Origin: Eubacterium sp.
GTDB lineage: Bacteria > Bacillota > Clostridia > Lachnospirales > Lachnospiraceae
Assembly: GCA_017619835.1 (NCBI GenBank)
Contig: JAFZRN010000010.1
Span: 26,085 to 90,084, forward strand
Direction: 5' to 3'
DNA length: 64,000 nt
Below, one piece after another: positions 1-64,000 of the stretch (positions are counted from its first letter, which is position 1; each line of letters starts with the position of its first letter). Made by a program: the position numbers and the translations under genes. Below the pieces are notes generated by a model, which worked only from the letters and a program-made list of their open reading frames with translations, was not told the origin of the DNA and did no database searches.

Positions 1-209
1 AAATGTACTCCAGTGATATGTATAAGGAACTGGCGAAGATAATCAGACAAGGACAGAAGGAAGGCAGTGTGGTTGAAGGAAATGCTATTTATCTGAGTGA
101 CCTTTACTGGGGAGTAGTTTACCTCAATTCCCTTAAACTTCTCTATATGGATAATCATAAACTTGTTACAAAAGAATCATTAAACAGATTACTGCTTAAA
201 GATAAGTAA
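1..209 (+). CDS. TetR/AcrR-type regulator, C-terminal fragment (cut by window edge)
   Basis: The reading frame is open from the window edge, so this is the 3' end of a longer gene. The visible 68 or so residues are helical, with a Leu/Tyr-rich stretch (YWGVVYLNSLKLLY) like the ligand-binding C-terminal helices of TetR-family repressors. The DNA-binding N-terminus is outside the window, so the family call rests on overall character and on the position 10 bp upstream of a short-chain dehydrogenase, a common TetR/SDR pairing. It probably controls the dehydrogenase. The residual uncertainty is whether it is TetR at all. Confidence 0.45.
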   Translation, partial: MYSSDMYKELAKIIRQGQKEGSVVEGNAIYLSDLYWGVVYLNSLKLLYMDNHKLVTKESLNRLLLKDK

Positions 210-219
210 GGAGAAAAAT

Positions 220-984
220 ATGGCAAAAGTTGCAATCGTTACCGGAGCCACAGGCGGACTTGGAAGGGAATTCATCAAGGCAATACGAAAAGATGATGAT
301 ATAGATGAGATATGGGCGGTAGGGCGAAACGAGACAAAGCTGAAGGAACTTAAGAAGAAGTATTCCAAGGTTCGTCCGGTAATAGCGGATCTCAGTATTG
401 ATGGTGTCGAAGTAATACAGAAGAAAATCGATGAAGAACTCGGTGCTTCAGACATCCGCCTCCTGATCAATAACGCCGGCATCGGATATATGGGTATGTT
501 TGATAGGCAGGGGATAGAAGATATAAAGAGCCTCTGCAGGATAAACTGCAGTGCACCTGCAGAACTTATGTCACTCTGTATCCCACACATGAAGAACGGA
601 GCGAAGATTATAAATGTTTCGTCAGCATCTTCATTTCAGCCGAATCCTTATCTGAGCATGTATTCGGCAAGCAAGGTGTTTCTGAAGAATCTTTCAAGAG
701 CGCTCAGTGTTGAACTTAAGAGTCGTGGAATTACTGTTACCTGCGTTTGTCCCGGCTGGATAGATACAGAGATGCTGCCGGACGAGAAAGATGAAAAAAA
801 AATTCGTTATACCGGAAAGATAAGTGCCGAAAAGGTTGTGAAAAAAGCGCTTAAAGATTGTCGGAAGGGAAAGGACATTTCAACACCAGGAGCATTTGCA
901 AGTTATTTTAGAATCTATTCAAAATATACGCCTACTAAAATCGTAATGAACCAGTGGTCTAAAGCGGTAAGGAAATATATCTGA
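220..984 (+). CDS. Short-chain dehydrogenase/reductase (SDR)
   Basis: A 254-aa classical SDR, the usual length for the family. The Rossmann nucleotide-binding motif TGATGGLG is at residues 8-15, NNAG at 84-87, a Ser-rich strand (VSSAS) near 133-137 carries the catalytic Ser, and the YSASK motif gives Tyr148 and Lys152. These are the expected catalytic residues for NAD(P)(H)-dependent oxidation or reduction of an alcohol or carbonyl; the substrate cannot be read from sequence. The ATG at 220 has a GGAG site 8 nt upstream and follows the TetR-like gene by 10 bp, so the two are probably co-transcribed. The product is cytosolic, with no signal peptide. Confidence 0.9.
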   Translation: MAKVAIVTGATGGLGREFIKAIRKDDDIDEIWAVGRNETKLKELKKKYSKVRPVIADLSIDGVEVIQKKIDEELGASDIRLLINNAGIGYMGMFDRQGIEDIKSLCRINCSAPAELMSLCIPHMKNGAKIINVSSASSFQPNPYLSMYSASKVFLKNLSRALSVELKSRGITVTCVCPGWIDTEMLPDEKDEKKIRYTGKISAEKVVKKALKDCRKGKDISTPGAFASYFRIYSKYTPTKIVMNQWSKAVRKYI

Positions 985-1034
985 GCTTGGCGACAACATA
1001 CATCGGGACTATGGCAATCGCCATAGTCCCAATG
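983..1034 (+). repeat. Dispersed leader-plus-hairpin element, copy 1 (also possible terminator)
   Basis: The stem at 1001-1015 pairs with 1020-1034 around the loop AATC, with one C-A mismatch at 1004/1031. The preceding leader GAGCTTGGCGACAACATA is nearly identical (17 of 18) to the one before the hairpin at 11808. A T-run exists only about 45 bp further on (1072-1082), so terminator function is possible but not clear. It sits directly after the dehydrogenase stop codon. Confidence 0.7.
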
Positions 1035-1092
1035 AGTAAACGAAAAAGAACTATAGTAGAAAACCTTAGTCTCTTTTTTTTTATATAGATTA

Positions 1093-1121
1093 TTGACATG
1101 TGTATATACACATGGTATATT
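1093..1121 (+). promoter_or_regulatory. Sigma-A-type promoter with a palindromic operator in its spacer
   Basis: TTGACA (1093-1098) and TATATT (1116-1121) are separated by exactly 17 bp. A perfect 18-bp palindrome, CATGTGTATATACACATG at 1097-1114, fills the spacer. A second, shorter palindromic stretch (TATATC-A-GATATA, 1125-1137) follows. The promoter drives the ABC transporter starting at 1167. A protein bound here would block RNA polymerase, and the obvious candidate is the YtrA-type GntR regulator at 3763, though that pairing is inferred. Confidence 0.75.
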
Positions 1122-1166
1122 GTGTATATCAGATATATACAATATATAAACCGCAGGAGGTTTAAT

Positions 1167-2042
1167 ATGGATTACGAAAATGCTATTGAAATAAAAAATC
1201 TTACTAAGAAATATGACGGCTTTACGCTGGATAATATAAGCTTTGATGTTCCGAAGGGAAGTATCATGGGTTTTATTGGACAAAATGGTGCAGGAAAAAC
1301 TACAACTATAAATTCTATCTTAAATATACTTAAATGGGATAGTGGTGAAATCAGGATTCTCGGGCAGGAGATGCCGGCGCATGAATATGAAGTCAAGGAA
1401 CAAATTTCTGCAATCTTTGATATTCTTCCGTTTAATGATGATCTTTCGGCAAAGCAGCTATCTAAGACTATGAAAGGAATATGGAAAGAGTGGGACGAAG
1501 AATGTTTCGAGAACTATCTGGAAAGATTTCAGCTTCCATATAAGAAAAAGTTCGGGCAGTTTTCTAAAGGAATGAAGATGAAGCTTCAGATCGCAGCAGG
1601 GCTGTCCCATAATGCTAAGCTTCTCATTATGGATGAAGCGACCACAGGACTTGATCCGGTGGTGCGAAATGAAATCCTGGATATATTCCTCGAATATCTT
1701 CAGGATGAGGATAAATCAATACTGATGTCTTCGCATATCACTTCGGATCTGGAGAAGATAGCTGACAGAGTTACATTTATCGATAAAGGAAAAATCCTCC
1801 TTACCGGCATAAAGGATGAGATTCTTGATAATCATGGCCTCGTAAAGGTTTCAAAGAAAGACTTCAAGAATTTTGAGAGAGAGGATTATATCAGCGCAAG
1901 GGTTACAGACTTTGGTGTGGATGTGATGGTAAATGATAGGTTTATGGCTGAGAAGAAGTTCTCCGGAGCAGTGATAGATAGAACAAACTTAGAAGAAATT
2001 ATGCTGTTTTATGTAAACCAATCTAAAGGCCAGTGGAATTAA
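1167..2042 (+). CDS. ABC transporter ATP-binding protein (YtrB-like)
   Basis: A 291-aa ATPase subunit. The Walker A GQNGAGKTTT is near residues 35-44, Walker B LLIMDEATTGLD is present, and the signature loop is degenerate (FSKGMKMKL), as is common in the YtrB group linked to GntR regulators. An ATG further upstream (1098) lies inside the promoter, so the ATG at 1167 is chosen; it has a strong AGGAGG site 5 nt away. It couples ATP hydrolysis to the two membrane subunits encoded downstream. Substrate unknown; relatives respond to cell-wall or antimicrobial stress. The gene heads a four-gene set ending with its probable regulator at 3763. Confidence 0.88.
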   Translation: MDYENAIEIKNLTKKYDGFTLDNISFDVPKGSIMGFIGQNGAGKTTTINSILNILKWDSGEIRILGQEMPAHEYEVKEQISAIFDILPFNDDLSAKQLSKTMKGIWKEWDEECFENYLERFQLPYKKKFGQFSKGMKMKLQIAAGLSHNAKLLIMDEATTGLDPVVRNEILDIFLEYLQDEDKSILMSSHITSDLEKIADRVTFIDKGKILLTGIKDEILDNHGLVKVSKKDFKNFEREDYISARVTDFGVDVMVNDRFMAEKKFSGAVIDRTNLEEIMLFYVNQSKGQWN

Positions 2043-2095
2043 AAATCATCTTCCTCCAGAGGGTAAGGTGGCTCGAAGCGTCAGATGAGGTGATT

Positions 2096-2875
2096 ATGAA
2101 AGAACTAATATACAGAGATTTATATCTCATAAGAAAAAATCTTCTGATAACATTTGGTATTTTTGCCGGTTTCATTCTATTTGGTCTTATTGGTATTCTT
2201 TCTGCAAAGTATGGGAATATTGCTAAATATGCAACCGACAAACAAACTCCTATAGAAGTTATGCAGGCTTCTCTCTACTTTGGACTGATTGGTGGATGTA
2301 TTGTGACCACTGGGGTAGAGCACATATTTAGTCTTATAAAAAAAGATTATGAAATTCATTGGCATGATTACTTAAGCGTTTCAGGAAAAAAGAGCGAGGT
2401 GATAGTGGGAGCGAAATATCTCATTATTACAATGTTATTTCTATTGGGCCTGGGCATTGGACTTCTGGGTCTTCGGCTTATGCAGGTAATATCGGGAGTT
2501 GAGTCCACTGATATACTTCACAGCGGACTGGGAAGACATGAAGGCCCCCTGATACTTATTTTGATGTCAGTTATGCTTCTGCTTGTTGGAAATGAATCTG
2601 TATTAATGCAATATATTTATAAAGGAAAAGGGTCAAAGAAAGCTGATGCCATTATTGCATTTATTATATTTGTTTTAGTGGTAGGAGTTATGGCAATATA
2701 TTTTATTTTAGAAGTAAATGAAAATGCAAAACAGTGGGTATTAAACTCGCTAAAGTATCTGTCGGCTCATGTGGCGATACTATATATAACTCCGCTGGTT
2801 TTCGCGGTTCTTATGACATTAGCATGCTTTATAATTTCGGTCAGGATTGTAAAAAAAGAAGGTAAGCGCGTATGA
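2096..2875 (+). CDS. ABC-2-type transporter permease
   Basis: A 259-aa integral membrane protein with about six hydrophobic segments and the short MKELIYRDLYL start typical of ABC-2 permeases paired with YtrB-like ATPases. The start at 2096 is preferred because GAGGTG lies 5-6 nt upstream, whereas the earlier in-frame ATG at 2033 overlaps the ATPase gene and has no ribosome site. It overlaps the next permease by 4 bp (ATGA), so translation is probably coupled. It forms the membrane channel with the product at 2872. The transported compound cannot be inferred. Confidence 0.82.
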   Translation: MKELIYRDLYLIRKNLLITFGIFAGFILFGLIGILSAKYGNIAKYATDKQTPIEVMQASLYFGLIGGCIVTTGVEHIFSLIKKDYEIHWHDYLSVSGKKSEVIVGAKYLIITMLFLLGLGIGLLGLRLMQVISGVESTDILHSGLGRHEGPLILILMSVMLLLVGNESVLMQYIYKGKGSKKADAIIAFIIFVLVVGVMAIYFILEVNENAKQWVLNSLKYLSAHVAILYITPLVFAVLMTLACFIISVRIVKKEGKRV

Positions 2876-3645
2876 AAGGTCTGATTTACAAAGATATATT
2901 TCTAAATAAGTCCAAGATTATCTTCACTGGTCTATCAATAGTGACTGTCGTGGCTTTAATGTTTATATTTTTTAAGGCTGCAGGAAAGACACCTGAAGAT
3001 ATGTCACCGGCAGCTTTGGTGATTGATCTGATGATTGTACTATACATAGGAAATATGAATTCCGGATACATTATGAAGACAGATACATCGCGGCCTTGGG
3101 GCTTCTATGGAGTTGCACTTCCCAGAACAGAAAGAAGTGTTGTTGGTGCCAAGTATCTTATCGTGCTTCTACTTTATGCCATCGCATTTATCTTATGTGA
3201 GATAAATGATATTGTATGTGGTTTGGTTGATGGTTCCATAGATAGTAACCGGGTGATTACATTAATCCTCATTTTCTGTAATCTTCTTGTTTTTTCCATC
3301 GAAACGCCTATAGCATTCAGGCTTGGAGTGGAAAGAGCTTCCATAGTTCGTATATTTATTTCAGTAATATTGACACTAATTGTGACTATCTATTTACTTT
3401 TTGGAAATATTGAATGGCTGATGGGAGAAAATGGAATCGTAAGAACAATTCTCACTGAGGTTGTTAAAGATAATCCTGATACTGCGGTGTATGCTCAGGG
3501 AATTGCTGACCTGAAGGATAAGATTGGGCTGATCAGTTTCGTGGTATATCTGATAGAAATAATATTTGTGGGGCTGATGTATTTCCTGTCATATCAGATA
3601 TCTTGTGCAGTTTTTAAGAAAGGCATATTGAGAGATGATATTTAA
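2872..3645 (+). CDS. ABC-2-type transporter permease
   Basis: A 257-aa polytopic membrane protein beginning MKGLIYKDIFLNKSK, clearly related in its start to the permease upstream (both have LIY-K/R-D near the N-terminus). It has about six transmembrane segments. The 4-bp overlap with the preceding gene marks it as the second half of a heterodimeric channel driven by the ATPase at 1167. Its stop is followed by about 115 bp carrying a candidate promoter for the GntR-type regulator, so that regulator may be made both from the operon and from its own promoter. Confidence 0.82.
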   Translation: MKGLIYKDIFLNKSKIIFTGLSIVTVVALMFIFFKAAGKTPEDMSPAALVIDLMIVLYIGNMNSGYIMKTDTSRPWGFYGVALPRTERSVVGAKYLIVLLLYAIAFILCEINDIVCGLVDGSIDSNRVITLILIFCNLLVFSIETPIAFRLGVERASIVRIFISVILTLIVTIYLLFGNIEWLMGENGIVRTILTEVVKDNPDTAVYAQGIADLKDKIGLISFVVYLIEIIFVGLMYFLSYQISCAVFKKGILRDDI

Positions 3646-3671
3646 ATAAATTGTACTTGATAAAATAGTAC

Positions 3672-3700
3672 TTGTTAAAATGTTAAAAGCAATTCATAAT
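3672..3700 (+). promoter_or_regulatory. Candidate promoter for the GntR regulator
   Basis: TTGTTA (3672-3677) and CATAAT (3695-3700) are 17 bp apart. They sit just downstream of an imperfect direct repeat of GTACTTG-TAAAAT (about 3653-3680). The match is only moderate. Confidence 0.35.
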
Positions 3701-3762
3701 GGAGTAAATTGTGACAGACAGTTTATTATGCTGGTATGTCATAGTTAAAAGTGGGAAAAAAT

Positions 3763-4131
3763 ATGGATATTATAATTTCAAATTCGTCGAATGAACCGAT
3801 CTATCTGCAGATCGTTAATCAAATAAAGGCTATGATCATGAGCGGAGAGCTTGCCCCCGGGGAAGCTCTCCCTTCTATGCGTAATCTGGCTATGCAGATG
3901 AGGATAAGTCTGATTACCACTAAGCGCGCCTATGAGGAACTGGAAAGGGATGGCTTTATTGAGACTTATACTGGAAAAGGAAGCTTCGTAAAAGCACAGA
4001 ATCCAGAATTCCTTCGGGAAGAGAATCTTCGTCAGGCTGAAGAACTGCTGACAAAGGCAGTGGAAAAGGCGAAGATGAGTGGAATAGGAATTGACGAGCT
4101 TAAGGAGCTTTTGGAGATGATATATAATTAG
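3763..4131 (+). CDS. GntR-family transcriptional regulator, YtrA subfamily
   Basis: A 122-aa protein, the short length of the YtrA subfamily: a winged helix-turn-helix (about residues 8-75, with PIYLQIVNQIK, LPSMRNLAMQM and TGKGSFV) plus a short helical tail instead of a large effector domain. The start is placed at ATG 3763 because family members begin close to MxIIIS; an in-frame GTG at 3751 has no ribosome site. YtrA proteins repress neighbouring ABC operons by binding inverted repeats, and the perfect palindrome at 1097-1114 is the likely operator. Placement at the 3' end of the operon instead of the front is unusual. Confidence 0.87.
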   Translation: MDIIISNSSNEPIYLQIVNQIKAMIMSGELAPGEALPSMRNLAMQMRISLITTKRAYEELERDGFIETYTGKGSFVKAQNPEFLREENLRQAEELLTKAVEKAKMSGIGIDELKELLEMIYN

Positions 4132-4135
4132 TTTT

Positions 4136-4255
4136 TTCAACAGAGTATTGCCTGATTCAACATACTTACGTAAAAAAATACTCGGAAATCTTGTAAAAGA
4201 AGGTTTTTTAATCGAAGGAAAAATGACTTTACCAGTTCGTGATATTATAAAATAA
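4136..4255 (+). pseudogene. Short winged-helix-like C-terminal remnant
   Basis: An open frame ending in TAA at 4253 encodes about 39 residues, including LRKKILGNLVKEGFLIEG, which looks like the recognition helix and wing of a winged-helix domain ending a longer protein. There is no start codon with a ribosome site and the frame is closed a few codons upstream. It is probably the stump of a deleted gene; the parent family is not identified. Chance coding resemblance is possible. Confidence 0.3.
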
Positions 4256-4389
4256 ATGACGATTTTTGCAACTTAGACATACTCAGTTGCAACTTAGTAC
4301 ATGATTTATTGCAGGACAGTTTCTTTTTGTGTAAGGTGTGTTCATCAAGAAAAAACACGCAAGTGAAATACATAAAAAGGAGCAGAAAA

Positions 4390-5115
4390 ATGGAAAACGC
4401 CATTGCAAAAAAATCAAATACTAAGGCAGAAAGAAAGACAAACAGATTCATGGAAGGACTTAGTTTCCTGGGATATGGACTGGAAGTATTCGGAGTAATC
4501 GGATTTGAACTTCTGTGGGGATTTTTAATCGAGCCCAAGCTTTATAATAGAGGAATAAATGATTTTACAACCTGGCAGATGATATGCCACTGGGTAGTGA
4601 CATGCACAGCATGGGGCCTTGGTGGTTACATGGTAGTAAAGGAATGTGCAAAGAAAAAGAATGTCGACCTTCTTGAAAACATAAAGAGTACAAAGCTTTT
4701 TAGCAAAGATATGAAGGTGTGGCAGTGGGTACTTATCTTTATAGGTACAGTTCTTTGTCTTATCTCAACCTGGATCGATTGGAATGGCAGCAAAGTAGTG
4801 GCGGAGTTTAAAAGTCGCGGACCAATCCTTTTCCCTTTCCAGTACATTTACTATCTCTTTGAAGTCAGCCTTGTTCTTCTTATAATCGTATTCGGACAGA
4901 TGGCTTTTGAAAAGTGGTTCAACAATAATAAGATCCCTTTCGGTGGAATAGTTGTTGCACTTACATGGGGACTTGGACATTGGCTTTCAAAGGGTTCTCT
5001 TGGAGCAGGACTTTATACAGCAGTTGGCGGATTTGTATTCGGATCTGCATACCTGCTTACAAACAGAAATGTAAAACTTACTTACATACTGCTTTGCATT
5101 ATGTTCATACTGTAA
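4390..5115 (+). CDS. Polytopic membrane protein, possibly a distant CPBP relative
   Basis: A 241-aa protein with about six hydrophobic segments. The start at 4390 has AGGAG about 9 nt upstream; an in-frame ATG at 4309 would add a Cys-containing stretch without a ribosome site. Near the C-terminus, TWGLGHWLSKG resembles the second histidine motif of CPBP (Abi) intramembrane proteases, but the EExxxR motif is absent (the corresponding region reads MAFEKWF), so protease activity is doubtful. It lies 29 bp upstream of a LytTR/DUF3021 pair, the same order as the clear CPBP gene at 24769. Function unknown. Confidence 0.6.
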   Translation: MENAIAKKSNTKAERKTNRFMEGLSFLGYGLEVFGVIGFELLWGFLIEPKLYNRGINDFTTWQMICHWVVTCTAWGLGGYMVVKECAKKKNVDLLENIKSTKLFSKDMKVWQWVLIFIGTVLCLISTWIDWNGSKVVAEFKSRGPILFPFQYIYYLFEVSLVLLIIVFGQMAFEKWFNNNKIPFGGIVVALTWGLGHWLSKGSLGAGLYTAVGGFVFGSAYLLTNRNVKLTYILLCIMFIL

Positions 5116-5144
5116 AAGTGAAAGCTAAAAAATAAGGTACTTAT

Positions 5145-5603
5145 ATGAAACTTATTAAAACAAAAGAAGAAAAAATTGAAGAAAACTATCTGGAACTGCA
5201 TTATGACAAAATTGATGAGGAAACTAATGCGGTTCTGGACAGGCTCAGAGATACCCTTCGATATATCGAGGGGATTTTTGAGGATAAGAGGGTAACTATC
5301 GCGGTTACTGACATCTTTTATATAGAAACTGTAGACAGGAAGACCTTTGCCTATACCAGAGATATGTGCGTTGAGATTAAAGAGGCACTCAGGGATATAA
5401 TCGAGGAATTCGCTAATGTAGGATTTGTTCGAATTAGTAAATCGTCGGTGGTGAATATCTATAAGATAAAGAAGCTTCAGGGCGATCTTAATATGAGAGT
5501 GATGATCTATCTTAAAAATGATGAGAAACTTGTTATGAACAGAAGCTATCGAGCAGAATTCTACGATAGACTGAATAAACTGCAGGGGAGGAAAAAAGCA
5601 TGA
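5145..5603 (+). CDS. LytTR-domain transcriptional regulator
   Basis: A 152-aa protein with a LytTR DNA-binding domain over roughly residues 50-148. Typical features are DIFYIETVDRKTFAYT, FVRISKSSVVNIYKI and the closing NRSYRAEF helix (in the usual position of SRxY/RKYV). There is no receiver domain, so this is the stand-alone LytTR type that is usually encoded with a DUF3021 membrane protein, and the next gene overlaps it by 4 bp. Such pairs behave as membrane-tethered regulator/inhibitor modules acting on adjacent genes. It is one of three such pairs in the window. Confidence 0.9.
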   Translation: MKLIKTKEEKIEENYLELHYDKIDEETNAVLDRLRDTLRYIEGIFEDKRVTIAVTDIFYIETVDRKTFAYTRDMCVEIKEALRDIIEEFANVGFVRISKSSVVNIYKIKKLQGDLNMRVMIYLKNDEKLVMNRSYRAEFYDRLNKLQGRKKA

Positions 5604-6022
5604 AACTGATAACCAGAAAAAACTTTATATCTATCGTATGCATCAGCTTCACGCTGATCGTCTGCGGTAAACTGCTTTTAGAAAAAGCTTATGGGTTTAC
5701 GGATAAATATTATACTGAGAATATATTCATGTGTTTTGGGTTTTCAGTACTCATAACACTGATCCTGTCACTGCATTTTTATCTGCAGAAATATCCGTTC
5801 ATACCGGTATTCATTGGACAGTATCTGGTGACACTGATAGTAGTATTCCTGGGAATCTGGATTGCAGGACATTTTACCGAAAATGCACCTACAGCTTATC
5901 GTGATATGTTTATATCAGTAACTATACCGTTCTTCTTTGGAGCGGCTGTTTACTACATCATTTTTTTCAGACAGATAAGAAAAGCCAATAGGATGCTGGA
6001 AGGATTGGATGATGAAACTTAA
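5600..6022 (+). CDS. DUF3021 family membrane protein
   Basis: A 140-aa protein with four hydrophobic segments and a charged C-terminal tail, the size and layout of DUF3021 proteins found next to stand-alone LytTR regulators. Its ATG overlaps the regulator's TGA by 4 bp, which suggests coupled translation and a stoichiometric partnership. By analogy with characterised LytTR regulatory systems it is probably a membrane inhibitor that holds the regulator inactive; no specific experimental precedent is visible in the sequence. Confidence 0.82.
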   Translation: MKLITRKNFISIVCISFTLIVCGKLLLEKAYGFTDKYYTENIFMCFGFSVLITLILSLHFYLQKYPFIPVFIGQYLVTLIVVFLGIWIAGHFTENAPTAYRDMFISVTIPFFFGAAVYYIIFFRQIRKANRMLEGLDDET

Positions 6023-6133
6023 GCTTTTAAAAGGATGGCTGAAAATACTTGCTCCAAGGTGCTGCCTCAATAAAGAATTAAGCCCCCTGCTACGGTGGAG
6101 TACGAATAAATCTTTATGTTTTTTGATACACTC

Positions 6134-6161
6134 TTGATACACTTTCGATGTAAGGTATAAT
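6134..6161 (+). promoter_or_regulatory. Promoter of PEBP lipoprotein, copy 1
   Basis: TTGATA (6134-6139), a 16-bp spacer and TATAAT (6156-6161). TTGATACACT occurs twice in tandem here (6123 and 6134). The whole segment from about 6128 to the start codon is almost identical to 9493-9564 upstream of the paralogue. Confidence 0.75.
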
Positions 6162-6197
6162 TCGAAATTATTGTGTAATATCAAGGGGGAAATGATT

Positions 6198-6896
6198 TTG
6201 AAAAAACAGGTTATATTATTATGTATTATGATTTTAGCTTTATGTGCAGGATGTGGCTCGTCAGATGATGTAAGCGAATCTGCTACAGAGAGCGGCTCTG
6301 TCACTGAGAGTAGTACCGATACAGCTGTCACTGAAGAAGAAACATCGGAGGAAGCTGTGACAGAAGAAGCTGAGACAGAGGATACTGCATCGGATACTGC
6401 ATCGGAAGCTACCGAAGCAGAAAGTACTTCAGAAATAAATGCATTTATAGATGACTACCCATCTTTTAAAGTGACTTCAACAAGTCTTAATAATGGTGTC
6501 TGGGATGATGTTATATCTTATACTGACAGGGGATCAAATAAATCACCTCAGCTTAAGTGGGATGCGGTTGATGGTGCCGGTCTTTATGTCATTATAATGG
6601 ATGATCCGTCTGCGTGGCATTTTATGCATTGGAAATCTGATAACGTGACTGAGACAAGCCTTGATGAGGGCTGGGCCCCGAAATCCGAATATGTGGGACC
6701 ATATCCACCAAGCGGTGCTACTCATACATATGAAGTATATGTTGTCGCTCTTAAGGCGCCGGTTGAAAGAATAAAGGGAGACTTGGGATCGAATCCGAAC
6801 TTTGAGGAGAACTTTAAGGCACTCGATATAGATGCCCAAGGAAACAGTGGAAATATAATCGCTGTCGGCAGATTAGCAGGAACGTTTACATATTAA
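6198..6896 (+). CDS. PEBP/YbhB-family lipoprotein, copy 1
   Basis: A 232-aa secreted protein. The N-terminus is a lipoprotein signal (hydrophobic stretch then ALCAGC with the lipobox Cys), followed by a Thr/Glu/Ser-rich linker of about 60 residues and a phosphatidylethanolamine-binding-protein fold (YbhB/YbcL group; SPQLKWD, DDPSAWHFMHWK, GPYPPSGATHTYEVYV). TTG 6198 is taken as start because the paralogue at 9565 can only use that TTG; the in-frame ATG at 6192 is an alternative. Bacterial PEBP-like proteins have no settled function; ligand binding at the cell surface is a reasonable guess. Closely related to the gene at 9565. Confidence 0.88.
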   Translation: MKKQVILLCIMILALCAGCGSSDDVSESATESGSVTESSTDTAVTEEETSEEAVTEEAETEDTASDTASEATEAESTSEINAFIDDYPSFKVTSTSLNNGVWDDVISYTDRGSNKSPQLKWDAVDGAGLYVIIMDDPSAWHFMHWKSDNVTETSLDEGWAPKSEYVGPYPPSGATHTYEVYVVALKAPVERIKGDLGSNPNFEENFKALDIDAQGNSGNIIAVGRLAGTFTY

Positions 6897-6911
6897 ACAT
6901 AAAACCAATAA

Positions 6912-6949
6912 ATCCCGTAAACCCTAAAAAATAAAAGGGCTTGCGGGAT
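6912..6949 (+). terminator. Hairpin terminator after PEBP copy 1
   Basis: ATCCCG (6912-6917) pairs with CGGGAT (6944-6949), extended by ACCCT/AGGG pairs inside, and followed by TGTTTTC. The T-run is short. Confidence 0.5.
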
Positions 6950-7059
6950 GTTTTCATGGGACTGAATGACGGCAGTATCGATATTGAAGGCTGCAAGAAA
7001 AAAATAAACTCCGCTACGGAGGAATATAAATAAATAAGATATTTGAAGGATAAACGCAT

Positions 7060-7674
7060 ATGTGGAGAGATCTGTCTCATCAATGGCAAATAGTTTTTGA
7101 AGAAGCATGGAAGGCATTTGGCTTTGGCTCAACCCCGATAGGAGCCGCACTTTTCGATAGGGAGGGACAACTTATCCTTAGTGACAGAAACCGAAGCCAT
7201 GAAGCAGACACGATAAACAAAGAGATTTCACACGCCGAAGCAAATGCTCTGCGGCGAATGGATACCGATAAGACGGATTCAAGATCAGTTATGTTGTACA
7301 CCTCAATGGAACCATGCCCGATGTGTATGGGAATGATACTAATGGGACACATAAAGACCGTTCATTTTGCTGCTTTTGATGATTACTGCGGAATGGTTCA
7401 CCTGACAAAACAGGATCCTTACTACATTGGCAAAAAAGTCACTTGCATCCACGAGGGCGGCGAGGGTGAGCTTTTCCAACTGACGATACAAAGCTACTAC
7501 GAGTTAAGACACTTGGAGCGAGGAGTTTCCGGAAAAGTCCTTAGCAGGTTTTATGAAACGAACAACAAGGCAGTTGAAAACGCAAAAAAGCTGTACGCGG
7601 GGAAAACACTTGACACCCTCTCACAGAACGGGGCTCTGTGTGGTGAGGTGTTTGATATTATAATGGATATGTAA
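7060..7674 (+). CDS. Nucleoside/cytidine-type deaminase
   Basis: A 204-aa zinc-dependent deaminase of the cytidine/deoxycytidylate superfamily. The zinc and proton-shuttle motif HAE is at residues 58-60 and the PCPMC motif at 85-89 supplies the two Cys ligands. The core resembles guanine deaminase/TadA-like proteins, but a C-terminal extension of about 60 residues (after HLERGVSG) is not part of the catalytic fold. The substrate could be a free base, a nucleoside or tRNA adenosine. The ATG at 7060 has GAAGGA about 11 nt upstream, a little far. The next gene encodes an HD hydrolase, so a shared role in nucleotide salvage is plausible. Confidence 0.85.
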   Translation: MWRDLSHQWQIVFEEAWKAFGFGSTPIGAALFDREGQLILSDRNRSHEADTINKEISHAEANALRRMDTDKTDSRSVMLYTSMEPCPMCMGMILMGHIKTVHFAAFDDYCGMVHLTKQDPYYIGKKVTCIHEGGEGELFQLTIQSYYELRHLERGVSGKVLSRFYETNNKAVENAKKLYAGKTLDTLSQNGALCGEVFDIIMDM

Positions 7675-7776
7675 GATATATAATCAGCAAAAGGAACTAT
7701 CAGGCGGTTGAGTTTGGTTGAACGATGCACCAGTTTTGGAGTATCATTCAAAATAAACATGAGAAAGGAAAAGAAT

Positions 7777-8391
7777 ATGGGAATAGAAGATTTTTTGAGT
7801 TCGGGAAATCCGAGACTGGACAGTCAGCTGATGTTTTCCGCGGAGATCGATAAGATGACCGGCATTTACAGAAGAACGATGCTGCTTTCCGGAGAAAGAC
7901 GTGAGAACGATGCTGAGCATTCATGGCACATCGCGGTCATGGCACTGCTCTTCAAAGAATATTGTGTTGAGGAACCTGATGTCGAACGCGCTGTAAAGAT
8001 GCTGGTCGTTCATGACCTTATCGAAATCTACGCGGGCGATACTTTCGCATACGATATTGAAGGCAACTCAAGCAAGGCTGAACGTGAGGCCAAAGCCGCC
8101 GACAGACTCTATTCGCAGCTTCCTTCAGAGCAGGGGGCGGAGCTTAGATGTCTCTGGGAGGAATTCGACGCGATGGAGACTGTTGACGCAAAGTACGCGG
8201 CATGTATGGACAGACTCCAGCCGCTGCTCCATAACACTCTGACCGAAGGCTATACCTGGCGCGATGGCAGTACGGTAAGAGCCCAGGTTGAAGAGAGAAT
8301 GAAGGTCATAAAGGAATTCATGCCTGAGGTGTATGAGTGGATCAGAAAGAACCTCGACAGAAGCGTGGAGACCGGATGGCTTAAAGCGTGA
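7777..8391 (+). CDS. HD-domain hydrolase (YfbR/HDDC2-like)
   Basis: A 204-aa HD-superfamily phosphohydrolase. Metal-binding residues are visible as His48 (in AEHSWH), His79-Asp80 (VVHDLIEIYAGD) and Asp145 (CMDRLQPLL), the pattern of YfbR/HDDC2-type 5'-nucleotidases acting on deoxynucleoside monophosphates. The ATG at 7777 is chosen for its GAAAGG site; the upstream extension to 7708 lacks one. It lies about 100 bp after the deaminase gene. A nucleotide-pool housekeeping role is likely but the substrate is unproven. Its GC content is a little higher than its neighbours, possibly indicating a different history. Confidence 0.82.
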   Translation: MGIEDFLSSGNPRLDSQLMFSAEIDKMTGIYRRTMLLSGERRENDAEHSWHIAVMALLFKEYCVEEPDVERAVKMLVVHDLIEIYAGDTFAYDIEGNSSKAEREAKAADRLYSQLPSEQGAELRCLWEEFDAMETVDAKYAACMDRLQPLLHNTLTEGYTWRDGSTVRAQVEERMKVIKEFMPEVYEWIRKNLDRSVETGWLKA

Positions 8392-8400
8392 TCCGGTTTT
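8371..8400 (+). terminator. Weak hairpin terminator overlapping the HD gene's end
   Basis: ACCGGAT (8371-8377) pairs with ATCCGGT (8391-8397), followed by TTT. The left arm lies inside the last codons of the gene. Confidence 0.4.
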
Positions 8401-8727
8401 CGCGAATGACATCATTCATGATCAAAGATCAACCAAATAGCCGGTAAATGAAAAGTAAAGACTGGAAGCGGGCTTTAAGGAAAAAACTCATGTACAAATC
8501 TCATCGAATATGAATGAGTGAGTTTTACACTTCAAGGAGCAGGAGAAACCGAAGACTGATCTTTAATCAGACAAATGATAAAAATGTAGTAAAATAGGGC
8601 ATTGCAACGGCTGTTAACATGATTGTTAACAGCCGTTGTCATATTGTTAAGGCTGACTGGTGGAGTTTTAGAGGCCGGAATATTACTATGGATTCAACAA
8701 TAATTATTTAAGGAGGAATTGTTGATC
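8392..8727 (+). other. 336-bp intergenic stretch with a perfect 15-bp hairpin
   Basis: No coding sequence is seen. The clear structure is 8605-8619 pairing perfectly with 8624-8638 around TGAT (arm CAACGGCTGTTAACA). No T-run follows, so it is not an ordinary terminator. A second weak inverted repeat (AAAACTCA at about 8485 with TGAGTTTT at about 8518) lies upstream. TAAAAT at 8591 could be a -10 element for the CPBP gene. Confidence 0.5.
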
Positions 8728-9357
8728 ATGAGTAAGATTAAAAACTCTTTAAAGAACATCAGTCCGTTAAACAACCGTACTGAAATGCCGGTGATACTTT
8801 ATATCATTAAAGTTATCATCATATTCTGGTTTGTAAAATTTGGATCAGAATTAATTGGTGAAGCCATTGTCATAGGGTTACATTTTGCCTGTGGAAAGAA
8901 TCCTTTAAAGGGTGAAATGTTCGATGGTAATACGATAATGCTGATAAGCTATTATGGTTATGGATTGATGATTGTAATTATGTTTCTTTACTGGAAACTG
9001 TTCCAGAAGAAGACTCTGGCCGAACTTGGGTTTACAAAGAAAGCCTTCACTTATTTAGCAGGAGTCTTGGCTGGTATAGTTCTGATAGTTGTATCAGTTG
9101 TGTCAGTTGGGTTTACCGGTGCGCTGACATTTAATGGTGTGTTTAGTAAGATTGATCATATCCACATTATACTTATGCTGGGCGGTTTTATCTGCCAGGG
9201 AGCTATGGAAGAAGTGCTCTGTAGAGGAATTGTATTACAGCTTCTTAAGGATAGGACTCCGATTCCGGTTGCAGTCGGTATCAGTACAGCACTGTTTACC
9301 ATACCTCACATGATTAATATGGCAGGAGCAAGCACAGGCATCAACAGATACAAATAA
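8728..9357 (+). pseudogene. CPBP intramembrane protease, truncated
   Basis: 209 residues with five or so membrane segments. CPBP motif 1 (EEVLCRG: Glu161, Glu162, Arg166) and motif 2 (FTIPH, His194) are present, but the frame ends 15 residues after His194, so the third motif (HxxxN, present in the gene at 24769) and the last membrane helices are missing. The sequence beyond the stop encodes an unrelated tail in another frame (9347-9469), suggesting a deletion joined two genes. Intact CPBP enzymes are membrane proteases or prenyl-protein processing enzymes; this one is probably inactive. AGGAGG at 8711 could serve ATG 8728 or TTG 8722. Confidence 0.7.
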
Positions 9358-9469
9358 GCAGAAGGCGAAAAAAGGCTTAAAGATAGCAGCAATTGCCTTT
9401 GGGATATTTATCCTGATTGATATAATATCATTTATTGTTTATGTGATAATGTTTGGATTTCCACAGTGA
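9347..9469 (+). pseudogene. C-terminal tail of an unidentified membrane protein (remnant)
   Basis: A frame offset from the truncated CPBP gene encodes KQKAKKGLKIAAIAF followed by a transmembrane stretch and a GFPQ end, stop at 9467. A basic linker then a single helix is how many small Lachnospiraceae membrane proteins end. It has no start codon of its own. It seems to be the 3' stump of a gene whose body was lost in the same event that truncated the CPBP gene. Confidence 0.4.
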
Positions 9470-9500
9470 ATGCATATGATTAAGGAGAAGTGATACACTC

Positions 9501-9528
9501 TTGATACACTTTCGATGTAAGGTATAAT
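9501..9528 (+). promoter_or_regulatory. Promoter of PEBP lipoprotein, copy 2
   Basis: TTGATA (9501-9506), a 16-bp spacer and TATAAT (9523-9528), identical to copy 1 at 6134-6161, including the spacer. Confidence 0.75.
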
Positions 9529-9564
9529 TCAAAATTATTATGTAATATCAAAGGAGAAAATGTT

Positions 9565-10236
9565 TTGAAGAAACCGGTTATATTATCATGTATTATGATT
9601 TTAGCTTTATGTGCAGGATGCGGCTCGTCAGGTGATGTAAGCAAATCTGCTACAGAGAGTATTACTGAAGAAGCTACAACTGAAGCAGTTACAACTGAAG
9701 AAGCATCATCAGAGGAAACTGTTTCAGAGGAAACTGCATCGGAAGCTGCCGAACCAGAAAGTACTTCGGAAATAAATGCATTTATAGATGATTACCCATC
9801 TTTTGAAGTAACTTCAACAAGTCTTAATAATGGTGTCTGGGATGATGTTATATCTAATACTGACAGGGGATCAAATAAATCACCTCAGCTTAAGTGGGAT
9901 GAGGTTGATGGTGCCGGTCTTTATGTCATTATAATGGATGATCCGTCTGCGTGGCATTTTATGCATTGGAAATCTGATAACGTGACTGAGACAAGCCTTG
10001 ATGAGGGCTGGGCCCCGGAATCAGAATATGTGGGACCATATCCACCAAGCGGTGCTACTCGTACATATGAAGTTTATGTTGTCGCTCTTAAGGCGCCGGT
10101 TGAAAGAATAAAGGGAGGCTTCGGGGGATCGAATCCGAACTTTGAGGAAAACTTTAAAGCACTGGATATAGACGCAGAAGGTAACAGCGGAAATATAATC
10201 GCTGTCGGAAGGATAGCAGGAACATTTTCATATTAA
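9565..10236 (+). CDS. PEBP/YbhB-family lipoprotein, copy 2
   Basis: A 223-aa paralogue of the product at 6198. The signal peptide and lipobox (ALCAGC), the whole PEBP-like domain and the promoter are nearly identical, whereas the Thr/Glu-rich linker differs in length and order (TTEAVTTEEASS type). Here ATG 9560 runs straight into a stop (ATG TTT TGA), so TTG 9565 with its AAGGAG site is the only reasonable start; this fixes the start of copy 1 too. The linker presumably lifts the domain off the membrane through the cell wall. Function unknown. Confidence 0.88.
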   Translation: MKKPVILSCIMILALCAGCGSSGDVSKSATESITEEATTEAVTTEEASSEETVSEETASEAAEPESTSEINAFIDDYPSFEVTSTSLNNGVWDDVISNTDRGSNKSPQLKWDEVDGAGLYVIIMDDPSAWHFMHWKSDNVTETSLDEGWAPESEYVGPYPPSGATRTYEVYVVALKAPVERIKGGFGGSNPNFEENFKALDIDAEGNSGNIIAVGRIAGTFSY

Positions 10237-10241
10237 ATATA

Positions 10242-10270
10242 AATCAGCGACCACATAGTGGTCGCTGATT
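10242..10270. terminator. Bidirectional hairpin between convergent genes
   Basis: A perfect 13-bp stem (10242-10254 with 10258-10270) around ATA. It lies between the PEBP gene and the convergent DUF3021 gene. The T-runs are weak on both sides. Confidence 0.7.
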
Positions 10271-10287
10271 AACTATTTGATTAATGA

Positions 10288-10719
10288 CTAATTTCTTCTG
10301 AGTATTTCCTTGTTCATTCTATCTGCAAGATTCTTATAATACTTCATGAAGCAGAACCAGATTATTATTCCAAGGACAAACATGCCGACTACGGTTAAGA
10401 TACAAGCTGTAAGTCCAGCCTGCTTTGGAATCCAACCGACGATGGAGGCGGCGGCAAAATATACAGTAAACCCGATTCCTAATTGTATTATAGTGGCAAG
10501 GGTGACCGGGATTCTTTCGATGGAATACAGAATACTTGGCACTCCAAAACCTAGCCCGGTAACTGCACATGCAATTGCCATTTTTGTGAATGAATAATTG
10601 CTCATGTTAAAACATCCTTTACCCATCTGATCAAATACTATGCCAACTATTACAAATATTGTGCAGCTCATCATAATACTGATTGCCGAAGATTTAATTA
10701 TATCTATTATTTTTTTCAT
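10288..10719 (-). CDS. DUF3021 family membrane protein
   Basis: A 143-aa protein with four transmembrane segments and a short basic C-terminal tail (YKNLADRMNKEILRRN). It follows the LytTR gene at 10732 by 12 bp on the same strand, in the standard LytTR/DUF3021 order. It is probably the membrane partner that controls the regulator's access to DNA. Its sequence differs clearly from the partners at 5600 and 26051, so each pair is presumably insulated from the others. Confidence 0.8.
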   Translation of the reverse strand: MKKIIDIIKSSAISIMMSCTIFVIVGIVFDQMGKGCFNMSNYSFTKMAIACAVTGLGFGVPSILYSIERIPVTLATIIQLGIGFTVYFAAASIVGWIPKQAGLTACILTVVGMFVLGIIIWFCFMKYYKNLADRMNKEILRRN

Positions 10720-10731
10720 TATTAGTTCCTC

Positions 10732-11172
10732 CTATAAACCTAAATATTTCTTTAGTTCCGGGACATATTTACGTGAGATATATTCTGAATCACCATTTTT
10801 CATGTTGAGTTTCATTACACCATTAAAGTAAGGCTCAACACTTTCCAGATATTTAAGATTGATAGCACCGGATTTTGAAACCTGCATAAAATCAGATCCT
10901 AAAGATACGAGAACATCTTTCATTCTCTTGGTTGTTCTATATGTCTCATTTTCTGTGACAAGGAAAACCTTTTCCTGTTCTACTCTTACTATGTAGATTT
11001 CTTCGGGTTTCAGAACAACCATTCTTTCTTCCTTCTTTCCGATAAGAAGGTTCTGCTCACCATACTCGGTAATGATATGTGTTATTTCCGTAATCTCTTT
11101 TGTTATCTCTGAAGTATATATTTCAGCATATGGTTCTTTTATATTTTCAGATACTTTTATATCTACTTTCAC
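10732..11172 (-). CDS. LytTR-domain transcriptional regulator
   Basis: A 146-aa stand-alone LytTR regulator without receiver domain. Recognisable parts of the DNA-binding domain are LKPEEIYIVRVEQEKVFLVT, DFMQVSKSGAINLKYLESV and ISRKYVPELKKYLG at the C-terminus. It is the first gene of a two-gene unit with DUF3021. Its N-terminal 45 residues differ from the other two pairs. No CPBP-type gene is adjacent on this strand, although the truncated CPBP gene lies 1.4 kb away. The target is probably its own promoter upstream of 11172, or a neighbouring gene. Confidence 0.88.
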   Translation of the reverse strand: MKVDIKVSENIKEPYAEIYTSEITKEITEITHIITEYGEQNLLIGKKEERMVVLKPEEIYIVRVEQEKVFLVTENETYRTTKRMKDVLVSLGSDFMQVSKSGAINLKYLESVEPYFNGVMKLNMKNGDSEYISRKYVPELKKYLGL

Positions 11173-11280
11173 GATATGTCCTCCGTATATTTTTAAAGCT
11201 TTGTCGACTTTTGCTTTGATGAGGCAATAATACCATTATTATACGGGTTTGTCTTTGAAAAATCGGTAAGTGGTTGTTTT

Positions 11281-11781
11281 CAAGAGGTAAGTTACAGATG
11301 CTTTATAGAATCAAGTCTGAACATATTATTGGAATACAATGTCAATGTTAATTGGTACTACAAAGGAAAAGAAAAAAATCTTCTTCTCCTGACGCCGGGA
11401 AGAATATGTACATCATCTCCTGAACTTGGAGTTCCTTCGGCATTTGCGGATATCAGCGAATTTAATGTTATAGCTGAAGTGTCCGAAACGAAAGCAGGAT
11501 ATATACCGGAACTTAGCTATGGAAGTCATATATTCCAGGATCTGGTTGAGGCAGGAATTCTTTATACAGCAGTATTTGAAGGAAAGAATACAAAAGCATA
11601 CCATCCGGAGATGTTGTTTGAAGGAACAGGGAATAAAGAGATAACAAAGGAAATAACTGAACAGCCTGAAGAAAATGAAGGCATCGTGAATGTATATGAT
11701 GTGTCTGACAGCGATTTATATTTATATTATGACCTTACAGAAGAGAGACTTCTGATCGCTAAGACCCCGGCTACTTCATAA
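11281..11781 (+). pseudogene. C-terminal fragment of a PEP/pyruvate-binding (PEP synthase-like) enzyme
   Basis: About 166 residues resembling the extreme C-terminus of large PEP/pyruvate-binding phosphotransferases (normally over 800 aa): LLLLTPGRICTSSPELGVPS, FADISEFNVIAEVSE and ELSYGSHIFQDLVEA. The frame is open at least from 11281, but there is no ribosome site, and neither the ATP-grasp nor the phospho-His domain is present. An annotated TTG at 11329 would give 150 aa, which cannot be catalytic. The rest of the gene is absent. The ending VYDVSDSDLYLYYDL looks like the native C-terminus, so the loss was from the 5' side. Confidence 0.72.
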
Positions 11782-11789
11782 TTATCATT

Positions 11790-11841
11790 GAGTTTGGCGA
11801 CAACATACATCGGGATACCGGCTTTTGCCGGTATCCCGATG
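11790..11841 (+). repeat. Dispersed leader-plus-hairpin element, copy 2
   Basis: Leader GAGTTTGGCGACAACATA (11790-11807), then a perfect 15-bp stem (11808-11822 with 11827-11841) around TTTT. The leader is 17/18 identical to copy 1. The upper stem differs from copies 1 and 3 (ATACCGG against ACTATGG), with both arms changed so that pairing is kept. It lies between two gene remnants. Confidence 0.75.
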
Positions 11842-11844
11842 AGC

Positions 11845-12150
11845 TTAGACTGCCTTCTTCACGGGCACGAGTTCGATATAGCCTCTTTCGCCTCGAGGTT
11901 CAAGCTGGATCCTTGGATTATCATCATCCCACTTATAACCTATAAACTCAGGATTATACTTCTTTTCAGCATCCCAGATTTCATTTATAGCTGCTACATA
12001 GTCTTCTTCTGCAAATGGTTCGCCTCTGAACAGCAGAAATGTAGCAGCAGGAAGATCAATAATCTCAAATCCTTCAGGAATTACGCCGTCATAATCCTCT
12101 TCAACTTCAATAACTCTTACAGCTTCTCTTTGTTATTCCATCTGGCTCAT
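11845..12150 (-). pseudogene. AraC-type effector-binding (GyrI-like) domain remnant with nonsense codon
   Basis: On the reverse strand AAGGAG and ATG (12150) start a frame that reaches a TAA at 12135-12133 after five codons, then continues open for 95 residues to a stop at 11847-11845. The residues after the stop match the C-terminal half of GyrI-like/AraC effector-binding domains (EGFEIIDLPAATFLLFRG, NEIWDAEKKYNPEF, RGYIELVPVKK). The helix-turn-helix part and the first half of the effector domain are gone. The signal for translation survives but the product would be a five-residue peptide, so this is a decayed regulator. Confidence 0.65.
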
Positions 12151-12256
12151 CTCCTTATGAGCGAATACTATCAAAAATATATTATACTTTTCTCGACTAT
12201 TTTTGCTCAGTTGTTGATATATTAACATCTATGATTCCGTATTACCATATGGGGTT

Positions 12257-12332
12257 TGTTGCGCTTTTGTTATGTTTGTCAGTATATAATTATACAAGTG
12301 GTTATAATTTGATAATAATATGACATTTACAT
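12257..12332 (+). promoter_or_regulatory. Duplicated promoter block, copy 1
   Basis: 38 bp (12257-12294) are identical to 26515-26552, including TATAAT at 12285-12290. After an unconserved gap a second 22-bp segment (12311-12332) matches 26569-26590 at 20 positions with exactly the same spacing. No good -35 hexamer lies 16-18 bp upstream of TATAAT; the conserved upstream box TTGCGCTTTTGTTATG may bind an activator or serve another sigma factor. It drives the operon beginning at 12351. Confidence 0.7.
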
Positions 12333-12350
12333 AAAAGGAGGGCAGTTGCC

Positions 12351-15300
12351 ATGCCAAGAAAAAACAAAGATAAATATCCAAGATATGAGGAAATCAAGCA
12401 GTTCTATGATCTGCACCGTATAGAGACGGATTTTGGTGAGCTGGGTGAGTTTCTTAGTGATGACTGGAAGGAGTATTTTGATGAGATTGTGCCGGTTATC
12501 AGTACGGAAACAGAAAAGATAAGCACAGATAAGCTTAACGGTCTCGGTTTTACGAATCAGGTTTTTGAGGAAGACAAGAGTGATCTTTTAAAGAGGGGCA
12601 AGAAAATAATTGCCGGAATGGAGAAAAAAGTAAAGGATTTTCAGGGACCATTTAAGGAAATGCTGGAAGCCATGTACTATGTGTCAAATCCCAATAACGG
12701 TGATATGCTTGATATGCTCATGGATCAGCCCGAACTTGAGAGAGTTATCATCTCGCCATTTGGTGATATGCCGACACTAACGAATACCGTAACAGTGGAT
12801 GGGAAAAAAGTTAAAGTCATAGATGTGGAGCTTAACAAAAAAAGAGAAGAAGCTCTCGGAGAGTTTGCGGGACTGTATAATAATTATTTTAAGTCAGCAA
12901 AAGAATTAACGCAGGTTATCTATGAGAGACAGAAGGCAGAGTCAAAGGGAGAGACCGGACTTGACACTGCCTATGCTGCGAAGTACGCTGCTGCCATTGA
13001 TTTGCTGGTTGATTCATTTGATAAACTTAGGAGCGCTGCGGAGAAAAGATACAGCAGAACAGATATCGATCAGAGAGAAAAAGACCTGAAATACTTTGAT
13101 GGAACGAACCTTACAATTATGAATAATGAGGTTTCGGAGACTACCTCAGCAGATCCCAATAAGATAAGCAGAAACGCTACACCTGTTGCAATAGCAAATC
13201 TCAGAGCACAGTCCAAAGCCATAAAAAATGGGTGGACGGTAACAGAAGCGCGGCTGATGGGAGTACTTGGCAGTGCGGTGGCAGATGCTGAGAATACTAT
13301 AAAGAATGAAAATATAAATCTTAAAAACACAAAGGGCAAGATTAAACAAGTTGAGAGGGATATTGAAGAAGCGTTAAAGGCCGGTAAGGATGCGACATCT
13401 CTTAAGAATGATGCAGAAAATTATAAAAATGATATTAAGAAATATGAGACAAACCTTACAAATGCGAAAAATGCTCTTAAGGATTCAAAAGAACTATACG
13501 AAAAGTATGAAAATATCAAAAATCCGGACTTTGCCATGCGTCGGGATGCCCTTAAGGACACGAAAGCTCTTCTTGATAAGTATAAGGGTAAGAGTATTAT
13601 AAATATTGCAGAATATTCCTTCAATGCCACAGAAGATAAGCTTACTGATCCATATGATTTTAAGGAGAAAACGCGTCTTGAGCAGGCGGAGGATATGCTT
13701 AAATCCCTTAAAGATGTGGATTCCTGGGGACGTTCCTCCAATAACTTTAAAGAGCTTAAGGCAAGTGTAGAGAAGCTTGTTGAAATGGCAAGGAAATATC
13801 CGCAGGATCTAAATGAAAAGCAGTTCAGAAATTACGAGAAGCAGACAAGAGAAGTACAGAAGAAGATCGATAAGTATCTGAATGGTAAGGAAAAGGAGAA
13901 TAAAGATTATAAGGCCTCTCATAAGGGTAAGGCAATAAAGAGAAGTGAATATACAGCAAAGCGAATTAATACTGTCAGCAGTCTCAGAGATAAGATAAAT
14001 TCACATATCAGTATGGGTTCTGAGAAGTTTACAAAGGAATATACAGGAACTCCCGAAGAGAGAGCTATGGCTAAATATGAGAGTATTATCAAAAGACAGG
14101 AAGAATATAGATACAAAATACTGGGAACAGGCTCTCTTGGTATAAATCATGAAGGTGAAAGCCTGGATATGAGTAAAGAAGCTAACTCCTTCTGCCGTTC
14201 TCTTTATGTGGAAAAAATGAGAGAAAGATATGAATATGATCCTAACTTTAGTGCTTATGATTTTATGGATAGTCTGAATTCTGAAAAGATTAATAAAGGA
14301 GCAAAAGAGGAGTTTAAAAACCTTAATGAGCGGACTGCATTCAAGGAACATATGAAACAGTCGATACGCGACCGTATCGATAATGTGGGAGAACCCGATG
14401 AAACGTATGATGACAGAATATATGTAATAAATGATCCAATTCCTGACGGCGTCGGTCAGGACTGGGTAAGATACGAGCTTAAAAACTACAGAGCAATGTA
14501 TAATATTCCTGAGCCTTCACGGGCAGATTATGTGGATGAAGACGAGCCTGAAAATGAAATCGAAGAGAAGAAGGTAGAAGAGAAGAAAGAAGAAAAGAAG
14601 GCTGAGGAGAAGAAAGAAGAGAAAAAGGTCGAGGAAAAGAAAGAAGAGAAAAAGGCCGAGGAAAAGAAAGAAGAGAAAAAGTCCGAACCGAAGAAGAAAG
14701 GCGAGCTTCAGGATAATCTTGCAGGCAAGATATATAAGGCAATGGGAGATGATGATCTTCTTAAATACAGCCAAGATCCTTTATATAAAGAAATTGCTAA
14801 GAATATGGCCGAGCACTCAGCAAAAGAAGAGCCGGGTAAGAATACAAAGCTTCCGATGTCAACCATGATGAAGATGGCAAGATATGTTGATAAAATGTAC
14901 GATATCAAGAAGCCTTCAGAGGATGATGTGACAAGAAGAAATATTGTCCAAAGTGCATTTGATCAGTATAACCAGAAGACGGCTAAGTTCGAAAAGACCT
15001 CCGGAGATTTCATGTTTAAGGTGCCGGAATTCAATCCACGCTTTGGATACGTTCACGGACAGGGATATTATAAAGAACTGTTTTATAAGAATCTAGAAAG
15101 TAGTTCTAAGAAAATCGGAGAAGCATATCAGGCAAAACCGGAAGATCAGAAGCTTGCAAAGGATGTATTGAATAAGGCTTATCAGGTGATCATGACAGAT
15201 GTTGTGGAAAATACAATAGCAAGGCAGAAGGGAACTCCATATGACACGATTAACAGAGCCTATGATTCAACAGCAGATAAGAAGCAGCGAGATGCGTTTA

Positions 15301-15569
15301 TTGATGATCATTTGGTACCGGAATCATTTAAGAAAAATTACGAGAAGCTTATATTAGACGGAGCAAAGAAAGGAAAGATGAGTGCCGGATTTGCGTCTGA
15401 TTCCTGCGATAAGGCTCTTGCCATGACTCTCGATGATGCGAAGAAAGCTAAGGACACACAGACAGAGCTTAAAGTAAAGCATCTTATGGATAAGTTAAAA
15501 CGTAATCCAAGACAAGTTGAGAAGCTTCGTGAGAAGGCACCGGAGGTTCAGAAAACTGTTAAAAAGTAA
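12351..15569 (+). CDS. Giant charged, coiled-coil-rich protein of unknown function (1072 aa)
   Basis: I do not recognise a family. The protein is 1072 aa, strongly charged and mostly helical, with no signal peptide or membrane segment, so it is cytosolic or exported by an unusual route. Residues about 310-390 look like a long coiled coil (KGKIKQVERDIEEALKAG and following). Residues 741-776 are four 9-residue units of K(V/A)EEKKEEK. Beyond these lies a more globular C-terminal part (about 790-1072). The start has GGAGGG 8 nt upstream. It is the first gene of an operon with the surface protein at 15615 (45-bp gap), a second giant protein and an esterase. Confidence 0.85.
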   Translation: MPRKNKDKYPRYEEIKQFYDLHRIETDFGELGEFLSDDWKEYFDEIVPVISTETEKISTDKLNGLGFTNQVFEEDKSDLLKRGKKIIAGMEKKVKDFQGPFKEMLEAMYYVSNPNNGDMLDMLMDQPELERVIISPFGDMPTLTNTVTVDGKKVKVIDVELNKKREEALGEFAGLYNNYFKSAKELTQVIYERQKAESKGETGLDTAYAAKYAAAIDLLVDSFDKLRSAAEKRYSRTDIDQREKDLKYFDGTNLTIMNNEVSETTSADPNKISRNATPVAIANLRAQSKAIKNGWTVTEARLMGVLGSAVADAENTIKNENINLKNTKGKIKQVERDIEEALKAGKDATSLKNDAENYKNDIKKYETNLTNAKNALKDSKELYEKYENIKNPDFAMRRDALKDTKALLDKYKGKSIINIAEYSFNATEDKLTDPYDFKEKTRLEQAEDMLKSLKDVDSWGRSSNNFKELKASVEKLVEMARKYPQDLNEKQFRNYEKQTREVQKKIDKYLNGKEKENKDYKASHKGKAIKRSEYTAKRINTVSSLRDKINSHISMGSEKFTKEYTGTPEERAMAKYESIIKRQEEYRYKILGTGSLGINHEGESLDMSKEANSFCRSLYVEKMRERYEYDPNFSAYDFMDSLNSEKINKGAKEEFKNLNERTAFKEHMKQSIRDRIDNVGEPDETYDDRIYVINDPIPDGVGQDWVRYELKNYRAMYNIPEPSRADYVDEDEPENEIEEKKVEEKKEEKKAEEKKEEKKVEEKKEEKKAEEKKEEKKSEPKKKGELQDNLAGKIYKAMGDDDLLKYSQDPLYKEIAKNMAEHSAKEEPGKNTKLPMSTMMKMARYVDKMYDIKKPSEDDVTRRNIVQSAFDQYNQKTAKFEKTSGDFMFKVPEFNPRFGYVHGQGYYKELFYKNLESSSKKIGEAYQAKPEDQKLAKDVLNKAYQVIMTDVVENTIARQKGTPYDTINRAYDSTADKKQRDAFIDDHLVPESFKKNYEKLILDGAKKGKMSAGFASDSCDKALAMTLDDAKKAKDTQTELKVKHLMDKLKRNPRQVEKLREKAPEVQKTVKK
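14571..14678 (+). repeat. Four tandem 27-bp units encoding K(V/A)EEKKEEK
   Basis: In-frame units at 14571, 14598, 14625 and 14652, alternating Val and Ala at the second residue, followed by a fifth partial unit ending in SEPKKK. The repeat length allows slippage without frameshift, so copy number may vary between strains. The encoded segment should be a rigid single alpha-helix or coiled coil. Confidence 0.85.
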
Positions 15570-15614
15570 AAGGTGCTTTACAATATAAATAAAACAATAC
15601 AGATGGAGAGAATA

Positions 15615-18600
15615 ATGAAAAGAAAACTATTATTAACGCTGCCTATATTGATTATTGGAATATTGTTATACGGTAATCCGTCAAAGGATCATGTTAACGC
15701 TGCCACTGTTACGGTAACAACTAAGGAGCAGCTTAAGAATGCGATTACTGCGGAAGGGGATGCCGATATCAAATTAGGGGCTGATATTAAAGGCTTATAT
15801 GATGTAACAATTCCACAGGGCAAGAATGTAACGCTTGATCTTAACGGGCATACTTTAGATGCCGGATTATATTCAGGTGTTAATACCCCTGCAAATAAGA
15901 AACCGTTGTTTTGGGTTTATGGTAATCTTGAGATTAATGACTTATCCAATGAAGGCAAGATTACAGGTGCATCATATAGTGCTTTAGTGATATATCCCAG
16001 TGGAATGGTTACAATGAATGGAGGAATCTTTACTAAAAACTGGAGTAATTTATCCGGTGGTGCCATATCCGTTCTGGGAGGATCCTTTATCATGAACGAT
16101 GGTGAATTGTTTAATAATTCTACTTCCTATCAAGTTGCCTCAAAAGGCATGGGTGGTGCCATATATATGACAAATTATAATGATAATGAATGCGAAGTTA
16201 CTATCAATGGTGGTGCAATAAGCTGGAATTTTGCTTCATATGGCGGCGGAATATACGTTAGTAATGGTAAGCTTAACATAAATGGTGGTGCTATTGGCAG
16301 TACGACTGGCTATAATCATATGGGTAATCAAACACCTAAAGCCGAAAGAGGGTCAGGTATATATATTAATAAGGGAATATTAGATATGACCGGTGGAGAG
16401 ATTCGTGGTCAGGATAAGAGCGGAGTTGTAGTAGGAGAAAAAGGAACATTTAACTTCAGAGGCGGAAAAGTTAATGGAAATCTTACAGGTATTTATAATT
16501 ATGGTACCATGAACATGACCGGCGGTGAAATACTAGGTGGTGACCTTTATGGAGCGCAACAAGAAGGCGTAATCGTTGATTACGGAGCTACATTCTGGAT
16601 GAAGGCAGGAACTATTCATAATAATCATGTTGGAGTTGTTGTTCAAGGAACAGCTTCCAATGAAGAAGAGAGACCGTCATTATTTCACATGACCGGCGGT
16701 GAAATCAGAGATAATAAGGGAAATGAAAAAGGTGCCGGCGTGAAGGTAGCTGAGGGCGGAGCAATGGTAATGAGCGGTGGTACTATAAGCGGAAACACCA
16801 CGGGAAATTATTCGCTCCACGATTATTATGGCGGCGGTGTATGCGTTATTGATCAGTATAGTCAGTTTGCTATGACAGGTGGAACAATTACGGGAAATTC
16901 GTGTCCGGAAGGAGACGGCGGTGGTATATATGTCGGTAAAGGTGCAACTTGTATTCTTACCGGAGGTACTATAACCCAAAATAGCGCTTCTGATACGGGT
17001 GGACAACACTATGGCGGCGGTGTTTTTGTTGCTTATGATGGTATTTGTCAAATTTCAGGCAAGCCTGTTATTACAGATAATTATCTTCTTGATAACAACA
17101 ATACAGTCAGCAATCTTCATGTAAACCAGACTAATTACGGTGCTGAGAGAGTACTTACTGTCAATGCGCCGCTTATGACCGGTGCGAAGATAGGAGTTAC
17201 AGTTAAGAATAATTACATGCCGTTAACGGTAACAGAAGACTATAACAGTAATATGGATGATGTTGCCGGACTGTATTTCTTTAGTGATAATCCGAAATAT
17301 CATGTGACAAGAAATAGCGATGGTGAGGTTATACTTAAGGATTGCAATTCAACACTTAATAAGATTGCAGCAAGCGCTGCAACCTGTACAGAAACAGGTA
17401 ATATAGAATACTATCAGTGTCCTGTTTGTAAGGAGTTGTTTACTGACGCAGCAGGAACAATTTATACTACCAAGACATTAGTGACAACCAATGCTATAGG
17501 TCATGACTGGGGTGAGCCTACTTATACATGGTCGGACGATCACAAGTCAATAATAGCAAAACGAGTGTGTAAAAATGATGCAAGTCATGTCGAGACGGAA
17601 GATGGAGAAATATTTGTGAGTGTGGCTTTGTCAGGATCCTGTCAGGTTTTAAATATGACATGTTATACGGCAGAATTTGCTAATCCTGCTTTTGAGGATC
17701 AAAGGTATATTGAGACAACAACCCCAGGCCCCCATAAGCCAGGCAATCAGGTTGTTGAAAATATTGTGGCCTCTACCTGTACCGAAGAGGGAAGCTGCGA
17801 TTTTGTGTACTACTGTAAATATTGTAATGAAGAAATGAGTCGAGTACATAAGACTTATTCTGCATTAGGTCATGACTTTACAGAGTGGGAACAAGTTCAA
17901 AGTACAAGATTCAGATATTGTAAGAGGTGCGGATATTATGAAACCGAATCTGTGACGTGGGATACATGTACTCATGAGAAAGAACTTATACCGGAAGAAG
18001 CGGCTACCTGTGTCACATATGGAATGAAAGCTCATTACAAATGTAAATATTGTGGTGCAGTCTTTGAAAAAGAAGATGAAACGACACCTGTTACAAAGGA
18101 TGAGATGGATAAACTTGTTATAAACAAGGATCAGGATAACGGTCATAAGTGGTCAGATAAGTTGCGTGAAAACGAAAGGGCGGCCGATTGTCTTACTGCT
18201 GACAGTTACGATATTGTAAGGTATTGTGAGAGATGCGGTAAGCGGGAAGAGGAGGATACTTATACAGGTAATCCGTTAGGGCATAGATATGGTGAGCCTG
18301 TTTATACCTGGTCTGAGGATAATTTAGAGGTTACTGCAACTCATATATGTAATCGTGATTCAGCTCACGTTGAGACAGAAACTGTTGAAACAACATCACA
18401 GATAACACCTGCAACCTGTACTGCTAAAGGAAAAATAACCTATACGGCGGTATTTAATACTCAGGGGTTTACGAATCAAACTAAAACAGTTGATGGTGAT
18501 GATATTAAAGATCATGATTGGGATGATGCTGAATACACATGGTCTGAGGATAACAGTGAGGTTACTGCCACACATACCTGTAAGGCATGTCAGAAGGATG

Positions 18601-19841
18601 AGAGCGAGACGGTAACGACGATATCCCGTGTTACCAAGGCTGTAACATGTACTCAGGATGGTGTAACAACCTATACTGCATTATTTACTAATCCGACATT
18701 TGAAAGTCAGACAAAACAGATTGCAAATATCAATAAGACAGGTCATGACTGGGGTGAGCCGGAATATAACTGGTCTTCTGATAACAAGGTTTGTGAAGCT
18801 GTGCGTACATGTAAAAATGATCCTGATGAGATTGAGTCAGAAATAGTTGATACATCTGAAGTAACGAAGCAGGCGACCTGTTGTGAGAAGGGTGAAACTA
18901 CATATACAGCGGTATTTACTAAGGCGTGCTTTGACGAACAGACTAAGGTAGTAGAACTTCCGATTGATTCCAATAAACACGTTCCGAGAGCTGCTGTAAA
19001 GGAGAATGATGTCAAAGCGACTTGTACTTTGTGTGGTTCTTTTGATGAAGTTATATATTGCGACATATGCAACAAAGAGCTTGAAAGAACTACTAAGAAG
19101 ACTGATGCGTTAGGACATAAATGGGGTGAATGGAAGATTACAAAAGAAGCAACAGTTGCTGAGGAAGGAATCGAAGAAAGAACCTGTACTGTATGTGGTG
19201 AGAAAGAATCACGTTCTCTTGAAAAACTTGCACCTGTTTCTGATGAAGAAATCGATAAGCAGATAATTGAACACAAGGACGAAAGCGATCTCAAAGGCTC
19301 TAGCTTTACACTTCTTATGGCAAAGGGTGTACCGGTATCCAAAAACTCCATTAAGCTGACATGGAAGAAGGTTCCGGGTGCTAAAGAATATATAATCTAC
19401 GGTAATAAGTGTGGCAGAAAGAACAAGTATAAAAGAATAACTTCTGTGAAGTCTAAGAAATATATCAGAAAGAATCTTAAGGTCGGAACATATTACAAGC
19501 ACATTATTGTTGCTGTTGATGAATATGGTCAGATACTCGCCATCTCTAAGACTATACATTGTGTAACTAATGGTGGTAAGAACGGAAATAATACGAAGGT
19601 CATACCTAGCAAAAGAAAGCTGACCCTTAAAGTCGGAAAGTCAAAAAAGATAAAAGCTAAGCTTAAGGCTAAGAAGCCTGTTCATATCCACAGAGATATC
19701 GCATGGGAGTCGGACAATCCTTCCATTGCGACAGTAAATAAGAAAGGTAAGATCAAGGGTATCAGTAAAGGTACATGTTATGTATATGCTTATGCACAGA
19801 ACGGTGTATATGCCAGAATAAAGGTAACTGTTAAAAAGTAA
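15615..19841 (+). CDS. Giant secreted beta-helix protein with CxxC repeats and C-terminal Ig-like module
   Basis: 1408 aa. A Sec signal peptide (MKRKLLLTLPILIIGILLYG, cleavage probably near VNA-A) is followed by a right-handed beta-helix (about 45-560) built from MTGGEI- and GGGIYV-type turns. Then comes a series of modules with HDWGEPxYTWS and paired Cys (CPVC, CKYC, CKRC, CERC, CTVC) to about 1210, and a basic C-terminal module: an Fn3-like stretch (ITSVKSKKYIRKNL, GTYYKHIIVAV) and a BIG2-like domain ending GVYARIKVTVKK. There is no LPxTG signal. The last 190 residues resemble those of the product at 55989. ATG 15615 has GGAGAG upstream. It is likely an adhesin or carbohydrate-contacting surface protein. 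Confidence 0.85.
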   Translation: MKRKLLLTLPILIIGILLYGNPSKDHVNAATVTVTTKEQLKNAITAEGDADIKLGADIKGLYDVTIPQGKNVTLDLNGHTLDAGLYSGVNTPANKKPLFWVYGNLEINDLSNEGKITGASYSALVIYPSGMVTMNGGIFTKNWSNLSGGAISVLGGSFIMNDGELFNNSTSYQVASKGMGGAIYMTNYNDNECEVTINGGAISWNFASYGGGIYVSNGKLNINGGAIGSTTGYNHMGNQTPKAERGSGIYINKGILDMTGGEIRGQDKSGVVVGEKGTFNFRGGKVNGNLTGIYNYGTMNMTGGEILGGDLYGAQQEGVIVDYGATFWMKAGTIHNNHVGVVVQGTASNEEERPSLFHMTGGEIRDNKGNEKGAGVKVAEGGAMVMSGGTISGNTTGNYSLHDYYGGGVCVIDQYSQFAMTGGTITGNSCPEGDGGGIYVGKGATCILTGGTITQNSASDTGGQHYGGGVFVAYDGICQISGKPVITDNYLLDNNNTVSNLHVNQTNYGAERVLTVNAPLMTGAKIGVTVKNNYMPLTVTEDYNSNMDDVAGLYFFSDNPKYHVTRNSDGEVILKDCNSTLNKIAASAATCTETGNIEYYQCPVCKELFTDAAGTIYTTKTLVTTNAIGHDWGEPTYTWSDDHKSIIAKRVCKNDASHVETEDGEIFVSVALSGSCQVLNMTCYTAEFANPAFEDQRYIETTTPGPHKPGNQVVENIVASTCTEEGSCDFVYYCKYCNEEMSRVHKTYSALGHDFTEWEQVQSTRFRYCKRCGYYETESVTWDTCTHEKELIPEEAATCVTYGMKAHYKCKYCGAVFEKEDETTPVTKDEMDKLVINKDQDNGHKWSDKLRENERAADCLTADSYDIVRYCERCGKREEEDTYTGNPLGHRYGEPVYTWSEDNLEVTATHICNRDSAHVETETVETTSQITPATCTAKGKITYTAVFNTQGFTNQTKTVDGDDIKDHDWDDAEYTWSEDNSEVTATHTCKACQKDESETVTTISRVTKAVTCTQDGVTTYTALFTNPTFESQTKQIANINKTGHDWGEPEYNWSSDNKVCEAVRTCKNDPDEIESEIVDTSEVTKQATCCEKGETTYTAVFTKACFDEQTKVVELPIDSNKHVPRAAVKENDVKATCTLCGSFDEVIYCDICNKELERTTKKTDALGHKWGEWKITKEATVAEEGIEERTCTVCGEKESRSLEKLAPVSDEEIDKQIIEHKDESDLKGSSFTLLMAKGVPVSKNSIKLTWKKVPGAKEYIIYGNKCGRKNKYKRITSVKSKKYIRKNLKVGTYYKHIIVAVDEYGQILAISKTIHCVTNGGKNGNNTKVIPSKRKLTLKVGKSKKIKAKLKAKKPVHIHRDIAWESDNPSIATVNKKGKIKGISKGTCYVYAYAQNGVYARIKVTVKK

Positions 19842-19896
19842 TGATTATTCAATTGATATAAGGGCTTTGTATTACCAATATGAGGAGGCAGTTATT

Positions 19897-22800
19897 ATGA
19901 AGGAAGTAGATGAAAATGTTGTTGATAATGAGGGGCAGGAGGCGGCAGATAAAGGGATATTTGACGATTATGTTGATGTGAATGCCGATAAAATATACCA
20001 GTCATATTACAAGAAGAATCTGCTGGATGTGGATTATACATTTGATGATAATATCGAAGATGGTATGACCAAAAGCCAGAAAAAAGACCGAAAGAATATG
20101 ATCCATACTTATAATGAACAAACCACAGATCTGAATAAACTCTGGCATGTATTGTCAATCGAAACATATATCAGCCTGAATGAATCAAGAAAAGAAATCC
20201 CCAAGGAGCAGTGGGATGAACTTAAGCTTACGGAAAATGATGCACATATGGCTGCGCTCGATGAGCAGATGTCAACCCAGGTCATTAAAGATATAATCAA
20301 AAATGATGGAATCGATGGAATAGAGAAAGTATATAAATATGCAGGTATTATCAGGGCTCGTATCAATGCGATGAGGAAGAAGGAATGGGATGAGATCAGA
20401 GCTTCCATTGATGAACCTGACGGAAATCTGCGGGATAAAAAAGCGGATTATATCTATCAAAGCGGCGGTTTTTTGACTGATCTTTATATACAGAATCTAT
20501 CAGGTTTTGAAAGCACAATAGAAAGGGTACTTAAGGAACTTGGATTTGACATCAGTGAAGAACTGTTCAGTAAAGCAAAGATAGATGAGAATACAACGAT
20601 TGAACAATATAATAGATTATTGGGCAGGGATTCTAATAATGTTATCGATAGGAACGGTATTAAGTATGATCCCAAGTCTACAATATATGATATGGTAAAG
20701 GCGAATCTTACCCGTAATAATGTTGAACCGAGTAAGCAGCAGATCATTAAGGCAATGAAGTCTAATTTCAGAGATCAGATGACACTTAAATGGAATGGAG
20801 ACGGACAGAGAGAGTACTATAATAATTCCACGGATGCGGAAAAAGCAGGCATTGATAAGGGAAAACAGCTTTTTAATATGACTGAAGACAGCTTGCTTGA
20901 AGGGGTTGGCAATGAATTTATCAACTGGATTGCCACTGAGGGTGCTGCGAAAAAGCAGAGTATGCAAACGGATAAAAATATAAAATATATCCGCGTTATC
21001 AATGATCAGATCACATCCGGTAAAGATAATATGCTAAGTTCTGAAAGAGCTGTATCCAAGGTACTTGCAGAGGAAATCAGAGATATCGATTATCTGAAAG
21101 GCGCTATAAGAAATCTCTATGCGACCCATAAGGGCGAGAGTAATGGCAAAGAAAGAAGTGCCAATTCAAAAAAATATGATGCCATGCTAAGTGTCATTGT
21201 TGATTATGATGCGGCGCTCAGAAGAGGAGAAGGCGGCAAAGCACTTGTTTTAAAGGACAAAATGGTCGAGAAATGTCTCGATTATATAGACGGAAGGCTT
21301 GATATCAGAAGTACGGATTTTGGTAAGGAACGATTTGATATTGCCATGACTGTTCTTATGAAGAACATGGATCCAAATGATTTCGGTGAGCTTCTCAGAG
21401 ATATCAATAAGTCAAGAAAAGCAAAAAATGCAGACGATACCGGATATGTGAACAGGCAGTACTATGAGAACAAGCTGCGCAGTAATAATGAGAAGGCAGC
21501 TAATCTGGCACATTATACACCGGATCAGTTAGCTGAAAGATATAAGGCGAGAGAGGAAATGAGATTAAAATCAGCCGGTGAATTCTTACTTGAAGGACCG
21601 GGATCTGATGGCGGTTGGAATGCAGCATCACCTTTTATTAGAAGGAACTGGAATCTTACCGAGGATGATATGAAGGATATCGAGAAGAGCCTCGCTGATG
21701 AAAAGTTTATTTTTGAAACAGATATCGTCAAAACCGAAGAAAGTACGGTTGCACAGTGTAATGATGCAATGAAGAGGATGAAGAAGGGAGACTATAGTAA
21801 GTTCAATCATCTTCCCGTATTTTTAAGGGAATACTATGGAAAGAAAATGCTTAGGGAGGTTTTCGGATCAGATATGGATATACCTCCTCTTGATGACGAA
21901 ATGAAGAAAAAAATGGCAGGACTTAATAATAATCCTGTATTTCGTTATGCCATGACGCAGCTTATCGACAGAAATGCGGTTAACAGTACGGGAGAACCTA
22001 TGGCAAATCTCATTAAAGAATATGATTCTTATATGAATCATGTGATGCTTGCCAATACGCTCAATCCTGTAAGTGATACCGGAATCAAAAATATAAAAAA
22101 GAAATACCCCGGAGAAAAAGGGGATAAGATTATAGAAGACAACAGTGAAAAGCAGGTATTTGTAGCCAAGACCATTTTTATGGCCCAGCTTGGACGCACT
22201 GATATCATAAGTGGAGAAAACGGCAATCAGGTTGAACCGTACTATGGCAACATATCAGAGCTTTTTGCTCATGGAAGCAGAGTGATATTTACGCTTCCTC
22301 CCGGAAATGAAAATGTTCAGGATAAGGTCTTTGATTCCTGGAGAAAAAAAGCTCTCGACAGAGATGTTATGATAGATGGTCGTTTTGCAAGCCATGATAT
22401 GAGAAGAAGACACGTTGATGATGACGGCAATATGACACAGCCTGCAAAAGAGATCAGATATAAATGGAAAGAGCAGATACTGAGTGGTCAGTTAAATAAA
22501 AAGGTGACAACCTATGCCAATAATTATGGTATGAATATTCCGTTGGGCGGTCTGGGAAAGAAATTCAACGGTAATGACTGCGTGGATGGTGAGGGAACCT
22601 TTGGTCACATTTATATAAAAGCTATGAAGGGAGAGAAGAACCGTTGCGGAACGCTGCTGATAGGAGTTGAGAATTCTGCTCCCAAAACCGAGAGCTGCAT
22701 AGGGCAGCTTCACAACTTTAAAGCTATAGGTCACGATATGTCAACATTCTTTGCAAGCAAGAAGACAGTTGGAGCACCATATGGCGGACGTGAGATAGAC

Positions 22801-23718
22801 CTTTCTCATATGAAAGCGGATGAATTTGAGAAGGCTATGAATCAATTTGAAGCCGGTTATCGTGAACTTCAAAAAAGTGCAAAAAAAGATCCTGAGGCAG
22901 ATAAAAAACTAAAGAGTATCAATAACAAGCTTTGCGGCGGTAAGATGACTGCAATTGAGCTTGCCGCACTTATGACTTCGCTTGGAATGGAGAAAAAAGA
23001 TGCCATAAAGCTTGCGGAGGCAGGAAGAAGTGTTAAGGATGCAAGATATCCGGAAGATCAGTATCGTGAGGATATGAAAAAGATAACGGATCCGGAAAAG
23101 GTTATCGACAGACCGTATGACAAGAAAAAAACAGATCGCATGAAGGAGCTTAAGGGAATGTCTTCCTATGTTGACAGCATGAGGAGACAATGGAATGTGA
23201 TGGCATCACATACACTGTTTGACGCATGGAATACCGACGAGTTTTCAGAAATGGAAAAGGCAATGAAAAGTTACCTTAAAGCTTATGATAATATCATGGC
23301 AGGTAAGACGGCAAATGGAAAAGAACTGCTTGCAAATCCTGACCAGCTTCCGAAGGAAGAATATAAAAAGCTTAAAGCACTTGAAGAAGAGATGGTATTT
23401 GCTGCAAAAGACTACCATAATATAAAAATGCAGTACAAAGAGGGTGATTTTAACAAACATAGTACTGCTCAGGCTCGTGACAGGGATGCGATGAGTATCA
23501 TGATCTCGGAATTCTCTGTAGAGGCAAGAAAAAATATCCCTGGCGATTTGGAAAACCCGGCTGAAGCTTTGAATCAGGCAATGAACAAAAGTGAGAGAAA
23601 TGCCATAGAAAAACAGAAGAATCAGGAGGCGAGAAGGAAGCTTGACGAGAGAGTGAGGAAGCTTTCCGAGGAGGCCTCACAAAAACAGAAGAAAACAGCC
23701 AATAATCCTCAAAGATAG
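19897..23718 (+). CDS. Giant protein of unknown function (1273 aa), full-length paralogue
   Basis: No family recognised. 1273 aa, mostly helical and charged, no signal peptide. Residues 1-443 and 1154-1273 are closely matched by the 560-aa protein at 26633; residues 444-1153 are unique. The unique part includes a Gly-rich, apparently globular stretch around 880-965 (PLGGLGKKFNGNDCVDGEG, GTLLIGVENSAP, APYGGREIDLSHM) with Cys895, Cys917, Cys934, His939 and His946. The C-terminus is a basic helix (KNQEARRKLDERVRKLS). ATG 19897 has GAGGAGG 8 nt upstream and aligns with the paralogue's start. It is 55 bp after the surface-protein gene and 19 bp before the esterase. Confidence 0.87.
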   Translation: MKEVDENVVDNEGQEAADKGIFDDYVDVNADKIYQSYYKKNLLDVDYTFDDNIEDGMTKSQKKDRKNMIHTYNEQTTDLNKLWHVLSIETYISLNESRKEIPKEQWDELKLTENDAHMAALDEQMSTQVIKDIIKNDGIDGIEKVYKYAGIIRARINAMRKKEWDEIRASIDEPDGNLRDKKADYIYQSGGFLTDLYIQNLSGFESTIERVLKELGFDISEELFSKAKIDENTTIEQYNRLLGRDSNNVIDRNGIKYDPKSTIYDMVKANLTRNNVEPSKQQIIKAMKSNFRDQMTLKWNGDGQREYYNNSTDAEKAGIDKGKQLFNMTEDSLLEGVGNEFINWIATEGAAKKQSMQTDKNIKYIRVINDQITSGKDNMLSSERAVSKVLAEEIRDIDYLKGAIRNLYATHKGESNGKERSANSKKYDAMLSVIVDYDAALRRGEGGKALVLKDKMVEKCLDYIDGRLDIRSTDFGKERFDIAMTVLMKNMDPNDFGELLRDINKSRKAKNADDTGYVNRQYYENKLRSNNEKAANLAHYTPDQLAERYKAREEMRLKSAGEFLLEGPGSDGGWNAASPFIRRNWNLTEDDMKDIEKSLADEKFIFETDIVKTEESTVAQCNDAMKRMKKGDYSKFNHLPVFLREYYGKKMLREVFGSDMDIPPLDDEMKKKMAGLNNNPVFRYAMTQLIDRNAVNSTGEPMANLIKEYDSYMNHVMLANTLNPVSDTGIKNIKKKYPGEKGDKIIEDNSEKQVFVAKTIFMAQLGRTDIISGENGNQVEPYYGNISELFAHGSRVIFTLPPGNENVQDKVFDSWRKKALDRDVMIDGRFASHDMRRRHVDDDGNMTQPAKEIRYKWKEQILSGQLNKKVTTYANNYGMNIPLGGLGKKFNGNDCVDGEGTFGHIYIKAMKGEKNRCGTLLIGVENSAPKTESCIGQLHNFKAIGHDMSTFFASKKTVGAPYGGREIDLSHMKADEFEKAMNQFEAGYRELQKSAKKDPEADKKLKSINNKLCGGKMTAIELAALMTSLGMEKKDAIKLAEAGRSVKDARYPEDQYREDMKKITDPEKVIDRPYDKKKTDRMKELKGMSSYVDSMRRQWNVMASHTLFDAWNTDEFSEMEKAMKSYLKAYDNIMAGKTANGKELLANPDQLPKEEYKKLKALEEEMVFAAKDYHNIKMQYKEGDFNKHSTAQARDRDAMSIMISEFSVEARKNIPGDLENPAEALNQAMNKSERNAIEKQKNQEARRKLDERVRKLSEEASQKQKKTANNPQR

Positions 23719-23737
23719 ATGTTCAGGAGGAAGAGAG

Positions 23738-24625
23738 ATGAAAGAAGAAAGACCTTCACCACCATGGATAAACGAAATACCGGAGGGAGCGACGATATCT
23801 TATGATCCGACTTATCCCACGGGAAGCTTTTTTGATAGATTTAATAAAGGTAGTTATTCCGGGATGAAGTATTACTTCTATGATCCCACGGAACATGGAT
23901 ATCCGAATAAAGAAGACTATCCGCTAATGATCTTCCTGCATGGTACAGGTAATGCTCTGGTCGGTGACCTTTGCATCAATTATACGGGTGCAGAGATGTA
24001 TGCATCGGATGAATATCAGAATGATATAGGTGGAGCATATATTCTTGTGCCTGTGGCAAATGAGGTTCAGGATAAGGATGGGAATACGACAGGATTCTGG
24101 GACGAGGATTATGTTGAACCGATTATTGATCTTACTCAATATTTCATAAAGAATCATACAAACGGTATTAAAGAAAAGATACTTCTCGGAAACTCAAGCG
24201 GAGCCCGATTTACTTTTACTATTGCAAAAAAGCATCCCGAAAAATTCGATATACTTGTACCTGTTGGAACAAGCGATATTCCGGATGATGAAACGCTCGA
24301 TATATTGAGTGATTTAGGTGTTACACTTTTTTATGCAATATGTAAACATGATGAGTTTTTCCCGTATGATACACAGGTTGCTCCTCGAATCGATAAGTTA
24401 AGAGGAATGAAAAATAGTTTCATTTTCACTCCTGACTGGACATATAATGGAGATAAAGGAATTGCATCGATCAATTTCGGATTTGAAATGGGACAGCATT
24501 GTCTTATGAACGGAGTTCAGATGAATCTGAAGTTTGATGACGGAACTCCTATGTATGCCTCGCTTCCGAGAGGTTTTACCGGGTGGCTGTCTGATGAACT
24601 GAAGAGAAGAAAAAACATAGTATGA
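23738..24625 (+). CDS. Alpha/beta-hydrolase, probable serine esterase
   Basis: A 295-aa alpha/beta-hydrolase of the depolymerase/esterase type. The oxyanion strand FLHGTG, the nucleophile elbow GNSSGA, an Asp in ICKHDEFFPYD and a His in MGQHCLM give a credible Ser-Asp-His triad. There is no signal peptide, unusual for PHB-depolymerase-like esterases, so it is cytosolic. Its gene follows the 1273-aa protein by 19 bp with AGGAGGAAGAG before the start, and is the last in the operon from 12351. It may remove acyl groups from something made or imported by this locus; the substrate is unknown. Confidence 0.8.
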   Translation: MKEERPSPPWINEIPEGATISYDPTYPTGSFFDRFNKGSYSGMKYYFYDPTEHGYPNKEDYPLMIFLHGTGNALVGDLCINYTGAEMYASDEYQNDIGGAYILVPVANEVQDKDGNTTGFWDEDYVEPIIDLTQYFIKNHTNGIKEKILLGNSSGARFTFTIAKKHPEKFDILVPVGTSDIPDDETLDILSDLGVTLFYAICKHDEFFPYDTQVAPRIDKLRGMKNSFIFTPDWTYNGDKGIASINFGFEMGQHCLMNGVQMNLKFDDGTPMYASLPRGFTGWLSDELKRRKNIV

Positions 24626-24686
24626 TTTTGCAAAAGTGCATCTTACGATATATAAATGCATTTTACCTTGTAAAATATTGAATATT

Positions 24687-24748
24687 AAAAAGGCTTGGTT
24701 TATAGTCGCGTTAACAAAAATATTAACGACTATATTCCAGGTCTTTTT
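24687..24748 (+). terminator. Long two-part hairpin terminator after the esterase
   Basis: The outer arms 24687-24698 and 24737-24748 pair over 12 bp (two G-U), and the inner arms TATAGTCG/CGACTATA and TTAA/TTAA pair around AAAAATA with a CG bulge. The right outer arm ends in TTTTT, which suits termination. It separates the four-gene operon from the CPBP gene. Confidence 0.6.
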
Positions 24749-24768
24749 AGTTTCGGAAGGAGAGTAAG

Positions 24769-25515
24769 ATGAATAAGATCTATAAGAAAAATGAAGTTAC
24801 GTTTGCAATCATATGTATTATTATTTATGTAGTTGGGACAAGTGTAGCGGAATCTATTTCTGCTTCGATCGGGATTGAAAAACTTCCATCGATGATATTC
24901 CACGTTGGATTTACGATCGTTTTATTAGTCTGGCTGAGTAAGAACGGCCTTTTTGAAAAATATGGACTGATAAAGCCGGAGTATAAATTGTCAAAAGCAT
25001 GGTTTTTCATTCCACTCATGCTTATAGCTTTTTCCGGCATTTACTTTGGAGTGACTCTTAAGTATTCGGCTGCCGAGACTGCGTTTTATATGATCAGCAT
25101 GATCTGCGTAGGTTTTCTTGAGGAAGTTATATTCAGAGGGTTTTTGTTTGTGGGTATAGCAAAGAAGAGTATAAAAAGGGCGATAATTATATCAGCTGTA
25201 ACATTTGGGATAGGCCATATAGTTAATCTTCTTGCAGGACAGCCGCTGCTTGAAACATTGCTTCAGATCGTCTTTGCGATAGTTGTAGGTTTTACTCTGG
25301 TTACCCTGTTTTATAAAGGAGGCAGCCTGATCCCATGTATTATATTTCATAGTGTTAATAATTCACTAAGTGCCATAAGTAATGAAGATGCTTCGCTCAA
25401 AGTATTCGGAAGTGTAGAGAAAGAACTTATCATAACTGTCTCTATTGCGATCGTTATATGTGCGGTATACGGACTGGCCATGTGGCGTACACTTGGGAGA
25501 GAAAAGGAAGAATAG
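24769..25515 (+). CDS. CPBP-family intramembrane metalloprotease
   Basis: A 248-aa polytopic membrane protein with all three CPBP motifs: LEEVIFRG (Glu118, Glu119, Arg123), FGIGH (His150) and FHSVNN (His194, Asn198). The family includes prenyl-protein proteases, bacteriocin self-immunity proteins and regulators of membrane-bound factors. GGAAGGAGAG lies 6 nt before the ATG. It precedes a LytTR/DUF3021 pair by 90 bp, the same order as 4390-6022. A possible job is processing or sensing at the membrane upstream of that regulator; this is inference from position only. Confidence 0.88.
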   Translation: MNKIYKKNEVTFAIICIIIYVVGTSVAESISASIGIEKLPSMIFHVGFTIVLLVWLSKNGLFEKYGLIKPEYKLSKAWFFIPLMLIAFSGIYFGVTLKYSAAETAFYMISMICVGFLEEVIFRGFLFVGIAKKSIKRAIIISAVTFGIGHIVNLLAGQPLLETLLQIVFAIVVGFTLVTLFYKGGSLIPCIIFHSVNNSLSAISNEDASLKVFGSVEKELIITVSIAIVICAVYGLAMWRTLGREKEE

Positions 25516-25604
25516 TTACGGCTTGTAAATCATTTCCCGCATTGTTATACTCTCTATGAAAAGACTAAACTTATACTTTGTATAGGAGTAAATGAAAACG
25601 GATC

Positions 25605-26054
25605 ATGGAGTTAAAGGTAAGAAGAGTACCTATAGAAGAACCGGAGGTTCTGGAGATAAGATGTCATAAGGTGTCAGATGACGTTCAGGAGATCATCTCT
25701 TTTGTGAAGTCCAGGCAGGGACAGATCAGTACTGAAAAGGATGGACACAGGATCGAGATACCTTTGATCGACATATTCTATGCAGAATCTGTGGATAACA
25801 GATTGTTTGTTTATACTGCAAAGGACAGCTACGAGGTTAAACTGAAACTATATGAGCTTGAGGATATGCTTAGAGGCAGGACCTTCATTCGCGTGCAGAA
25901 GAGCCTGCTTCTTAATCTGATGAAGATTAAATCTATCAAGCCGGCACTTAGTGGAAGATATACGGCACTTTTAAAAAACAGCGAAGAGGTAGTGATATCA
26001 AGGAAGTATGTATCTGATCTTAAGAATGCTTTGAAGGGTGGTGAGAAGAAATGA
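25605..26054 (+). CDS. LytTR-domain transcriptional regulator
   Basis: A 149-aa stand-alone LytTR regulator. The DNA-binding domain spans roughly residues 45-145, with IPLIDIFYAESVDNRLFVYT, TFIRVQKSLLLNLMKIKSI and VVISRKYVSDLKNALKG, the classic LytTR landmarks. There is no receiver domain. It overlaps the DUF3021 gene by 4 bp (ATGA). Being the last regulatory module before the promoter block at 26515, it is a candidate regulator of the giant-protein genes, but no LytTR-type direct repeats were recognised in that block. Confidence 0.9.
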   Translation: MELKVRRVPIEEPEVLEIRCHKVSDDVQEIISFVKSRQGQISTEKDGHRIEIPLIDIFYAESVDNRLFVYTAKDSYEVKLKLYELEDMLRGRTFIRVQKSLLLNLMKIKSIKPALSGRYTALLKNSEEVVISRKYVSDLKNALKGGEKK

Positions 26055-26494
26055 GGTTGAAGGAAAGACTGATAGAAGCGTTTAGGCTATATTTTATCCT
26101 AGTGACGCTTATTACAATCCTTCTGATGGTGATAGGACTTCTTTTTGATAGTGAAAGAAGATTTGGTTATGAAGTGTTCCTCTCACCTCTTGTATATGCT
26201 GCAATCGGTGTGATACCGGCATTATTTTTCCGTTCTGAGAAAGAAGTCAGCATGGTCAGGATGCTGGTAAGACGTATCATCCAGGTTCTGTTCATCGAAG
26301 CGGCCGTGATGGTACTGGTGTTTACGTCTTCCAATATTCCGTCTGACCGAAAGGAAGTAGTGATAAGCATAGCGGCCGGTATAGTAGTTGTATTTATTCT
26401 TTCTCAGTTTGCTGAATATATATTCGAACTATCGCAGTCAAAGGTGCTTAATGAATCGCTTGAAAAGTACCAGCAGTTGAATGAAACAAGATAG
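26051..26494 (+). CDS. DUF3021 family membrane protein
   Basis: A 147-aa protein with four predicted membrane helices and a charged C-terminal tail (FELSQSKVLNESLEKYQQLN). It overlaps the LytTR gene by 4 bp, so the two products are almost certainly made together. As with the other two DUF3021 genes here, the expected role is to bind and restrain the LytTR partner at the membrane; the signal that releases it is unknown. Confidence 0.82.
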   Translation: MRLKERLIEAFRLYFILVTLITILLMVIGLLFDSERRFGYEVFLSPLVYAAIGVIPALFFRSEKEVSMVRMLVRRIIQVLFIEAAVMVLVFTSSNIPSDRKEVVISIAAGIVVVFILSQFAEYIFELSQSKVLNESLEKYQQLNETR

Positions 26495-26514
26495 CATTCA
26501 TGTGTTCATGTATG

Positions 26515-26590
26515 TGTTGCGCTTTTGTTATGTTTGTCAGTATATAATTATATAACTGCAAGACATTAGATAATAATTAGACATTTACAT
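26515..26590 (+). promoter_or_regulatory. Duplicated promoter block, copy 2
   Basis: 26515-26552 is identical to 12257-12294, with TATAAT at 26543-26548. The second conserved segment 26569-26590 lies at the same distance as in copy 1. It precedes the 560-aa paralogue gene, implying shared control of that gene and the operon at 12351. Confidence 0.7.
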
Positions 26591-26632
26591 TTAAATATCA
26601 GTAGAAAGCGATGAATTAAGGAGAGATATGTA

Positions 26633-28315
26633 ATGAAGGAAATTGAAGAACAGGCATTAGACAATAATCTGGATGATGATAATATTGAAGAGAGCAAGGG
26701 CATATTTGACGATTATGTAAATGTAAGCTCTACCAAGATATTTCAGTCATATTACAAGAAGAACGAACTGGATGAAGATTATACCTTTGATGACAATATC
26801 GAAGCTGCCATGACCAACAGTCAGAAAAAGGATCGGAAGAATATGATCCGCACATATAATGAGCAGTCTTCGGATCTTAACATGCTTTGGCATGTATTAT
26901 CAATCGGAGTAAGTGCAGGTCTTAATGATACTAAAAATACTGTACCTCGTGAACAGTGGGATGAGCTCAAGCTTACAGAAGAAGATGCACATATTGTTGC
27001 TCTTGATCAGGCAATCACAGGTCAGGTTATCAAGGATATCATCAAAAATGACGGGATCGATGGAATAGAAAGATTATACAGATATATAGGTATTCAAAAA
27101 GCCCACATCAATACGATGATGAAGAAGGAATGGGATGATTTAAGAGCGTCTATTGATGAACCGGACGAGATGCTGCGGAATAAAAAGGCGGATTATCTTT
27201 ATCAAAGCGGAGGCTTTCTGTCTGATTATTATTTACAGAATATAAACGGTTTTATAAGCGCAATTGACAGGGTTTTAAAAGAGCTTGGTATTGATTTTGA
27301 AAATGAACTGTTCAAGAAATATAAGCTAGACGAGAATACAACAATTGAGGACTTTAATAGGTTGTTAGGAATGGATTCCGGGATTGTTCTTGATAAGAAT
27401 GGTAATAAGCATGATCCCAAGTCAACCATGTATGATCTTGTAAAAGCTAACATTACCTACAATAATGTGGAACCAACTAAAGATAAGATTATAACAGCAA
27501 TGAAAGCCAATTTTAGGGATCAGATTACGATCAAATGGAATGGAGATGGACAGAAGGCTTATTATGAAAATGCCACGGACGCGGTAAAGGCTGACATAGA
27601 TAAGGGAATACAGCTTCTTAATATGAGTGAAGAAAAGGTCCTTAAAGGAAGCAGCGAAGCAATGATCAACTGGGTTGCCGCCGAGGGGGCCATTGCAAAA
27701 GAAAGCATACGAAATGATAATTATATCAAAAGTGTACGCTTAATTAATTCTCAGATAACATCCGGCAAAGATAATTTATTTAGTTCGGAAAGAGCTGTTT
27801 CAAAGGTACTTGCAGCTGATATCAAGGATAAGGATTATCTTAAGGGTGCCATTAGAAGTCTTATAGCTACTCACAAGGGAGAGAGTAAAGGAAAGGACAG
27901 AAGCGGCAATTCCAAAGAATATGAAGCTATGCTTGGTGCCATAATGGATTATGATGCTGCAATCAGAAGAGAGGAATATAACAGACTTAAAAAGCTGGAA
28001 GAAGATATGGTCTATGCGGCAAAGGATTATCATAATATAAAGGTGAGTCAGAAGTCCGGCGGTTTTGAGAAGCATAGTACGGATCAGGCAAGAGACAGGG
28101 ATGCCATGAGTATGTTGATCTCAGAATTCTCTGTCAGTGCAAGGAATAAGCTTCCGGAGGATAACGCTTTGGATAATCAGGCGGCAAACCCGAATGCTGT
28201 AAATAATCTGAGCAAAAGACAGCGTGCTGAAATTGAAAGGCAGAAGAATCAGGAGGCACGAAGAAAGCTGGATGAGAGGGTGAGAAAGCTTTCTAATGAT
28301 GCGATGAAGAAATAA
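26633..28315 (+). CDS. 560-aa paralogue of the 1273-aa protein, lacking its centre
   Basis: Co-linear with residues 1-443 of the product of 19897 (for example FDDYVNVS for FDDYVDVN, KKDRKNMIRTYNEQ, VIKDIIKNDGIDGIE), then it jumps at AAIRR/EEYNRL straight to the counterpart of residue 1154 and continues to the shared basic C-terminus (KNQEARRKLDERVRKLS). The missing 710 residues correspond to 2130 nt, an exact multiple of three, and include the Cys/His-bearing globular part. The frame is intact and has its own promoter and GGAGAG ribosome site, so it is probably expressed. It may cap, compete with or co-assemble with the long form. Confidence 0.85.
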   Translation: MKEIEEQALDNNLDDDNIEESKGIFDDYVNVSSTKIFQSYYKKNELDEDYTFDDNIEAAMTNSQKKDRKNMIRTYNEQSSDLNMLWHVLSIGVSAGLNDTKNTVPREQWDELKLTEEDAHIVALDQAITGQVIKDIIKNDGIDGIERLYRYIGIQKAHINTMMKKEWDDLRASIDEPDEMLRNKKADYLYQSGGFLSDYYLQNINGFISAIDRVLKELGIDFENELFKKYKLDENTTIEDFNRLLGMDSGIVLDKNGNKHDPKSTMYDLVKANITYNNVEPTKDKIITAMKANFRDQITIKWNGDGQKAYYENATDAVKADIDKGIQLLNMSEEKVLKGSSEAMINWVAAEGAIAKESIRNDNYIKSVRLINSQITSGKDNLFSSERAVSKVLAADIKDKDYLKGAIRSLIATHKGESKGKDRSGNSKEYEAMLGAIMDYDAAIRREEYNRLKKLEEDMVYAAKDYHNIKVSQKSGGFEKHSTDQARDRDAMSMLISEFSVSARNKLPEDNALDNQAANPNAVNNLSKRQRAEIERQKNQEARRKLDERVRKLSNDAMKK

Positions 28316-28352
28316 ACGGCTGATAAATCGAGAAGCCTGACATAAGTAAAAA

Positions 28353-28378
28353 AGCGGCACTGAAAAGTGCCGCTTTTT
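28353..28378. terminator. Intrinsic terminator between convergent genes
   Basis: AGCGGCAC (28353-28360) pairs with GTGCCGCT (28367-28374) around TGAAAA, with TTTTT after and AAAAA before. It should stop transcription from both sides. Confidence 0.85.
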
Positions 28379-28394
28379 CAAATGTGTGGGACTT

Positions 28395-29318
28395 TTACTT
28401 GCCCACTGAATCACTGTTAACGGGGAACGTAAAATAAGTATCAGGATAGGGCTCATTCTTAAGTGTAAAATGCCACCATTCTTCGGCAAGCGGTTTAAAT
28501 CCATGATTAAGCATAGCTTCCCTTAGGATCATTCGGTTAGCATATTGTTCGGCAGTTATTGCAGTATAATCCGGATGGCTGAGCTCTCCGAAGTAATCAA
28601 AGGTACCGCCCATATCAACTTCTTTTTCGGTTGTCATATCAAAGAGAGTAAGATCAACCGTACTTCCGCGGCTGTGTCCTGAATGTCTGGCAATATATCC
28701 CTGATCAAAAAGAACGCCCTTATCGAGTTCCGGATAGAAATACTCTTTCATACGGGTATCTTCTACATCGAGAGACCATTCAACAAAGTTATCCACTGCT
28801 TCCTGTGGTCTGTATGCATCGAAGATCTTAAGTCTGTAGCCTTTTTCCTTAAGTTCCTCATTTACTTCCTCTAGAGCATCAGCTGCTTCTTTCGTTAGAA
28901 GAGCAAGAGGTTCTTCGTATCCGTCAATCCTGTCACCTACGAAGTTGTAGGTTGAATAATATCTTATCTCCAGAATTGCGTCAGGTACAGCTTCACTGAG
29001 CATTACAAAGTCGGAAGAATCGTCGGAATAGTTGAGTCCGTCATTTCTGTTGCTATAGTCTTCAGGGGCCTCTTCGGGCTCCTTTTCAGTTGCAGCTTCG
29101 GTTGTAGCTTCAGTTGTAGCTTCAGTGGTTTCTTCAGTTGTCGCCTCAGTTGTGACTTCGGTAGCAGCTTCGGTTGAGCTTTCAGTTGTGGTCACGGTAG
29201 TGGCTTCAGTAGTTGCTTCTGTCGTAGCTTCGTATATTTTTGATTTGCCACAGCCAGTCAGTATTAATGAAAAGGCTGCGATGATTGCAAATGTTTTTCT
29301 GAGCTTTATCTGCATCAT
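28395..29318 (-). CDS. VanX-like D-Ala-D-Ala dipeptidase lipoprotein
   Basis: A 307-aa secreted M15D-family peptidase. A lipoprotein signal (lipobox LTGC, Cys23) is followed by a Thr/Glu linker with many ATTEATTEA repeats (31-80) and the catalytic domain (about 100-300). Zinc ligands and catalytic residues are visible: SGHSRGSTVDL (His215, Asp222) and EEWWHF (Glu280, His283), plus Arg170 in DAYRPQ. VanX proteins of resistance clusters are cytosolic; an exported form more likely trims or recycles D-Ala-D-Ala peptides from peptidoglycan. No vanHA genes are nearby. AAGGAGG lies 7 nt before the ATG pair at 29318/29315. Confidence 0.87.
   Translation of the reverse strand: MMQIKLRKTFAIIAAFSLILTGCGKSKIYEATTEATTEATTVTTTESSTEAATEVTTEATTEETTEATTEATTEAATEKEPEEAPEDYSNRNDGLNYSDDSSDFVMLSEAVPDAILEIRYYSTYNFVGDRIDGYEEPLALLTKEAADALEEVNEELKEKGYRLKIFDAYRPQEAVDNFVEWSLDVEDTRMKEYFYPELDKGVLFDQGYIARHSGHSRGSTVDLTLFDMTTEKEVDMGGTFDYFGELSHPDYTAITAEQYANRMILREAMLNHGFKPLAEEWWHFTLKNEPYPDTYFTFPVNSDSVGK
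29081..29228 (-). repeat. Low-complexity Thr/Glu/Ala linker repeats
   Basis: Imperfect 12-15-bp units encoding ATTEA, TTEA and similar, inside the VanX-like gene after the lipobox. Likely a flexible, possibly glycosylated tether; unit number is prone to change by slippage. Confidence 0.75.
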
Positions 29319-29397
29319 AGTTTCCTCCTTAAAGATGCTTTGGCATCATATGATGATTATATAATAATATCTAAGTTTATAAAACCCTTACATATTA

Positions 29398-29427
29398 TTG
29401 GAAATGTATCGGAAGATGTGGTAAAAT
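29398..29427 (+). promoter_or_regulatory. Candidate promoter of the NSS transporter
   Basis: TTGGAA (29398-29403) and TAAAAT (29422-29427), 18 bp apart, 33 nt before the ATG. A 12-bp palindrome CATCATATGATG (29344-29355) lies between this gene and the divergent VanX-like gene. Confidence 0.45.
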
Positions 29428-29460
29428 TTGTCACGAAAAAGTGTTAAAGGAGAGTATATT

Positions 29461-31017
29461 ATGAGTAATGAAAAACGTGACAGCTGGGGTTCACGTTCCC
29501 AGTTCATCCTGGCATCGATAGGATCGGCAGTAGGTTTAGGTAATGCCTGGCGCTTTCCCGGTCTTGCTGCAAAACATGGTGGTGGAGCCTTTTTGATGGT
29601 TTACCTTCTGGCAATGCTTGTTCTCGGAATTCCATTTCTTATGATGGAAATATCCATTGGACGAAAGATGCATAGAGGCGTTCCCGGCGCTCTTCGTGCT
29701 ATCAATAAGAAAACAGAGCCGGTTGGATGGTTTGCCGTATCAAATGCATTTGTCATTGCTGTTTATTATGCAGTTGTATTCGCATGGGTTATCATGATGG
29801 CATTTGCAAGCTATAAGTTTGCAGGACTTACAGGAACCGCAGAGGCATCAAGCGTTGCTTCGGGAATCTGGGCTTCTATGATAAAGACTACGGGAACAAC
29901 ATCCGGATATGGTACATTTTCACTTCCTGTTCTCGGATGTCTGGTACTTGCTTGGGTACTTATCTACACATGTATTCGTAACGGCCCGCAAACTGTTGGT
30001 AAGGTTGTAAAATATACAGTATTTCTTCCGATCATCTGCCTTCTGATCCTTGCAATAAAGGGAATTATAATGCCCGGTTCTGAAGATGGATTATATAAGT
30101 TTTTTGTTCCTGATTTCTCTTCACTTACTGAAGCTGAAATCTGGATTGATGCGATAGGTCAGGTTTTCTATTCTCTGTCAATAATGATGGCTATCATGGT
30201 TGCATACGGTTCCTTCCTTAAGGAGGATAGTAATATTGCCAAGGATGCTATTATCATAGCATTTTCGGACTTTGCTATCAGTGTGTTATCCGGTATCGTG
30301 CTTTTCACTACGATGAGCGGAACAGGTATGTTAGAAAATATGACAGCTTCCGGTATCGGAACAGCATTTATCGTTTATCCTCAGTCCATCGTACTTTTAA
30401 CTAAAAGCGGAGTGGCTAATGCGATTTTCGCATTTGTATTCTATTTCTGCTTATGTACTCTTGCTATAGACAGTGCATTTTCTATCATAGAAGGTGTATC
30501 TACGGCAGTAGCCGATAAGTTCCATCTGTCTCATAAGAAGACAACTCTGTATATCTGTATTGTAGCCAGCGTTCTTTCACTCTGGTTCATTACAGGTGCC
30601 GGACTTGCATGGCTGGATATCGTTGATAACTGGTGTAATGCTTTCAGCCTTATACTGGTAGGTGTCCTTGAGGCGGTTACAATAGGATGGCTGTTTGATC
30701 CTAAAAAGGTTCTGAAAGAGGTGAATCGAAATACAAACAGTTTCAAGATGCCTGAGTGGTGGTTTGTAACATCAATTAAGATTCTTGCTCCAATTACACT
30801 TACCGGATTCTTCCTGTGGAATCTGGTTGCTCTGTTCAAATCCGGTGGTATCTACGGTGCTTCAGATGGATATTCGCTTGCTTCCAATATCATTGGTGGC
30901 TGGATAGTCATGATTCTTTGTATCGTCAGCGGCTTCATCGTTAAGCTGGTTGAAAAATCACTTGAGAAGAAGGGCTATAAGCCTGATGAAGATGTATGGG
31001 AAGATACAGCTGAATAA
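29461..31017 (+). CDS. Neurotransmitter:sodium symporter (NSS) family transporter
   Basis: A 518-aa transporter with about 12 membrane helices. The start WGSRSQFILASIGSAVGLGN is the TM1 signature of the NSS/SNF family (LeuT type), including the GLGN sodium and substrate region. These proteins import amino acids or related amines with Na+. The start is set at ATG 29461 because of AAAGGAGAG; an upstream in-frame ATG (29428) lies next to the -10 element. It is transcribed alone. The substrate cannot be assigned. Confidence 0.9.
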   Translation: MSNEKRDSWGSRSQFILASIGSAVGLGNAWRFPGLAAKHGGGAFLMVYLLAMLVLGIPFLMMEISIGRKMHRGVPGALRAINKKTEPVGWFAVSNAFVIAVYYAVVFAWVIMMAFASYKFAGLTGTAEASSVASGIWASMIKTTGTTSGYGTFSLPVLGCLVLAWVLIYTCIRNGPQTVGKVVKYTVFLPIICLLILAIKGIIMPGSEDGLYKFFVPDFSSLTEAEIWIDAIGQVFYSLSIMMAIMVAYGSFLKEDSNIAKDAIIIAFSDFAISVLSGIVLFTTMSGTGMLENMTASGIGTAFIVYPQSIVLLTKSGVANAIFAFVFYFCLCTLAIDSAFSIIEGVSTAVADKFHLSHKKTTLYICIVASVLSLWFITGAGLAWLDIVDNWCNAFSLILVGVLEAVTIGWLFDPKKVLKEVNRNTNSFKMPEWWFVTSIKILAPITLTGFFLWNLVALFKSGGIYGASDGYSLASNIIGGWIVMILCIVSGFIVKLVEKSLEKKGYKPDEDVWEDTAE

Positions 31018-31040
31018 GATTAACTAAATCTTTTTTAGAC

Positions 31041-31079
31041 AATATAGATCGGGACTATGGCGATTGCCATAGTCCCGAT
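31041..31079 (+). repeat. Dispersed hairpin element, copy 3 (probable terminator)
   Basis: A perfect 14-bp stem (31048-31061 with 31066-31079) around GATT. The stem sequence is the same as copy 1 but has the C-G pair that is mismatched there. The leader is only partly conserved (AATATAGATCGGGA). TTTTT begins 5 nt after the stem, so it can serve as terminator for the NSS gene. Confidence 0.7.
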
Positions 31080-31117
31080 GAGATTTTTAATCCAAGGTAT
31101 GACAGGAGAATACATAA

Positions 31118-31783
31118 TTGAAAAAACACATAATGATAATTGAAGATGATCCGGCGATCAATCATGGGATTGAACTGACATTAGGAAATGAGCTGTATGA
31201 TTTTTCCAGCTGCTCCTGTCTGGCTGAAGCAAGGAAAGTAGATCTGCAATCAGTGGATATGATCCTGCTGGATCTGAATCTCCCGGATGGTAATGGACTT
31301 AGCTTTTTACAGGAGGTCAGAAAGACCTCTCGGGTTCCGGTATTGGTGCTGACTGCAAATGATACAGAGCTGGATGAAGTGACGGGACTCAGTATGGGAG
31401 CAGATGATTATGTTACGAAGCCATTTTCACTTATGGCACTTCGTCTCAGGGTTCAGAATCTGCTGGGTCGTTCGAAGACAAGCTTTGCTTATGAGAAAAA
31501 TGGTCTGGCCCTCGATTTTGATGAATTACATTTTTTAAAAGACGGAGTAGATATAGAACTCAGCAAGACCGAAATACGTCTTCTCAGATGTCTTGTTGAA
31601 AATGAAGGGATCACACTTTCCCGTGAAAAGCTCATAGACTATGTATGGCAGAATGAGCAGTATGTTGATGAAAATGCATTAACGGTTTCTATAAAGAGAC
31701 TGCGTGATAAGATAGAAGGCAAGGATGAAAAGTTGATTCATACTGTTTATGGTATCGGATATGTTTTCAGATGGGAGAAGTAA
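31118..31783 (+). CDS. OmpR/PhoB-family response regulator
   Basis: 221 aa: a receiver domain (phospho-acceptor Asp52 in LLDLNLPDG, Lys in VTKPF) and an OmpR-type winged helix (about 125-220, ending in YGIGYVFRW). It starts at TTG 31118 with AGGAGAA 9 nt upstream. Its stop and the kinase's start are 1 bp apart, so they form a two-component pair. The downstream FtsX-type ABC transporter genes (32717-35936) are the likely target, the common arrangement for Firmicutes systems that sense and expel antimicrobial peptides. Confidence 0.92.
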   Translation: MKKHIMIIEDDPAINHGIELTLGNELYDFSSCSCLAEARKVDLQSVDMILLDLNLPDGNGLSFLQEVRKTSRVPVLVLTANDTELDEVTGLSMGADDYVTKPFSLMALRLRVQNLLGRSKTSFAYEKNGLALDFDELHFLKDGVDIELSKTEIRLLRCLVENEGITLSREKLIDYVWQNEQYVDENALTVSIKRLRDKIEGKDEKLIHTVYGIGYVFRWEK

Positions 31784-31784
31784 A

Positions 31785-32630
31785 GTGTTCAATCGAAAAG
31801 AGTATATTATTCTGAATAAAATGCTTGATGATGCCATAAGCGGAGATTTTCAGGAATCACAATTTGATGAATCCGAACTGTCCAAGCTGCAGACAAAACT
31901 GATGAGATATCTATCTTCTTCTTCCATGTCAGAGCAGAAGCTTCAGGAAGAGAAAATCAGGATTGAAGAGCTGATCACGAATATCTCACATCAGACAAAA
32001 ACGCCCCTTACCAATATCATGATGTATTCCGAACTTTTGAGTGAGCAGGTGAAGGATGGTCCTGCAAAGGATTATGCAGATGAGATAAGTCTGCAGAGCA
32101 AAAAGCTCAGTGAACTTATTCAGGCGCTGGTTAAAATGTCACGACTGGAAACCGGTATCTTCACATTTCAAAAGGAAGAGGCATCCCTTATGCAGGTCGT
32201 AAGAAATGTGGCGGGACAGGAGACTTCCATAGCTAAATCAAAAAATATAAAGCTTACAGTAATAGATGAACATGATGTGAATGTATTAATTGATGCAAAA
32301 TGGGTTACCGAAGCTGTAGGAAATATCGTGAATAACGCGATAAAGTATTCGGGAGAAGGAACAGAGATCACATTAAGCGTATTCTCTTATGAAATGTTTT
32401 CCGGTATAAGAGTTATGGATCAGGGCATTGGAATACCTGAAGAAGAGATCCCGAAGATATTCAGCCGCTTCTATAGAGGAATAGATGTTCACGACAAGGA
32501 AGGTATAGGAGTGGGACTCTGGCTGGCAAGACAGATTGTAGAAGATCATGGTGGTTACATCAAGGTTAATTCCAAAGTAGGACAAGGAAGTACTTTTGAT
32601 ATATGTTTTCCAAATATGTCAAAACTGTAA
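31785..32630 (+). CDS. Sensor histidine kinase without transmembrane segments
   Basis: 281 aa. After about 55 charged, helical residues comes the dimerisation/phosphoacceptor domain with His69 in ITNISHQTKTPLTN, then a HATPase_c domain (N box AVGNIVNNAIKYSG, G1 DQGIGI, G2 GIGVGLWLA). No hydrophobic segment precedes the H box, so the protein cannot itself span the membrane. The likely start is GTG 31785, immediately after the regulator's stop. Bce-type kinases without sensory domains take their signal from the partner ABC transporter, which fits the permease encoded downstream. Confidence 0.88.
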   Translation: MFNRKEYIILNKMLDDAISGDFQESQFDESELSKLQTKLMRYLSSSSMSEQKLQEEKIRIEELITNISHQTKTPLTNIMMYSELLSEQVKDGPAKDYADEISLQSKKLSELIQALVKMSRLETGIFTFQKEEASLMQVVRNVAGQETSIAKSKNIKLTVIDEHDVNVLIDAKWVTEAVGNIVNNAIKYSGEGTEITLSVFSYEMFSGIRVMDQGIGIPEEEIPKIFSRFYRGIDVHDKEGIGVGLWLARQIVEDHGGYIKVNSKVGQGSTFDICFPNMSKL

Positions 32631-32663
32631 TAATTGAGAAATAATCTGGAAAGATTGTATTGC

Positions 32664-32696
32664 TATGCTAAGTACAAGTCAAAAGTACTTAGCATA
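32664..32696 (+). other. 12-bp hairpin between kinase and ABC transporter genes
   Basis: TATGCTAAGTAC (32664-32675) pairs perfectly with GTACTTAGCATA (32685-32696). The tail TATTTTGG is a poor T-run, and the ribosome site of the ATPase (GGAGG) begins 6 nt later. It could be a leaky terminator or the operator of the response regulator. Confidence 0.5.
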
Positions 32697-32716
32697 TATT
32701 TTGGAGGAATAAAACG

Positions 32717-33403
32717 ATGGAAGTATTAAAGACAGAAAACTTAAAGAGATATTACAATCAGAGCCAGATTCCGGTCAAAGCAGTTGATGGTATTGAGATA
32801 TCGGTTTCACAGGGTGAGTTTGTGGCAATCGTAGGTACCAGTGGAAGTGGAAAGTCAACACTTCTCAATATGCTGGGCGGTCTTGATCGTCCGACCGAGG
32901 GAACAGTATATATAGATGGTAAAGATATATTCAGTCTTAAGGATGAAGAACTCACAATCTTCAGACGCAGAAAGATCGGTTTTGTTTTCCAGGCATTTAA
33001 CCTGGTTCCCGTACTGAATGTTTATGAAAATATCGTGCTTCCGATCCAGCTGGACGGCAATACAGTTGATGAAGAGTATGTAAATGAAATAATAAATGTG
33101 CTTGGACTCAGTGAAAAACTGAGCAGCACACCAAATCAGCTTTCCGGTGGACAGCAGCAGAGAGTTGCGATTGCCAGAGCTCTTGCAACGAAGCCTGCTA
33201 TGATCCTTGCTGATGAGCCTACGGGAAATCTGGATTCACGTACGAGTCAGGATGTGCTCGGACTTCTTAAGACATCGGTTGCTAAGTTCAATCAGACACT
33301 TATTATGATCACTCATAACGAAGAAATCGCCCAGATGGCTGACAGGATCATCCGTATTGAAGATGGTCATGTTGTCAGAAAGGATGGTGGCGACAATGAG
33401 TAA
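32717..33403 (+). CDS. ABC transporter ATP-binding protein (MacB/BceA-like)
   Basis: A 228-aa ATPase with Walker [10 protein letters not shown], the signature LSGGQQQR, Walker [13 protein letters not shown] and the H-loop MITHNEE. The LolD/MacB type pairs with FtsX-like permeases and works as a mechanotransmission device or exporter. It overlaps the permease gene by 8 bp. TTGGAGG gives the start at 32717. Together with the upstream two-component genes it probably forms a peptide-antibiotic sensing and detoxification unit. Confidence 0.92.
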
Positions 33404-35936
33404 TGTTAAGAATCGTAAATGTATAGAAAACATTTGCAGAAAAAGCATGTCTGCAAATAAGAGAAGAAATGTGATCCTCGCCATAGCAATAGCGCTGACA
33501 ACTGTGATGCTGACCACACTTTTTACGATCGGTGGAAGTATCATGAAGTCTGTAGAAGAGAGCACAATGTATCAGGTTGGAACAAGCGACCATGCGGGAT
33601 TCAAGTTCCTGACTCAGGAACAATTTGATCTTCTTTCACAGGATTCTGCAGTACACGACCTGTCCTATAACATCATCGTAGGTGATATTCTGAATGAAGA
33701 ATTATATGAAGAGTATACCGAAGCTCATTATACTACAGAAGCCTGTGCAAAATCAGGTTATAGCATGCCTGAAGTTGGAAGTCTTCCGGAAAAGGAAAAT
33801 GAGATAGCAACATGTACAACTGTTCTGGATGCCTTTGGACTGCCTCATGAAATAGGTCAGACAATACATCTGATCTTAAATAATGGATTCTCTGAATATG
33901 AAGGTGACTTCGTAGTGAGCGGATATTGGGAGAAGCCGACAGCAACCCTTGCCAATCAGATATATGTTTCGAAAGATTTCCAGGAAAAGTTTTCTCCGGC
34001 ATGGAAAAATGGAGAGGAAAAGGCTAAATTTGTCGAAATAAACAGTTTCGCAGGTTCTATCAATACCAGCTTTAACTTTAGAAGCTCATATAATATTTCC
34101 GGTCAGATGGACGAGCTTAAAAGTCGTTTGGGATGGGGAAAAGAGGTTAATGAGGGCGTGAACTGGGCTTATGCATCAAGCTCTGTTGATCCTACTTCGG
34201 TAGCTATTGTTCTGATACTGCTGGCACTGATCTTTGCATCAGGATATCTTATCATTTATAACATTTTCTATATTGCTGTTTCGGCAGATATCAGATACTA
34301 TGGCCTGCTCAAGTCCATCGGTACAACCAACAGACAGCTTAAAAAGATCATAGTAAGACAGGCAGCTGTTCTCAGTGTGATCGCAATTCCGGCAGGAATG
34401 ATATTAGGATATATTACCTCTGTAATAGTTCTTCCGGTTATTTCAAACAGCTTTCTTAGGGTTCCATGTGAAATCAGTCCAAGTATATTGGTTTTCGCAG
34501 CAAGTGCCGTATTCTCATGGCTGGTAGTAAGGATCAGCTGTATCAAGCCCTGCAAGGTCATTAAGAAAATATCTCCTGTTGAGGCGGTCAGATATAGCGA
34601 CTATACAGGAATCAATCTTTCCGGTAAGAAGAAGACAAGAAAAGTAACACCTGTTTCAATGGCATGGGAGAATCTTAAGCGCAGCAGAAGCAAAACAGCT
34701 GTAGTAATATTATCACTGGCTCTTAGTATCATTATGATAAATGTAACAGTATCCATAGTATCGAGCTTTGATAGCAATAGATATGTAAAGATGTATGCTG
34801 ATTCTGATTTTACTGTATCCGAAGGTTCAATGATTAGCAAGAACTATCAGTTTATTACTTATGAAGGAGTATCGGAACAGGATATAGAAGCACTTGGTAA
34901 AATAGATGGAGTAACAGAATCAGGTTCTGTTTACATGAGTGATCGCTTTCAGCTTTTAGAGGGTACAGCTTATGATCGTGCTAAGAAGCTGTATGAAGAT
35001 CATACTGACTGGTTTGTTTATGAAGAGGCACAGAAAGCGGAATATGATGAAAGTATATATGACAGACACGAGGTTAATTCACATATTTATGGTGTTGATA
35101 AAATGGTCTTTGATAAGATTGAAATAGATGATGGTGATTTAGACTGGGAAAAATTCAGTACAGGAAAATATGTCATCGCATCTGCACCTCTTGAAAGTGG
35201 CAACGGCAAGGATGATGCATCATATGCGTTCTATCAGATCGGAGAAACTGTAAAGATCCAGTTCCCTAATGGAAGTGAAGAAGAATATGAGGTTATGGCC
35301 ATCGGAGATATCTCCTTTGCAATGGGACCTGATCATTCACATAATCTTGATGTAAACTTTTCAATTCCGACACAGGAGTACCTGAAGCAAGTTCCGGAGT
35401 CACAGGGAGCAATGAAGTATTTCTTTAATGTAGAAGAAACAAAGATGGAATCTGTAGAAGAGGCTGTAAGTGAGTATTGTGATGTTACAAATCCGAATCT
35501 TGGTCATACATCCCGTATTACTTTTCTTAATGATTTCAAGCAGATGACAGATACGTTTGTCCTGGTTGGCGGTGTGCTCAGCTTTATCCTGGCACTTATC
35601 GGAATACTTAACTTCATCAATCTGACTATAACATCTATCAATGAGAGACAGAAGGAACTTGGAATTATAAGAGCTATCGGAATGACTCAAAAGCAGATGA
35701 ACCAGATGCTTGTGGGAGAAGGAGCTCTTAGAATTTGCCTGACATTTGCATTTGTTCTGACAGTTGGACTGCTGCTTAATTATGTGATCGTAAATCTGAT
35801 AGCAGGACAGATGGTGATGTTCAGCTATAAGTTTGTGATCTGGCCCATACTTGTATGTATTCCGGTATTTCTTGCAATCTCAATTGCTGTTCCGAGACTT
35901 GTGATCTCATCTCGTAAGATGTCCGGACTTAAATAG
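33396..35936 (+). CDS. FtsX-like ABC transporter permease
   Basis: An 846-aa permease with two FtsX repeats: a membrane segment near residue 30, a large extracellular region, three helices around 265-400, a fourth start at about 440, a second extracellular region (about 470-720) and three closing helices. Conserved FtsX text is visible (YYGLLKSIGTTNRQLKKII; ELGIIRAIGMTQKQMNQML). ATG 33396 overlaps the ATPase stop, and the earlier in-frame start lies inside that gene. It is the likely sensory partner of the kinase at 31785. Confidence 0.9.
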   Translation: MSNVKNRKCIENICRKSMSANKRRNVILAIAIALTTVMLTTLFTIGGSIMKSVEESTMYQVGTSDHAGFKFLTQEQFDLLSQDSAVHDLSYNIIVGDILNEELYEEYTEAHYTTEACAKSGYSMPEVGSLPEKENEIATCTTVLDAFGLPHEIGQTIHLILNNGFSEYEGDFVVSGYWEKPTATLANQIYVSKDFQEKFSPAWKNGEEKAKFVEINSFAGSINTSFNFRSSYNISGQMDELKSRLGWGKEVNEGVNWAYASSSVDPTSVAIVLILLALIFASGYLIIYNIFYIAVSADIRYYGLLKSIGTTNRQLKKIIVRQAAVLSVIAIPAGMILGYITSVIVLPVISNSFLRVPCEISPSILVFAASAVFSWLVVRISCIKPCKVIKKISPVEAVRYSDYTGINLSGKKKTRKVTPVSMAWENLKRSRSKTAVVILSLALSIIMINVTVSIVSSFDSNRYVKMYADSDFTVSEGSMISKNYQFITYEGVSEQDIEALGKIDGVTESGSVYMSDRFQLLEGTAYDRAKKLYEDHTDWFVYEEAQKAEYDESIYDRHEVNSHIYGVDKMVFDKIEIDDGDLDWEKFSTGKYVIASAPLESGNGKDDASYAFYQIGETVKIQFPNGSEEEYEVMAIGDISFAMGPDHSHNLDVNFSIPTQEYLKQVPESQGAMKYFFNVEETKMESVEEAVSEYCDVTNPNLGHTSRITFLNDFKQMTDTFVLVGGVLSFILALIGILNFINLTITSINERQKELGIIRAIGMTQKQMNQMLVGEGALRICLTFAFVLTVGLLLNYVIVNLIAGQMVMFSYKFVIWPILVCIPVFLAISIAVPRLVISSRKMSGLK

Positions 35937-35942
35937 AAGACA

Positions 35943-35966
35943 GGGGACGGTTATCCGTCCCCTTTT
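35943..35966 (+). terminator. Intrinsic terminator after the FtsX permease
   Basis: GGGGACGG (35943-35950) and CCGTCCCC (35955-35962) pair around TTAT and are followed by TTTT. Confidence 0.85.
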
Positions 35967-35975
35967 AACTTATGG

Positions 35976-36004
35976 GTTGACCAATTTGTTTAAAATTGGT
36001 CAAC
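35976..36004 (+). promoter_or_regulatory. Inverted repeat upstream of fruK, candidate regulator-binding site
   Basis: GTTGACCAATTT (35976-35987) and AAATTGGTCAAC (35993-36004) form a perfect 12-bp inverted repeat with a 5-nt gap, 8 bp upstream of the fru -35 element. TTGACC recurs at 36018. The TTTTT after it also allows a terminator reading, but a strong terminator is already present at 35943, so operator is the preferred guess (DeoR-type FruR encoded at 43110). Confidence 0.5.
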
Positions 36005-36011
36005 TTTTTGA

Positions 36012-36040
36012 TTGATTTTGACCGAATTTGATTATATACT
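36012..36040 (+). promoter_or_regulatory. Promoter of the fructose operon
   Basis: TTGATT (36012-36017) and TATACT (36035-36040) with a 17-bp spacer, leaving a 5' leader of about 65 nt before fruK. Confidence 0.6.
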
Positions 36041-36113
36041 GATTTTATGATGCAAAATTAGGCGTGACAGAGGTGCGTTATGCTGTCATGCAGTACGATG
36101 TGGAGGTGGCAAA

Positions 36114-37019
36114 ATGGTATATACCATAACATTCAACCCATCACTTGACTATATCGTTACGGTTGACGATTTTAAGCTTGGGCTTACAAACCGGACAACA
36201 TCAGAGCTTATGCTTCCGGGAGGTAAGGGAGTTAATGTTTCGATTGTTCTCAGTAACCTTGGAATCGAGAATACAGCTATTTATTTTTCAGCTGGCTTTG
36301 TAGGTGACGAGATTACAAGAAGGATAACGGAAAGCGGAATAAAAGCTGAAGAGATCAGGATCAGCGAAGGATGTTCCAGAATTAACCTTAAGCTAAAATC
36401 TATCGATGGTACCGAGATAAATGGTATGGGACCTGACATCTCTGATGAAGCTGTAGCAGAGCTGTATAAAAAGCTGGAAGCTTTAAAGGAAGGAGATACT
36501 CTTGTTCTGGCAGGAAGTATTCCTTCGAGTTTGCCGGAGACTATATACAGTGATATTATGGCAAATCTTCAAGGAAAGGGAATAAGGATAGTGGTTGATG
36601 CTACAAAAGATCTTCTGGTAAATGTACTCAAGTATAAACCATTCCTTATCAAACCCAATAATCATGAACTTGGAGAAATCTTTGGTGTCAAACTTGAAAC
36701 CAGAGAGAGCGTAATTGAGTACGCTCAGAAGTTACTGGAAATGGGGGCTCAAAATGTAATCATTTCCATGGCCGGTGAAGGTGCGGTATTTGTTAACGGC
36801 GATGGCGAAGTATACATGAGAGAAGCTCCGAAAGGGAAACTCGTAAACGGCGTAGGCGCAGGCGATTCAATGGTGGCAGGATTTATTGCGGGATATCTGA
36901 CAGAAAAGAATTTGCTCCATGCATTTAAACTGGGACTTAGTTCAGGGTCTGCCAGCGCATTTTCGGAAAACCTGGCAACAAAAGAAGAGATTATGAGGGT
37001 TTATTCAACAGTAGAGTAA
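36114..37019 (+). CDS. fruK: 1-phosphofructokinase
   Basis: A 301-aa PfkB-family sugar kinase. PGGKGVNVSIVLSNLG near residues 37-52 and the catalytic VGAGDSMVAGF near 244-254 (Asp base) are typical of fructose-1-phosphate kinases, and TFNPSLDYIVTV is the usual N-terminus. It makes fructose-1,6-bisphosphate from the fructose-1-phosphate delivered by the EIIABC encoded next (17-bp gap). GGAGG lies 9 nt upstream of the ATG. Tagatose-6-phosphate kinase is the nearest alternative; the fruA neighbour decides for fruK. Confidence 0.93.
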   Translation: MVYTITFNPSLDYIVTVDDFKLGLTNRTTSELMLPGGKGVNVSIVLSNLGIENTAIYFSAGFVGDEITRRITESGIKAEEIRISEGCSRINLKLKSIDGTEINGMGPDISDEAVAELYKKLEALKEGDTLVLAGSIPSSLPETIYSDIMANLQGKGIRIVVDATKDLLVNVLKYKPFLIKPNNHELGEIFGVKLETRESVIEYAQKLLEMGAQNVIISMAGEGAVFVNGDGEVYMREAPKGKLVNGVGAGDSMVAGFIAGYLTEKNLLHAFKLGLSSGSASAFSENLATKEEIMRVYSTVE

Positions 37020-37036
37020 AGAAGGAGGGGCAAAGA

Positions 37037-39124
37037 ATGAAGATTATAGAACTTCTTGATAAGAAGAGTATAAGTCTGGATGCAGCGCCGAAGTCTAAAA
37101 GCGAAGCGCTCGATATGGCAGTAGATCTTATGGCGGCAAGCGGAAAGATCAAAGACAAAGAAGCTTATAAACAACTGGTTTATGCACGAGAAGAAGAGAG
37201 CACCACAGGTGTAGGAGAAGGCATAGCTATTCCTCACGGAAAAGGTGATTGTGTTGATAATCCGGGACTTGCAGCTATGGTAATAAAGGATGGAGTTGAT
37301 TTTGAATCACTTGATGAGGAACCGGTTAATATTCTTTTCCTTATCGCAGCTCCTGATACGGAAGATAATGTACATCTGGATGTGCTTTCAAAGCTTTCCA
37401 TGATGCTTATGGATGAGGACTTCCGTAATTCACTCATAAATGCCAAGGATGTTGACGAGTTTATCGATATTATAGATAAAGCTGATGAAGGAAGAGGAAG
37501 TGTTGATGAGACAATAGCTGAAACATCCATAGTGGATGATACATCAGGCGCACTCAAGGTTGTTGCAGTAACTTCCTGTCCTACCGGAATCGCTCATACT
37601 TATATGGCTGCCGAAGGTCTTGAGAAGGCAGCTGATAAGGCAGGAATAAAGATAAAGATAGAAACCAGAGGATCATCCGGTGCAAAGAATCTCCTTACCG
37701 ATGAAGATATAGCTGCAGCTGACTGTGTAATAGTAACAGCTGATTCAAAGGTTCCGATGGATAGATTTAAAGGTAAGAAGGTTATTCAGCGTAAGGTTGC
37801 TGACGGAATCAATAAAGCTGATGAACTCATGGGTATCGTAAAAGACGGATCAGCACCTGTCTTCGCGGGAGATGCTTCGGAAAGCAGCGAAAGCGAAAAA
37901 TCAGATAGTCAGGGCAGCGTAGGACACAAGGTTTATACATGGCTTATGAACGGTGTTTCCCATATGCTTCCTTTCGTAATCGGTGGTGGTATCCTTGTGG
38001 CTATTGCGTTCCTGATCGATACAATAGCTGGATACGGCGCAACAGGTGGCGGAGACTTTGGTAGCATCACACCTCTTGCAGCACTTCTTAAGTATATCGG
38101 TGGTCTTTCGATGGGACTTATGGTTCCGGTTCTTGCAGGATATATAGCATATGCAATAGCAGACAGACCGGGTCTTGCCGTAGGTTTTGTAGGTGGTATG
38201 CTTGCATCCAACGGTAATGCACTTCTTTCCGGTTATACATTTGCAGAAGGCACACTTGTAGATGGAAGAGCAATCGGTGGATTCGGACAATTCCTTTCCA
38301 GATTTGCATTTCAGCAGCCGGACGGCGGTAATACAGTATCCGGATTCCTTGGTGGTATCGTAGCAGGTTTCCTTGCAGGATTCATTGTTTTGTGGCTCCA
38401 GAAGATCTGTGCTAAGCTTCCGCCTGCACTGGATGGAATCAAGCCGACACTCATTTATCCGCTTTGCGGAATCTTCCTTGAAGGCATAATAATGTGCTTC
38501 ATACTTAATCCGCTTATCGGACTTGCAAATACAGGTCTTTCACATATGCTTACAGCAATATCCGATGCAGGAATGCTGACAGTACTCGGACTTATCCTAG
38601 GTGCCATGATGGCTATAGATATGGGCGGTCCTATCAATAAGGCAGCTTACGTATTCGGTGTAGGTATGCTTACTCAGGCATCCGATTATATGAACAGTGG
38701 ATTACCTGCAGACGATCCAAAGGTTGTTGCATGTTATGTATCAATGGCAGCAATCATGGTTGGTGGTATGGTTCCGCCGGTTGGTATCGCACTTGCATGC
38801 TGGTTATTCCCTAAGAAGTTTACAAAGGCAGAGCGTGGCTCAGCTGTATCAAATGTCGTAATGGGAGCTTCATTCATCACTGAGGGAGCTATCCCGTTTG
38901 CAGCAGCAGATCCGCTTCATACAATTCCTTGTACAATGGTTGGATCAGGAGTTGCAGGCTTCCTCGCAGCGCTCTTCAAATGTACACTTATGGCACCTCA
39001 TGGAGGAGTTTTCGTATTTGCAACAGTTGGAAATCCATTTATGTATATCGTAGCATGGCTTGTTGGTTCGGCAGTTACATGCGTAATGCTCGGATTTATC
39101 AGGAAGCCGGCTGATATGAAATAA
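37037..39124 (+). CDS. fruA: Fructose-specific PTS enzyme IIABC
   Basis: A 695-aa fused PTS transporter: EIIA (about 1-150, phospho-His67 in GIAIPHGKGD), EIIB (about 173-275, phospho-Cys181 in TSCPTGIAHTYMAAEGL) and the EIIC membrane domain (about 290-690). A Ser/Glu-rich linker joins B and C. It takes up fructose and phosphorylates it to fructose-1-phosphate using phosphate from HPr. The gene has AGGAGGGG before its ATG. It is followed by ptsH, fbp and ptsI, so the whole phosphorelay is encoded in one operon. Confidence 0.93.
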   Translation: MKIIELLDKKSISLDAAPKSKSEALDMAVDLMAASGKIKDKEAYKQLVYAREEESTTGVGEGIAIPHGKGDCVDNPGLAAMVIKDGVDFESLDEEPVNILFLIAAPDTEDNVHLDVLSKLSMMLMDEDFRNSLINAKDVDEFIDIIDKADEGRGSVDETIAETSIVDDTSGALKVVAVTSCPTGIAHTYMAAEGLEKAADKAGIKIKIETRGSSGAKNLLTDEDIAAADCVIVTADSKVPMDRFKGKKVIQRKVADGINKADELMGIVKDGSAPVFAGDASESSESEKSDSQGSVGHKVYTWLMNGVSHMLPFVIGGGILVAIAFLIDTIAGYGATGGGDFGSITPLAALLKYIGGLSMGLMVPVLAGYIAYAIADRPGLAVGFVGGMLASNGNALLSGYTFAEGTLVDGRAIGGFGQFLSRFAFQQPDGGNTVSGFLGGIVAGFLAGFIVLWLQKICAKLPPALDGIKPTLIYPLCGIFLEGIIMCFILNPLIGLANTGLSHMLTAISDAGMLTVLGLILGAMMAIDMGGPINKAAYVFGVGMLTQASDYMNSGLPADDPKVVACYVSMAAIMVGGMVPPVGIALACWLFPKKFTKAERGSAVSNVVMGASFITEGAIPFAAADPLHTIPCTMVGSGVAGFLAALFKCTLMAPHGGVFVFATVGNPFMYIVAWLVGSAVTCVMLGFIRKPADMK

Positions 39125-39171
39125 TTAAAAGAAAAAAATGAAACTATAAATATATTTAGGAGGTAACACAA

Positions 39172-39429
39172 ATGGTAAGTTTTGAGTATGAGATCAAGGA
39201 TGTTCACGGAATTCACGCAAGACCTGCAACAGATCTGTTTAAGCTGACAAAGAATTATGAATCAGCTGTTAAGGTTGCAAAGGGTGACAGAGAAGTTCCT
39301 TTCAAGGGGCTTATGGGTATCATGTCACTTGGAGCAAAGCAGGGTGATACAGTTAAGTTTACATTCGAAGGTCCTGATGAAGAAGCAGAGCTGGCTGCTG
39401 TTAAGGAGTTTATGGAAGCTAATCTGTAA
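39172..39429 (+). CDS. ptsH: HPr phosphocarrier with Gly at position 46
   Basis: 85 aa. The active site His15 and its partner Arg17 are in HGIHARPAT, and the rest of the fold matches HPr (PFKGLMGIMSLGA, FEGPDEEAELAAV). In Gram-positive HPr, residue 46 is normally Ser and is phosphorylated by HPr kinase for catabolite control; here the codon at 39307-39309 is GGG (Gly46). It should pass phosphate from EI to EIIA but cannot be Ser46-phosphorylated. AGGAGG lies 9 nt before the ATG. Whether a second, ordinary HPr exists elsewhere cannot be seen. Confidence 0.92.
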   Translation: MVSFEYEIKDVHGIHARPATDLFKLTKNYESAVKVAKGDREVPFKGLMGIMSLGAKQGDTVKFTFEGPDEEAELAAVKEFMEANL

Positions 39430-39484
39430 ATCATCAAAGTCAGTATATGTTAGCTAATATGTGATGGTGCGCGAGGTACGATAG

Positions 39485-41431
39485 ATGAGAGATATGGATT
39501 ATTTGAATCTCCTCAGTCACGAGTTTCCGAGTGTTCGGAGCTGTGCGGCAGAGATGATCAATCTAAATGCCATCTTGGCACTTCCAAAGGGAAATGAGTT
39601 CTTCTTTTCGGATATACATGGGGAGTATGAAAGCTTTATACATCTTATCCGGAGTGCTTCGGGCGTAGTTAAGGCGAAGATCGAAGACGTATTTGGAAGC
39701 CTCATGACAGAAGAAGAGCAAAGTAAGCTTGCACATCTCATATATTATCCTAACGAAGTACTGAGTACTATGAAGCATTCAGGTGAAATAGCTGATGGAT
39801 GGTACGAACGTACCATTCATCAGCTTGTTATGCTTGTTAGAGAAGTATCATCCAAGTACACCAGATCAAAGGTCCGTAGAAAGATGCCTGAGGAATACGG
39901 TTATGCAATAGATGAACTGATCCATACGGATGAGTCGGACCCTGATAAAAGGCTGTACTATAACGAGATAATAAAATCCGTCGCAAGGATAGAAGTAGCA
40001 GATGATTTCATCATAGCCTTATCCGAACTGATACAGTCGCTTCTTATCGATACCCTTCATATCATCGGCGATATATTCGATCGTGGTCCCAGAGCGGACT
40101 ATGTAATGGATGAACTGATAAAGTTTAGAAACGTCGATATTCAGTGGGGTAATCATGATATAAGCTGGATGGGTGCGGCAACCGGGAATACCACATGTAT
40201 TGCAACGGTTCTGAGGATAGCCACAGGCTATAATTCGTTTGATGTACTTGAAGATGGCTATGGTATAAATCTGAGACCGCTTTCCATGTTTGCGGATAAG
40301 ATATATAAGAAAGATGAATGTAAATGCTTTTGGCCGCATTTACTTGATGATAATAAGTACGATTCTGTTTCACCATCGCTTGCTGCAAAAATGTGCAAAG
40401 CAATCTCTATTATCGAACTTAAACTGTCAGGTCAGCTTATAAAGCGTCATGCGGAGTTTCAAATGAATGACAGGCTTCTGCTTGATAAGATCGATTACGA
40501 AAAAGGGACAGTTCTTATCGGTGATAAGGAATATAAGATGAAGGATATGAATTTTCCTACTATTGATCCGAATGATCCTTATAAGCTTACGGATGAAGAA
40601 GAAAAGCTTGTAGAAACTCTCAAGATATCATTCCTTCATAGCAGAAGACTTCAGAAGCATGTCAGATTTTTATATTCTCACGGAAGTATATACAAGAAGT
40701 ATAATAATAATCTTTTGTTCCACGGATGTATTCCGATGGATGAAAACGGAGATTTCATAGTTCTTGTTACTGATGAGGGTAAGTACCGTGGAAAAGATCT
40801 GATGGATTTCTTTGAAGAGAAGATAATAGATGCATATTTTGCAGATGAGTTTGATGAGCCGGAAAAGAAAAAGTATGGTGTTGACCTTATGTGGTATATG
40901 TGGGCAGGACCTATATCTCCTCTTTTCGGAAAAGATAGGATGGCCACATTTGAACACACATTTTTAGAAGAAAAAGAGCTGGCTAAAGAAAACTATAATG
41001 CTTATTACGAGTTTTCAAAACAGCCTGAGTATTGTGATAAGATTTTCGAAGAATTTGAAATGAATCCGGAGATTTCTCATATAATAAACGGTCACGTTCC
41101 GGTAAAGGTTGTGAAGGGTGAAAAGCCCGTAAAAGCTAACGGAAAGCTTTATGTGATAGATGGCGGCCTCTCGAAGGCATATCACAAAAGAACGGGAATA
41201 GCAGGTTATACATTGATCTTTAATTCCCACCATCTGGCACTTGCCGAGCATATGGAAAATGACCGTAAGGGAGATAATACTCCGAAAATGTATGTTACGG
41301 AAGTACTTCCTCGCAGACTACTTGTAAAGGATACTGACATGGGTGAGGAACTAAAGAAAAGAATATTTGACCTTGAAGAACTTATAGAATGTTATCGGAT
41401 TGGACTTATAAAAGAACACGAGAGGGGGTAA
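39485..41431 (+). CDS. fbp: Fructose-1,6-bisphosphatase, class III
   Basis: A 648-aa enzyme of the Firmicutes-type class III bisphosphatases, which carry a calcineurin-like metallophosphatase core: FFSDIHGEYESF, GDIFDRGPRADYV and WGNHDISWMGA supply the metal ligands. It converts fructose-1,6-bisphosphate to fructose-6-phosphate, needed for hexosamine, pentose and cell-wall synthesis when cells grow on fructose entering as fructose-1-phosphate. The length is as expected. GCGAGG lies before the ATG. The next gene starts 6 bp after its stop. Confidence 0.93.
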   Translation: MRDMDYLNLLSHEFPSVRSCAAEMINLNAILALPKGNEFFFSDIHGEYESFIHLIRSASGVVKAKIEDVFGSLMTEEEQSKLAHLIYYPNEVLSTMKHSGEIADGWYERTIHQLVMLVREVSSKYTRSKVRRKMPEEYGYAIDELIHTDESDPDKRLYYNEIIKSVARIEVADDFIIALSELIQSLLIDTLHIIGDIFDRGPRADYVMDELIKFRNVDIQWGNHDISWMGAATGNTTCIATVLRIATGYNSFDVLEDGYGINLRPLSMFADKIYKKDECKCFWPHLLDDNKYDSVSPSLAAKMCKAISIIELKLSGQLIKRHAEFQMNDRLLLDKIDYEKGTVLIGDKEYKMKDMNFPTIDPNDPYKLTDEEEKLVETLKISFLHSRRLQKHVRFLYSHGSIYKKYNNNLLFHGCIPMDENGDFIVLVTDEGKYRGKDLMDFFEEKIIDAYFADEFDEPEKKKYGVDLMWYMWAGPISPLFGKDRMATFEHTFLEEKELAKENYNAYYEFSKQPEYCDKIFEEFEMNPEISHIINGHVPVKVVKGEKPVKANGKLYVIDGGLSKAYHKRTGIAGYTLIFNSHHLALAEHMENDRKGDNTPKMYVTEVLPRRLLVKDTDMGEELKKRIFDLEELIECYRIGLIKEHERG

Positions 41432-41437
41432 AACCGA

Positions 41438-43093
41438 ATGATAATAAAAGAAGGCAAAGCCGTTTTTGAAGGGGTTGCCATAGGAAAGCTTTCAGTTTTC
41501 AAAAAAACCGAACAGACGGTAAAGAGAGAAAAAGTATCGGATGTTGAGGCGGAAGTTAAACGATATGAAGATGCAAGAGCAGCAGCCGTTAATCAGCTTC
41601 AGGCACTATATGAAAAAGCAGTAAAAGAAGTTGGTGAGGCAAGCGCTGAGATATTCGAAGCTCATCAGATGATGGTTGAGGACGGAGACTATATAGATTC
41701 CGTAGAGAATATCATTCGTTCCCAGGGCCTTAACGCAGAATTTGCCGTTGCAGAAACCGGAGATAATTTCCAGAAAATGTTTCTGGAAATGGATGATGAA
41801 TACTTCCGCGGACGTGCAGCAGATGTTAAAGATATTACCGAAAGGATCATCAATTGTCTTGCGGGCGGCGGAAGCGTAGGAATAGAAAGTGATGAGCCCG
41901 TTATAGTTGTGGCTGATGACCTTGCTCCGTCGGAAACAGTTCAGATGGATAAGGACAAGATACTTTCCTTTGTAACTGTTCACGGATCTGCGAATTCTCA
42001 TACATCGATCCTGGCTAAGACAATGAATATCCCGGCGATAATAGGCTGCGATATTCCTCTTACGGACGAGATGAATGGAAGAGAAGCAATAGTTGACGGC
42101 TTTGAAGGAAAGGTATATATTGACCCGGATCCTGAAGTGCTGGCAGAAAAGAAGAAGATACTTCTTCAGGAACAGGAAAAGAAAACTCTTCTCGAACAGC
42201 TCAAGGGAAAGGAAAATATCACTCTTGACGGACAGAAGATCAATCTTTATGCAAATATCGGAAACACTAAAGATCTTGCTCTGGTACTTAAGAATGATGC
42301 GGGTGGAATAGGACTTTTCCGTTCAGAGTTTATATATCTTGGTTCGGATGATTATCCGACTGAAGAAGAGCAGTTTGCTATATATAAGCAGGTTGCCGAA
42401 ACAATGGCAGGAAAGAAAGTCATTATCCGTACTCTTGATATCGGAGCTGATAAGCAGGCGGATTATTTCAATCTTCCTCATGAAGAGAATCCGGCAATGG
42501 GTCTTCGTGCAATAAGAATATGTCTTACGAAACCCGAGATATTTAAGACTCAGCTTCGTGCAATACTTCGTGCATCAGCATTTGGTAAGATTTCTATAAT
42601 GTTCCCGATGATCATTTCCGTAGATGAAGTGAAAAAGATAAAGAGCATTGTGGCCGAAGTAAAAAATGAACTGGATGCCGATGGTCTGTTATATGACAAG
42701 GATATCGAACTTGGTATCATGATCGAAACTCCGGCAGCAGTTATGATGGCTGAAGAACTGGCAGAAGAAGTTGACTTTTTCTCAGTCGGAACAAATGACC
42801 TGACCCAGTATACTCTGGCCATAGACAGGCAGAATCAGAGTCTTGATGAGTTCTATGATTCACATCATCCGGGACTCCTTAAGATGTTAAAGATGATCGT
42901 AGACGGAGCTCATAAGGGAGGAGCCTGGGCCGGAATATGCGGTGAACTGGGATCAGACCTTTCACTTACAAAAGAATTTCTCGCTATGGGATATGATGAA
43001 TTATCGGTTTCACCGGGAAGAATTCTTCCACTCAGGAAGGTGGTTCTCGAAACAAATGTTTCGGAATATAAGGAAGAAAAAGGTTACAAATAA
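41438..43093 (+). CDS. ptsI: Phosphoenolpyruvate-protein phosphotransferase (PTS enzyme I)
   Basis: 551 aa, slightly shorter than most EI proteins (about 570). The phospho-His188 is in GSANSHTSILAKT. The PEP-binding barrel shows GIGLFRSEFIYL, RTLDIGADKQ, NPAMGLRAIR and FFSVGTNDLTQYTLA, and WAGICGELGSD carries the catalytic Cys. It transfers phosphate from PEP to HPr. AGAGGGGG lies before its ATG, with a 6-bp gap from fbp. Having ptsI separated from ptsH by fbp is unusual. Confidence 0.93.
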   Translation: MIIKEGKAVFEGVAIGKLSVFKKTEQTVKREKVSDVEAEVKRYEDARAAAVNQLQALYEKAVKEVGEASAEIFEAHQMMVEDGDYIDSVENIIRSQGLNAEFAVAETGDNFQKMFLEMDDEYFRGRAADVKDITERIINCLAGGGSVGIESDEPVIVVADDLAPSETVQMDKDKILSFVTVHGSANSHTSILAKTMNIPAIIGCDIPLTDEMNGREAIVDGFEGKVYIDPDPEVLAEKKKILLQEQEKKTLLEQLKGKENITLDGQKINLYANIGNTKDLALVLKNDAGGIGLFRSEFIYLGSDDYPTEEEQFAIYKQVAETMAGKKVIIRTLDIGADKQADYFNLPHEENPAMGLRAIRICLTKPEIFKTQLRAILRASAFGKISIMFPMIISVDEVKKIKSIVAEVKNELDADGLLYDKDIELGIMIETPAAVMMAEELAEEVDFFSVGTNDLTQYTLAIDRQNQSLDEFYDSHHPGLLKMLKMIVDGAHKGGAWAGICGELGSDLSLTKEFLAMGYDELSVSPGRILPLRKVVLETNVSEYKEEKGYK

Positions 43094-43109
43094 AACGAGG
43101 TGAAATAAA

Positions 43110-43865
43110 ATGCTTACAGAAGAACGAAAGTTGCAAATACTTAAAAAGGTAAATACTGAGAAAAGTGTGACTGTTCAGGAGTTAACAGATGAACTGGGTG
43201 TGTCTGAATCAACGATCAGAAGAGATATAACAGCACTTAGTCGTGAAGGTAAGCTTATAAAAGTTTTCGGAGGTGCGGTGGCTCTTGATGAGCCGCCATC
43301 ATCCGAAGAATTATCGGTTATAGTAAAAGAATCGCTTAACAAGGATGAAAAGCTGAGAATAGCAAGATATGCTGCTAATCTTATCATGCCCGGAGATTAT
43401 GTATTTATTGATTCGGGAACTACAACGGAATATATGATTGATTATATTACCGAAAAACATGCTACATATGTAACGAATGCGGTCTCCCATGCAAAGGATC
43501 TGGTAAGAAAAGGCTTTAAGGTACTTCTTATCGGTGGGGAACTGAAGGAGAATACGGAAGCTGTTGTAGGAGCGGATGCGATTCTGCATATTCAGAAATA
43601 TCATTTTACCAAAGGTTTCTTTGGGACGAATGGGATCAATATCAAATTAGGATATACGACTCCGGATGTCAGAGAAGCACTTTTAAAAAGAGTAGCTATC
43701 CAGAATACACAGATCGGTTCAAGGTATGTTTTGGCTGATCATGATAAGTTCGGACAATCTTCGGCTGTAACATTTGCTGATTTTGAAGGAACGGTCGTGA
43801 TCACTGATAAGAATCCGGGAAAACTATATATGAAGTCGCTGGATATAAAAATTGTTGAGGAATGA
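43110..43865 (+). CDS. fruR: DeoR/GlpR-family regulator, probable fructose repressor
   Basis: A 251-aa DeoR-family protein. The helix-turn-helix is at about residues 5-60 (VQELTDELGVSESTIRRDI) and the sugar-phosphate-sensing isomerase-like domain follows (IDSGTTTEYMIDYI, LIGGELKENTEAVVG, FGTNGIN, LADHDKFG). In fru operons such proteins are relieved by fructose-1-phosphate or fructose-1,6-bisphosphate. Placement near the end, not the front, of the operon is noteworthy. The inverted repeat at 35976-36004 is a candidate site. It is 16 bp after ptsI. Confidence 0.85.
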   Translation: MLTEERKLQILKKVNTEKSVTVQELTDELGVSESTIRRDITALSREGKLIKVFGGAVALDEPPSSEELSVIVKESLNKDEKLRIARYAANLIMPGDYVFIDSGTTTEYMIDYITEKHATYVTNAVSHAKDLVRKGFKVLLIGGELKENTEAVVGADAILHIQKYHFTKGFFGTNGINIKLGYTTPDVREALLKRVAIQNTQIGSRYVLADHDKFGQSSAVTFADFEGTVVITDKNPGKLYMKSLDIKIVEE

Positions 43866-43880
43866 TAAAGAGAGAAAACC

Positions 43881-44834
43881 ATGAAAAAAGCAAGTGATCT
43901 TATCGGAAAATATATGGCAATCATAGTTTTGATCATTGCGGCATTGGCGCTGCTGGTTCCGAAGACGTGTCTCTGGATTCAGACGGGCTGGATCAATTAT
44001 CTTTTAATGATAATTATGTTTGGCATGGGACTCACCATGAAACTGAGTGACTTTGCTGTTGTATTTAAAAGACCCAAAGATGTTATCATCGGGTGCCTTG
44101 CTCAGTTTATCGTAATGCCGGCTCTTGCATTTTCCCTCGGAAAAGTGTTCGGATTAAATAATGAGCTGCTTGTTGGAGTGATCCTTGTCGGTACCTGTCC
44201 GGGAGGCACTTCGAGTAACGTGATAACATATCTGTCCAAGGGAGATACGGCAATGTCTGTAGGAATGACGAGTATAAATACGTTACTTGCACCATTTCTG
44301 ACGCCGGCGCTTACATATCTTTATCTGAGGACTTCGGTAAATGTAGATGTAAAAGCTATGTTTATATCTATAATACAGGTTGTCATTATTCCGATAGGTC
44401 TGGGAATAATCATAAACAGATTTTTTGGGAAATATACGGAAAAGGTCAAAGATATACTCCCTTCTGTCTCAGTCATAGCTATATGTCTTATAGTAGCTTC
44501 TGTTGTTTCTCATAACAGTGAAAAGATACTATCGACCGGAGCAATCATTTTTGTGATAGTAATTCTTCATAACCTGCTTGGATATCTGGTCGGATTTTTG
44601 ATCGGACTGATATTCAAAATGGATCTGCCGCGTAAAAAGGCGGTTTCGATTGAGATCGGAATGCAGAATTCGGGTCTTGCAACATCACTTGCGGGATCGG
44701 CTTTTCCGGATCTCGCTATGGCTACGGTTCCGGGAGCAATCTTTTCTGTGTGGCATAATATTTCGGGAGCAGTTCTTGCGGGAATCTTCCGAAGATTTGA
44801 AAAAAACGAAAAATCTTCCGAATCAGACACATAG
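43881..44834 (+). CDS. Bile acid:sodium symporter (BASS) family transporter
   Basis: A 317-aa protein with about nine or ten membrane helices. It has BASS-family landmarks GMGLTMKLSDF, GTCPGGTSSNVITYLSKG and a closing region with the EIGMQNSGLA motif. Bacterial members move organic anions such as pantoate or ketoacids with sodium. It begins 15 bp after the fruR stop and is probably the last gene of the fructose operon, so it might exchange a product or precursor of glycolysis (for example a ketoacid). The substrate is not known. Confidence 0.85.
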   Translation: MKKASDLIGKYMAIIVLIIAALALLVPKTCLWIQTGWINYLLMIIMFGMGLTMKLSDFAVVFKRPKDVIIGCLAQFIVMPALAFSLGKVFGLNNELLVGVILVGTCPGGTSSNVITYLSKGDTAMSVGMTSINTLLAPFLTPALTYLYLRTSVNVDVKAMFISIIQVVIIPIGLGIIINRFFGKYTEKVKDILPSVSVIAICLIVASVVSHNSEKILSTGAIIFVIVILHNLLGYLVGFLIGLIFKMDLPRKKAVSIEIGMQNSGLATSLAGSAFPDLAMATVPGAIFSVWHNISGAVLAGIFRRFEKNEKSSESDT

Positions 44835-44907
44835 TTTTCACACTTCACAAACTATTCATTTTTGTTAGTAAGATTTTTGAAAAAAATATCATATTTTTAC
44901 AAAACAG

Positions 44908-44962
44908 CTCACCCCTATATCATATAAGCTATTTATTGTCTATTTATATGATTAGGGGTGAG
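44908..44962 (+). promoter_or_regulatory. Long inverted repeat sequestering a ribosome-binding site
   Basis: 44908-44927 pairs with 44944-44962 over 19 bp with one bulged T, around a 16-nt loop. The right arm contains the Shine-Dalgarno sequence AGGGGTG (44954-44960), 7 nt before the ATG at 44968. In RNA the ribosome site would be fully paired, so translation should need opening of the stem. Alternatively the DNA repeat could be a protein-binding site. Confidence 0.75.
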
Positions 44963-44967
44963 ATACT

Positions 44968-47900
44968 ATGAATAAAACTAGATCAATAAGTTTTTTTAGT
45001 GCGCTTGTGATAATAGCGCTATTTCTGTTTGGAAATATCAGTAAAGGCTCTGATGTATATGCATTCAGTATGAATACATATATGTCCGTTACTAATGACT
45101 ATTCATCAAGGTATTATTATAATTTCCTGAGTGATTCTCAAAAGGAAGTTTATGATGAATTAGAAGAAAAACTTATGGATAGAGCGTTTTATGAAAACAC
45201 TCCCTATCTTAATACTTTTACTCTTACTGTATATGACTTGTCTTATCAAACGGTGGAAGACATAGCCTATGCCTTCCAAATGGATCATTATTATCTTTAT
45301 TGGCTTTATACCTATTCTTATAGTATTGGTACGGCAAATGTTATCAAAGTGGAACCGAATAGTCGATATAAAAGCTTTTCTCAGAGTGATATCCAGCTCC
45401 AATATAAAAAAATATGTGAAAAAAGTGTCGATGTTTTAAAAGAAGTATCCAAGTATGCAACGGATGAGGAGAAGGCTTATTATATTTATACCTGGATTAC
45501 CGATAATGCGGTTTATGCATATGATGAAAACGGTAAGCCTTCGGAAGAGCCTATCGATCATAGTATGTATGGAAATATCGTGAATCAGAGATCAGTATGT
45601 GAAGGTTTCGCAGAAGCTTTTACGTATTTTTGTACTGCCTGTGGTATTCCTAATGCTGTAGTGAGAGGAGAAGCAGATAATGGTTCGGGCGATGGAAGAG
45701 AAGGCCATGCTTGGAATATCATAAAACTGAACGGGAAATATTACTATGTGGATACCACGTGGGATGAGTTCAGAACCCCTGAAAACTACAAATATGCTTT
45801 TGTTGCTCTTGATAATGAGCTCATAAATTCAAATCATTTTCCTGATCACTTATTTAAAGTTCCTTCAGAAGAAGAAAGCTCTGTTTCGGACTATGACCTT
45901 AACAGTTTAAGAAATACAATAAATAATAGAAAAATCAATACTTTTAGTATTCATGCTTCATCTGACTGTAAATATAAGATATATAATAATGGAATCGAGG
46001 TTCCGATAAATTCTAATAATACTAATAATATTATAAGTGTTGAAAAGGGTTCTATACTCACATTTGTCGGAACTGATTTAAAATGCTATAGCTTCTATCG
46101 TACATATAATCGTGAGGGTTATGAAATCGAACCTCAGAACTATGTGGTAGAAGGGAATGAAGCAAGATTTTATATTGTATCGAGAAAAACAAGAATAGTA
46201 GGTTATGAAGCAAGGTATATTTCGACTTCCAGTGAATCAACAAATTGGTCTACTGAAGTGAATATTATTTCCGAAACAGGTATCAAAACAAAGTATATCA
46301 ATTTTGACCTGATCCTTGATGACGATACAAAGAATAGAGCAGAGGCGATTAAAAGCGGAGACTATTATATACCTTCTTCTTTTGATGAAAATAAACTGGC
46401 AGGTCAGAGAATATACAGATTAAGATATACAAAGACAGATGCAGACGCAGATGGTTTTGACACAAGTGCTGACATTCCTGTCTATGACGTATCTTGTAAT
46501 TATGTAAAAAACTGTACTCTCACTCTTAGTAAAATTAATGGATTTGAACCAAAGGCATATGATGAGACAGGAAAGCGTCTGTATAGTGGTACAAATGTTC
46601 CGTACGGTACACATATTATTCTTAAGGCGGATTCGGAGTTTGGCGAGGTAACAGACGAGTTCCTTTATAGTGATTCGAATGTTACGAATCAGTTAATAAA
46701 CGGAAAAGGATTTGTAATAACAGAAAACACAAACATTAGATGTAATGGCTATATTATCAATATCGTAAAAGCTGAATATGAAAAAGAAGTAAATGTACCC
46801 AATGGTACCCTTCCCCATGCGGCTCTTCTTGGGCTCAGTACATCAGCTGTCGTTACAACTGATAATGGATATACGAAGTCATTTCCCATTACATGGGACT
46901 TATCTAATTATGACTATTTGGATAAAACTGCTCATGATGTGACGGTTACGGGCACTATCGATATAACTTCGAATACATATACTCTCGGCGATGGTATGAA
47001 TTTATCTACGGAAGCTGTACTTCATGTTTCCGGAGCAGATAGTCTTAACTCCTTAGAAACAGAAATCCCTTCTGAATTAATTGTCCCCGCAGGAACAGCA
47101 CGTAATCCTTATTCGCTTGGGCTTCCTATAGCAGCGGAATTTATAAATCAGAATGGTGAAACAGTTTTATCTGAGATTGACTGGGTACCGGGAGAAGGCA
47201 GTCCTTATGAGATGACGGGAACCGTAAAGAGAAACGGTTATACTTATGATCCGATAATTGTAAAGGTTACAGAAGAAGGAGAAACCATAACAGAGATTCC
47301 CGATGCATCTGTAAGCTTTAAGATAAATGATTCTGCTACGAATATTCTTGATCCGACTGCAAAAGAAACTATAAGGGCACAGATAACAGTTGGTCCTAAG
47401 GGGAATCATAAAAACCGTAAGATTACGGTCAGAGTTCCTCAAGGCTTTTCCAATGTAGGAGTTGCAGATGCCAGTCAGCTTGAAGGAATAAATAAAGCCT
47501 CAATAACAAAGAATGATGATAATACAAATGATATTGTAGTTGAAATAGATGATAGCTATAAAAACGGAAACCTGACGTTTGGTATTGCAATGAGCAGTAT
47601 ATTTCACAGCGAGGATCTGGACGTAGGAAAACTATATCCATCTTTTTCGGATATACCTCTTATTATCAGCTATCAGGCCGATGAAAACGGTGTTACAAAA
47701 AGTATTGATCTGGATTACAGCGACCATCTTAAAATGGGTGGCGGAAATGAATATATAGCTGAACCTTCAACAAAAAATTATATAAGTGTATCAGTACCAT
47801 ATTCAAAAGTATCAGCGCAAAGAGATATTCTCAAAGCGGCGTATAAGTCTTCGAAGAATACATCTTACCTGAAATATTTTAAGTTGGTATATCCTATAGA

Positions 47901-50900
47901 AGAGCATTTCTATTGTGATATCAATAGATGTGTAGGTGGCAAGACTGAATTTGATGAAGCATTAAACAGCATGATCTATACCCGAGATGAGGGAAAGGTA
48001 TATGATACATACTATAATTATGACAGAAGTTCACAATATAATATTGATTACAGGCTTCGGGCTAAAGAAGGCGGTGCCAGTCTAAAACTCGGAGTAGATT
48101 ATATATGTGATAAAAACTTTTATGTTATAGGTGAGGATTATTTTGGAAATGAGTATATAAGAACATTTAATGACAGGATGTCTTTATATATTTATCCGTA
48201 TGATGAGAACAGTAATGTAAGCCTCGCAATCTCACCGTATTCGTCTGTTTCAGATGGAACAGGTATGTTTAACTTCGATATGAAGCTTAGTATTAAAAAG
48301 AGTACAGGAAAAGTATCTCTTAAACCCGTTAACGATCTGAGGGTGAGTTTTGAAATTCCCGAGGGAACAACTGTAGCGGGCGTGACTTTACCGAATAAGA
48401 TTAAAAGCATTAAATTCGTCTATCATGATAATACATCAAAAGAATTAGATGAAAGATATATATCACGTAATTATGATTATAAAGAAACTGATGAGAATTT
48501 CTTAGAGAGACCGGGTGGCGGTGGCGCTCTGAATGTTGAAAGTCACTGGAAAGAAAATTTATATTATTTTGATGATGAGTTAACCAGAAAAAACAGTGAT
48601 GGAATTAAAGAAATGATCATCAATTATGAGCCGATAAGTGATGAATATGAAAGCGTCATGTGTTTGATCCTTGCCGGAACTCATACATATACGAACCACA
48701 ATAGAGTAGATTATGGAACGTATTTTAAATTCAAAGGTACACTATTAGATTATGATACGGATTGTCCGGTTGCGGATATGCCTGTAAAGGTGCATACAGA
48801 GTATACGGATTTCAGTGAATTGGGTCATACTGTTCATAAGCTGACACCAAAGGTAGTTAATTGGAGCGTTTGGAGTAGTAAAGACAAGCAGCCTTTCAAG
48901 AGCAATCATGATCTAGAATTTAAAGCTGAGGATTCTTATACAGTATATGAAATGTCAACGGATTATTCCAGTACTGATAGTTCTGAAGGTTTTTCGACAA
49001 AGGATGTAATACTCTCCTCAAAGCTTGATGTTGATCCGGAAGTTTTTGTGGTGAAAACTTTGAATATCTATCCTACGAATATGGAAGTCGGCTATGATTC
49101 GAAAGCCGTGATAAGTATTCAGTGTACGGACGGAAATAAGTATGAATATGATCTGTCAGGTAAAACGGAAAATGGGAAAATAATCATTTCTGCTCCCGAG
49201 GGAGAAGGAATATCAGAGTACCACATTTATATAGATGAATTGATCGCTTATAAAGATAATAAACTTCTTGTACAAAAAATATATGAGGTTGATTGGGATA
49301 AATGGCTCGAAAAGGGCTATCAGACCAAGAAAACCTATGAGTTTATGGATGCACATGCGGTTTCACGAGATGCCGAAGAAAGTGTTGATTCAATAGATGT
49401 AAGTGTTACTGATCAGGTGGGACTCAATGCCTCATTTTCATATGCTAAGAGCCTGTCAAGAGAATATGATAATAAGGAGACCGGTTCCGTTACCGCAATC
49501 AGCGACCTGGTACAGAAAGATGGATGTACATTAACATATTGGTTTTCCTGTTATTCAAATTTAAGACTATCGACAGGAGAATCAGATCTGGGAGTTACTC
49601 TTCCTGTTATCTATGATGATCTGGTTGTAGGAGTTACAACCGGAAACAGGGAGTTAAAGGTAAGTGACAAGGACATGCCTAAGCTCTATGACGAGGAAGG
49701 GAATCTTTTAGCAACTGCATCTGAAATCGAATATATATACATAAACAATTCTTCTTCATATTATGACTATATTGGATATGCTCCGAGTGGGCCTATAAAT
49801 GAATTGCTTTGCAAGATTCATTTTAAAAATATAAAGCTTAATAATGGAGATAAAGTGTATACCACTTATAGGATTCAGCCTACATCTGCGATAGCTACAG
49901 GGTCTTATAAAACACATTGTAATGTGATAGGGGCTACTCCAAACCTGGAAGAGAATAAAGCTCTTTGGGCAAAGGAAGCTCCTTCGACGATACATACCAA
50001 ACTTGGAGTAAGTACGCTTAATATAAAGATGAACAGTACCTACTCCAGGTTGTATCAGGAAGCAGAAATAGATGTACTCGCTGCCTATACGGAAAATGCT
50101 GCCATGTTCGGAAAAACCACAGCATCTCAGGACAGCACCCTTACGAGTTACAATGTGGAAGCAGAAGAAACTTATGATGCAATACTTCATCTTTTTACAG
50201 GTGTAGACAGAAAGATGAATAACTTTGAGGCATGCATCAGCATTCCTAAAGAGGATAGGGACTATAAGATCGAAGGAAAAGAGTATGATAATACCTTTGA
50301 TAATATCTTCTGCGGCATAAAGGCAGGAAGTAAGGTTGTTAATCCACATTACTATTATAAAAAGCTGATCCGTAAGGAACAGGAGCCCGAAGACGATGAG
50401 GAATCAGGACTGATAGGTAATGCAGAACAGGCTTCACCGGGTGATGCAGAACAGGCTTCGGCAGGTGATGCGGAACCCATTCAGCCGGTAGATTCGGATA
50501 CAGGATTAGTGGGTGCTCCGGAACCGTCAGGTGATACGGGGGCGGAAGAGCTCGAGGAGTCCGAATATATAGAATTCAGTGGAAATGCATCCGATGTTGA
50601 GCATCCTGAAGATATTATATCCATAAAGGTAACGGCTGATTCTGTTGCAAATAATGATGAGATAACGCTTTCACTGAAAGCTCCTCAGACTGATAAAAAG
50701 AAGACGGATTATGTTTATTCCGAAATAACCTATGATTCGGAAACAAAGGGTTCGACCTCAAGCAGAATAGTATCAAATGTAGTAACATTTGTGCTGGGAG
50801 CCGGTCTTGAACCGGTTGAAACTCCTCAACCGACAGAGAGTCCAAAACCGGAAGAAAGTCCGACACCGACAAAAACTCCGAAAGTGGGAGATAGTCCGGA

Positions 50901-51300
50901 GCCGAAGGAAACTTCAGCCTCGGAAGAAAGTCCAAAGCCGGAAGTTACTTCGGTACCGAAAGAAACACCCAAACCGGATGAAACTCAGGAAGTGAAACCG
51001 ACCGAAAAACCGGCAGTCCAGGTTGAAGAACCTACAGAATCAGAAGTTAAAGAAAGTGATCTTCCAAAAGAAAAGGTCAAAACAAAATCCAAAAAGACCG
51101 TTAGTAAAAAGGATGCAAATACAAAATCCGCAAATACAAAATCCGCTGACGGCAATAAAAAAGAAGCTACTGTAACCTCTAAACAAACCAATGGTTCTGT
51201 TTCAACAGGGGATGATACCTACATTATTCCAATATTCCTTATAATGGTACTCTCTCTCTCGGGAATTATATTCCTTATCATCCGCAAAAAAAGAGGTTAA
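44968..51300 (+). CDS. Giant transglutaminase-like surface protein (2110 aa)
   Basis: The signal peptide (to about residue 33, KGSDVYA) is followed by a transglutaminase-like domain (about 150-275) with a complete triad: Cys211 in SVCEGFAEAF, His247 in EGHAWN, Asp262 in YVDTTWDEF. Ig-like repeats follow (about 600-790). Residues about 800-1800 are long beta-rich extracellular regions I cannot assign. A Pro/Glu/Ser/Thr linker (ESPKPEESPTPTKTP, about 1950-2050) leads to SVSTGDDT, one membrane helix and RKKRG, resembling a sorting signal without the usual LP of LPxTG. It is probably wall- or membrane-attached; the domain may crosslink proteins or act as a protease. Confidence 0.87.
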   Translation: MNKTRSISFFSALVIIALFLFGNISKGSDVYAFSMNTYMSVTNDYSSRYYYNFLSDSQKEVYDELEEKLMDRAFYENTPYLNTFTLTVYDLSYQTVEDIAYAFQMDHYYLYWLYTYSYSIGTANVIKVEPNSRYKSFSQSDIQLQYKKICEKSVDVLKEVSKYATDEEKAYYIYTWITDNAVYAYDENGKPSEEPIDHSMYGNIVNQRSVCEGFAEAFTYFCTACGIPNAVVRGEADNGSGDGREGHAWNIIKLNGKYYYVDTTWDEFRTPENYKYAFVALDNELINSNHFPDHLFKVPSEEESSVSDYDLNSLRNTINNRKINTFSIHASSDCKYKIYNNGIEVPINSNNTNNIISVEKGSILTFVGTDLKCYSFYRTYNREGYEIEPQNYVVEGNEARFYIVSRKTRIVGYEARYISTSSESTNWSTEVNIISETGIKTKYINFDLILDDDTKNRAEAIKSGDYYIPSSFDENKLAGQRIYRLRYTKTDADADGFDTSADIPVYDVSCNYVKNCTLTLSKINGFEPKAYDETGKRLYSGTNVPYGTHIILKADSEFGEVTDEFLYSDSNVTNQLINGKGFVITENTNIRCNGYIINIVKAEYEKEVNVPNGTLPHAALLGLSTSAVVTTDNGYTKSFPITWDLSNYDYLDKTAHDVTVTGTIDITSNTYTLGDGMNLSTEAVLHVSGADSLNSLETEIPSELIVPAGTARNPYSLGLPIAAEFINQNGETVLSEIDWVPGEGSPYEMTGTVKRNGYTYDPIIVKVTEEGETITEIPDASVSFKINDSATNILDPTAKETIRAQITVGPKGNHKNRKITVRVPQGFSNVGVADASQLEGINKASITKNDDNTNDIVVEIDDSYKNGNLTFGIAMSSIFHSEDLDVGKLYPSFSDIPLIISYQADENGVTKSIDLDYSDHLKMGGGNEYIAEPSTKNYISVSVPYSKVSAQRDILKAAYKSSKNTSYLKYFKLVYPIEEHFYCDINRCVGGKTEFDEALNSMIYTRDEGKVYDTYYNYDRSSQYNIDYRLRAKEGGASLKLGVDYICDKNFYVIGEDYFGNEYIRTFNDRMSLYIYPYDENSNVSLAISPYSSVSDGTGMFNFDMKLSIKKSTGKVSLKPVNDLRVSFEIPEGTTVAGVTLPNKIKSIKFVYHDNTSKELDERYISRNYDYKETDENFLERPGGGGALNVESHWKENLYYFDDELTRKNSDGIKEMIINYEPISDEYESVMCLILAGTHTYTNHNRVDYGTYFKFKGTLLDYDTDCPVADMPVKVHTEYTDFSELGHTVHKLTPKVVNWSVWSSKDKQPFKSNHDLEFKAEDSYTVYEMSTDYSSTDSSEGFSTKDVILSSKLDVDPEVFVVKTLNIYPTNMEVGYDSKAVISIQCTDGNKYEYDLSGKTENGKIIISAPEGEGISEYHIYIDELIAYKDNKLLVQKIYEVDWDKWLEKGYQTKKTYEFMDAHAVSRDAEESVDSIDVSVTDQVGLNASFSYAKSLSREYDNKETGSVTAISDLVQKDGCTLTYWFSCYSNLRLSTGESDLGVTLPVIYDDLVVGVTTGNRELKVSDKDMPKLYDEEGNLLATASEIEYIYINNSSSYYDYIGYAPSGPINELLCKIHFKNIKLNNGDKVYTTYRIQPTSAIATGSYKTHCNVIGATPNLEENKALWAKEAPSTIHTKLGVSTLNIKMNSTYSRLYQEAEIDVLAAYTENAAMFGKTTASQDSTLTSYNVEAEETYDAILHLFTGVDRKMNNFEACISIPKEDRDYKIEGKEYDNTFDNIFCGIKAGSKVVNPHYYYKKLIRKEQEPEDDEESGLIGNAEQASPGDAEQASAGDAEPIQPVDSDTGLVGAPEPSGDTGAEELEESEYIEFSGNASDVEHPEDIISIKVTADSVANNDEITLSLKAPQTDKKKTDYVYSEITYDSETKGSTSSRIVSNVVTFVLGAGLEPVETPQPTESPKPEESPTPTKTPKVGDSPEPKETSASEESPKPEVTSVPKETPKPDETQEVKPTEKPAVQVEEPTESEVKESDLPKEKVKTKSKKTVSKKDANTKSANTKSADGNKKEATVTSKQTNGSVSTGDDTYIIPIFLIMVLSLSGIIFLIIRKKRG

Positions 51301-51308
51301 ATAGTGTA

Positions 51309-51349
51309 TCCCGCAAGCTTTTAATATAAAGAGCTTGCGGGAGTTTTTT
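51309..51349 (+). terminator. Intrinsic terminator after the 2110-aa protein
   Basis: TCCCGCAAGCT (51309-51319) pairs with AGCTTGCGGGA (51332-51342), followed by GTTTTTT. Confidence 0.9.
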
Positions 51350-51397
51350 ATATGGTGTTAATATAATGGAGTACCATTTTAAGAAAGAATTGGATTT

Positions 51398-52744
51398 ATG
51401 AAATCATATATAAAGAAAATACTTATAATAGCAGTTCCCATCATGCTTTCTAATCTCATATCCGAGCTGCAGATGCTGATCGACCGTATATTCATCGGAA
51501 GGCTTTCACTTGAATGTATGAGTGCGGTTGGAAATGCCTCCACCCCGTTATGGACTACCATGAGTACCATGTTTTCACTTACAACAGGTGCGACGATCCT
51601 GGTCAGTCAGGCATATGGGGCAAAGGAAAATGAGAAGGCAAAGAATTACCTGGCTGCTTTGTTTAAATATAATAATATTCTGGGCTTCATCCTTTTTTTG
51701 CTCTGGATATTATTCCCGCAGGTGGCATTTAATCTGATGGGAGTAGATAAAAGCATTGTTGGAATGAGTATTGACTATGCCCGCTATTTTGCTCCGATAT
51801 TTATTCTTACCGGTGTCGGTGCATCAATAAGCTGTATGCTCCAGGTTTGTCAGAAAACCCAGATAATGATAGTGTATGGAGTATCAAGGTCTCTTACGAA
51901 TATCATACTCGATTATATACTCATCTTCGGACACTTCGGATTTCCCGCCATGGGAGTTAAGGGTGCGGCACTTGCAACTACCCTTGCCGAGTTTCTGGGA
52001 GATATGATCGTTCTGATCTATGTTTTAAGATCGAAGCAGCTTGTGCTGAAGCCTTCGCTTGATCAGATACTAAGATCGAGGATTCGGCCATACCTTAAGA
52101 CTGTGCGTTTTGGCGCTCCCACAGCCTGCGAAGATTTTGCCTGGAACTTCGGCAATATCTTCCTTATCTCAATGCTGAATGTTGTCTCGATAGAGGCAGC
52201 CGGTATCCATTCCATCGTATTCGGCGTTGAGCTGATCGCAGTAGTAATGATCGGATCGGTCGGTAATGCAACACTCACTCTTTCGGGCTATGAAACCGGA
52301 GGAGAAAATATAAGAGGAGTGTGGGACGTGGTAAAAAGCTCTCTCGCACTCTGCTGGGGAATATCTCTGGTCAACCTGATCATTTTCCTTGCTATTCCCG
52401 AGCTGATACTCGGACTCTTCACCAAGGATGCGGGTGTTATTGCTGCGGCGCCGCTTTTCCTTCTGATAGTTGGAATCGATCTCTTTCCCAAGAGCGGGAA
52501 CATCATTTTCGGCTCGGGAATAAGAGGGTATGGAGAGCCGGGATGGATGCTTTTAACACAAATATTCGGGACGGCATTTATAATTATCTGCAGTTCGATC
52601 ATGGTACTCATTTTCCATATGGGTATCGTTGAGATATTCTGTCTTGTTGTAGTTGATGAAACGTTAAGGTGTCTCATCAACTTCTGGAAGCTGAGGCATA
52701 TAACTAAAAATCCGGCCCCGGCAGATGTGAATGGTGAAACATAA
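51398..52744 (+). CDS. MATE-family efflux transporter
   Basis: A 448-aa protein with 12 predicted membrane helices and MATE family features (IAVPIMLSNLISELQMLIDRIFIG at the start, AYGAKENEKAKNYL, PAMGVKGAALAT). It exports drugs or metabolites using an ion gradient. The ribosome site is weak (GAATTGGA). Its stop codon is followed immediately, with no gap, by the ATG of an MFS transporter, so the two are one transcription unit. Substrate unknown. Confidence 0.9.
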   Translation: MKSYIKKILIIAVPIMLSNLISELQMLIDRIFIGRLSLECMSAVGNASTPLWTTMSTMFSLTTGATILVSQAYGAKENEKAKNYLAALFKYNNILGFILFLLWILFPQVAFNLMGVDKSIVGMSIDYARYFAPIFILTGVGASISCMLQVCQKTQIMIVYGVSRSLTNIILDYILIFGHFGFPAMGVKGAALATTLAEFLGDMIVLIYVLRSKQLVLKPSLDQILRSRIRPYLKTVRFGAPTACEDFAWNFGNIFLISMLNVVSIEAAGIHSIVFGVELIAVVMIGSVGNATLTLSGYETGGENIRGVWDVVKSSLALCWGISLVNLIIFLAIPELILGLFTKDAGVIAAAPLFLLIVGIDLFPKSGNIIFGSGIRGYGEPGWMLLTQIFGTAFIIICSSIMVLIFHMGIVEIFCLVVVDETLRCLINFWKLRHITKNPAPADVNGET

Positions 52745-54025
52745 ATGGATACTATAAAGAAGACTGGTTTACGTGACTTTTATATTTTGTGGAGTACGCA
52801 GAGTCTGTCCCAGCTCGGAAGTGCAATGACAGCCTTTGCATTAACACTTTGGCTTTATAATACGACCGGATCGGCTCTCAGTACAGCGGCACTTACAATC
52901 TGCACCTACGCGCCGTACGTGGTGATGAGCATCTTCGCGGGCGCTTTGTCGGACAAGTTTGATAAGAAAAAGACCATGCTTGTCTGTGATGCCTTTGCAG
53001 CGGTATGTACGATAGTTGTGCTTGTTCTCTATAAGACTGATACGCTCAGCATATGGCATCTCTATCTGATAAATGTGATAACAGGTCTGATGAATACGGT
53101 TCAGCAGCCTGCATCGGAAGTGGCCTACACAATGATCATTCCGAAGGAATACTATCAGAAGACCGGAGGACTTCAGTCTCTGTCAAGATCGATCATCTCG
53201 ATAGGTAATCCGGTCATATCGGCGGCGGTATATGGATTTGCTGGACTGGATGCGGTTATTGCAGTTGACCTTATGACCTTTGCCATAGCATTTATCACAT
53301 TGGCACTGTTTATCCGGGTTCCGAAGATAACAGCTGCATCTGAGAATGAGGGAAATGTGCTCGTTCTCGCTAAAGAAGGACTGGTATATCTTAAATCCAA
53401 TCCGCTGATACTAAATGTGATACTTTTTATGTCGGGAGTAAATCTTATATCATCTGCATTTAATGCAACGCTTCCCGCATATATAATTCCGAATCCAAGA
53501 GGGGGCGACAGTGTACTTGGCGTGGTGACATCATTTTCGGGAGTGGCCATGGTAGTCGGAAGTCTGATCGCTACAAATATGCCAAAGCCCAAAGACAGGG
53601 TAAAGGTTATATATCTTTCCATGCTTTTTTCGCTGAGCACGGAGAATTTTATACTTGCATTCACGAGGGTTCCGGTTATCTGGTGCATAGCCCAGTTTCT
53701 GGGATGGATATTTGTTCCTGTGATGAGTACAAATCAGAATGTTATCATGCGTAATTCCGTTCCCGCTAATCTTCAGGGAAGGGTATTTGCATGCAGAAAT
53801 ACACTTCAGTTCTTTACCATACCTATCGGGCTTCTGATCGGAGGATTTATGGTAGATGATATATGCGAACCTTTTATGGCCGTAAGAAGTGGTATATGGT
53901 CTCTTCTGTTTGGAAGCGGAAAAGGCTCGGGTGCAGCTCTTATGTTATTTATCCTGGGAGTTGCCGGAGTTACAATGTGTCTGATATTCGGAAACAGACT
54001 TAGTAAGTATCATTATTCTGATTGA
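52745..54025 (+). CDS. MFS transporter, macrolide-efflux-like group
   Basis: A 426-aa major facilitator with about 12 helices. The FYILWSTQSLSQLGSAMT start, the motif A-like SDKFDKKKTMLVCD loop and the PANLQGRVFACRNTLQFFTIP region resemble MefA-type exporters. The start codon abuts the MATE stop (TAAATG). In the 52.7-54.0 kb segment it forms part of a run of three unrelated exporter types. It probably exports a drug-like or self-made compound; nothing nearby names one. Confidence 0.88.
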   Translation: MDTIKKTGLRDFYILWSTQSLSQLGSAMTAFALTLWLYNTTGSALSTAALTICTYAPYVVMSIFAGALSDKFDKKKTMLVCDAFAAVCTIVVLVLYKTDTLSIWHLYLINVITGLMNTVQQPASEVAYTMIIPKEYYQKTGGLQSLSRSIISIGNPVISAAVYGFAGLDAVIAVDLMTFAIAFITLALFIRVPKITAASENEGNVLVLAKEGLVYLKSNPLILNVILFMSGVNLISSAFNATLPAYIIPNPRGGDSVLGVVTSFSGVAMVVGSLIATNMPKPKDRVKVIYLSMLFSLSTENFILAFTRVPVIWCIAQFLGWIFVPVMSTNQNVIMRNSVPANLQGRVFACRNTLQFFTIPIGLLIGGFMVDDICEPFMAVRSGIWSLLFGSGKGSGAALMLFILGVAGVTMCLIFGNRLSKYHYSD

Positions 54026-54052
54026 TACATTTAAGAATTGAGAGGTAGTAAT

Positions 54053-55933
54053 ATGCCACCTGGAGGAAGAATGGGTGGCCCCGGCGGCCGCTACATGACC
54101 GAAGAGGAGAAAGCTAACCAGCCAAAGATAACAAAGGAACTGATACTCAGAGTCTTTTCTTATCTGAAGCCATATTGGAAGCAGCTTATCCTTGTTCTTA
54201 TATGCATATCATTATCGTCTGTAATGAATCTTCTGCCATCGATCTTTACGGGGAAGATCATCGATGAAGGGCTTATAGGGAAGAACCTGAAGCTCCTTAT
54301 CTTTTATATTGTCCTTTCACTGGGAGTAACCCTGGGCGCCAACCTGATCGGAGTAGCGGAAAGCTACATCAATACATGGATTGCCCAGCATATCACTTTT
54401 GATATGCGTAATCAGATGTTTAAGCATCTTCAGAAAATGTCCCAGAGATTCTTTACGACTAATAACCAGGGCGATATCATCACACGAATGACCAGTGATA
54501 TCGACGGAGTTGAGTCAGTTATAACCAATACATTTAAAAGCATCCTTTCTAATTCCATTACACTTATATTTGCGCTTGTTGCAATGTTCCAGAAGAACTG
54601 GATACTTGCTTTGGTCGGAATCGTCGTGATCCCGCTTTTTGTGATTCCTACAAGGAAAGCCGGAAAGACCAGATGGACACTCACAAGAGAAGCACAGGAT
54701 TGTAATGATGAGGTAAATGGTATCCTTAACGAGACGCTTTCGGTCAGCGGTCAGCTCCTGGTCAAGCTTTTCGGAAAAGAACAGCAGGAGTATGACAGAT
54801 ACGAAGAGGTCAACAAGAAAATGATCCGTCTCAACATCAAGGAACGAATGGCCGGCCGATGGTTCTTCGTGGTACTTTCGACACTGACCAACATCGGGCC
54901 TATGGCTTTCTATCTTGTAGGCGGAATCCTTATCATGAAAATGGACAGCTCACTTACTGTCGGTGATATAACCGTACTTGTCGCACTTCTTGGAAAGACC
55001 TACATGCCGGTAAATAACCTTCTGAATATCCAGGTAGACTGGATGCGGTCAATGGCACTTTTTACACGTGTATTCGATTATTTTGATATGAAGGTCGAGA
55101 TCGAGAATCCCGAAGACGCCATAACACCTGAAAGCTCAACCGGTGAGGTTGAATTCTCGCATGTTGATTTCTCATATGATAAAGAAAGACAGATCCTGAA
55201 GGATATATCCTTCAGTCTTGAAAGTGGAAAAAGTATAGCTGTTGTCGGACCTTCCGGTTCGGGTAAGAGTACGATCATCAATCTGATCCCGAGACTCTAT
55301 GATGTTGATGCCGGTACGGTAACATTTGACGGAGTGGATGTAAGAAAACTGGATCTTACATATCTAAGGAAGAATGTGGGAGTAGTATCACAGGAAACAT
55401 ATCTCTTTAACGGCTCCATCAGGGATAATCTTCAATATGCAAATCCGGATGCTACTGAGAATGACATGATCGAGGCCTGTAAGAAGGCAAATATCTACGA
55501 CTTCATAAGTACTCAGGAAGAGGGCCTGGATACCCTTGTGGGCAACAGGGGACTTAAGCTTTCGGGAGGCGAGAAACAGAGGCTTTCAATTGCAAGAGTT
55601 TTGCTTAAGAATCCGTCGCTTCTCATATTCGATGAGGCGACCTCAGCCCTTGACTCTATATCCGAGAGTAAGATACAGGAAGCGATAGAGCCGATCATAA
55701 AGGAGAGGACGAGCATCCTTATCGCCCACAGACTATCAACGATCTTAGCTGCGGACGAGATACTTGTTGTTAAAGACGGGGAGATAGTTGAAAGGGGTCA
55801 GCATAAAGTACTTGTAAAACAGGGTGGAGTATATACCGAGCTTTATAATACCCAGTTCCAGAAGAGTGACGAAGATGAGAGGGACGTGGTTCATATATTC
55901 GGCAGTGCATATACAGAAGGTGAACATGAGTAA
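54053..55933 (+). CDS. ABC exporter, fused permease and ATPase
   Basis: A 626-aa half-transporter. A Gly/Pro/Met-rich N-terminus (MPPGGRMGGPGGRYM), six membrane helices (about 35-330) and an ATPase domain with Walker A GPSGSGKST, signature LSGGE and Walker B LLIFDEATSALD. It functions as a homodimer or with a partner, exporting lipids, peptides or drugs. The start is ATG 54053 with GAGGT 7 nt upstream; an upstream TTG at 54038 is less likely. It ends 55 bp before the next giant surface-protein gene. Confidence 0.9.
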   Translation: MPPGGRMGGPGGRYMTEEEKANQPKITKELILRVFSYLKPYWKQLILVLICISLSSVMNLLPSIFTGKIIDEGLIGKNLKLLIFYIVLSLGVTLGANLIGVAESYINTWIAQHITFDMRNQMFKHLQKMSQRFFTTNNQGDIITRMTSDIDGVESVITNTFKSILSNSITLIFALVAMFQKNWILALVGIVVIPLFVIPTRKAGKTRWTLTREAQDCNDEVNGILNETLSVSGQLLVKLFGKEQQEYDRYEEVNKKMIRLNIKERMAGRWFFVVLSTLTNIGPMAFYLVGGILIMKMDSSLTVGDITVLVALLGKTYMPVNNLLNIQVDWMRSMALFTRVFDYFDMKVEIENPEDAITPESSTGEVEFSHVDFSYDKERQILKDISFSLESGKSIAVVGPSGSGKSTIINLIPRLYDVDAGTVTFDGVDVRKLDLTYLRKNVGVVSQETYLFNGSIRDNLQYANPDATENDMIEACKKANIYDFISTQEEGLDTLVGNRGLKLSGGEKQRLSIARVLLKNPSLLIFDEATSALDSISESKIQEAIEPIIKERTSILIAHRLSTILAADEILVVKDGEIVERGQHKVLVKQGGVYTELYNTQFQKSDEDERDVVHIFGSAYTEGEHE

Positions 55934-55988
55934 AAACATAGGCAAATATGTTATAATATATAAAAAAATAAGGTATGAGGGGATAGAA

Positions 55989-58900
55989 ATGAAAAAGACA
56001 AAACAGAGAATCATATCAATTCTGCTTTCAGTCGCAATGATATTGGGACTGGTGCTTGTGACGCCTGCTACTGTAAAGGCAAATGGGATGGACCCGGTAA
56101 CGGGTGTAAAACTGAATGGAAACATACTCTCATGGGATCCATTTCCGGGAGCTGCTTCTTACAGTATTTCTTATGGAAATAACAGAGGCACATTCGGTGT
56201 TACAGGTGCAACCAGCGTTGATCTCAGAAAGGCATATTATGAACATGCTGAGGAGCTCCCTGCAGGGACCTATTATTCTTCGGGCATTGTAGCCAGAGAC
56301 AGTAAGGGTAATAAGATCAGCTCTCCGGGAGCAGTTCCGGATTTTTATTATGATGCATATGGAATGACGCAGCTTGACACCCCGCAGAATTTGAGGGTTG
56401 AAACAACATCATCCGGCAGACATCAGTTTGTATGTGATCCGGTACTCCACGCAACCACATATCTTTTTGAGGTAAAGGAGGGACCATATTCAACAGCTTT
56501 AATATCTGAGGAGAGTTCTACAAATAAAGTAGAAATCCCTGCAGATAAGGAATATCTTTTTGCGGAGGGTTCTACATATACTTTACGTATAAAAGTAAAA
56601 GCTAATGGATATATCACAAACGGGAAAGCGTCTTCTACTATTTCCGGCTGGTATGACGCTCTTCCGGAAATAAATGCTCATATAGAGGGAGATTTCTTCT
56701 ATTGGAATCCTCTGGCAGGTGCAGCAAAATATGATTACAGCATGAGTACGTTTGGAGGTTATATTTTCGATAGTCCGGTGGATTTAAGGGCGGAACTGAA
56801 TCAGTTTAATAAACCGGCAGGGACATATACATTTAAGTTTTATGCTTTGGATGAAAAGGGTGTTCGTATATCAAAATACTGGACGGCTGACTATGTATAT
56901 GATGGAAAACCATCGAATAAATATGCGGTAACTTTTGAAACCGAATATGGAACAGCTCCGGCAGTCCAGATCGTTAACAAGGGATCGACCGCTTCTAAAC
57001 CTTCGGATCCTGTTGATAATGATCATAAGTTTATGTACTGGTATAAGAAAAAGGCATCCAGCAATCCATTTGATTTTTCAACATCAATAACAGAGCCGAC
57101 TGTGCTTATTGCCAAATGGTACGATAAGATTAAATCTGTGTCCATTACTCCCGGAAAAACTCCTCAAGAGGGCTTAACTGTTTCTCAGATTAAGGGTACG
57201 ATTCCTGCGGACGCTAAATATAAGATATCAGAACAGACTTTCTTATCCGGAAACACCGGCAAGACAATGAAGGATAATGAAAAATTAGAAGGCGGATGCG
57301 ACTATATATGGACTATCAAGTACTATATTCCTGTTTCATCCCATGCTGCATGGGATGATCTAAATAATATCACAATACCTACTCCCTCCGGAATGTCAGT
57401 GCTTAAGGATCCGATCATAGATGAAAATGGCTATCTGATAGCTAAATATTATTTTAGAACCGAGGGTTATTCTTCTCTCGAGATAGTAGAAGCTGCAAAT
57501 ATAACCATAAGAACAACTGTTGCAAATCTTTCGAGCACAACAGGCGTTATAAAAGTGACAAATTCCGGTGACAGGCCTGCAACAGTTTCACCGAGTATAT
57601 ATGCTATTCAACAAAAATATATTACATTGGATTCTTTTAATGATTTCAGTATTCAGCCTGGAGAATCCAAAAATGTTACAGTAAAGCTTAAGGATACTCT
57701 TTCGCCCGGACAGTATGGCTTTGAGGTTTGGTTTACAACCGGATCCAGTGTTCAACGTGCATCGCATGTAACGGTTATAGTTGAGGGTGAAGCTACTAAG
57801 GAAATGTCACTTACAATAAATGATCCTGATGATAATCCTACTTCCGGATCAATTACTGTTCCGGAAGGATATCCGGAGACTCAGGCGAGCGGATGGAAAT
57901 TATGGCTGAAGTCAGATGATGATATTGACAGTGTGGATGTGAAACTCCTTCCGGAAAACAACGAATTTAATATTGGACAGGTAGTTAGTGGTTGGTCCGA
58001 AAAGCCATTGCCATTTGATTATAATGAAGATGAGGATTTGGTGATTGCGATTTATCCGAATAAAGGAATGTCTGAAGGCACTTACCATGTTACAGCCGTG
58101 ATCAGCGGATATGAAATGAAGACCATCACAACAGACCTTACCTTTGTTGTCAGTCATGTTCATAATATGAATAAACAACTCAGAGTTGAGCCGACGTGTA
58201 CTTCCGAAGGTTTGAAGGAATTCTGGTATTGTACAAAGTGTAATAAGAATTATAAAGATTCTGAAGGTAAAGTAGAATTAACAAGTTTAGCAGAATTAGC
58301 AATACCCGCTTCTTCGCATTTTTATGGTGATTGGAAAGTTGATAGTGAACCTACACATGCTTCTCCCGGAGAAAGACATCATAATTGTACTGTGTGCGGA
58401 GCTATTGAATATGATTATCCTCCGGCTATTCCATGTGTAGTTGAATTTGAGAATAACGGACATGGAACAAAGCCTGACTCGGAAGAGGTTGCTTATGGAA
58501 ATGCGTGTCCATATATGGGAGCGCTTTCTGAATATGGCTGGGATTTCCTTGGCTGGTATATTGAGCCCTGGTTTGAAAATGAATATGATTTTTCCTCGCC
58601 CGTACTGGATGACATCACAGTTTATGCTAAGTGGCAGGAGCATATCGAGTATATCAATACAGTAGATATCGGTAATATCTGGACTATGCTGGATCCGCTT
58701 AATACGGTGCCTTTCACTACGGAAGTTCATGATGAACTCGATACTGACGGCGTGAACTTTAATGATAAGATGGAGATTGTTGATGAGTGCTGGAGCGCAG
58801 GTGGAGTTCCGTCTATAACTGCTTCCTCACCGGGAATTCCTGTCTTGAATAAGATATATTCATATTCAGTCACTCTTAAGGCTAAGGGATTCTATAAGTT

Positions 58901-60023
58901 TGATGAGTTTGCTTTGGGGCTTCCGTTCAATCTGATCGTCGGAGGTACTATTGTAGACAGTATGACTCATATGGTCAGTGCGGCTGTAAAGAATGAAGGG
59001 AAGACGGTTACGATCATGTTTGCTTCCATTCCTGTTGCGCCGGTTGAGATCAGTGCTGTAGACATTTCCGGGGCTGTTGTTTCGGGAATTACCGATAAGA
59101 CTTATACGGGAAGTGCACAGACACAGGATATGACATTGAAGATAGATGTGAACGGAACTACTTTCGATCTTGAGCCGGGTACAGACTATGACGTTTCTTA
59201 CAGTAATAATACGGAGGTCGGAACAGCTACAGTTACTATAACGGGAAAAGGTAACTTTACCGGAAGCATAGGCAAAACGTTTGAAATAACCAAGGCAGAA
59301 GGCCCCGGTCCGGAAGCTACCCCTACGCCCGGAACAGAACCCACACCCGGAATTGATCCTACTCCGGAACCTACGCCGGGAACAGAGGATACATCTATTG
59401 AAGCGGTAGAGAAAACCATTATGGAAGAAGATACCGAAAATGACATCAAAGGTTCAACCTTCTTAGACCTTATGCCGAAGTCTACCAAACAGACAAAAAG
59501 CAGCATAACCATCACATGGAAGAAGATGGCAGATGCGAAGAAATATATTGTCTATGCCAGTAAGTGCGGCAAGACTGCCAAAATGGTGAAGGTAGCCGAG
59601 ACAAATAAGACAAAGTATGTTCTTAAGAAGCTGAATAAGAAGAAGCTTAAGAAGGGAACTTACTATAAGGTTATCATTGTAGCTGTTGATAAGGACAATA
59701 AGGTTATATCAAAAACTGTTACTGTTCATGCGGCTACTTCGGGCGGAAAGGTTGGAAACTATAAGAGCATAACTACCAAGGCCAAGAAGAATAAGGTTTC
59801 AATTAAAGCCGGGAAGTCATTTAAGCTTAAAGGAAAGGCTGTGGCCAAATCCAAGAAGCAGAAGGTGAAGAAGCATGTGGCTGTTCGTTATGAATCGACT
59901 GATCCGAATGTTGCAACCGTAAGCAGCAAGGGTGTTATAAAGGGAGTCGGAAAAGGTAAATGCTATGTATATGCTTACGGTCAGAACGGAGTATATAAAA
60001 AGATAAAGGTTACGATCAAATAA
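55989..60023 (+). CDS. Giant secreted InlB-repeat and Ig-like surface protein (1344 aa)
   Basis: The signal peptide ends near VKANG. Two Fn3-like segments follow (LNGNILSWDPFPGAASYSIS; IEGDFFYWNPLAGAAKYDYS), then an InlB B-type repeat (about 315-380, ending LIAKW) and further beta-rich sections. A CxxC-bearing stretch comes next (WYCTKCNKNYKDSEGK, CTVCGAIEYDY), then a second InlB repeat (DFLGWYIEPW, VYAKW), a YDG/MBG-type domain (KTYTGSAQT) and a PTPGTEPTPG linker. The basic Fn3 plus BIG2 C-terminus ends GVYKKIKVTIK. There is no LPxTG. The frame opens earlier inside the ABC gene, but ATG 55989 with GAGGGG starts the signal peptide. It is probably an adhesin. Confidence 0.86.
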   Translation: MKKTKQRIISILLSVAMILGLVLVTPATVKANGMDPVTGVKLNGNILSWDPFPGAASYSISYGNNRGTFGVTGATSVDLRKAYYEHAEELPAGTYYSSGIVARDSKGNKISSPGAVPDFYYDAYGMTQLDTPQNLRVETTSSGRHQFVCDPVLHATTYLFEVKEGPYSTALISEESSTNKVEIPADKEYLFAEGSTYTLRIKVKANGYITNGKASSTISGWYDALPEINAHIEGDFFYWNPLAGAAKYDYSMSTFGGYIFDSPVDLRAELNQFNKPAGTYTFKFYALDEKGVRISKYWTADYVYDGKPSNKYAVTFETEYGTAPAVQIVNKGSTASKPSDPVDNDHKFMYWYKKKASSNPFDFSTSITEPTVLIAKWYDKIKSVSITPGKTPQEGLTVSQIKGTIPADAKYKISEQTFLSGNTGKTMKDNEKLEGGCDYIWTIKYYIPVSSHAAWDDLNNITIPTPSGMSVLKDPIIDENGYLIAKYYFRTEGYSSLEIVEAANITIRTTVANLSSTTGVIKVTNSGDRPATVSPSIYAIQQKYITLDSFNDFSIQPGESKNVTVKLKDTLSPGQYGFEVWFTTGSSVQRASHVTVIVEGEATKEMSLTINDPDDNPTSGSITVPEGYPETQASGWKLWLKSDDDIDSVDVKLLPENNEFNIGQVVSGWSEKPLPFDYNEDEDLVIAIYPNKGMSEGTYHVTAVISGYEMKTITTDLTFVVSHVHNMNKQLRVEPTCTSEGLKEFWYCTKCNKNYKDSEGKVELTSLAELAIPASSHFYGDWKVDSEPTHASPGERHHNCTVCGAIEYDYPPAIPCVVEFENNGHGTKPDSEEVAYGNACPYMGALSEYGWDFLGWYIEPWFENEYDFSSPVLDDITVYAKWQEHIEYINTVDIGNIWTMLDPLNTVPFTTEVHDELDTDGVNFNDKMEIVDECWSAGGVPSITASSPGIPVLNKIYSYSVTLKAKGFYKFDEFALGLPFNLIVGGTIVDSMTHMVSAAVKNEGKTVTIMFASIPVAPVEISAVDISGAVVSGITDKTYTGSAQTQDMTLKIDVNGTTFDLEPGTDYDVSYSNNTEVGTATVTITGKGNFTGSIGKTFEITKAEGPGPEATPTPGTEPTPGIDPTPEPTPGTEDTSIEAVEKTIMEEDTENDIKGSTFLDLMPKSTKQTKSSITITWKKMADAKKYIVYASKCGKTAKMVKVAETNKTKYVLKKLNKKKLKKGTYYKVIIVAVDKDNKVISKTVTVHAATSGGKVGNYKSITTKAKKNKVSIKAGKSFKLKGKAVAKSKKQKVKKHVAVRYESTDPNVATVSSKGVIKGVGKGKCYVYAYGQNGVYKKIKVTIK

Positions 60024-60063
60024 GTTTCTCGAAAACATTTATAGTAATATGAGGGGGTGTCAT

Positions 60064-61545
60064 ATGCTAAAAGAATGGGTAAAAGAAGATAAGTTATCTG
60101 ATGAGGAACTGTCGGCAAGGCTGGAGAAGGCAAGGGCCGAGCTGGCAATACGTCAGATGAAAGTAAAAGAAGCAAATCTTCCCGTGCTTGTTGTGTTTGA
60201 TGGCTGGGGAGCTGCCGGAAAGGGAAGTGTCCTGGGCAGAGTCATCAAAAATATGGATCCGAGATTCTTCAAGGTCGAGACTCTGTCCGAGCCGACCAGC
60301 GAAGAAACGAGGAGACCGTTCCTGTATAGATATTTTGTAAGGATCCCGAAGGAAGGAAAGTTCTCCTTCTTCGACGGAAGCTGGATGGGTGAAGTTACCC
60401 AGCATTATCTTCAGGGAGATATCGGAAAGAAGGAATATAAAGAACACCTGACGAGCATCAAGCGTTTTGAGAGAACGCTGAATGATAACGGCTATCTGGT
60501 TGTTAAGTTCTTCTTCCATATAAGCGAGAAGATCCAGAAGAAGCGTATCAAAGAGCTTGAAAAGAACGAGCATACCAGATGGCGCGTTTCGAAAAATGAC
60601 TTGTGGCAGAACAAGCATTACGAAGAATGCATGGATGTCTATGATGAGTATATCGAGGCCACTAATCAGTTTGTTGCGCCCTGGTACTTTATCGATTCTT
60701 CCGAGAAGAAATGGGCTGAGCTTCAGGTGACGGAGATACTTATCTCGAGTATCGATACGGCTTTGGCAAATGCCAAGTCAAAGCAGAATGCACCTCTGTT
60801 ACAGAACACATTTCCGCTTAAAAATACTCCTAAACTTTCCGAAGTCAAGCTCGATAAGACTCTGACCGATGAAGAGTACAGAAAAGAGCTGGATGCTCTT
60901 CAGAAACGTCTCAGAGCTCTGCATAATGAACTCTATCATAAGAGGATTCCGGTCATCATTGCATATGAAGGCTGGGATGCAGCCGGAAAGGGCGGCAATA
61001 TCAAACGTATCGCAGGTGCTCTTGATCCGAGAGGCTACGAGGTTCATCCTATCGCGAGTCCGGAGCCGGCCGAGAAGGCGAGACATTATCTCTGGAGATT
61101 CTGGAACCGTCTTCCGAAGGACGGTCATATTGCTATCTTCGACAGGACCTGGTACGGACGTGTAATGGTTGAACGTCTTGAAGGCTTCTGTACGGAAAAT
61201 GACTGGCAGCGTGCATATAATGAGATAAATGAGTTCGAAAAAGAGCTTGTTGACTGGGATGCGGTAGTGATCAAGTTCTGGGTACAGATTGATAAAGATA
61301 CCCAGCTTGCAAGATTTACAGACAGACAGAATACACCTGAGAAGCAGTGGAAGATAACTGATGAAGACTGGCGTAACAGGGAAAAATGGGATCTCTATGA
61401 AGAAGCTATCGATGAGATGATCCAGAAGACCAGTACGAAGTTCGCTCCGTGGTATATTCTTGAATCCAATGACAAGAAGTATGCCCGTATCAAGGCATTG
61501 AAGATAGTTATCAAAGCTATAGAAAAGAAGCTGGAAACAAAATAA
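60064..61545 (+). CDS. pap: Polyphosphate:AMP phosphotransferase (two-domain PPK2)
   Basis: 493 aa with two tandem PPK2 domains. The N-terminal one has the P-loop FDGWGAAGKGS; the C-terminal one has EGWDAAGKGG, the lid motif FDRTWYGRVMVERLEGF and RFTDRQNTPEKQWKIT. The first domain has SWMGEVTQHYL where the second has TWYGRVMVERL, so only the C-terminal domain looks fully catalytic, as in known polyphosphate:AMP phosphotransferases. It makes ADP from AMP and polyphosphate. ATG 60064 has GAGGGGG 6 nt upstream; ATG 60049 overlaps that site. It converges with the GGDEF gene, 12 bp apart. Confidence 0.88.
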   Translation: MLKEWVKEDKLSDEELSARLEKARAELAIRQMKVKEANLPVLVVFDGWGAAGKGSVLGRVIKNMDPRFFKVETLSEPTSEETRRPFLYRYFVRIPKEGKFSFFDGSWMGEVTQHYLQGDIGKKEYKEHLTSIKRFERTLNDNGYLVVKFFFHISEKIQKKRIKELEKNEHTRWRVSKNDLWQNKHYEECMDVYDEYIEATNQFVAPWYFIDSSEKKWAELQVTEILISSIDTALANAKSKQNAPLLQNTFPLKNTPKLSEVKLDKTLTDEEYRKELDALQKRLRALHNELYHKRIPVIIAYEGWDAAGKGGNIKRIAGALDPRGYEVHPIASPEPAEKARHYLWRFWNRLPKDGHIAIFDRTWYGRVMVERLEGFCTENDWQRAYNEINEFEKELVDWDAVVIKFWVQIDKDTQLARFTDRQNTPEKQWKITDEDWRNREKWDLYEEAIDEMIQKTSTKFAPWYILESNDKKYARIKALKIVIKAIEKKLETK

Positions 61546-61557
61546 GATCAAACGAGC

Positions 61558-63471
61558 TTAGTCCGACTTAAAATTCATGGAATCCATAAGCTTATGGATT
61601 ATCTCTTTCTGAGAATACATGGATTTATCGGCGAGTTCGATATAGTCGTTGATGGTTCCTTCGTCATCGGGTTCGATGATTGCATAACCGATACTTACAT
61701 GCAGCATGAATCCAAGACCCAGCAGATCAATCTGCTTGGTCATGGCTTCTGAAAGGTCACTGATGAACTGACCTACCTCCTTGGCAGGCGGGCAGGAACC
61801 AACAGCGATGAATTCGTCGCCACCGTATCTTCCGAAGAGCCAGTCATCGGGAGAACATATCTTAAAAGCTTCGGCCGTCGCCTTGATGGCGAGGTCACCA
61901 TTAAGATGTCCATACACATCATTAATAGTCTTCATACGGTCAATATCCGCGAAGACAAGTATGGATGTCTTTTTGTTTTGTTTCTGAGTATTGATAAACT
62001 CATAGAGCACATTTTCACAGCCGGTACGGTTGTACATTCCGGAAAGTGCATCGGTCATATAGATCCTCTTCAGCTCGGCATTCGTACGCTCCGAGAATAT
62101 ATGACGGCGCATACTGAAGAGGAGTGAATTCATGTTGCTGACAAATGTTTTCAGATTCAGATTAAACAGAAGATCAGGAGTATTCTTGATCGCTACGTAA
62201 CCGATGATGTAGTTCATATAATTCATCGGAACAAATATATAAAGGTTTGATTTTCCTTCTTCATGAACATATCCGGGATAGAGCTCCTTTGAATCAAAAT
62301 GATGGAGCGGCAGCTTATTACCGTCACGAAGCTCGTAAATGATATCCATGTTAGAGCTGTAACCACGGATTCTCTGAGGATATTCATCATCATCCAGTTC
62401 GAAGAATTCGGGCTCGGTACATAGACAGTAGTTCGGTCCGAGCTGAGGGATGTCATAGGATTTTTTGGCACCCTTTTCAAAGAAATCTTCTTTTTTGGTG
62501 GCCTGTGAAAGCGGAATCTGAAGACCACGGAGAAATGACTCCATAAGGTTGGTCATTGTGGTTCTGAAATACATATTCTTTACAGCATCGTAACGTACTT
62601 CTTCTGCATATTCGGAAGCAGGACATCCGCAGCTTTCCGAAGGAATAAAGAACGAATCATAAACCTTAGTGAAACGCTCCTCCGGATGGGCGATCTGATA
62701 CATCAGATGATCATAAGCGGTCTCTCCGAAGGTGTCCCATCCTCTTGAAACTGTAGCCATTATCGGAAAAGAACTCTGGCTCTCGTTAATCATATCAAAA
62801 CCGGTTACCATTACATCTTCGGGAACACGGTAATTGAGTCCGTTCAGGGCGGAAGTAACACCCATCGCCATTAAGTCATTCGCACAGACAACTGCGTCAG
62901 GAGCCTCATTTCCGGCCTTAAAATAGTTCATTATCTGAACATATCCGCCATAGAAGCTGAAATCCGCATGCAGCTCGTGGAAGAGCTCCATGTTACGTTC
63001 GGTCAGCACATCAATGAGAGCCTGGCGTCGGGTTGCATTTTCCACATTACCGGCCACACCGTTAAGATATATGATTTTTTTAGCATTGTGGTGTTCAATA
63101 AGATGAATTGCGAGATCGCGGACTCCCTTATAATTCTCTGACTTTATGCAGGACATATTCGGGACATCCACTTCAAGAGAAAGCATGGGGACCCCTGCTC
63201 TCTGGAAACGGGCACATACACGTTCCTGTTCATCGGGAAAGTTATATGTGTTTGTGAGCATGATCGCTCCGTCGAATTCGGCGGGATCCGGAAGATGGAA
63301 GATATTGAGCTGACATTTGTTCTGCAGTTCCTCGGTTCCGGGCGAACAATAGGTTGTAAACACAAAGATATCCATGCCATCAGCCTGAGCCTTCTTTTGC
63401 AGACCGGTGACTATATACTCTATGAATTCGTTGCTGTAACCGTTGGTAAAAACGGCGATTTTATGTTTCAT
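61558..63471 (-). CDS. Diguanylate cyclase with LacI-type ligand-binding sensor
   Basis: 637 aa. Residues 1-290 resemble a LacI/GalR-type periplasmic-binding-protein fold (KIAVFTNGYSNEFIEYIV, DGAIMLTNTYN, DAVVCANDLMAMGV, DVMVTGFDM), but without helix-turn-helix or signal peptide, so the ligand is cytosolic. A Cys-containing SCGCPASEYAEE linker and a middle region follow. The C-terminal GGDEF domain (about 470-637) has an intact active site YGGDEF (549-554) and DIDRMKTINDVYGH. It should make cyclic di-GMP under sugar-like ligand control. Start at 63471 (GGGGGG 9 nt upstream); a longer form from 63519 is possible. Confidence 0.87.
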   Translation of the reverse strand: MKHKIAVFTNGYSNEFIEYIVTGLQKKAQADGMDIFVFTTYCSPGTEELQNKCQLNIFHLPDPAEFDGAIMLTNTYNFPDEQERVCARFQRAGVPMLSLEVDVPNMSCIKSENYKGVRDLAIHLIEHHNAKKIIYLNGVAGNVENATRRQALIDVLTERNMELFHELHADFSFYGGYVQIMNYFKAGNEAPDAVVCANDLMAMGVTSALNGLNYRVPEDVMVTGFDMINESQSSFPIMATVSRGWDTFGETAYDHLMYQIAHPEERFTKVYDSFFIPSESCGCPASEYAEEVRYDAVKNMYFRTTMTNLMESFLRGLQIPLSQATKKEDFFEKGAKKSYDIPQLGPNYCLCTEPEFFELDDDEYPQRIRGYSSNMDIIYELRDGNKLPLHHFDSKELYPGYVHEEGKSNLYIFVPMNYMNYIIGYVAIKNTPDLLFNLNLKTFVSNMNSLLFSMRRHIFSERTNAELKRIYMTDALSGMYNRTGCENVLYEFINTQKQNKKTSILVFADIDRMKTINDVYGHLNGDLAIKATAEAFKICSPDDWLFGRYGGDEFIAVGSCPPAKEVGQFISDLSEAMTKQIDLLGLGFMLHVSIGYAIIEPDDEGTINDYIELADKSMYSQKEIIHKLMDSMNFKSD

Positions 63472-63646
63472 ATCCGTATCCCCCCAGTGTTCAATTCCCA
63501 TAATACCAAATATTTTCAATAAAATAAATGCCTAATTGCGTAAATATACCGTACATAATCGCCCAAAACTGTGGTAAAATATAAAAGTAATTAATGTGAC
63601 AAACAGTTCAGATCATTTTGCCACATTTAGGGAGGGGATATATTTT

Positions 63647-64000
63647 ATGAAAAGAGGGAAAATGAAACTTAGCCGATTAGCTATTCTTATGGCTGTACTT
63701 ATGGTGTTCACTATGCTTCCGTCAGGAGGAGTGGGAGTGGTGCATGCTTCTTCTGATACAGAGGCACCTGTTGTTGATGCGTCAACGATAGAGCTTACAC
63801 TACCGGAAGGAAAGACAACAGTAACCGGTGGAGACACAGTGAAGCTGTCAGTGAAGGTGACGGATGCATCAGAAATTAGCAGAGTAGATGTAACATATAA
63901 CTTTCCTGTAACAGGGCAAAGAGAATATACAATGAGTTATAATCCTGATACGGAAAGATATGAAGTTGAAATAAAAATATCAAATGGTGCACAGGCCGGA
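63647..64000 (+). CDS. Secreted surface protein, N-terminal part (cut by window edge)
   Basis: 118 codons are visible and the frame runs off the window. A strong ribosome site (GGGAGGGG) precedes ATG 63647. The signal peptide (MAVLMVFTMLPSGGVGV, cleavage probably at VHA-S) is followed by an Ig-like beta-sandwich start (APVVDASTIELTLPEGKT, GGDTVKLSVKVTDAS) similar to Ig-like domains of large wall proteins. It is divergent from the GGDEF gene, with 175 bp between the start codons. The function of the complete protein cannot be judged. Confidence 0.85.
   Translation, partial: MKRGKMKLSRLAILMAVLMVFTMLPSGGVGVVHASSDTEAPVVDASTIELTLPEGKTTVTGGDTVKLSVKVTDASEISRVDVTYNFPVTGQREYTMSYNPDTERYEVEIKISNGAQAG

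What the first reader, a model, noticed from the sequence alone, without database searches (positions are those of the whole stretch)
12257..28315. Candidate undescribed system: giant-protein operon plus satellite paralogue under duplicated promoters
Four tightly spaced genes (gaps 45, 55 and 19 bp) encode a 1072-aa coiled-coil protein, a 1408-aa secreted beta-helix protein, a 1273-aa unknown protein and a serine esterase. A 560-aa paralogue of the third lies beyond a CPBP/LytTR/DUF3021 cassette. The two giant proteins have no signal peptide and no recognised family, yet are co-transcribed with an exported protein. Co-regulation and co-localisation suggest one machine, perhaps for assembling, modifying or displaying the surface protein; that role is inference.
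Basis: partly seen in the sequence, partly recalled or inferred. Interest (0 to 1): 0.78.

Follow-up and report, generated by a model that had tools for sequence, protein, structure and literature searches.

The report
Giant toxin-domain proteins in gut bacteria
Two of the four genes belong to a little-studied set of very large proteins made by some bacteria of the gut family Lachnospiraceae; one carries a known putative toxin domain, and a second copy nearby has lost exactly that part, which suggests a stock of effector proteins rather than a machine that builds the neighbouring surface protein.

Summary
The genes, their spacing and the duplicated promoter are real. The 1273-aa protein (P3) is not without a family: it has an Ntox11 putative-toxin domain (aa 749-1004, E 5.5e-21) with the signature residues kept, set between helical modules N1-N2 and a weak second N2. 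The 560-aa "satellite" (P8) is P3 aa 1-443 fused to 1154-1264: the toxin cassette is gone. P8 has been kept under purifying selection. A 36-nt promoter core is identical before P1 and P8 and was found nowhere else in this genome or 60 congeneric ones. P1 and P3 belong to a set of long signal-less proteins in Lachnospiraceae, partly in islands (one of about 120 kb); members elsewhere carry a Fam20/PI3-kinase-like motif or an ADP-ribosylglycohydrolase. P2 ends in a module repeated in many surface-type proteins, and P4's relatives occur without P1 or P3, so one "machine" for P2 is not supported. Best reading: P3 is an effector-like enzyme of the polymorphic-toxin kind and P8 its toxin-free co-regulated partner; delivery route and target unknown. 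The contractile-injection marker is absent. The Ntox11 model (pTM 0.88) matched no solved structure at E 0.001.

The parts
12257..12332 (+). promoter-region repeat copy 1 (TATAAT at 12285-12290), ending 18 nt before the P1 start codon
12351..15569 (+). P1, 1072 aa, signal-less giant with KE-rich stretch; homologues over most of the length in G017, G002, G029, partial in G033, G036, G047
15615..19841 (+). P2, 1408 aa secreted repeat protein; C-terminal fn3-like/Big_2 module repeated in other proteins of the genus
19897..23718 (+). P3, 1273 aa: N1 - N2 - C1 - Ntox11 - C3 - N2-like tail
20062..20808 (+). N1 module of P3 (aa 56-304), shared by the giant family
20923..21465 (+). N2 module of P3 (aa 343-523), found in 49 fetched proteins, P3 and P8 included
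22141..22908 (+). Ntox11 domain of P3 (aa 749-1004)
   Evidence: Pfam E 5.5e-21; conserved residues; models
23356..23676 (+). tail of P3 (aa 1154-1260), weak second N2 copy
   Evidence: clean profile E 0.0018, best of 200 shuffles 0.33; pairwise score reached by 3 of 500 shuffles
23738..24625 (+). P4, alpha/beta-hydrolase-like (sub-threshold), not linked to P1/P3 elsewhere
24769..26494 (+). CPBP (24769-25515), LytTR regulator (25605-26054), small hydrophobic protein (26051-26494)
26515..26590 (+). promoter-region repeat copy 2, ending 42 nt before the P8 start codon
26633..28315 (+). P8, 560 aa: P3 aa 1-443 fused to 1154-1264 (junction near 27971); Ntox11 cassette absent

Best explanation
P3 is an effector-like enzyme of the polymorphic-toxin kind: an intact-looking Ntox11 domain is carried as a cassette inside a helical N1-N2...N2-like scaffold whose modules many other giants of these Lachnospiraceae share with different contents. 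P1 is another member of this arsenal. P8 is the same scaffold without the toxin cassette, probably produced by an in-frame exchange between N2 and the N2-like tail, kept by selection and preceded by the same promoter; most simply it acts as a toxin-free partner, competitor or chaperone of P3. P2 and P4 are co-transcribed passengers or accessory products rather than parts of a conserved machine. Shown: domains, architecture, fusion, selection, promoter identity, family and islands. Inferred: toxicity, the exchange event, the role of P8, action on another cell. Unknown: substrate and export route.
For: Ntox11 at 75.7 bits v cut-off 25. Signature residues are invariant or nearly so in alignments of 12 and 19 sequences. 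C1-Ntox11-C3-tail stands alone as 721- and 710-aa proteins in two congeners. N-half profile in 10 of 397 family genomes, 9 of 334 genera. P8 fusion; tail resembles N2; P3/P8 dN/dS 0.16 and 0.10. Fragments of the C-half that lack the Ntox11 stretch in G023, G025:C142, G059. Giants elsewhere: ADP_ribosyl_GH E 2.8e-37; Fam20/PI3-kinase-like NxDRHxxN...DNDxFG residues the same in 3 of 3, one of them directly before a P1 homologue. Island 9.5-129.4 kb of G029:C43, 92% covered by ORFs of 500 aa or more. A VpdC domain called distantly homologous contributes to yeast toxicity (PMC11696984, passages).
Against: No export route was found: no signal peptide; contractile-injection marker Pvc16_N absent from G000 and from the 17 genomes with P3 matches; other secretion systems not searched. 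No recognisable immunity gene beside P3. Ntox11 is called structurally uncharacterised and putative. Only 3 of 61 congeners carry Ntox11, so the other giants need not be toxins, and most have no Pfam family. N2-tail homology is weak. In P3 the R-H motif is one residue shorter than in most relatives.
Confidence: 0.55

Rival explanations
1. The giants act inside their own cell, for example in phage defence or programmed arrest: Ntox11, kinase and ADP-ribosyl-hydrolase domains are held in large cytoplasmic proteins and released on a trigger; P8 would be a regulator.
For: No signal peptide in P1, P3, P8; no secretion system found; RsbW/STAS partner-switch genes near some arrays and near some Ntox11 loci.
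Against: No match in PADLOC for P3, and only two weak single hits among 43 giants; nothing in PHROGs for P1, P3, P8 and one other giant. The neighbouring genes were not scanned for defence functions.
Confidence: 0.2
2. One reading: P1, P3 and P4 assemble, modify or display the secreted protein P2.
For: Tight spacing of the four genes and a shared promoter with P8; a P2-like gene also lies just before an N1-N2 giant in G002:C19 (L062).
Against: P2's C-terminal module is generic; P4 relatives live without P1/P3; a P2-like gene lies within two genes of only 4 of 70 carriers.
Confidence: 0.08
3. P3 is cargo of an extracellular contractile injection system (the PVC class to which Ntox11 was first assigned).
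For: Zhang et al. 2012 list Ntox11 with the PVC trafficking mode (PMC3482391, table passage); the genus has the marker in 7 of 61 genomes.
Against: None of those 7 is among the 17 genomes with P3 matches, and G000 has no Pvc16_N match; no overlap has a 9% chance under independence, so this is lack of support rather than proof.
Confidence: 0.06
4. The giants are large structural or scaffold proteins (helical, charged) with ordinary cellular roles; the Ntox11 part is an enzyme of normal metabolism or modification.
For: Lysine/glutamate-rich stretches; Ntox11 proteins in other Lachnospiraceae sit beside GNAT acetyltransferases (13 of 22 distinct genes v 17 of 254 background genes).
Against: Patchy presence (17 of 61 congeners; 10 of 397 family genomes), loss of the Ntox11 part in P8 and in fragments and clustering into islands are not usual for housekeeping proteins.
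Confidence: 0.11

Closest known systems
Ntox11 (PF15521), polymorphic toxin domain of Zhang et al. 2012
   Same: Profile match over positions 3-289 of 294; signature residues kept
   Different: Here internal, not C-terminal; in a signal-less scaffold; no PVC marker in the genome; no immunity gene recognised; R-H motif one residue shorter than in most relatives
Legionella VpdC N-terminal cryptic domain (PMC11696984, passages)
   Same: Described there as distantly homologous to Ntox11; arginine changes there partly relieve yeast toxicity
   Different: VpdC is a Dot/Icm effector with a phospholipase domain; not compared directly here
Fam20 / PI3-PI4-kinase-like atypical kinases
   Same: Three giants of related genomes (L131, L130, L066) share the NxDRHxxN...DNDxFG residues; PDB Fam20A E 5.7e-5
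   Different: Below the Pfam cut-off; these domains are not in the window
Polymorphic toxin systems in general
   Same: Shared scaffold modules with a catalytic cassette that can be absent, fragments without the cassette, patchy distribution
   Different: No recognised export module or immunity protein; toxin domain internal

Membership tests
Ntox11 domain | profile score above curated cut-off | tested here: met
   75.7 bits v 25
Ntox11 domain | signature residues (GxR, RxxxoH, H, GxE, GxxH) | tested here: met
   in C-half numbering G255-R257, R291 and H295, H366, G385-E387, G398-H401, conserved columns; R and H are one residue closer in P3 than in most relatives
Ntox11 domain | fold shared with a solved Ntox11 structure | not testable with these tools
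   no convincing PDB sequence match, no fold match at E 0.001; PMC11696984 calls the domain structurally uncharacterised
polymorphic toxin system | toxin domain at the C-terminus behind a trafficking module | tested here: not met
   Ntox11 is internal (aa 749-1004 of 1273); no known trafficking domain found
polymorphic toxin system | cognate immunity gene next to the toxin | tested here: inconclusive
   P4 and P8 match no convincing immunity family (P8 MafI hit E 0.053, below cut-off); immunity proteins are often unrecognised
polymorphic toxin system | toxicity to a cell | not testable with these tools
   needs an experiment
extracellular contractile injection (PVC) cargo | Pvc16_N-bearing injection system in the same genome | tested here: not met
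   0 in G000 and in the 17 genomes with P3 matches; 7 of 61 in the genus; G000 is 93% complete, only this one marker searched
anti-phage defence system | match to known defence protein models | tested here: not met
   P3 none; among 43 giants two weak single hits

The most novel reading that the evidence does not exclude
These Lachnospiraceae keep an undescribed arsenal of giant, signal-less effector proteins, in islands of up to about 120 kb, with varied catalytic parts (Ntox11, Fam20/PI3-kinase-like, ADP-ribosylglycohydrolase) and often an MKE(V/I/N)(D/E/N) N-terminus that could be an export tag for an unknown route, perhaps aimed at protozoa or rival bacteria; cassette-free partners such as P8 are made under the same promoter.
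Probability: 0.3. Interest if true: 0.85.

Novelty: new variant of a known kind. Interest (0 to 1): 0.58.

Why it matters
Ntox11 is a putative toxin domain described as structurally uncharacterised; here it can be cut out as a compact part with a confident model (pTM 0.88) and has a natural toxin-free paralogue as a control. If the wider set of giants is effector-like, gut and rumen bacteria hold a large class of effectors that annotation misses because the proteins have no signal peptide and no recognised family.
Full report
What is there. The four ORFs, gaps (45, 55, 19 bp) and the 560-aa paralogue are as described. Window = G000:C15:26085-90084 of a 2.75-Mb, 44-contig genome, 93% complete.

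P3 has a toxin domain. Pfam Ntox11 matches aa 749-1004 at E 5.5e-21, 75.7 bits against a cut-off of 25. In alignments of 12 and 19 sequences, P3 included, the conserved columns include the residues of the published signature as I read it from the table passage of Zhang et al. 2012; the R and H of RxxxoH are kept but stand one residue closer in P3 and its nearest relatives. The part from aa 539 on stands alone as 721- and 710-aa proteins in two congeners; C-half matches are in 10 of 397 family genomes and 16 loci of the named collection. Ntox11 is in 3 of 61 genus genomes; of 299 phylum genomes 2 match at E 0.001, 1 over the cut-off, which is G000 itself.

Scaffold and paralogue. Profiles of P3 segments found N1 (aa 56-304) and N2 (343-523) in many long proteins; a profile cleaned of P8 found N2 in 49 fetched proteins, with more than one match in six, clearest as a tandem in L045 and L048. 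The P3 tail (aa 1154-1260) matches that clean profile weakly but in register (E 0.0018; best of 200 shuffles 0.33). A pairwise alignment of N2 and tail gave z 3.7; 3 of 500 shuffles reached its score. P8 is P3 aa 1-443 joined to 1154-1264, so the C1-Ntox11-C3 cassette is missing, as expected from exchange between N2 and its second copy. dN/dS is 0.16 and 0.10 for the two shared parts, pS 0.62 and 0.72: an old, selected copy. C-half fragments that lack the Ntox11 stretch are in G023, G025:C142 and G059.

Promoter. 12257-12332 and 26515-26590 match at 86% with an identical 36-nt core. In 61 genus genomes a 31-nt pattern with up to 3 mismatches occurs twice, both in G000 at these places; the backwards control gives 0. 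Given the synonymous divergence, the identity means constraint or recent gene conversion; I did not separate the two. A -10 box is plain, a -35 box is poor (my reading), which would suit an activator; the LytTR gene next door is a candidate only by position.

The wider family. P3 matches: 17 of 61 genus genomes. P1: 10 of 61, namely G000, six with matches over 300 residues (G002, G017, G029, G033, G036, G047) and three short ones. N-half profile: 10 of 397 family genomes in 9 of 334 genera. P1 profile: 4 of 397, three of them short and weak. In G029:C43 the stretch 9.5-129.4 kb holds 37 ORFs or ORF pieces of 500 aa or more that cover 92% of it; exceptions include an HD-GYP-type sensor (PDB sequence match) and some membrane or lipoprotein-like genes. 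Long soluble proteins in the fetched genus loci begin M[KR]E-[VINEDYLFQ]-[DEN] in 28 of 109 cases against 2 of 390 other ORFs (Fisher 5e-18); common descent may explain part of this, and the 109 include ordinary long soluble proteins. Pfam finds little in the giants: of 43 in the first set 3 Ntox11 and single hits to six other families, best Nif11 E 4.8e-6; of 25 in the second an ADP-ribosylglycohydrolase (E 2.8e-37), one Ntox11 and one PI3/PI4-kinase-like hit just below cut-off. The kinase-like protein has two relatives, one directly upstream of the P1 homologue in G033; the NxDRHxxN...DNDxFG residues are the same in all three and the profile matches PDB Fam20 kinases and pseudokinases (best E 5.7e-5).

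Neighbours. Ntox11 genes have a GNAT acetyltransferase of one family as direct neighbour in 13 of 22 distinct genes against 17 of 254 background genes in the same loci (ten of these proteins checked by Pfam); the five closest to P3, P3 included, have none, though two of these lie near a contig end. A different GNAT lies beside or near giants in four loci (L048, L055, L061, L070). RsbW or STAS genes appear near several of these loci. P2: 42 of 61 genus genomes match some part of it; its last 200 aa recur in at least 8 other places of G000 and in at least 7 other genomes among the rows shown, the list being cut. Within two genes of 70 N1/N2/P1/Ntox11 carriers, 4 have a P2-like gene, in 3 of 51 loci (window, L062, L178). 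P4: 5 of 61 genomes, the other four not carriers of P1 or P3.

Mechanism. Most likely P3 is an effector-type enzyme with a cassette-borne toxin domain and P8 its cassette-free partner; P1 belongs to the same arsenal; P2 and P4 are not parts of a conserved unit. Toxicity, substrate, export and target are inference. Results against: no export system or immunity gene found, Ntox11 internal rather than terminal, contractile injection marker absent.

Limits. 

Noticed in passing
L128-L132, L046, L047, L182 (G029:C43 9.5-129.4 kb): About 120 kb, 92% of it covered by ORFs of 500 aa or more, most without any Pfam family.
   Followed up: partly
L131:232-2709, L130:3087-5654, L066:2538-5600: Fam20/PI3-kinase-like giants with an intact-looking catalytic motif; one directly upstream of a P1 homologue.
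   Followed up: partly
L093, L096-L099, L116-L125: Ntox11 genes paired with a GNAT acetyltransferase family in most of these loci, sometimes in repeated Ntox11-GNAT order (L097, L098).
   Followed up: partly
window 10288-11172 (-) and 25605-26494 (+): Two LytTR cassettes flank the operon; the LytTR proteins share 35 of 132 aligned residues.
   Followed up: no
window 55875-60023: A second long ORF in the window ends in the same C-terminal module as P2 (E 5.3e-55).
   Followed up: no
window 28395-29318 (-): D-Ala-D-Ala dipeptidase-type protein with a TTE-rich stretch (12-nt repeat step).
   Followed up: no
window 11808-11841: Strong 15-bp hairpin, scored as terminator-like on the minus strand, just after the ORF 11329-11781.
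   Followed up: no
G016, G021, G035, G038, G048, G049, G050: Contractile-injection marker Pvc16_N in 7 of 61 genus genomes.
   Followed up: no
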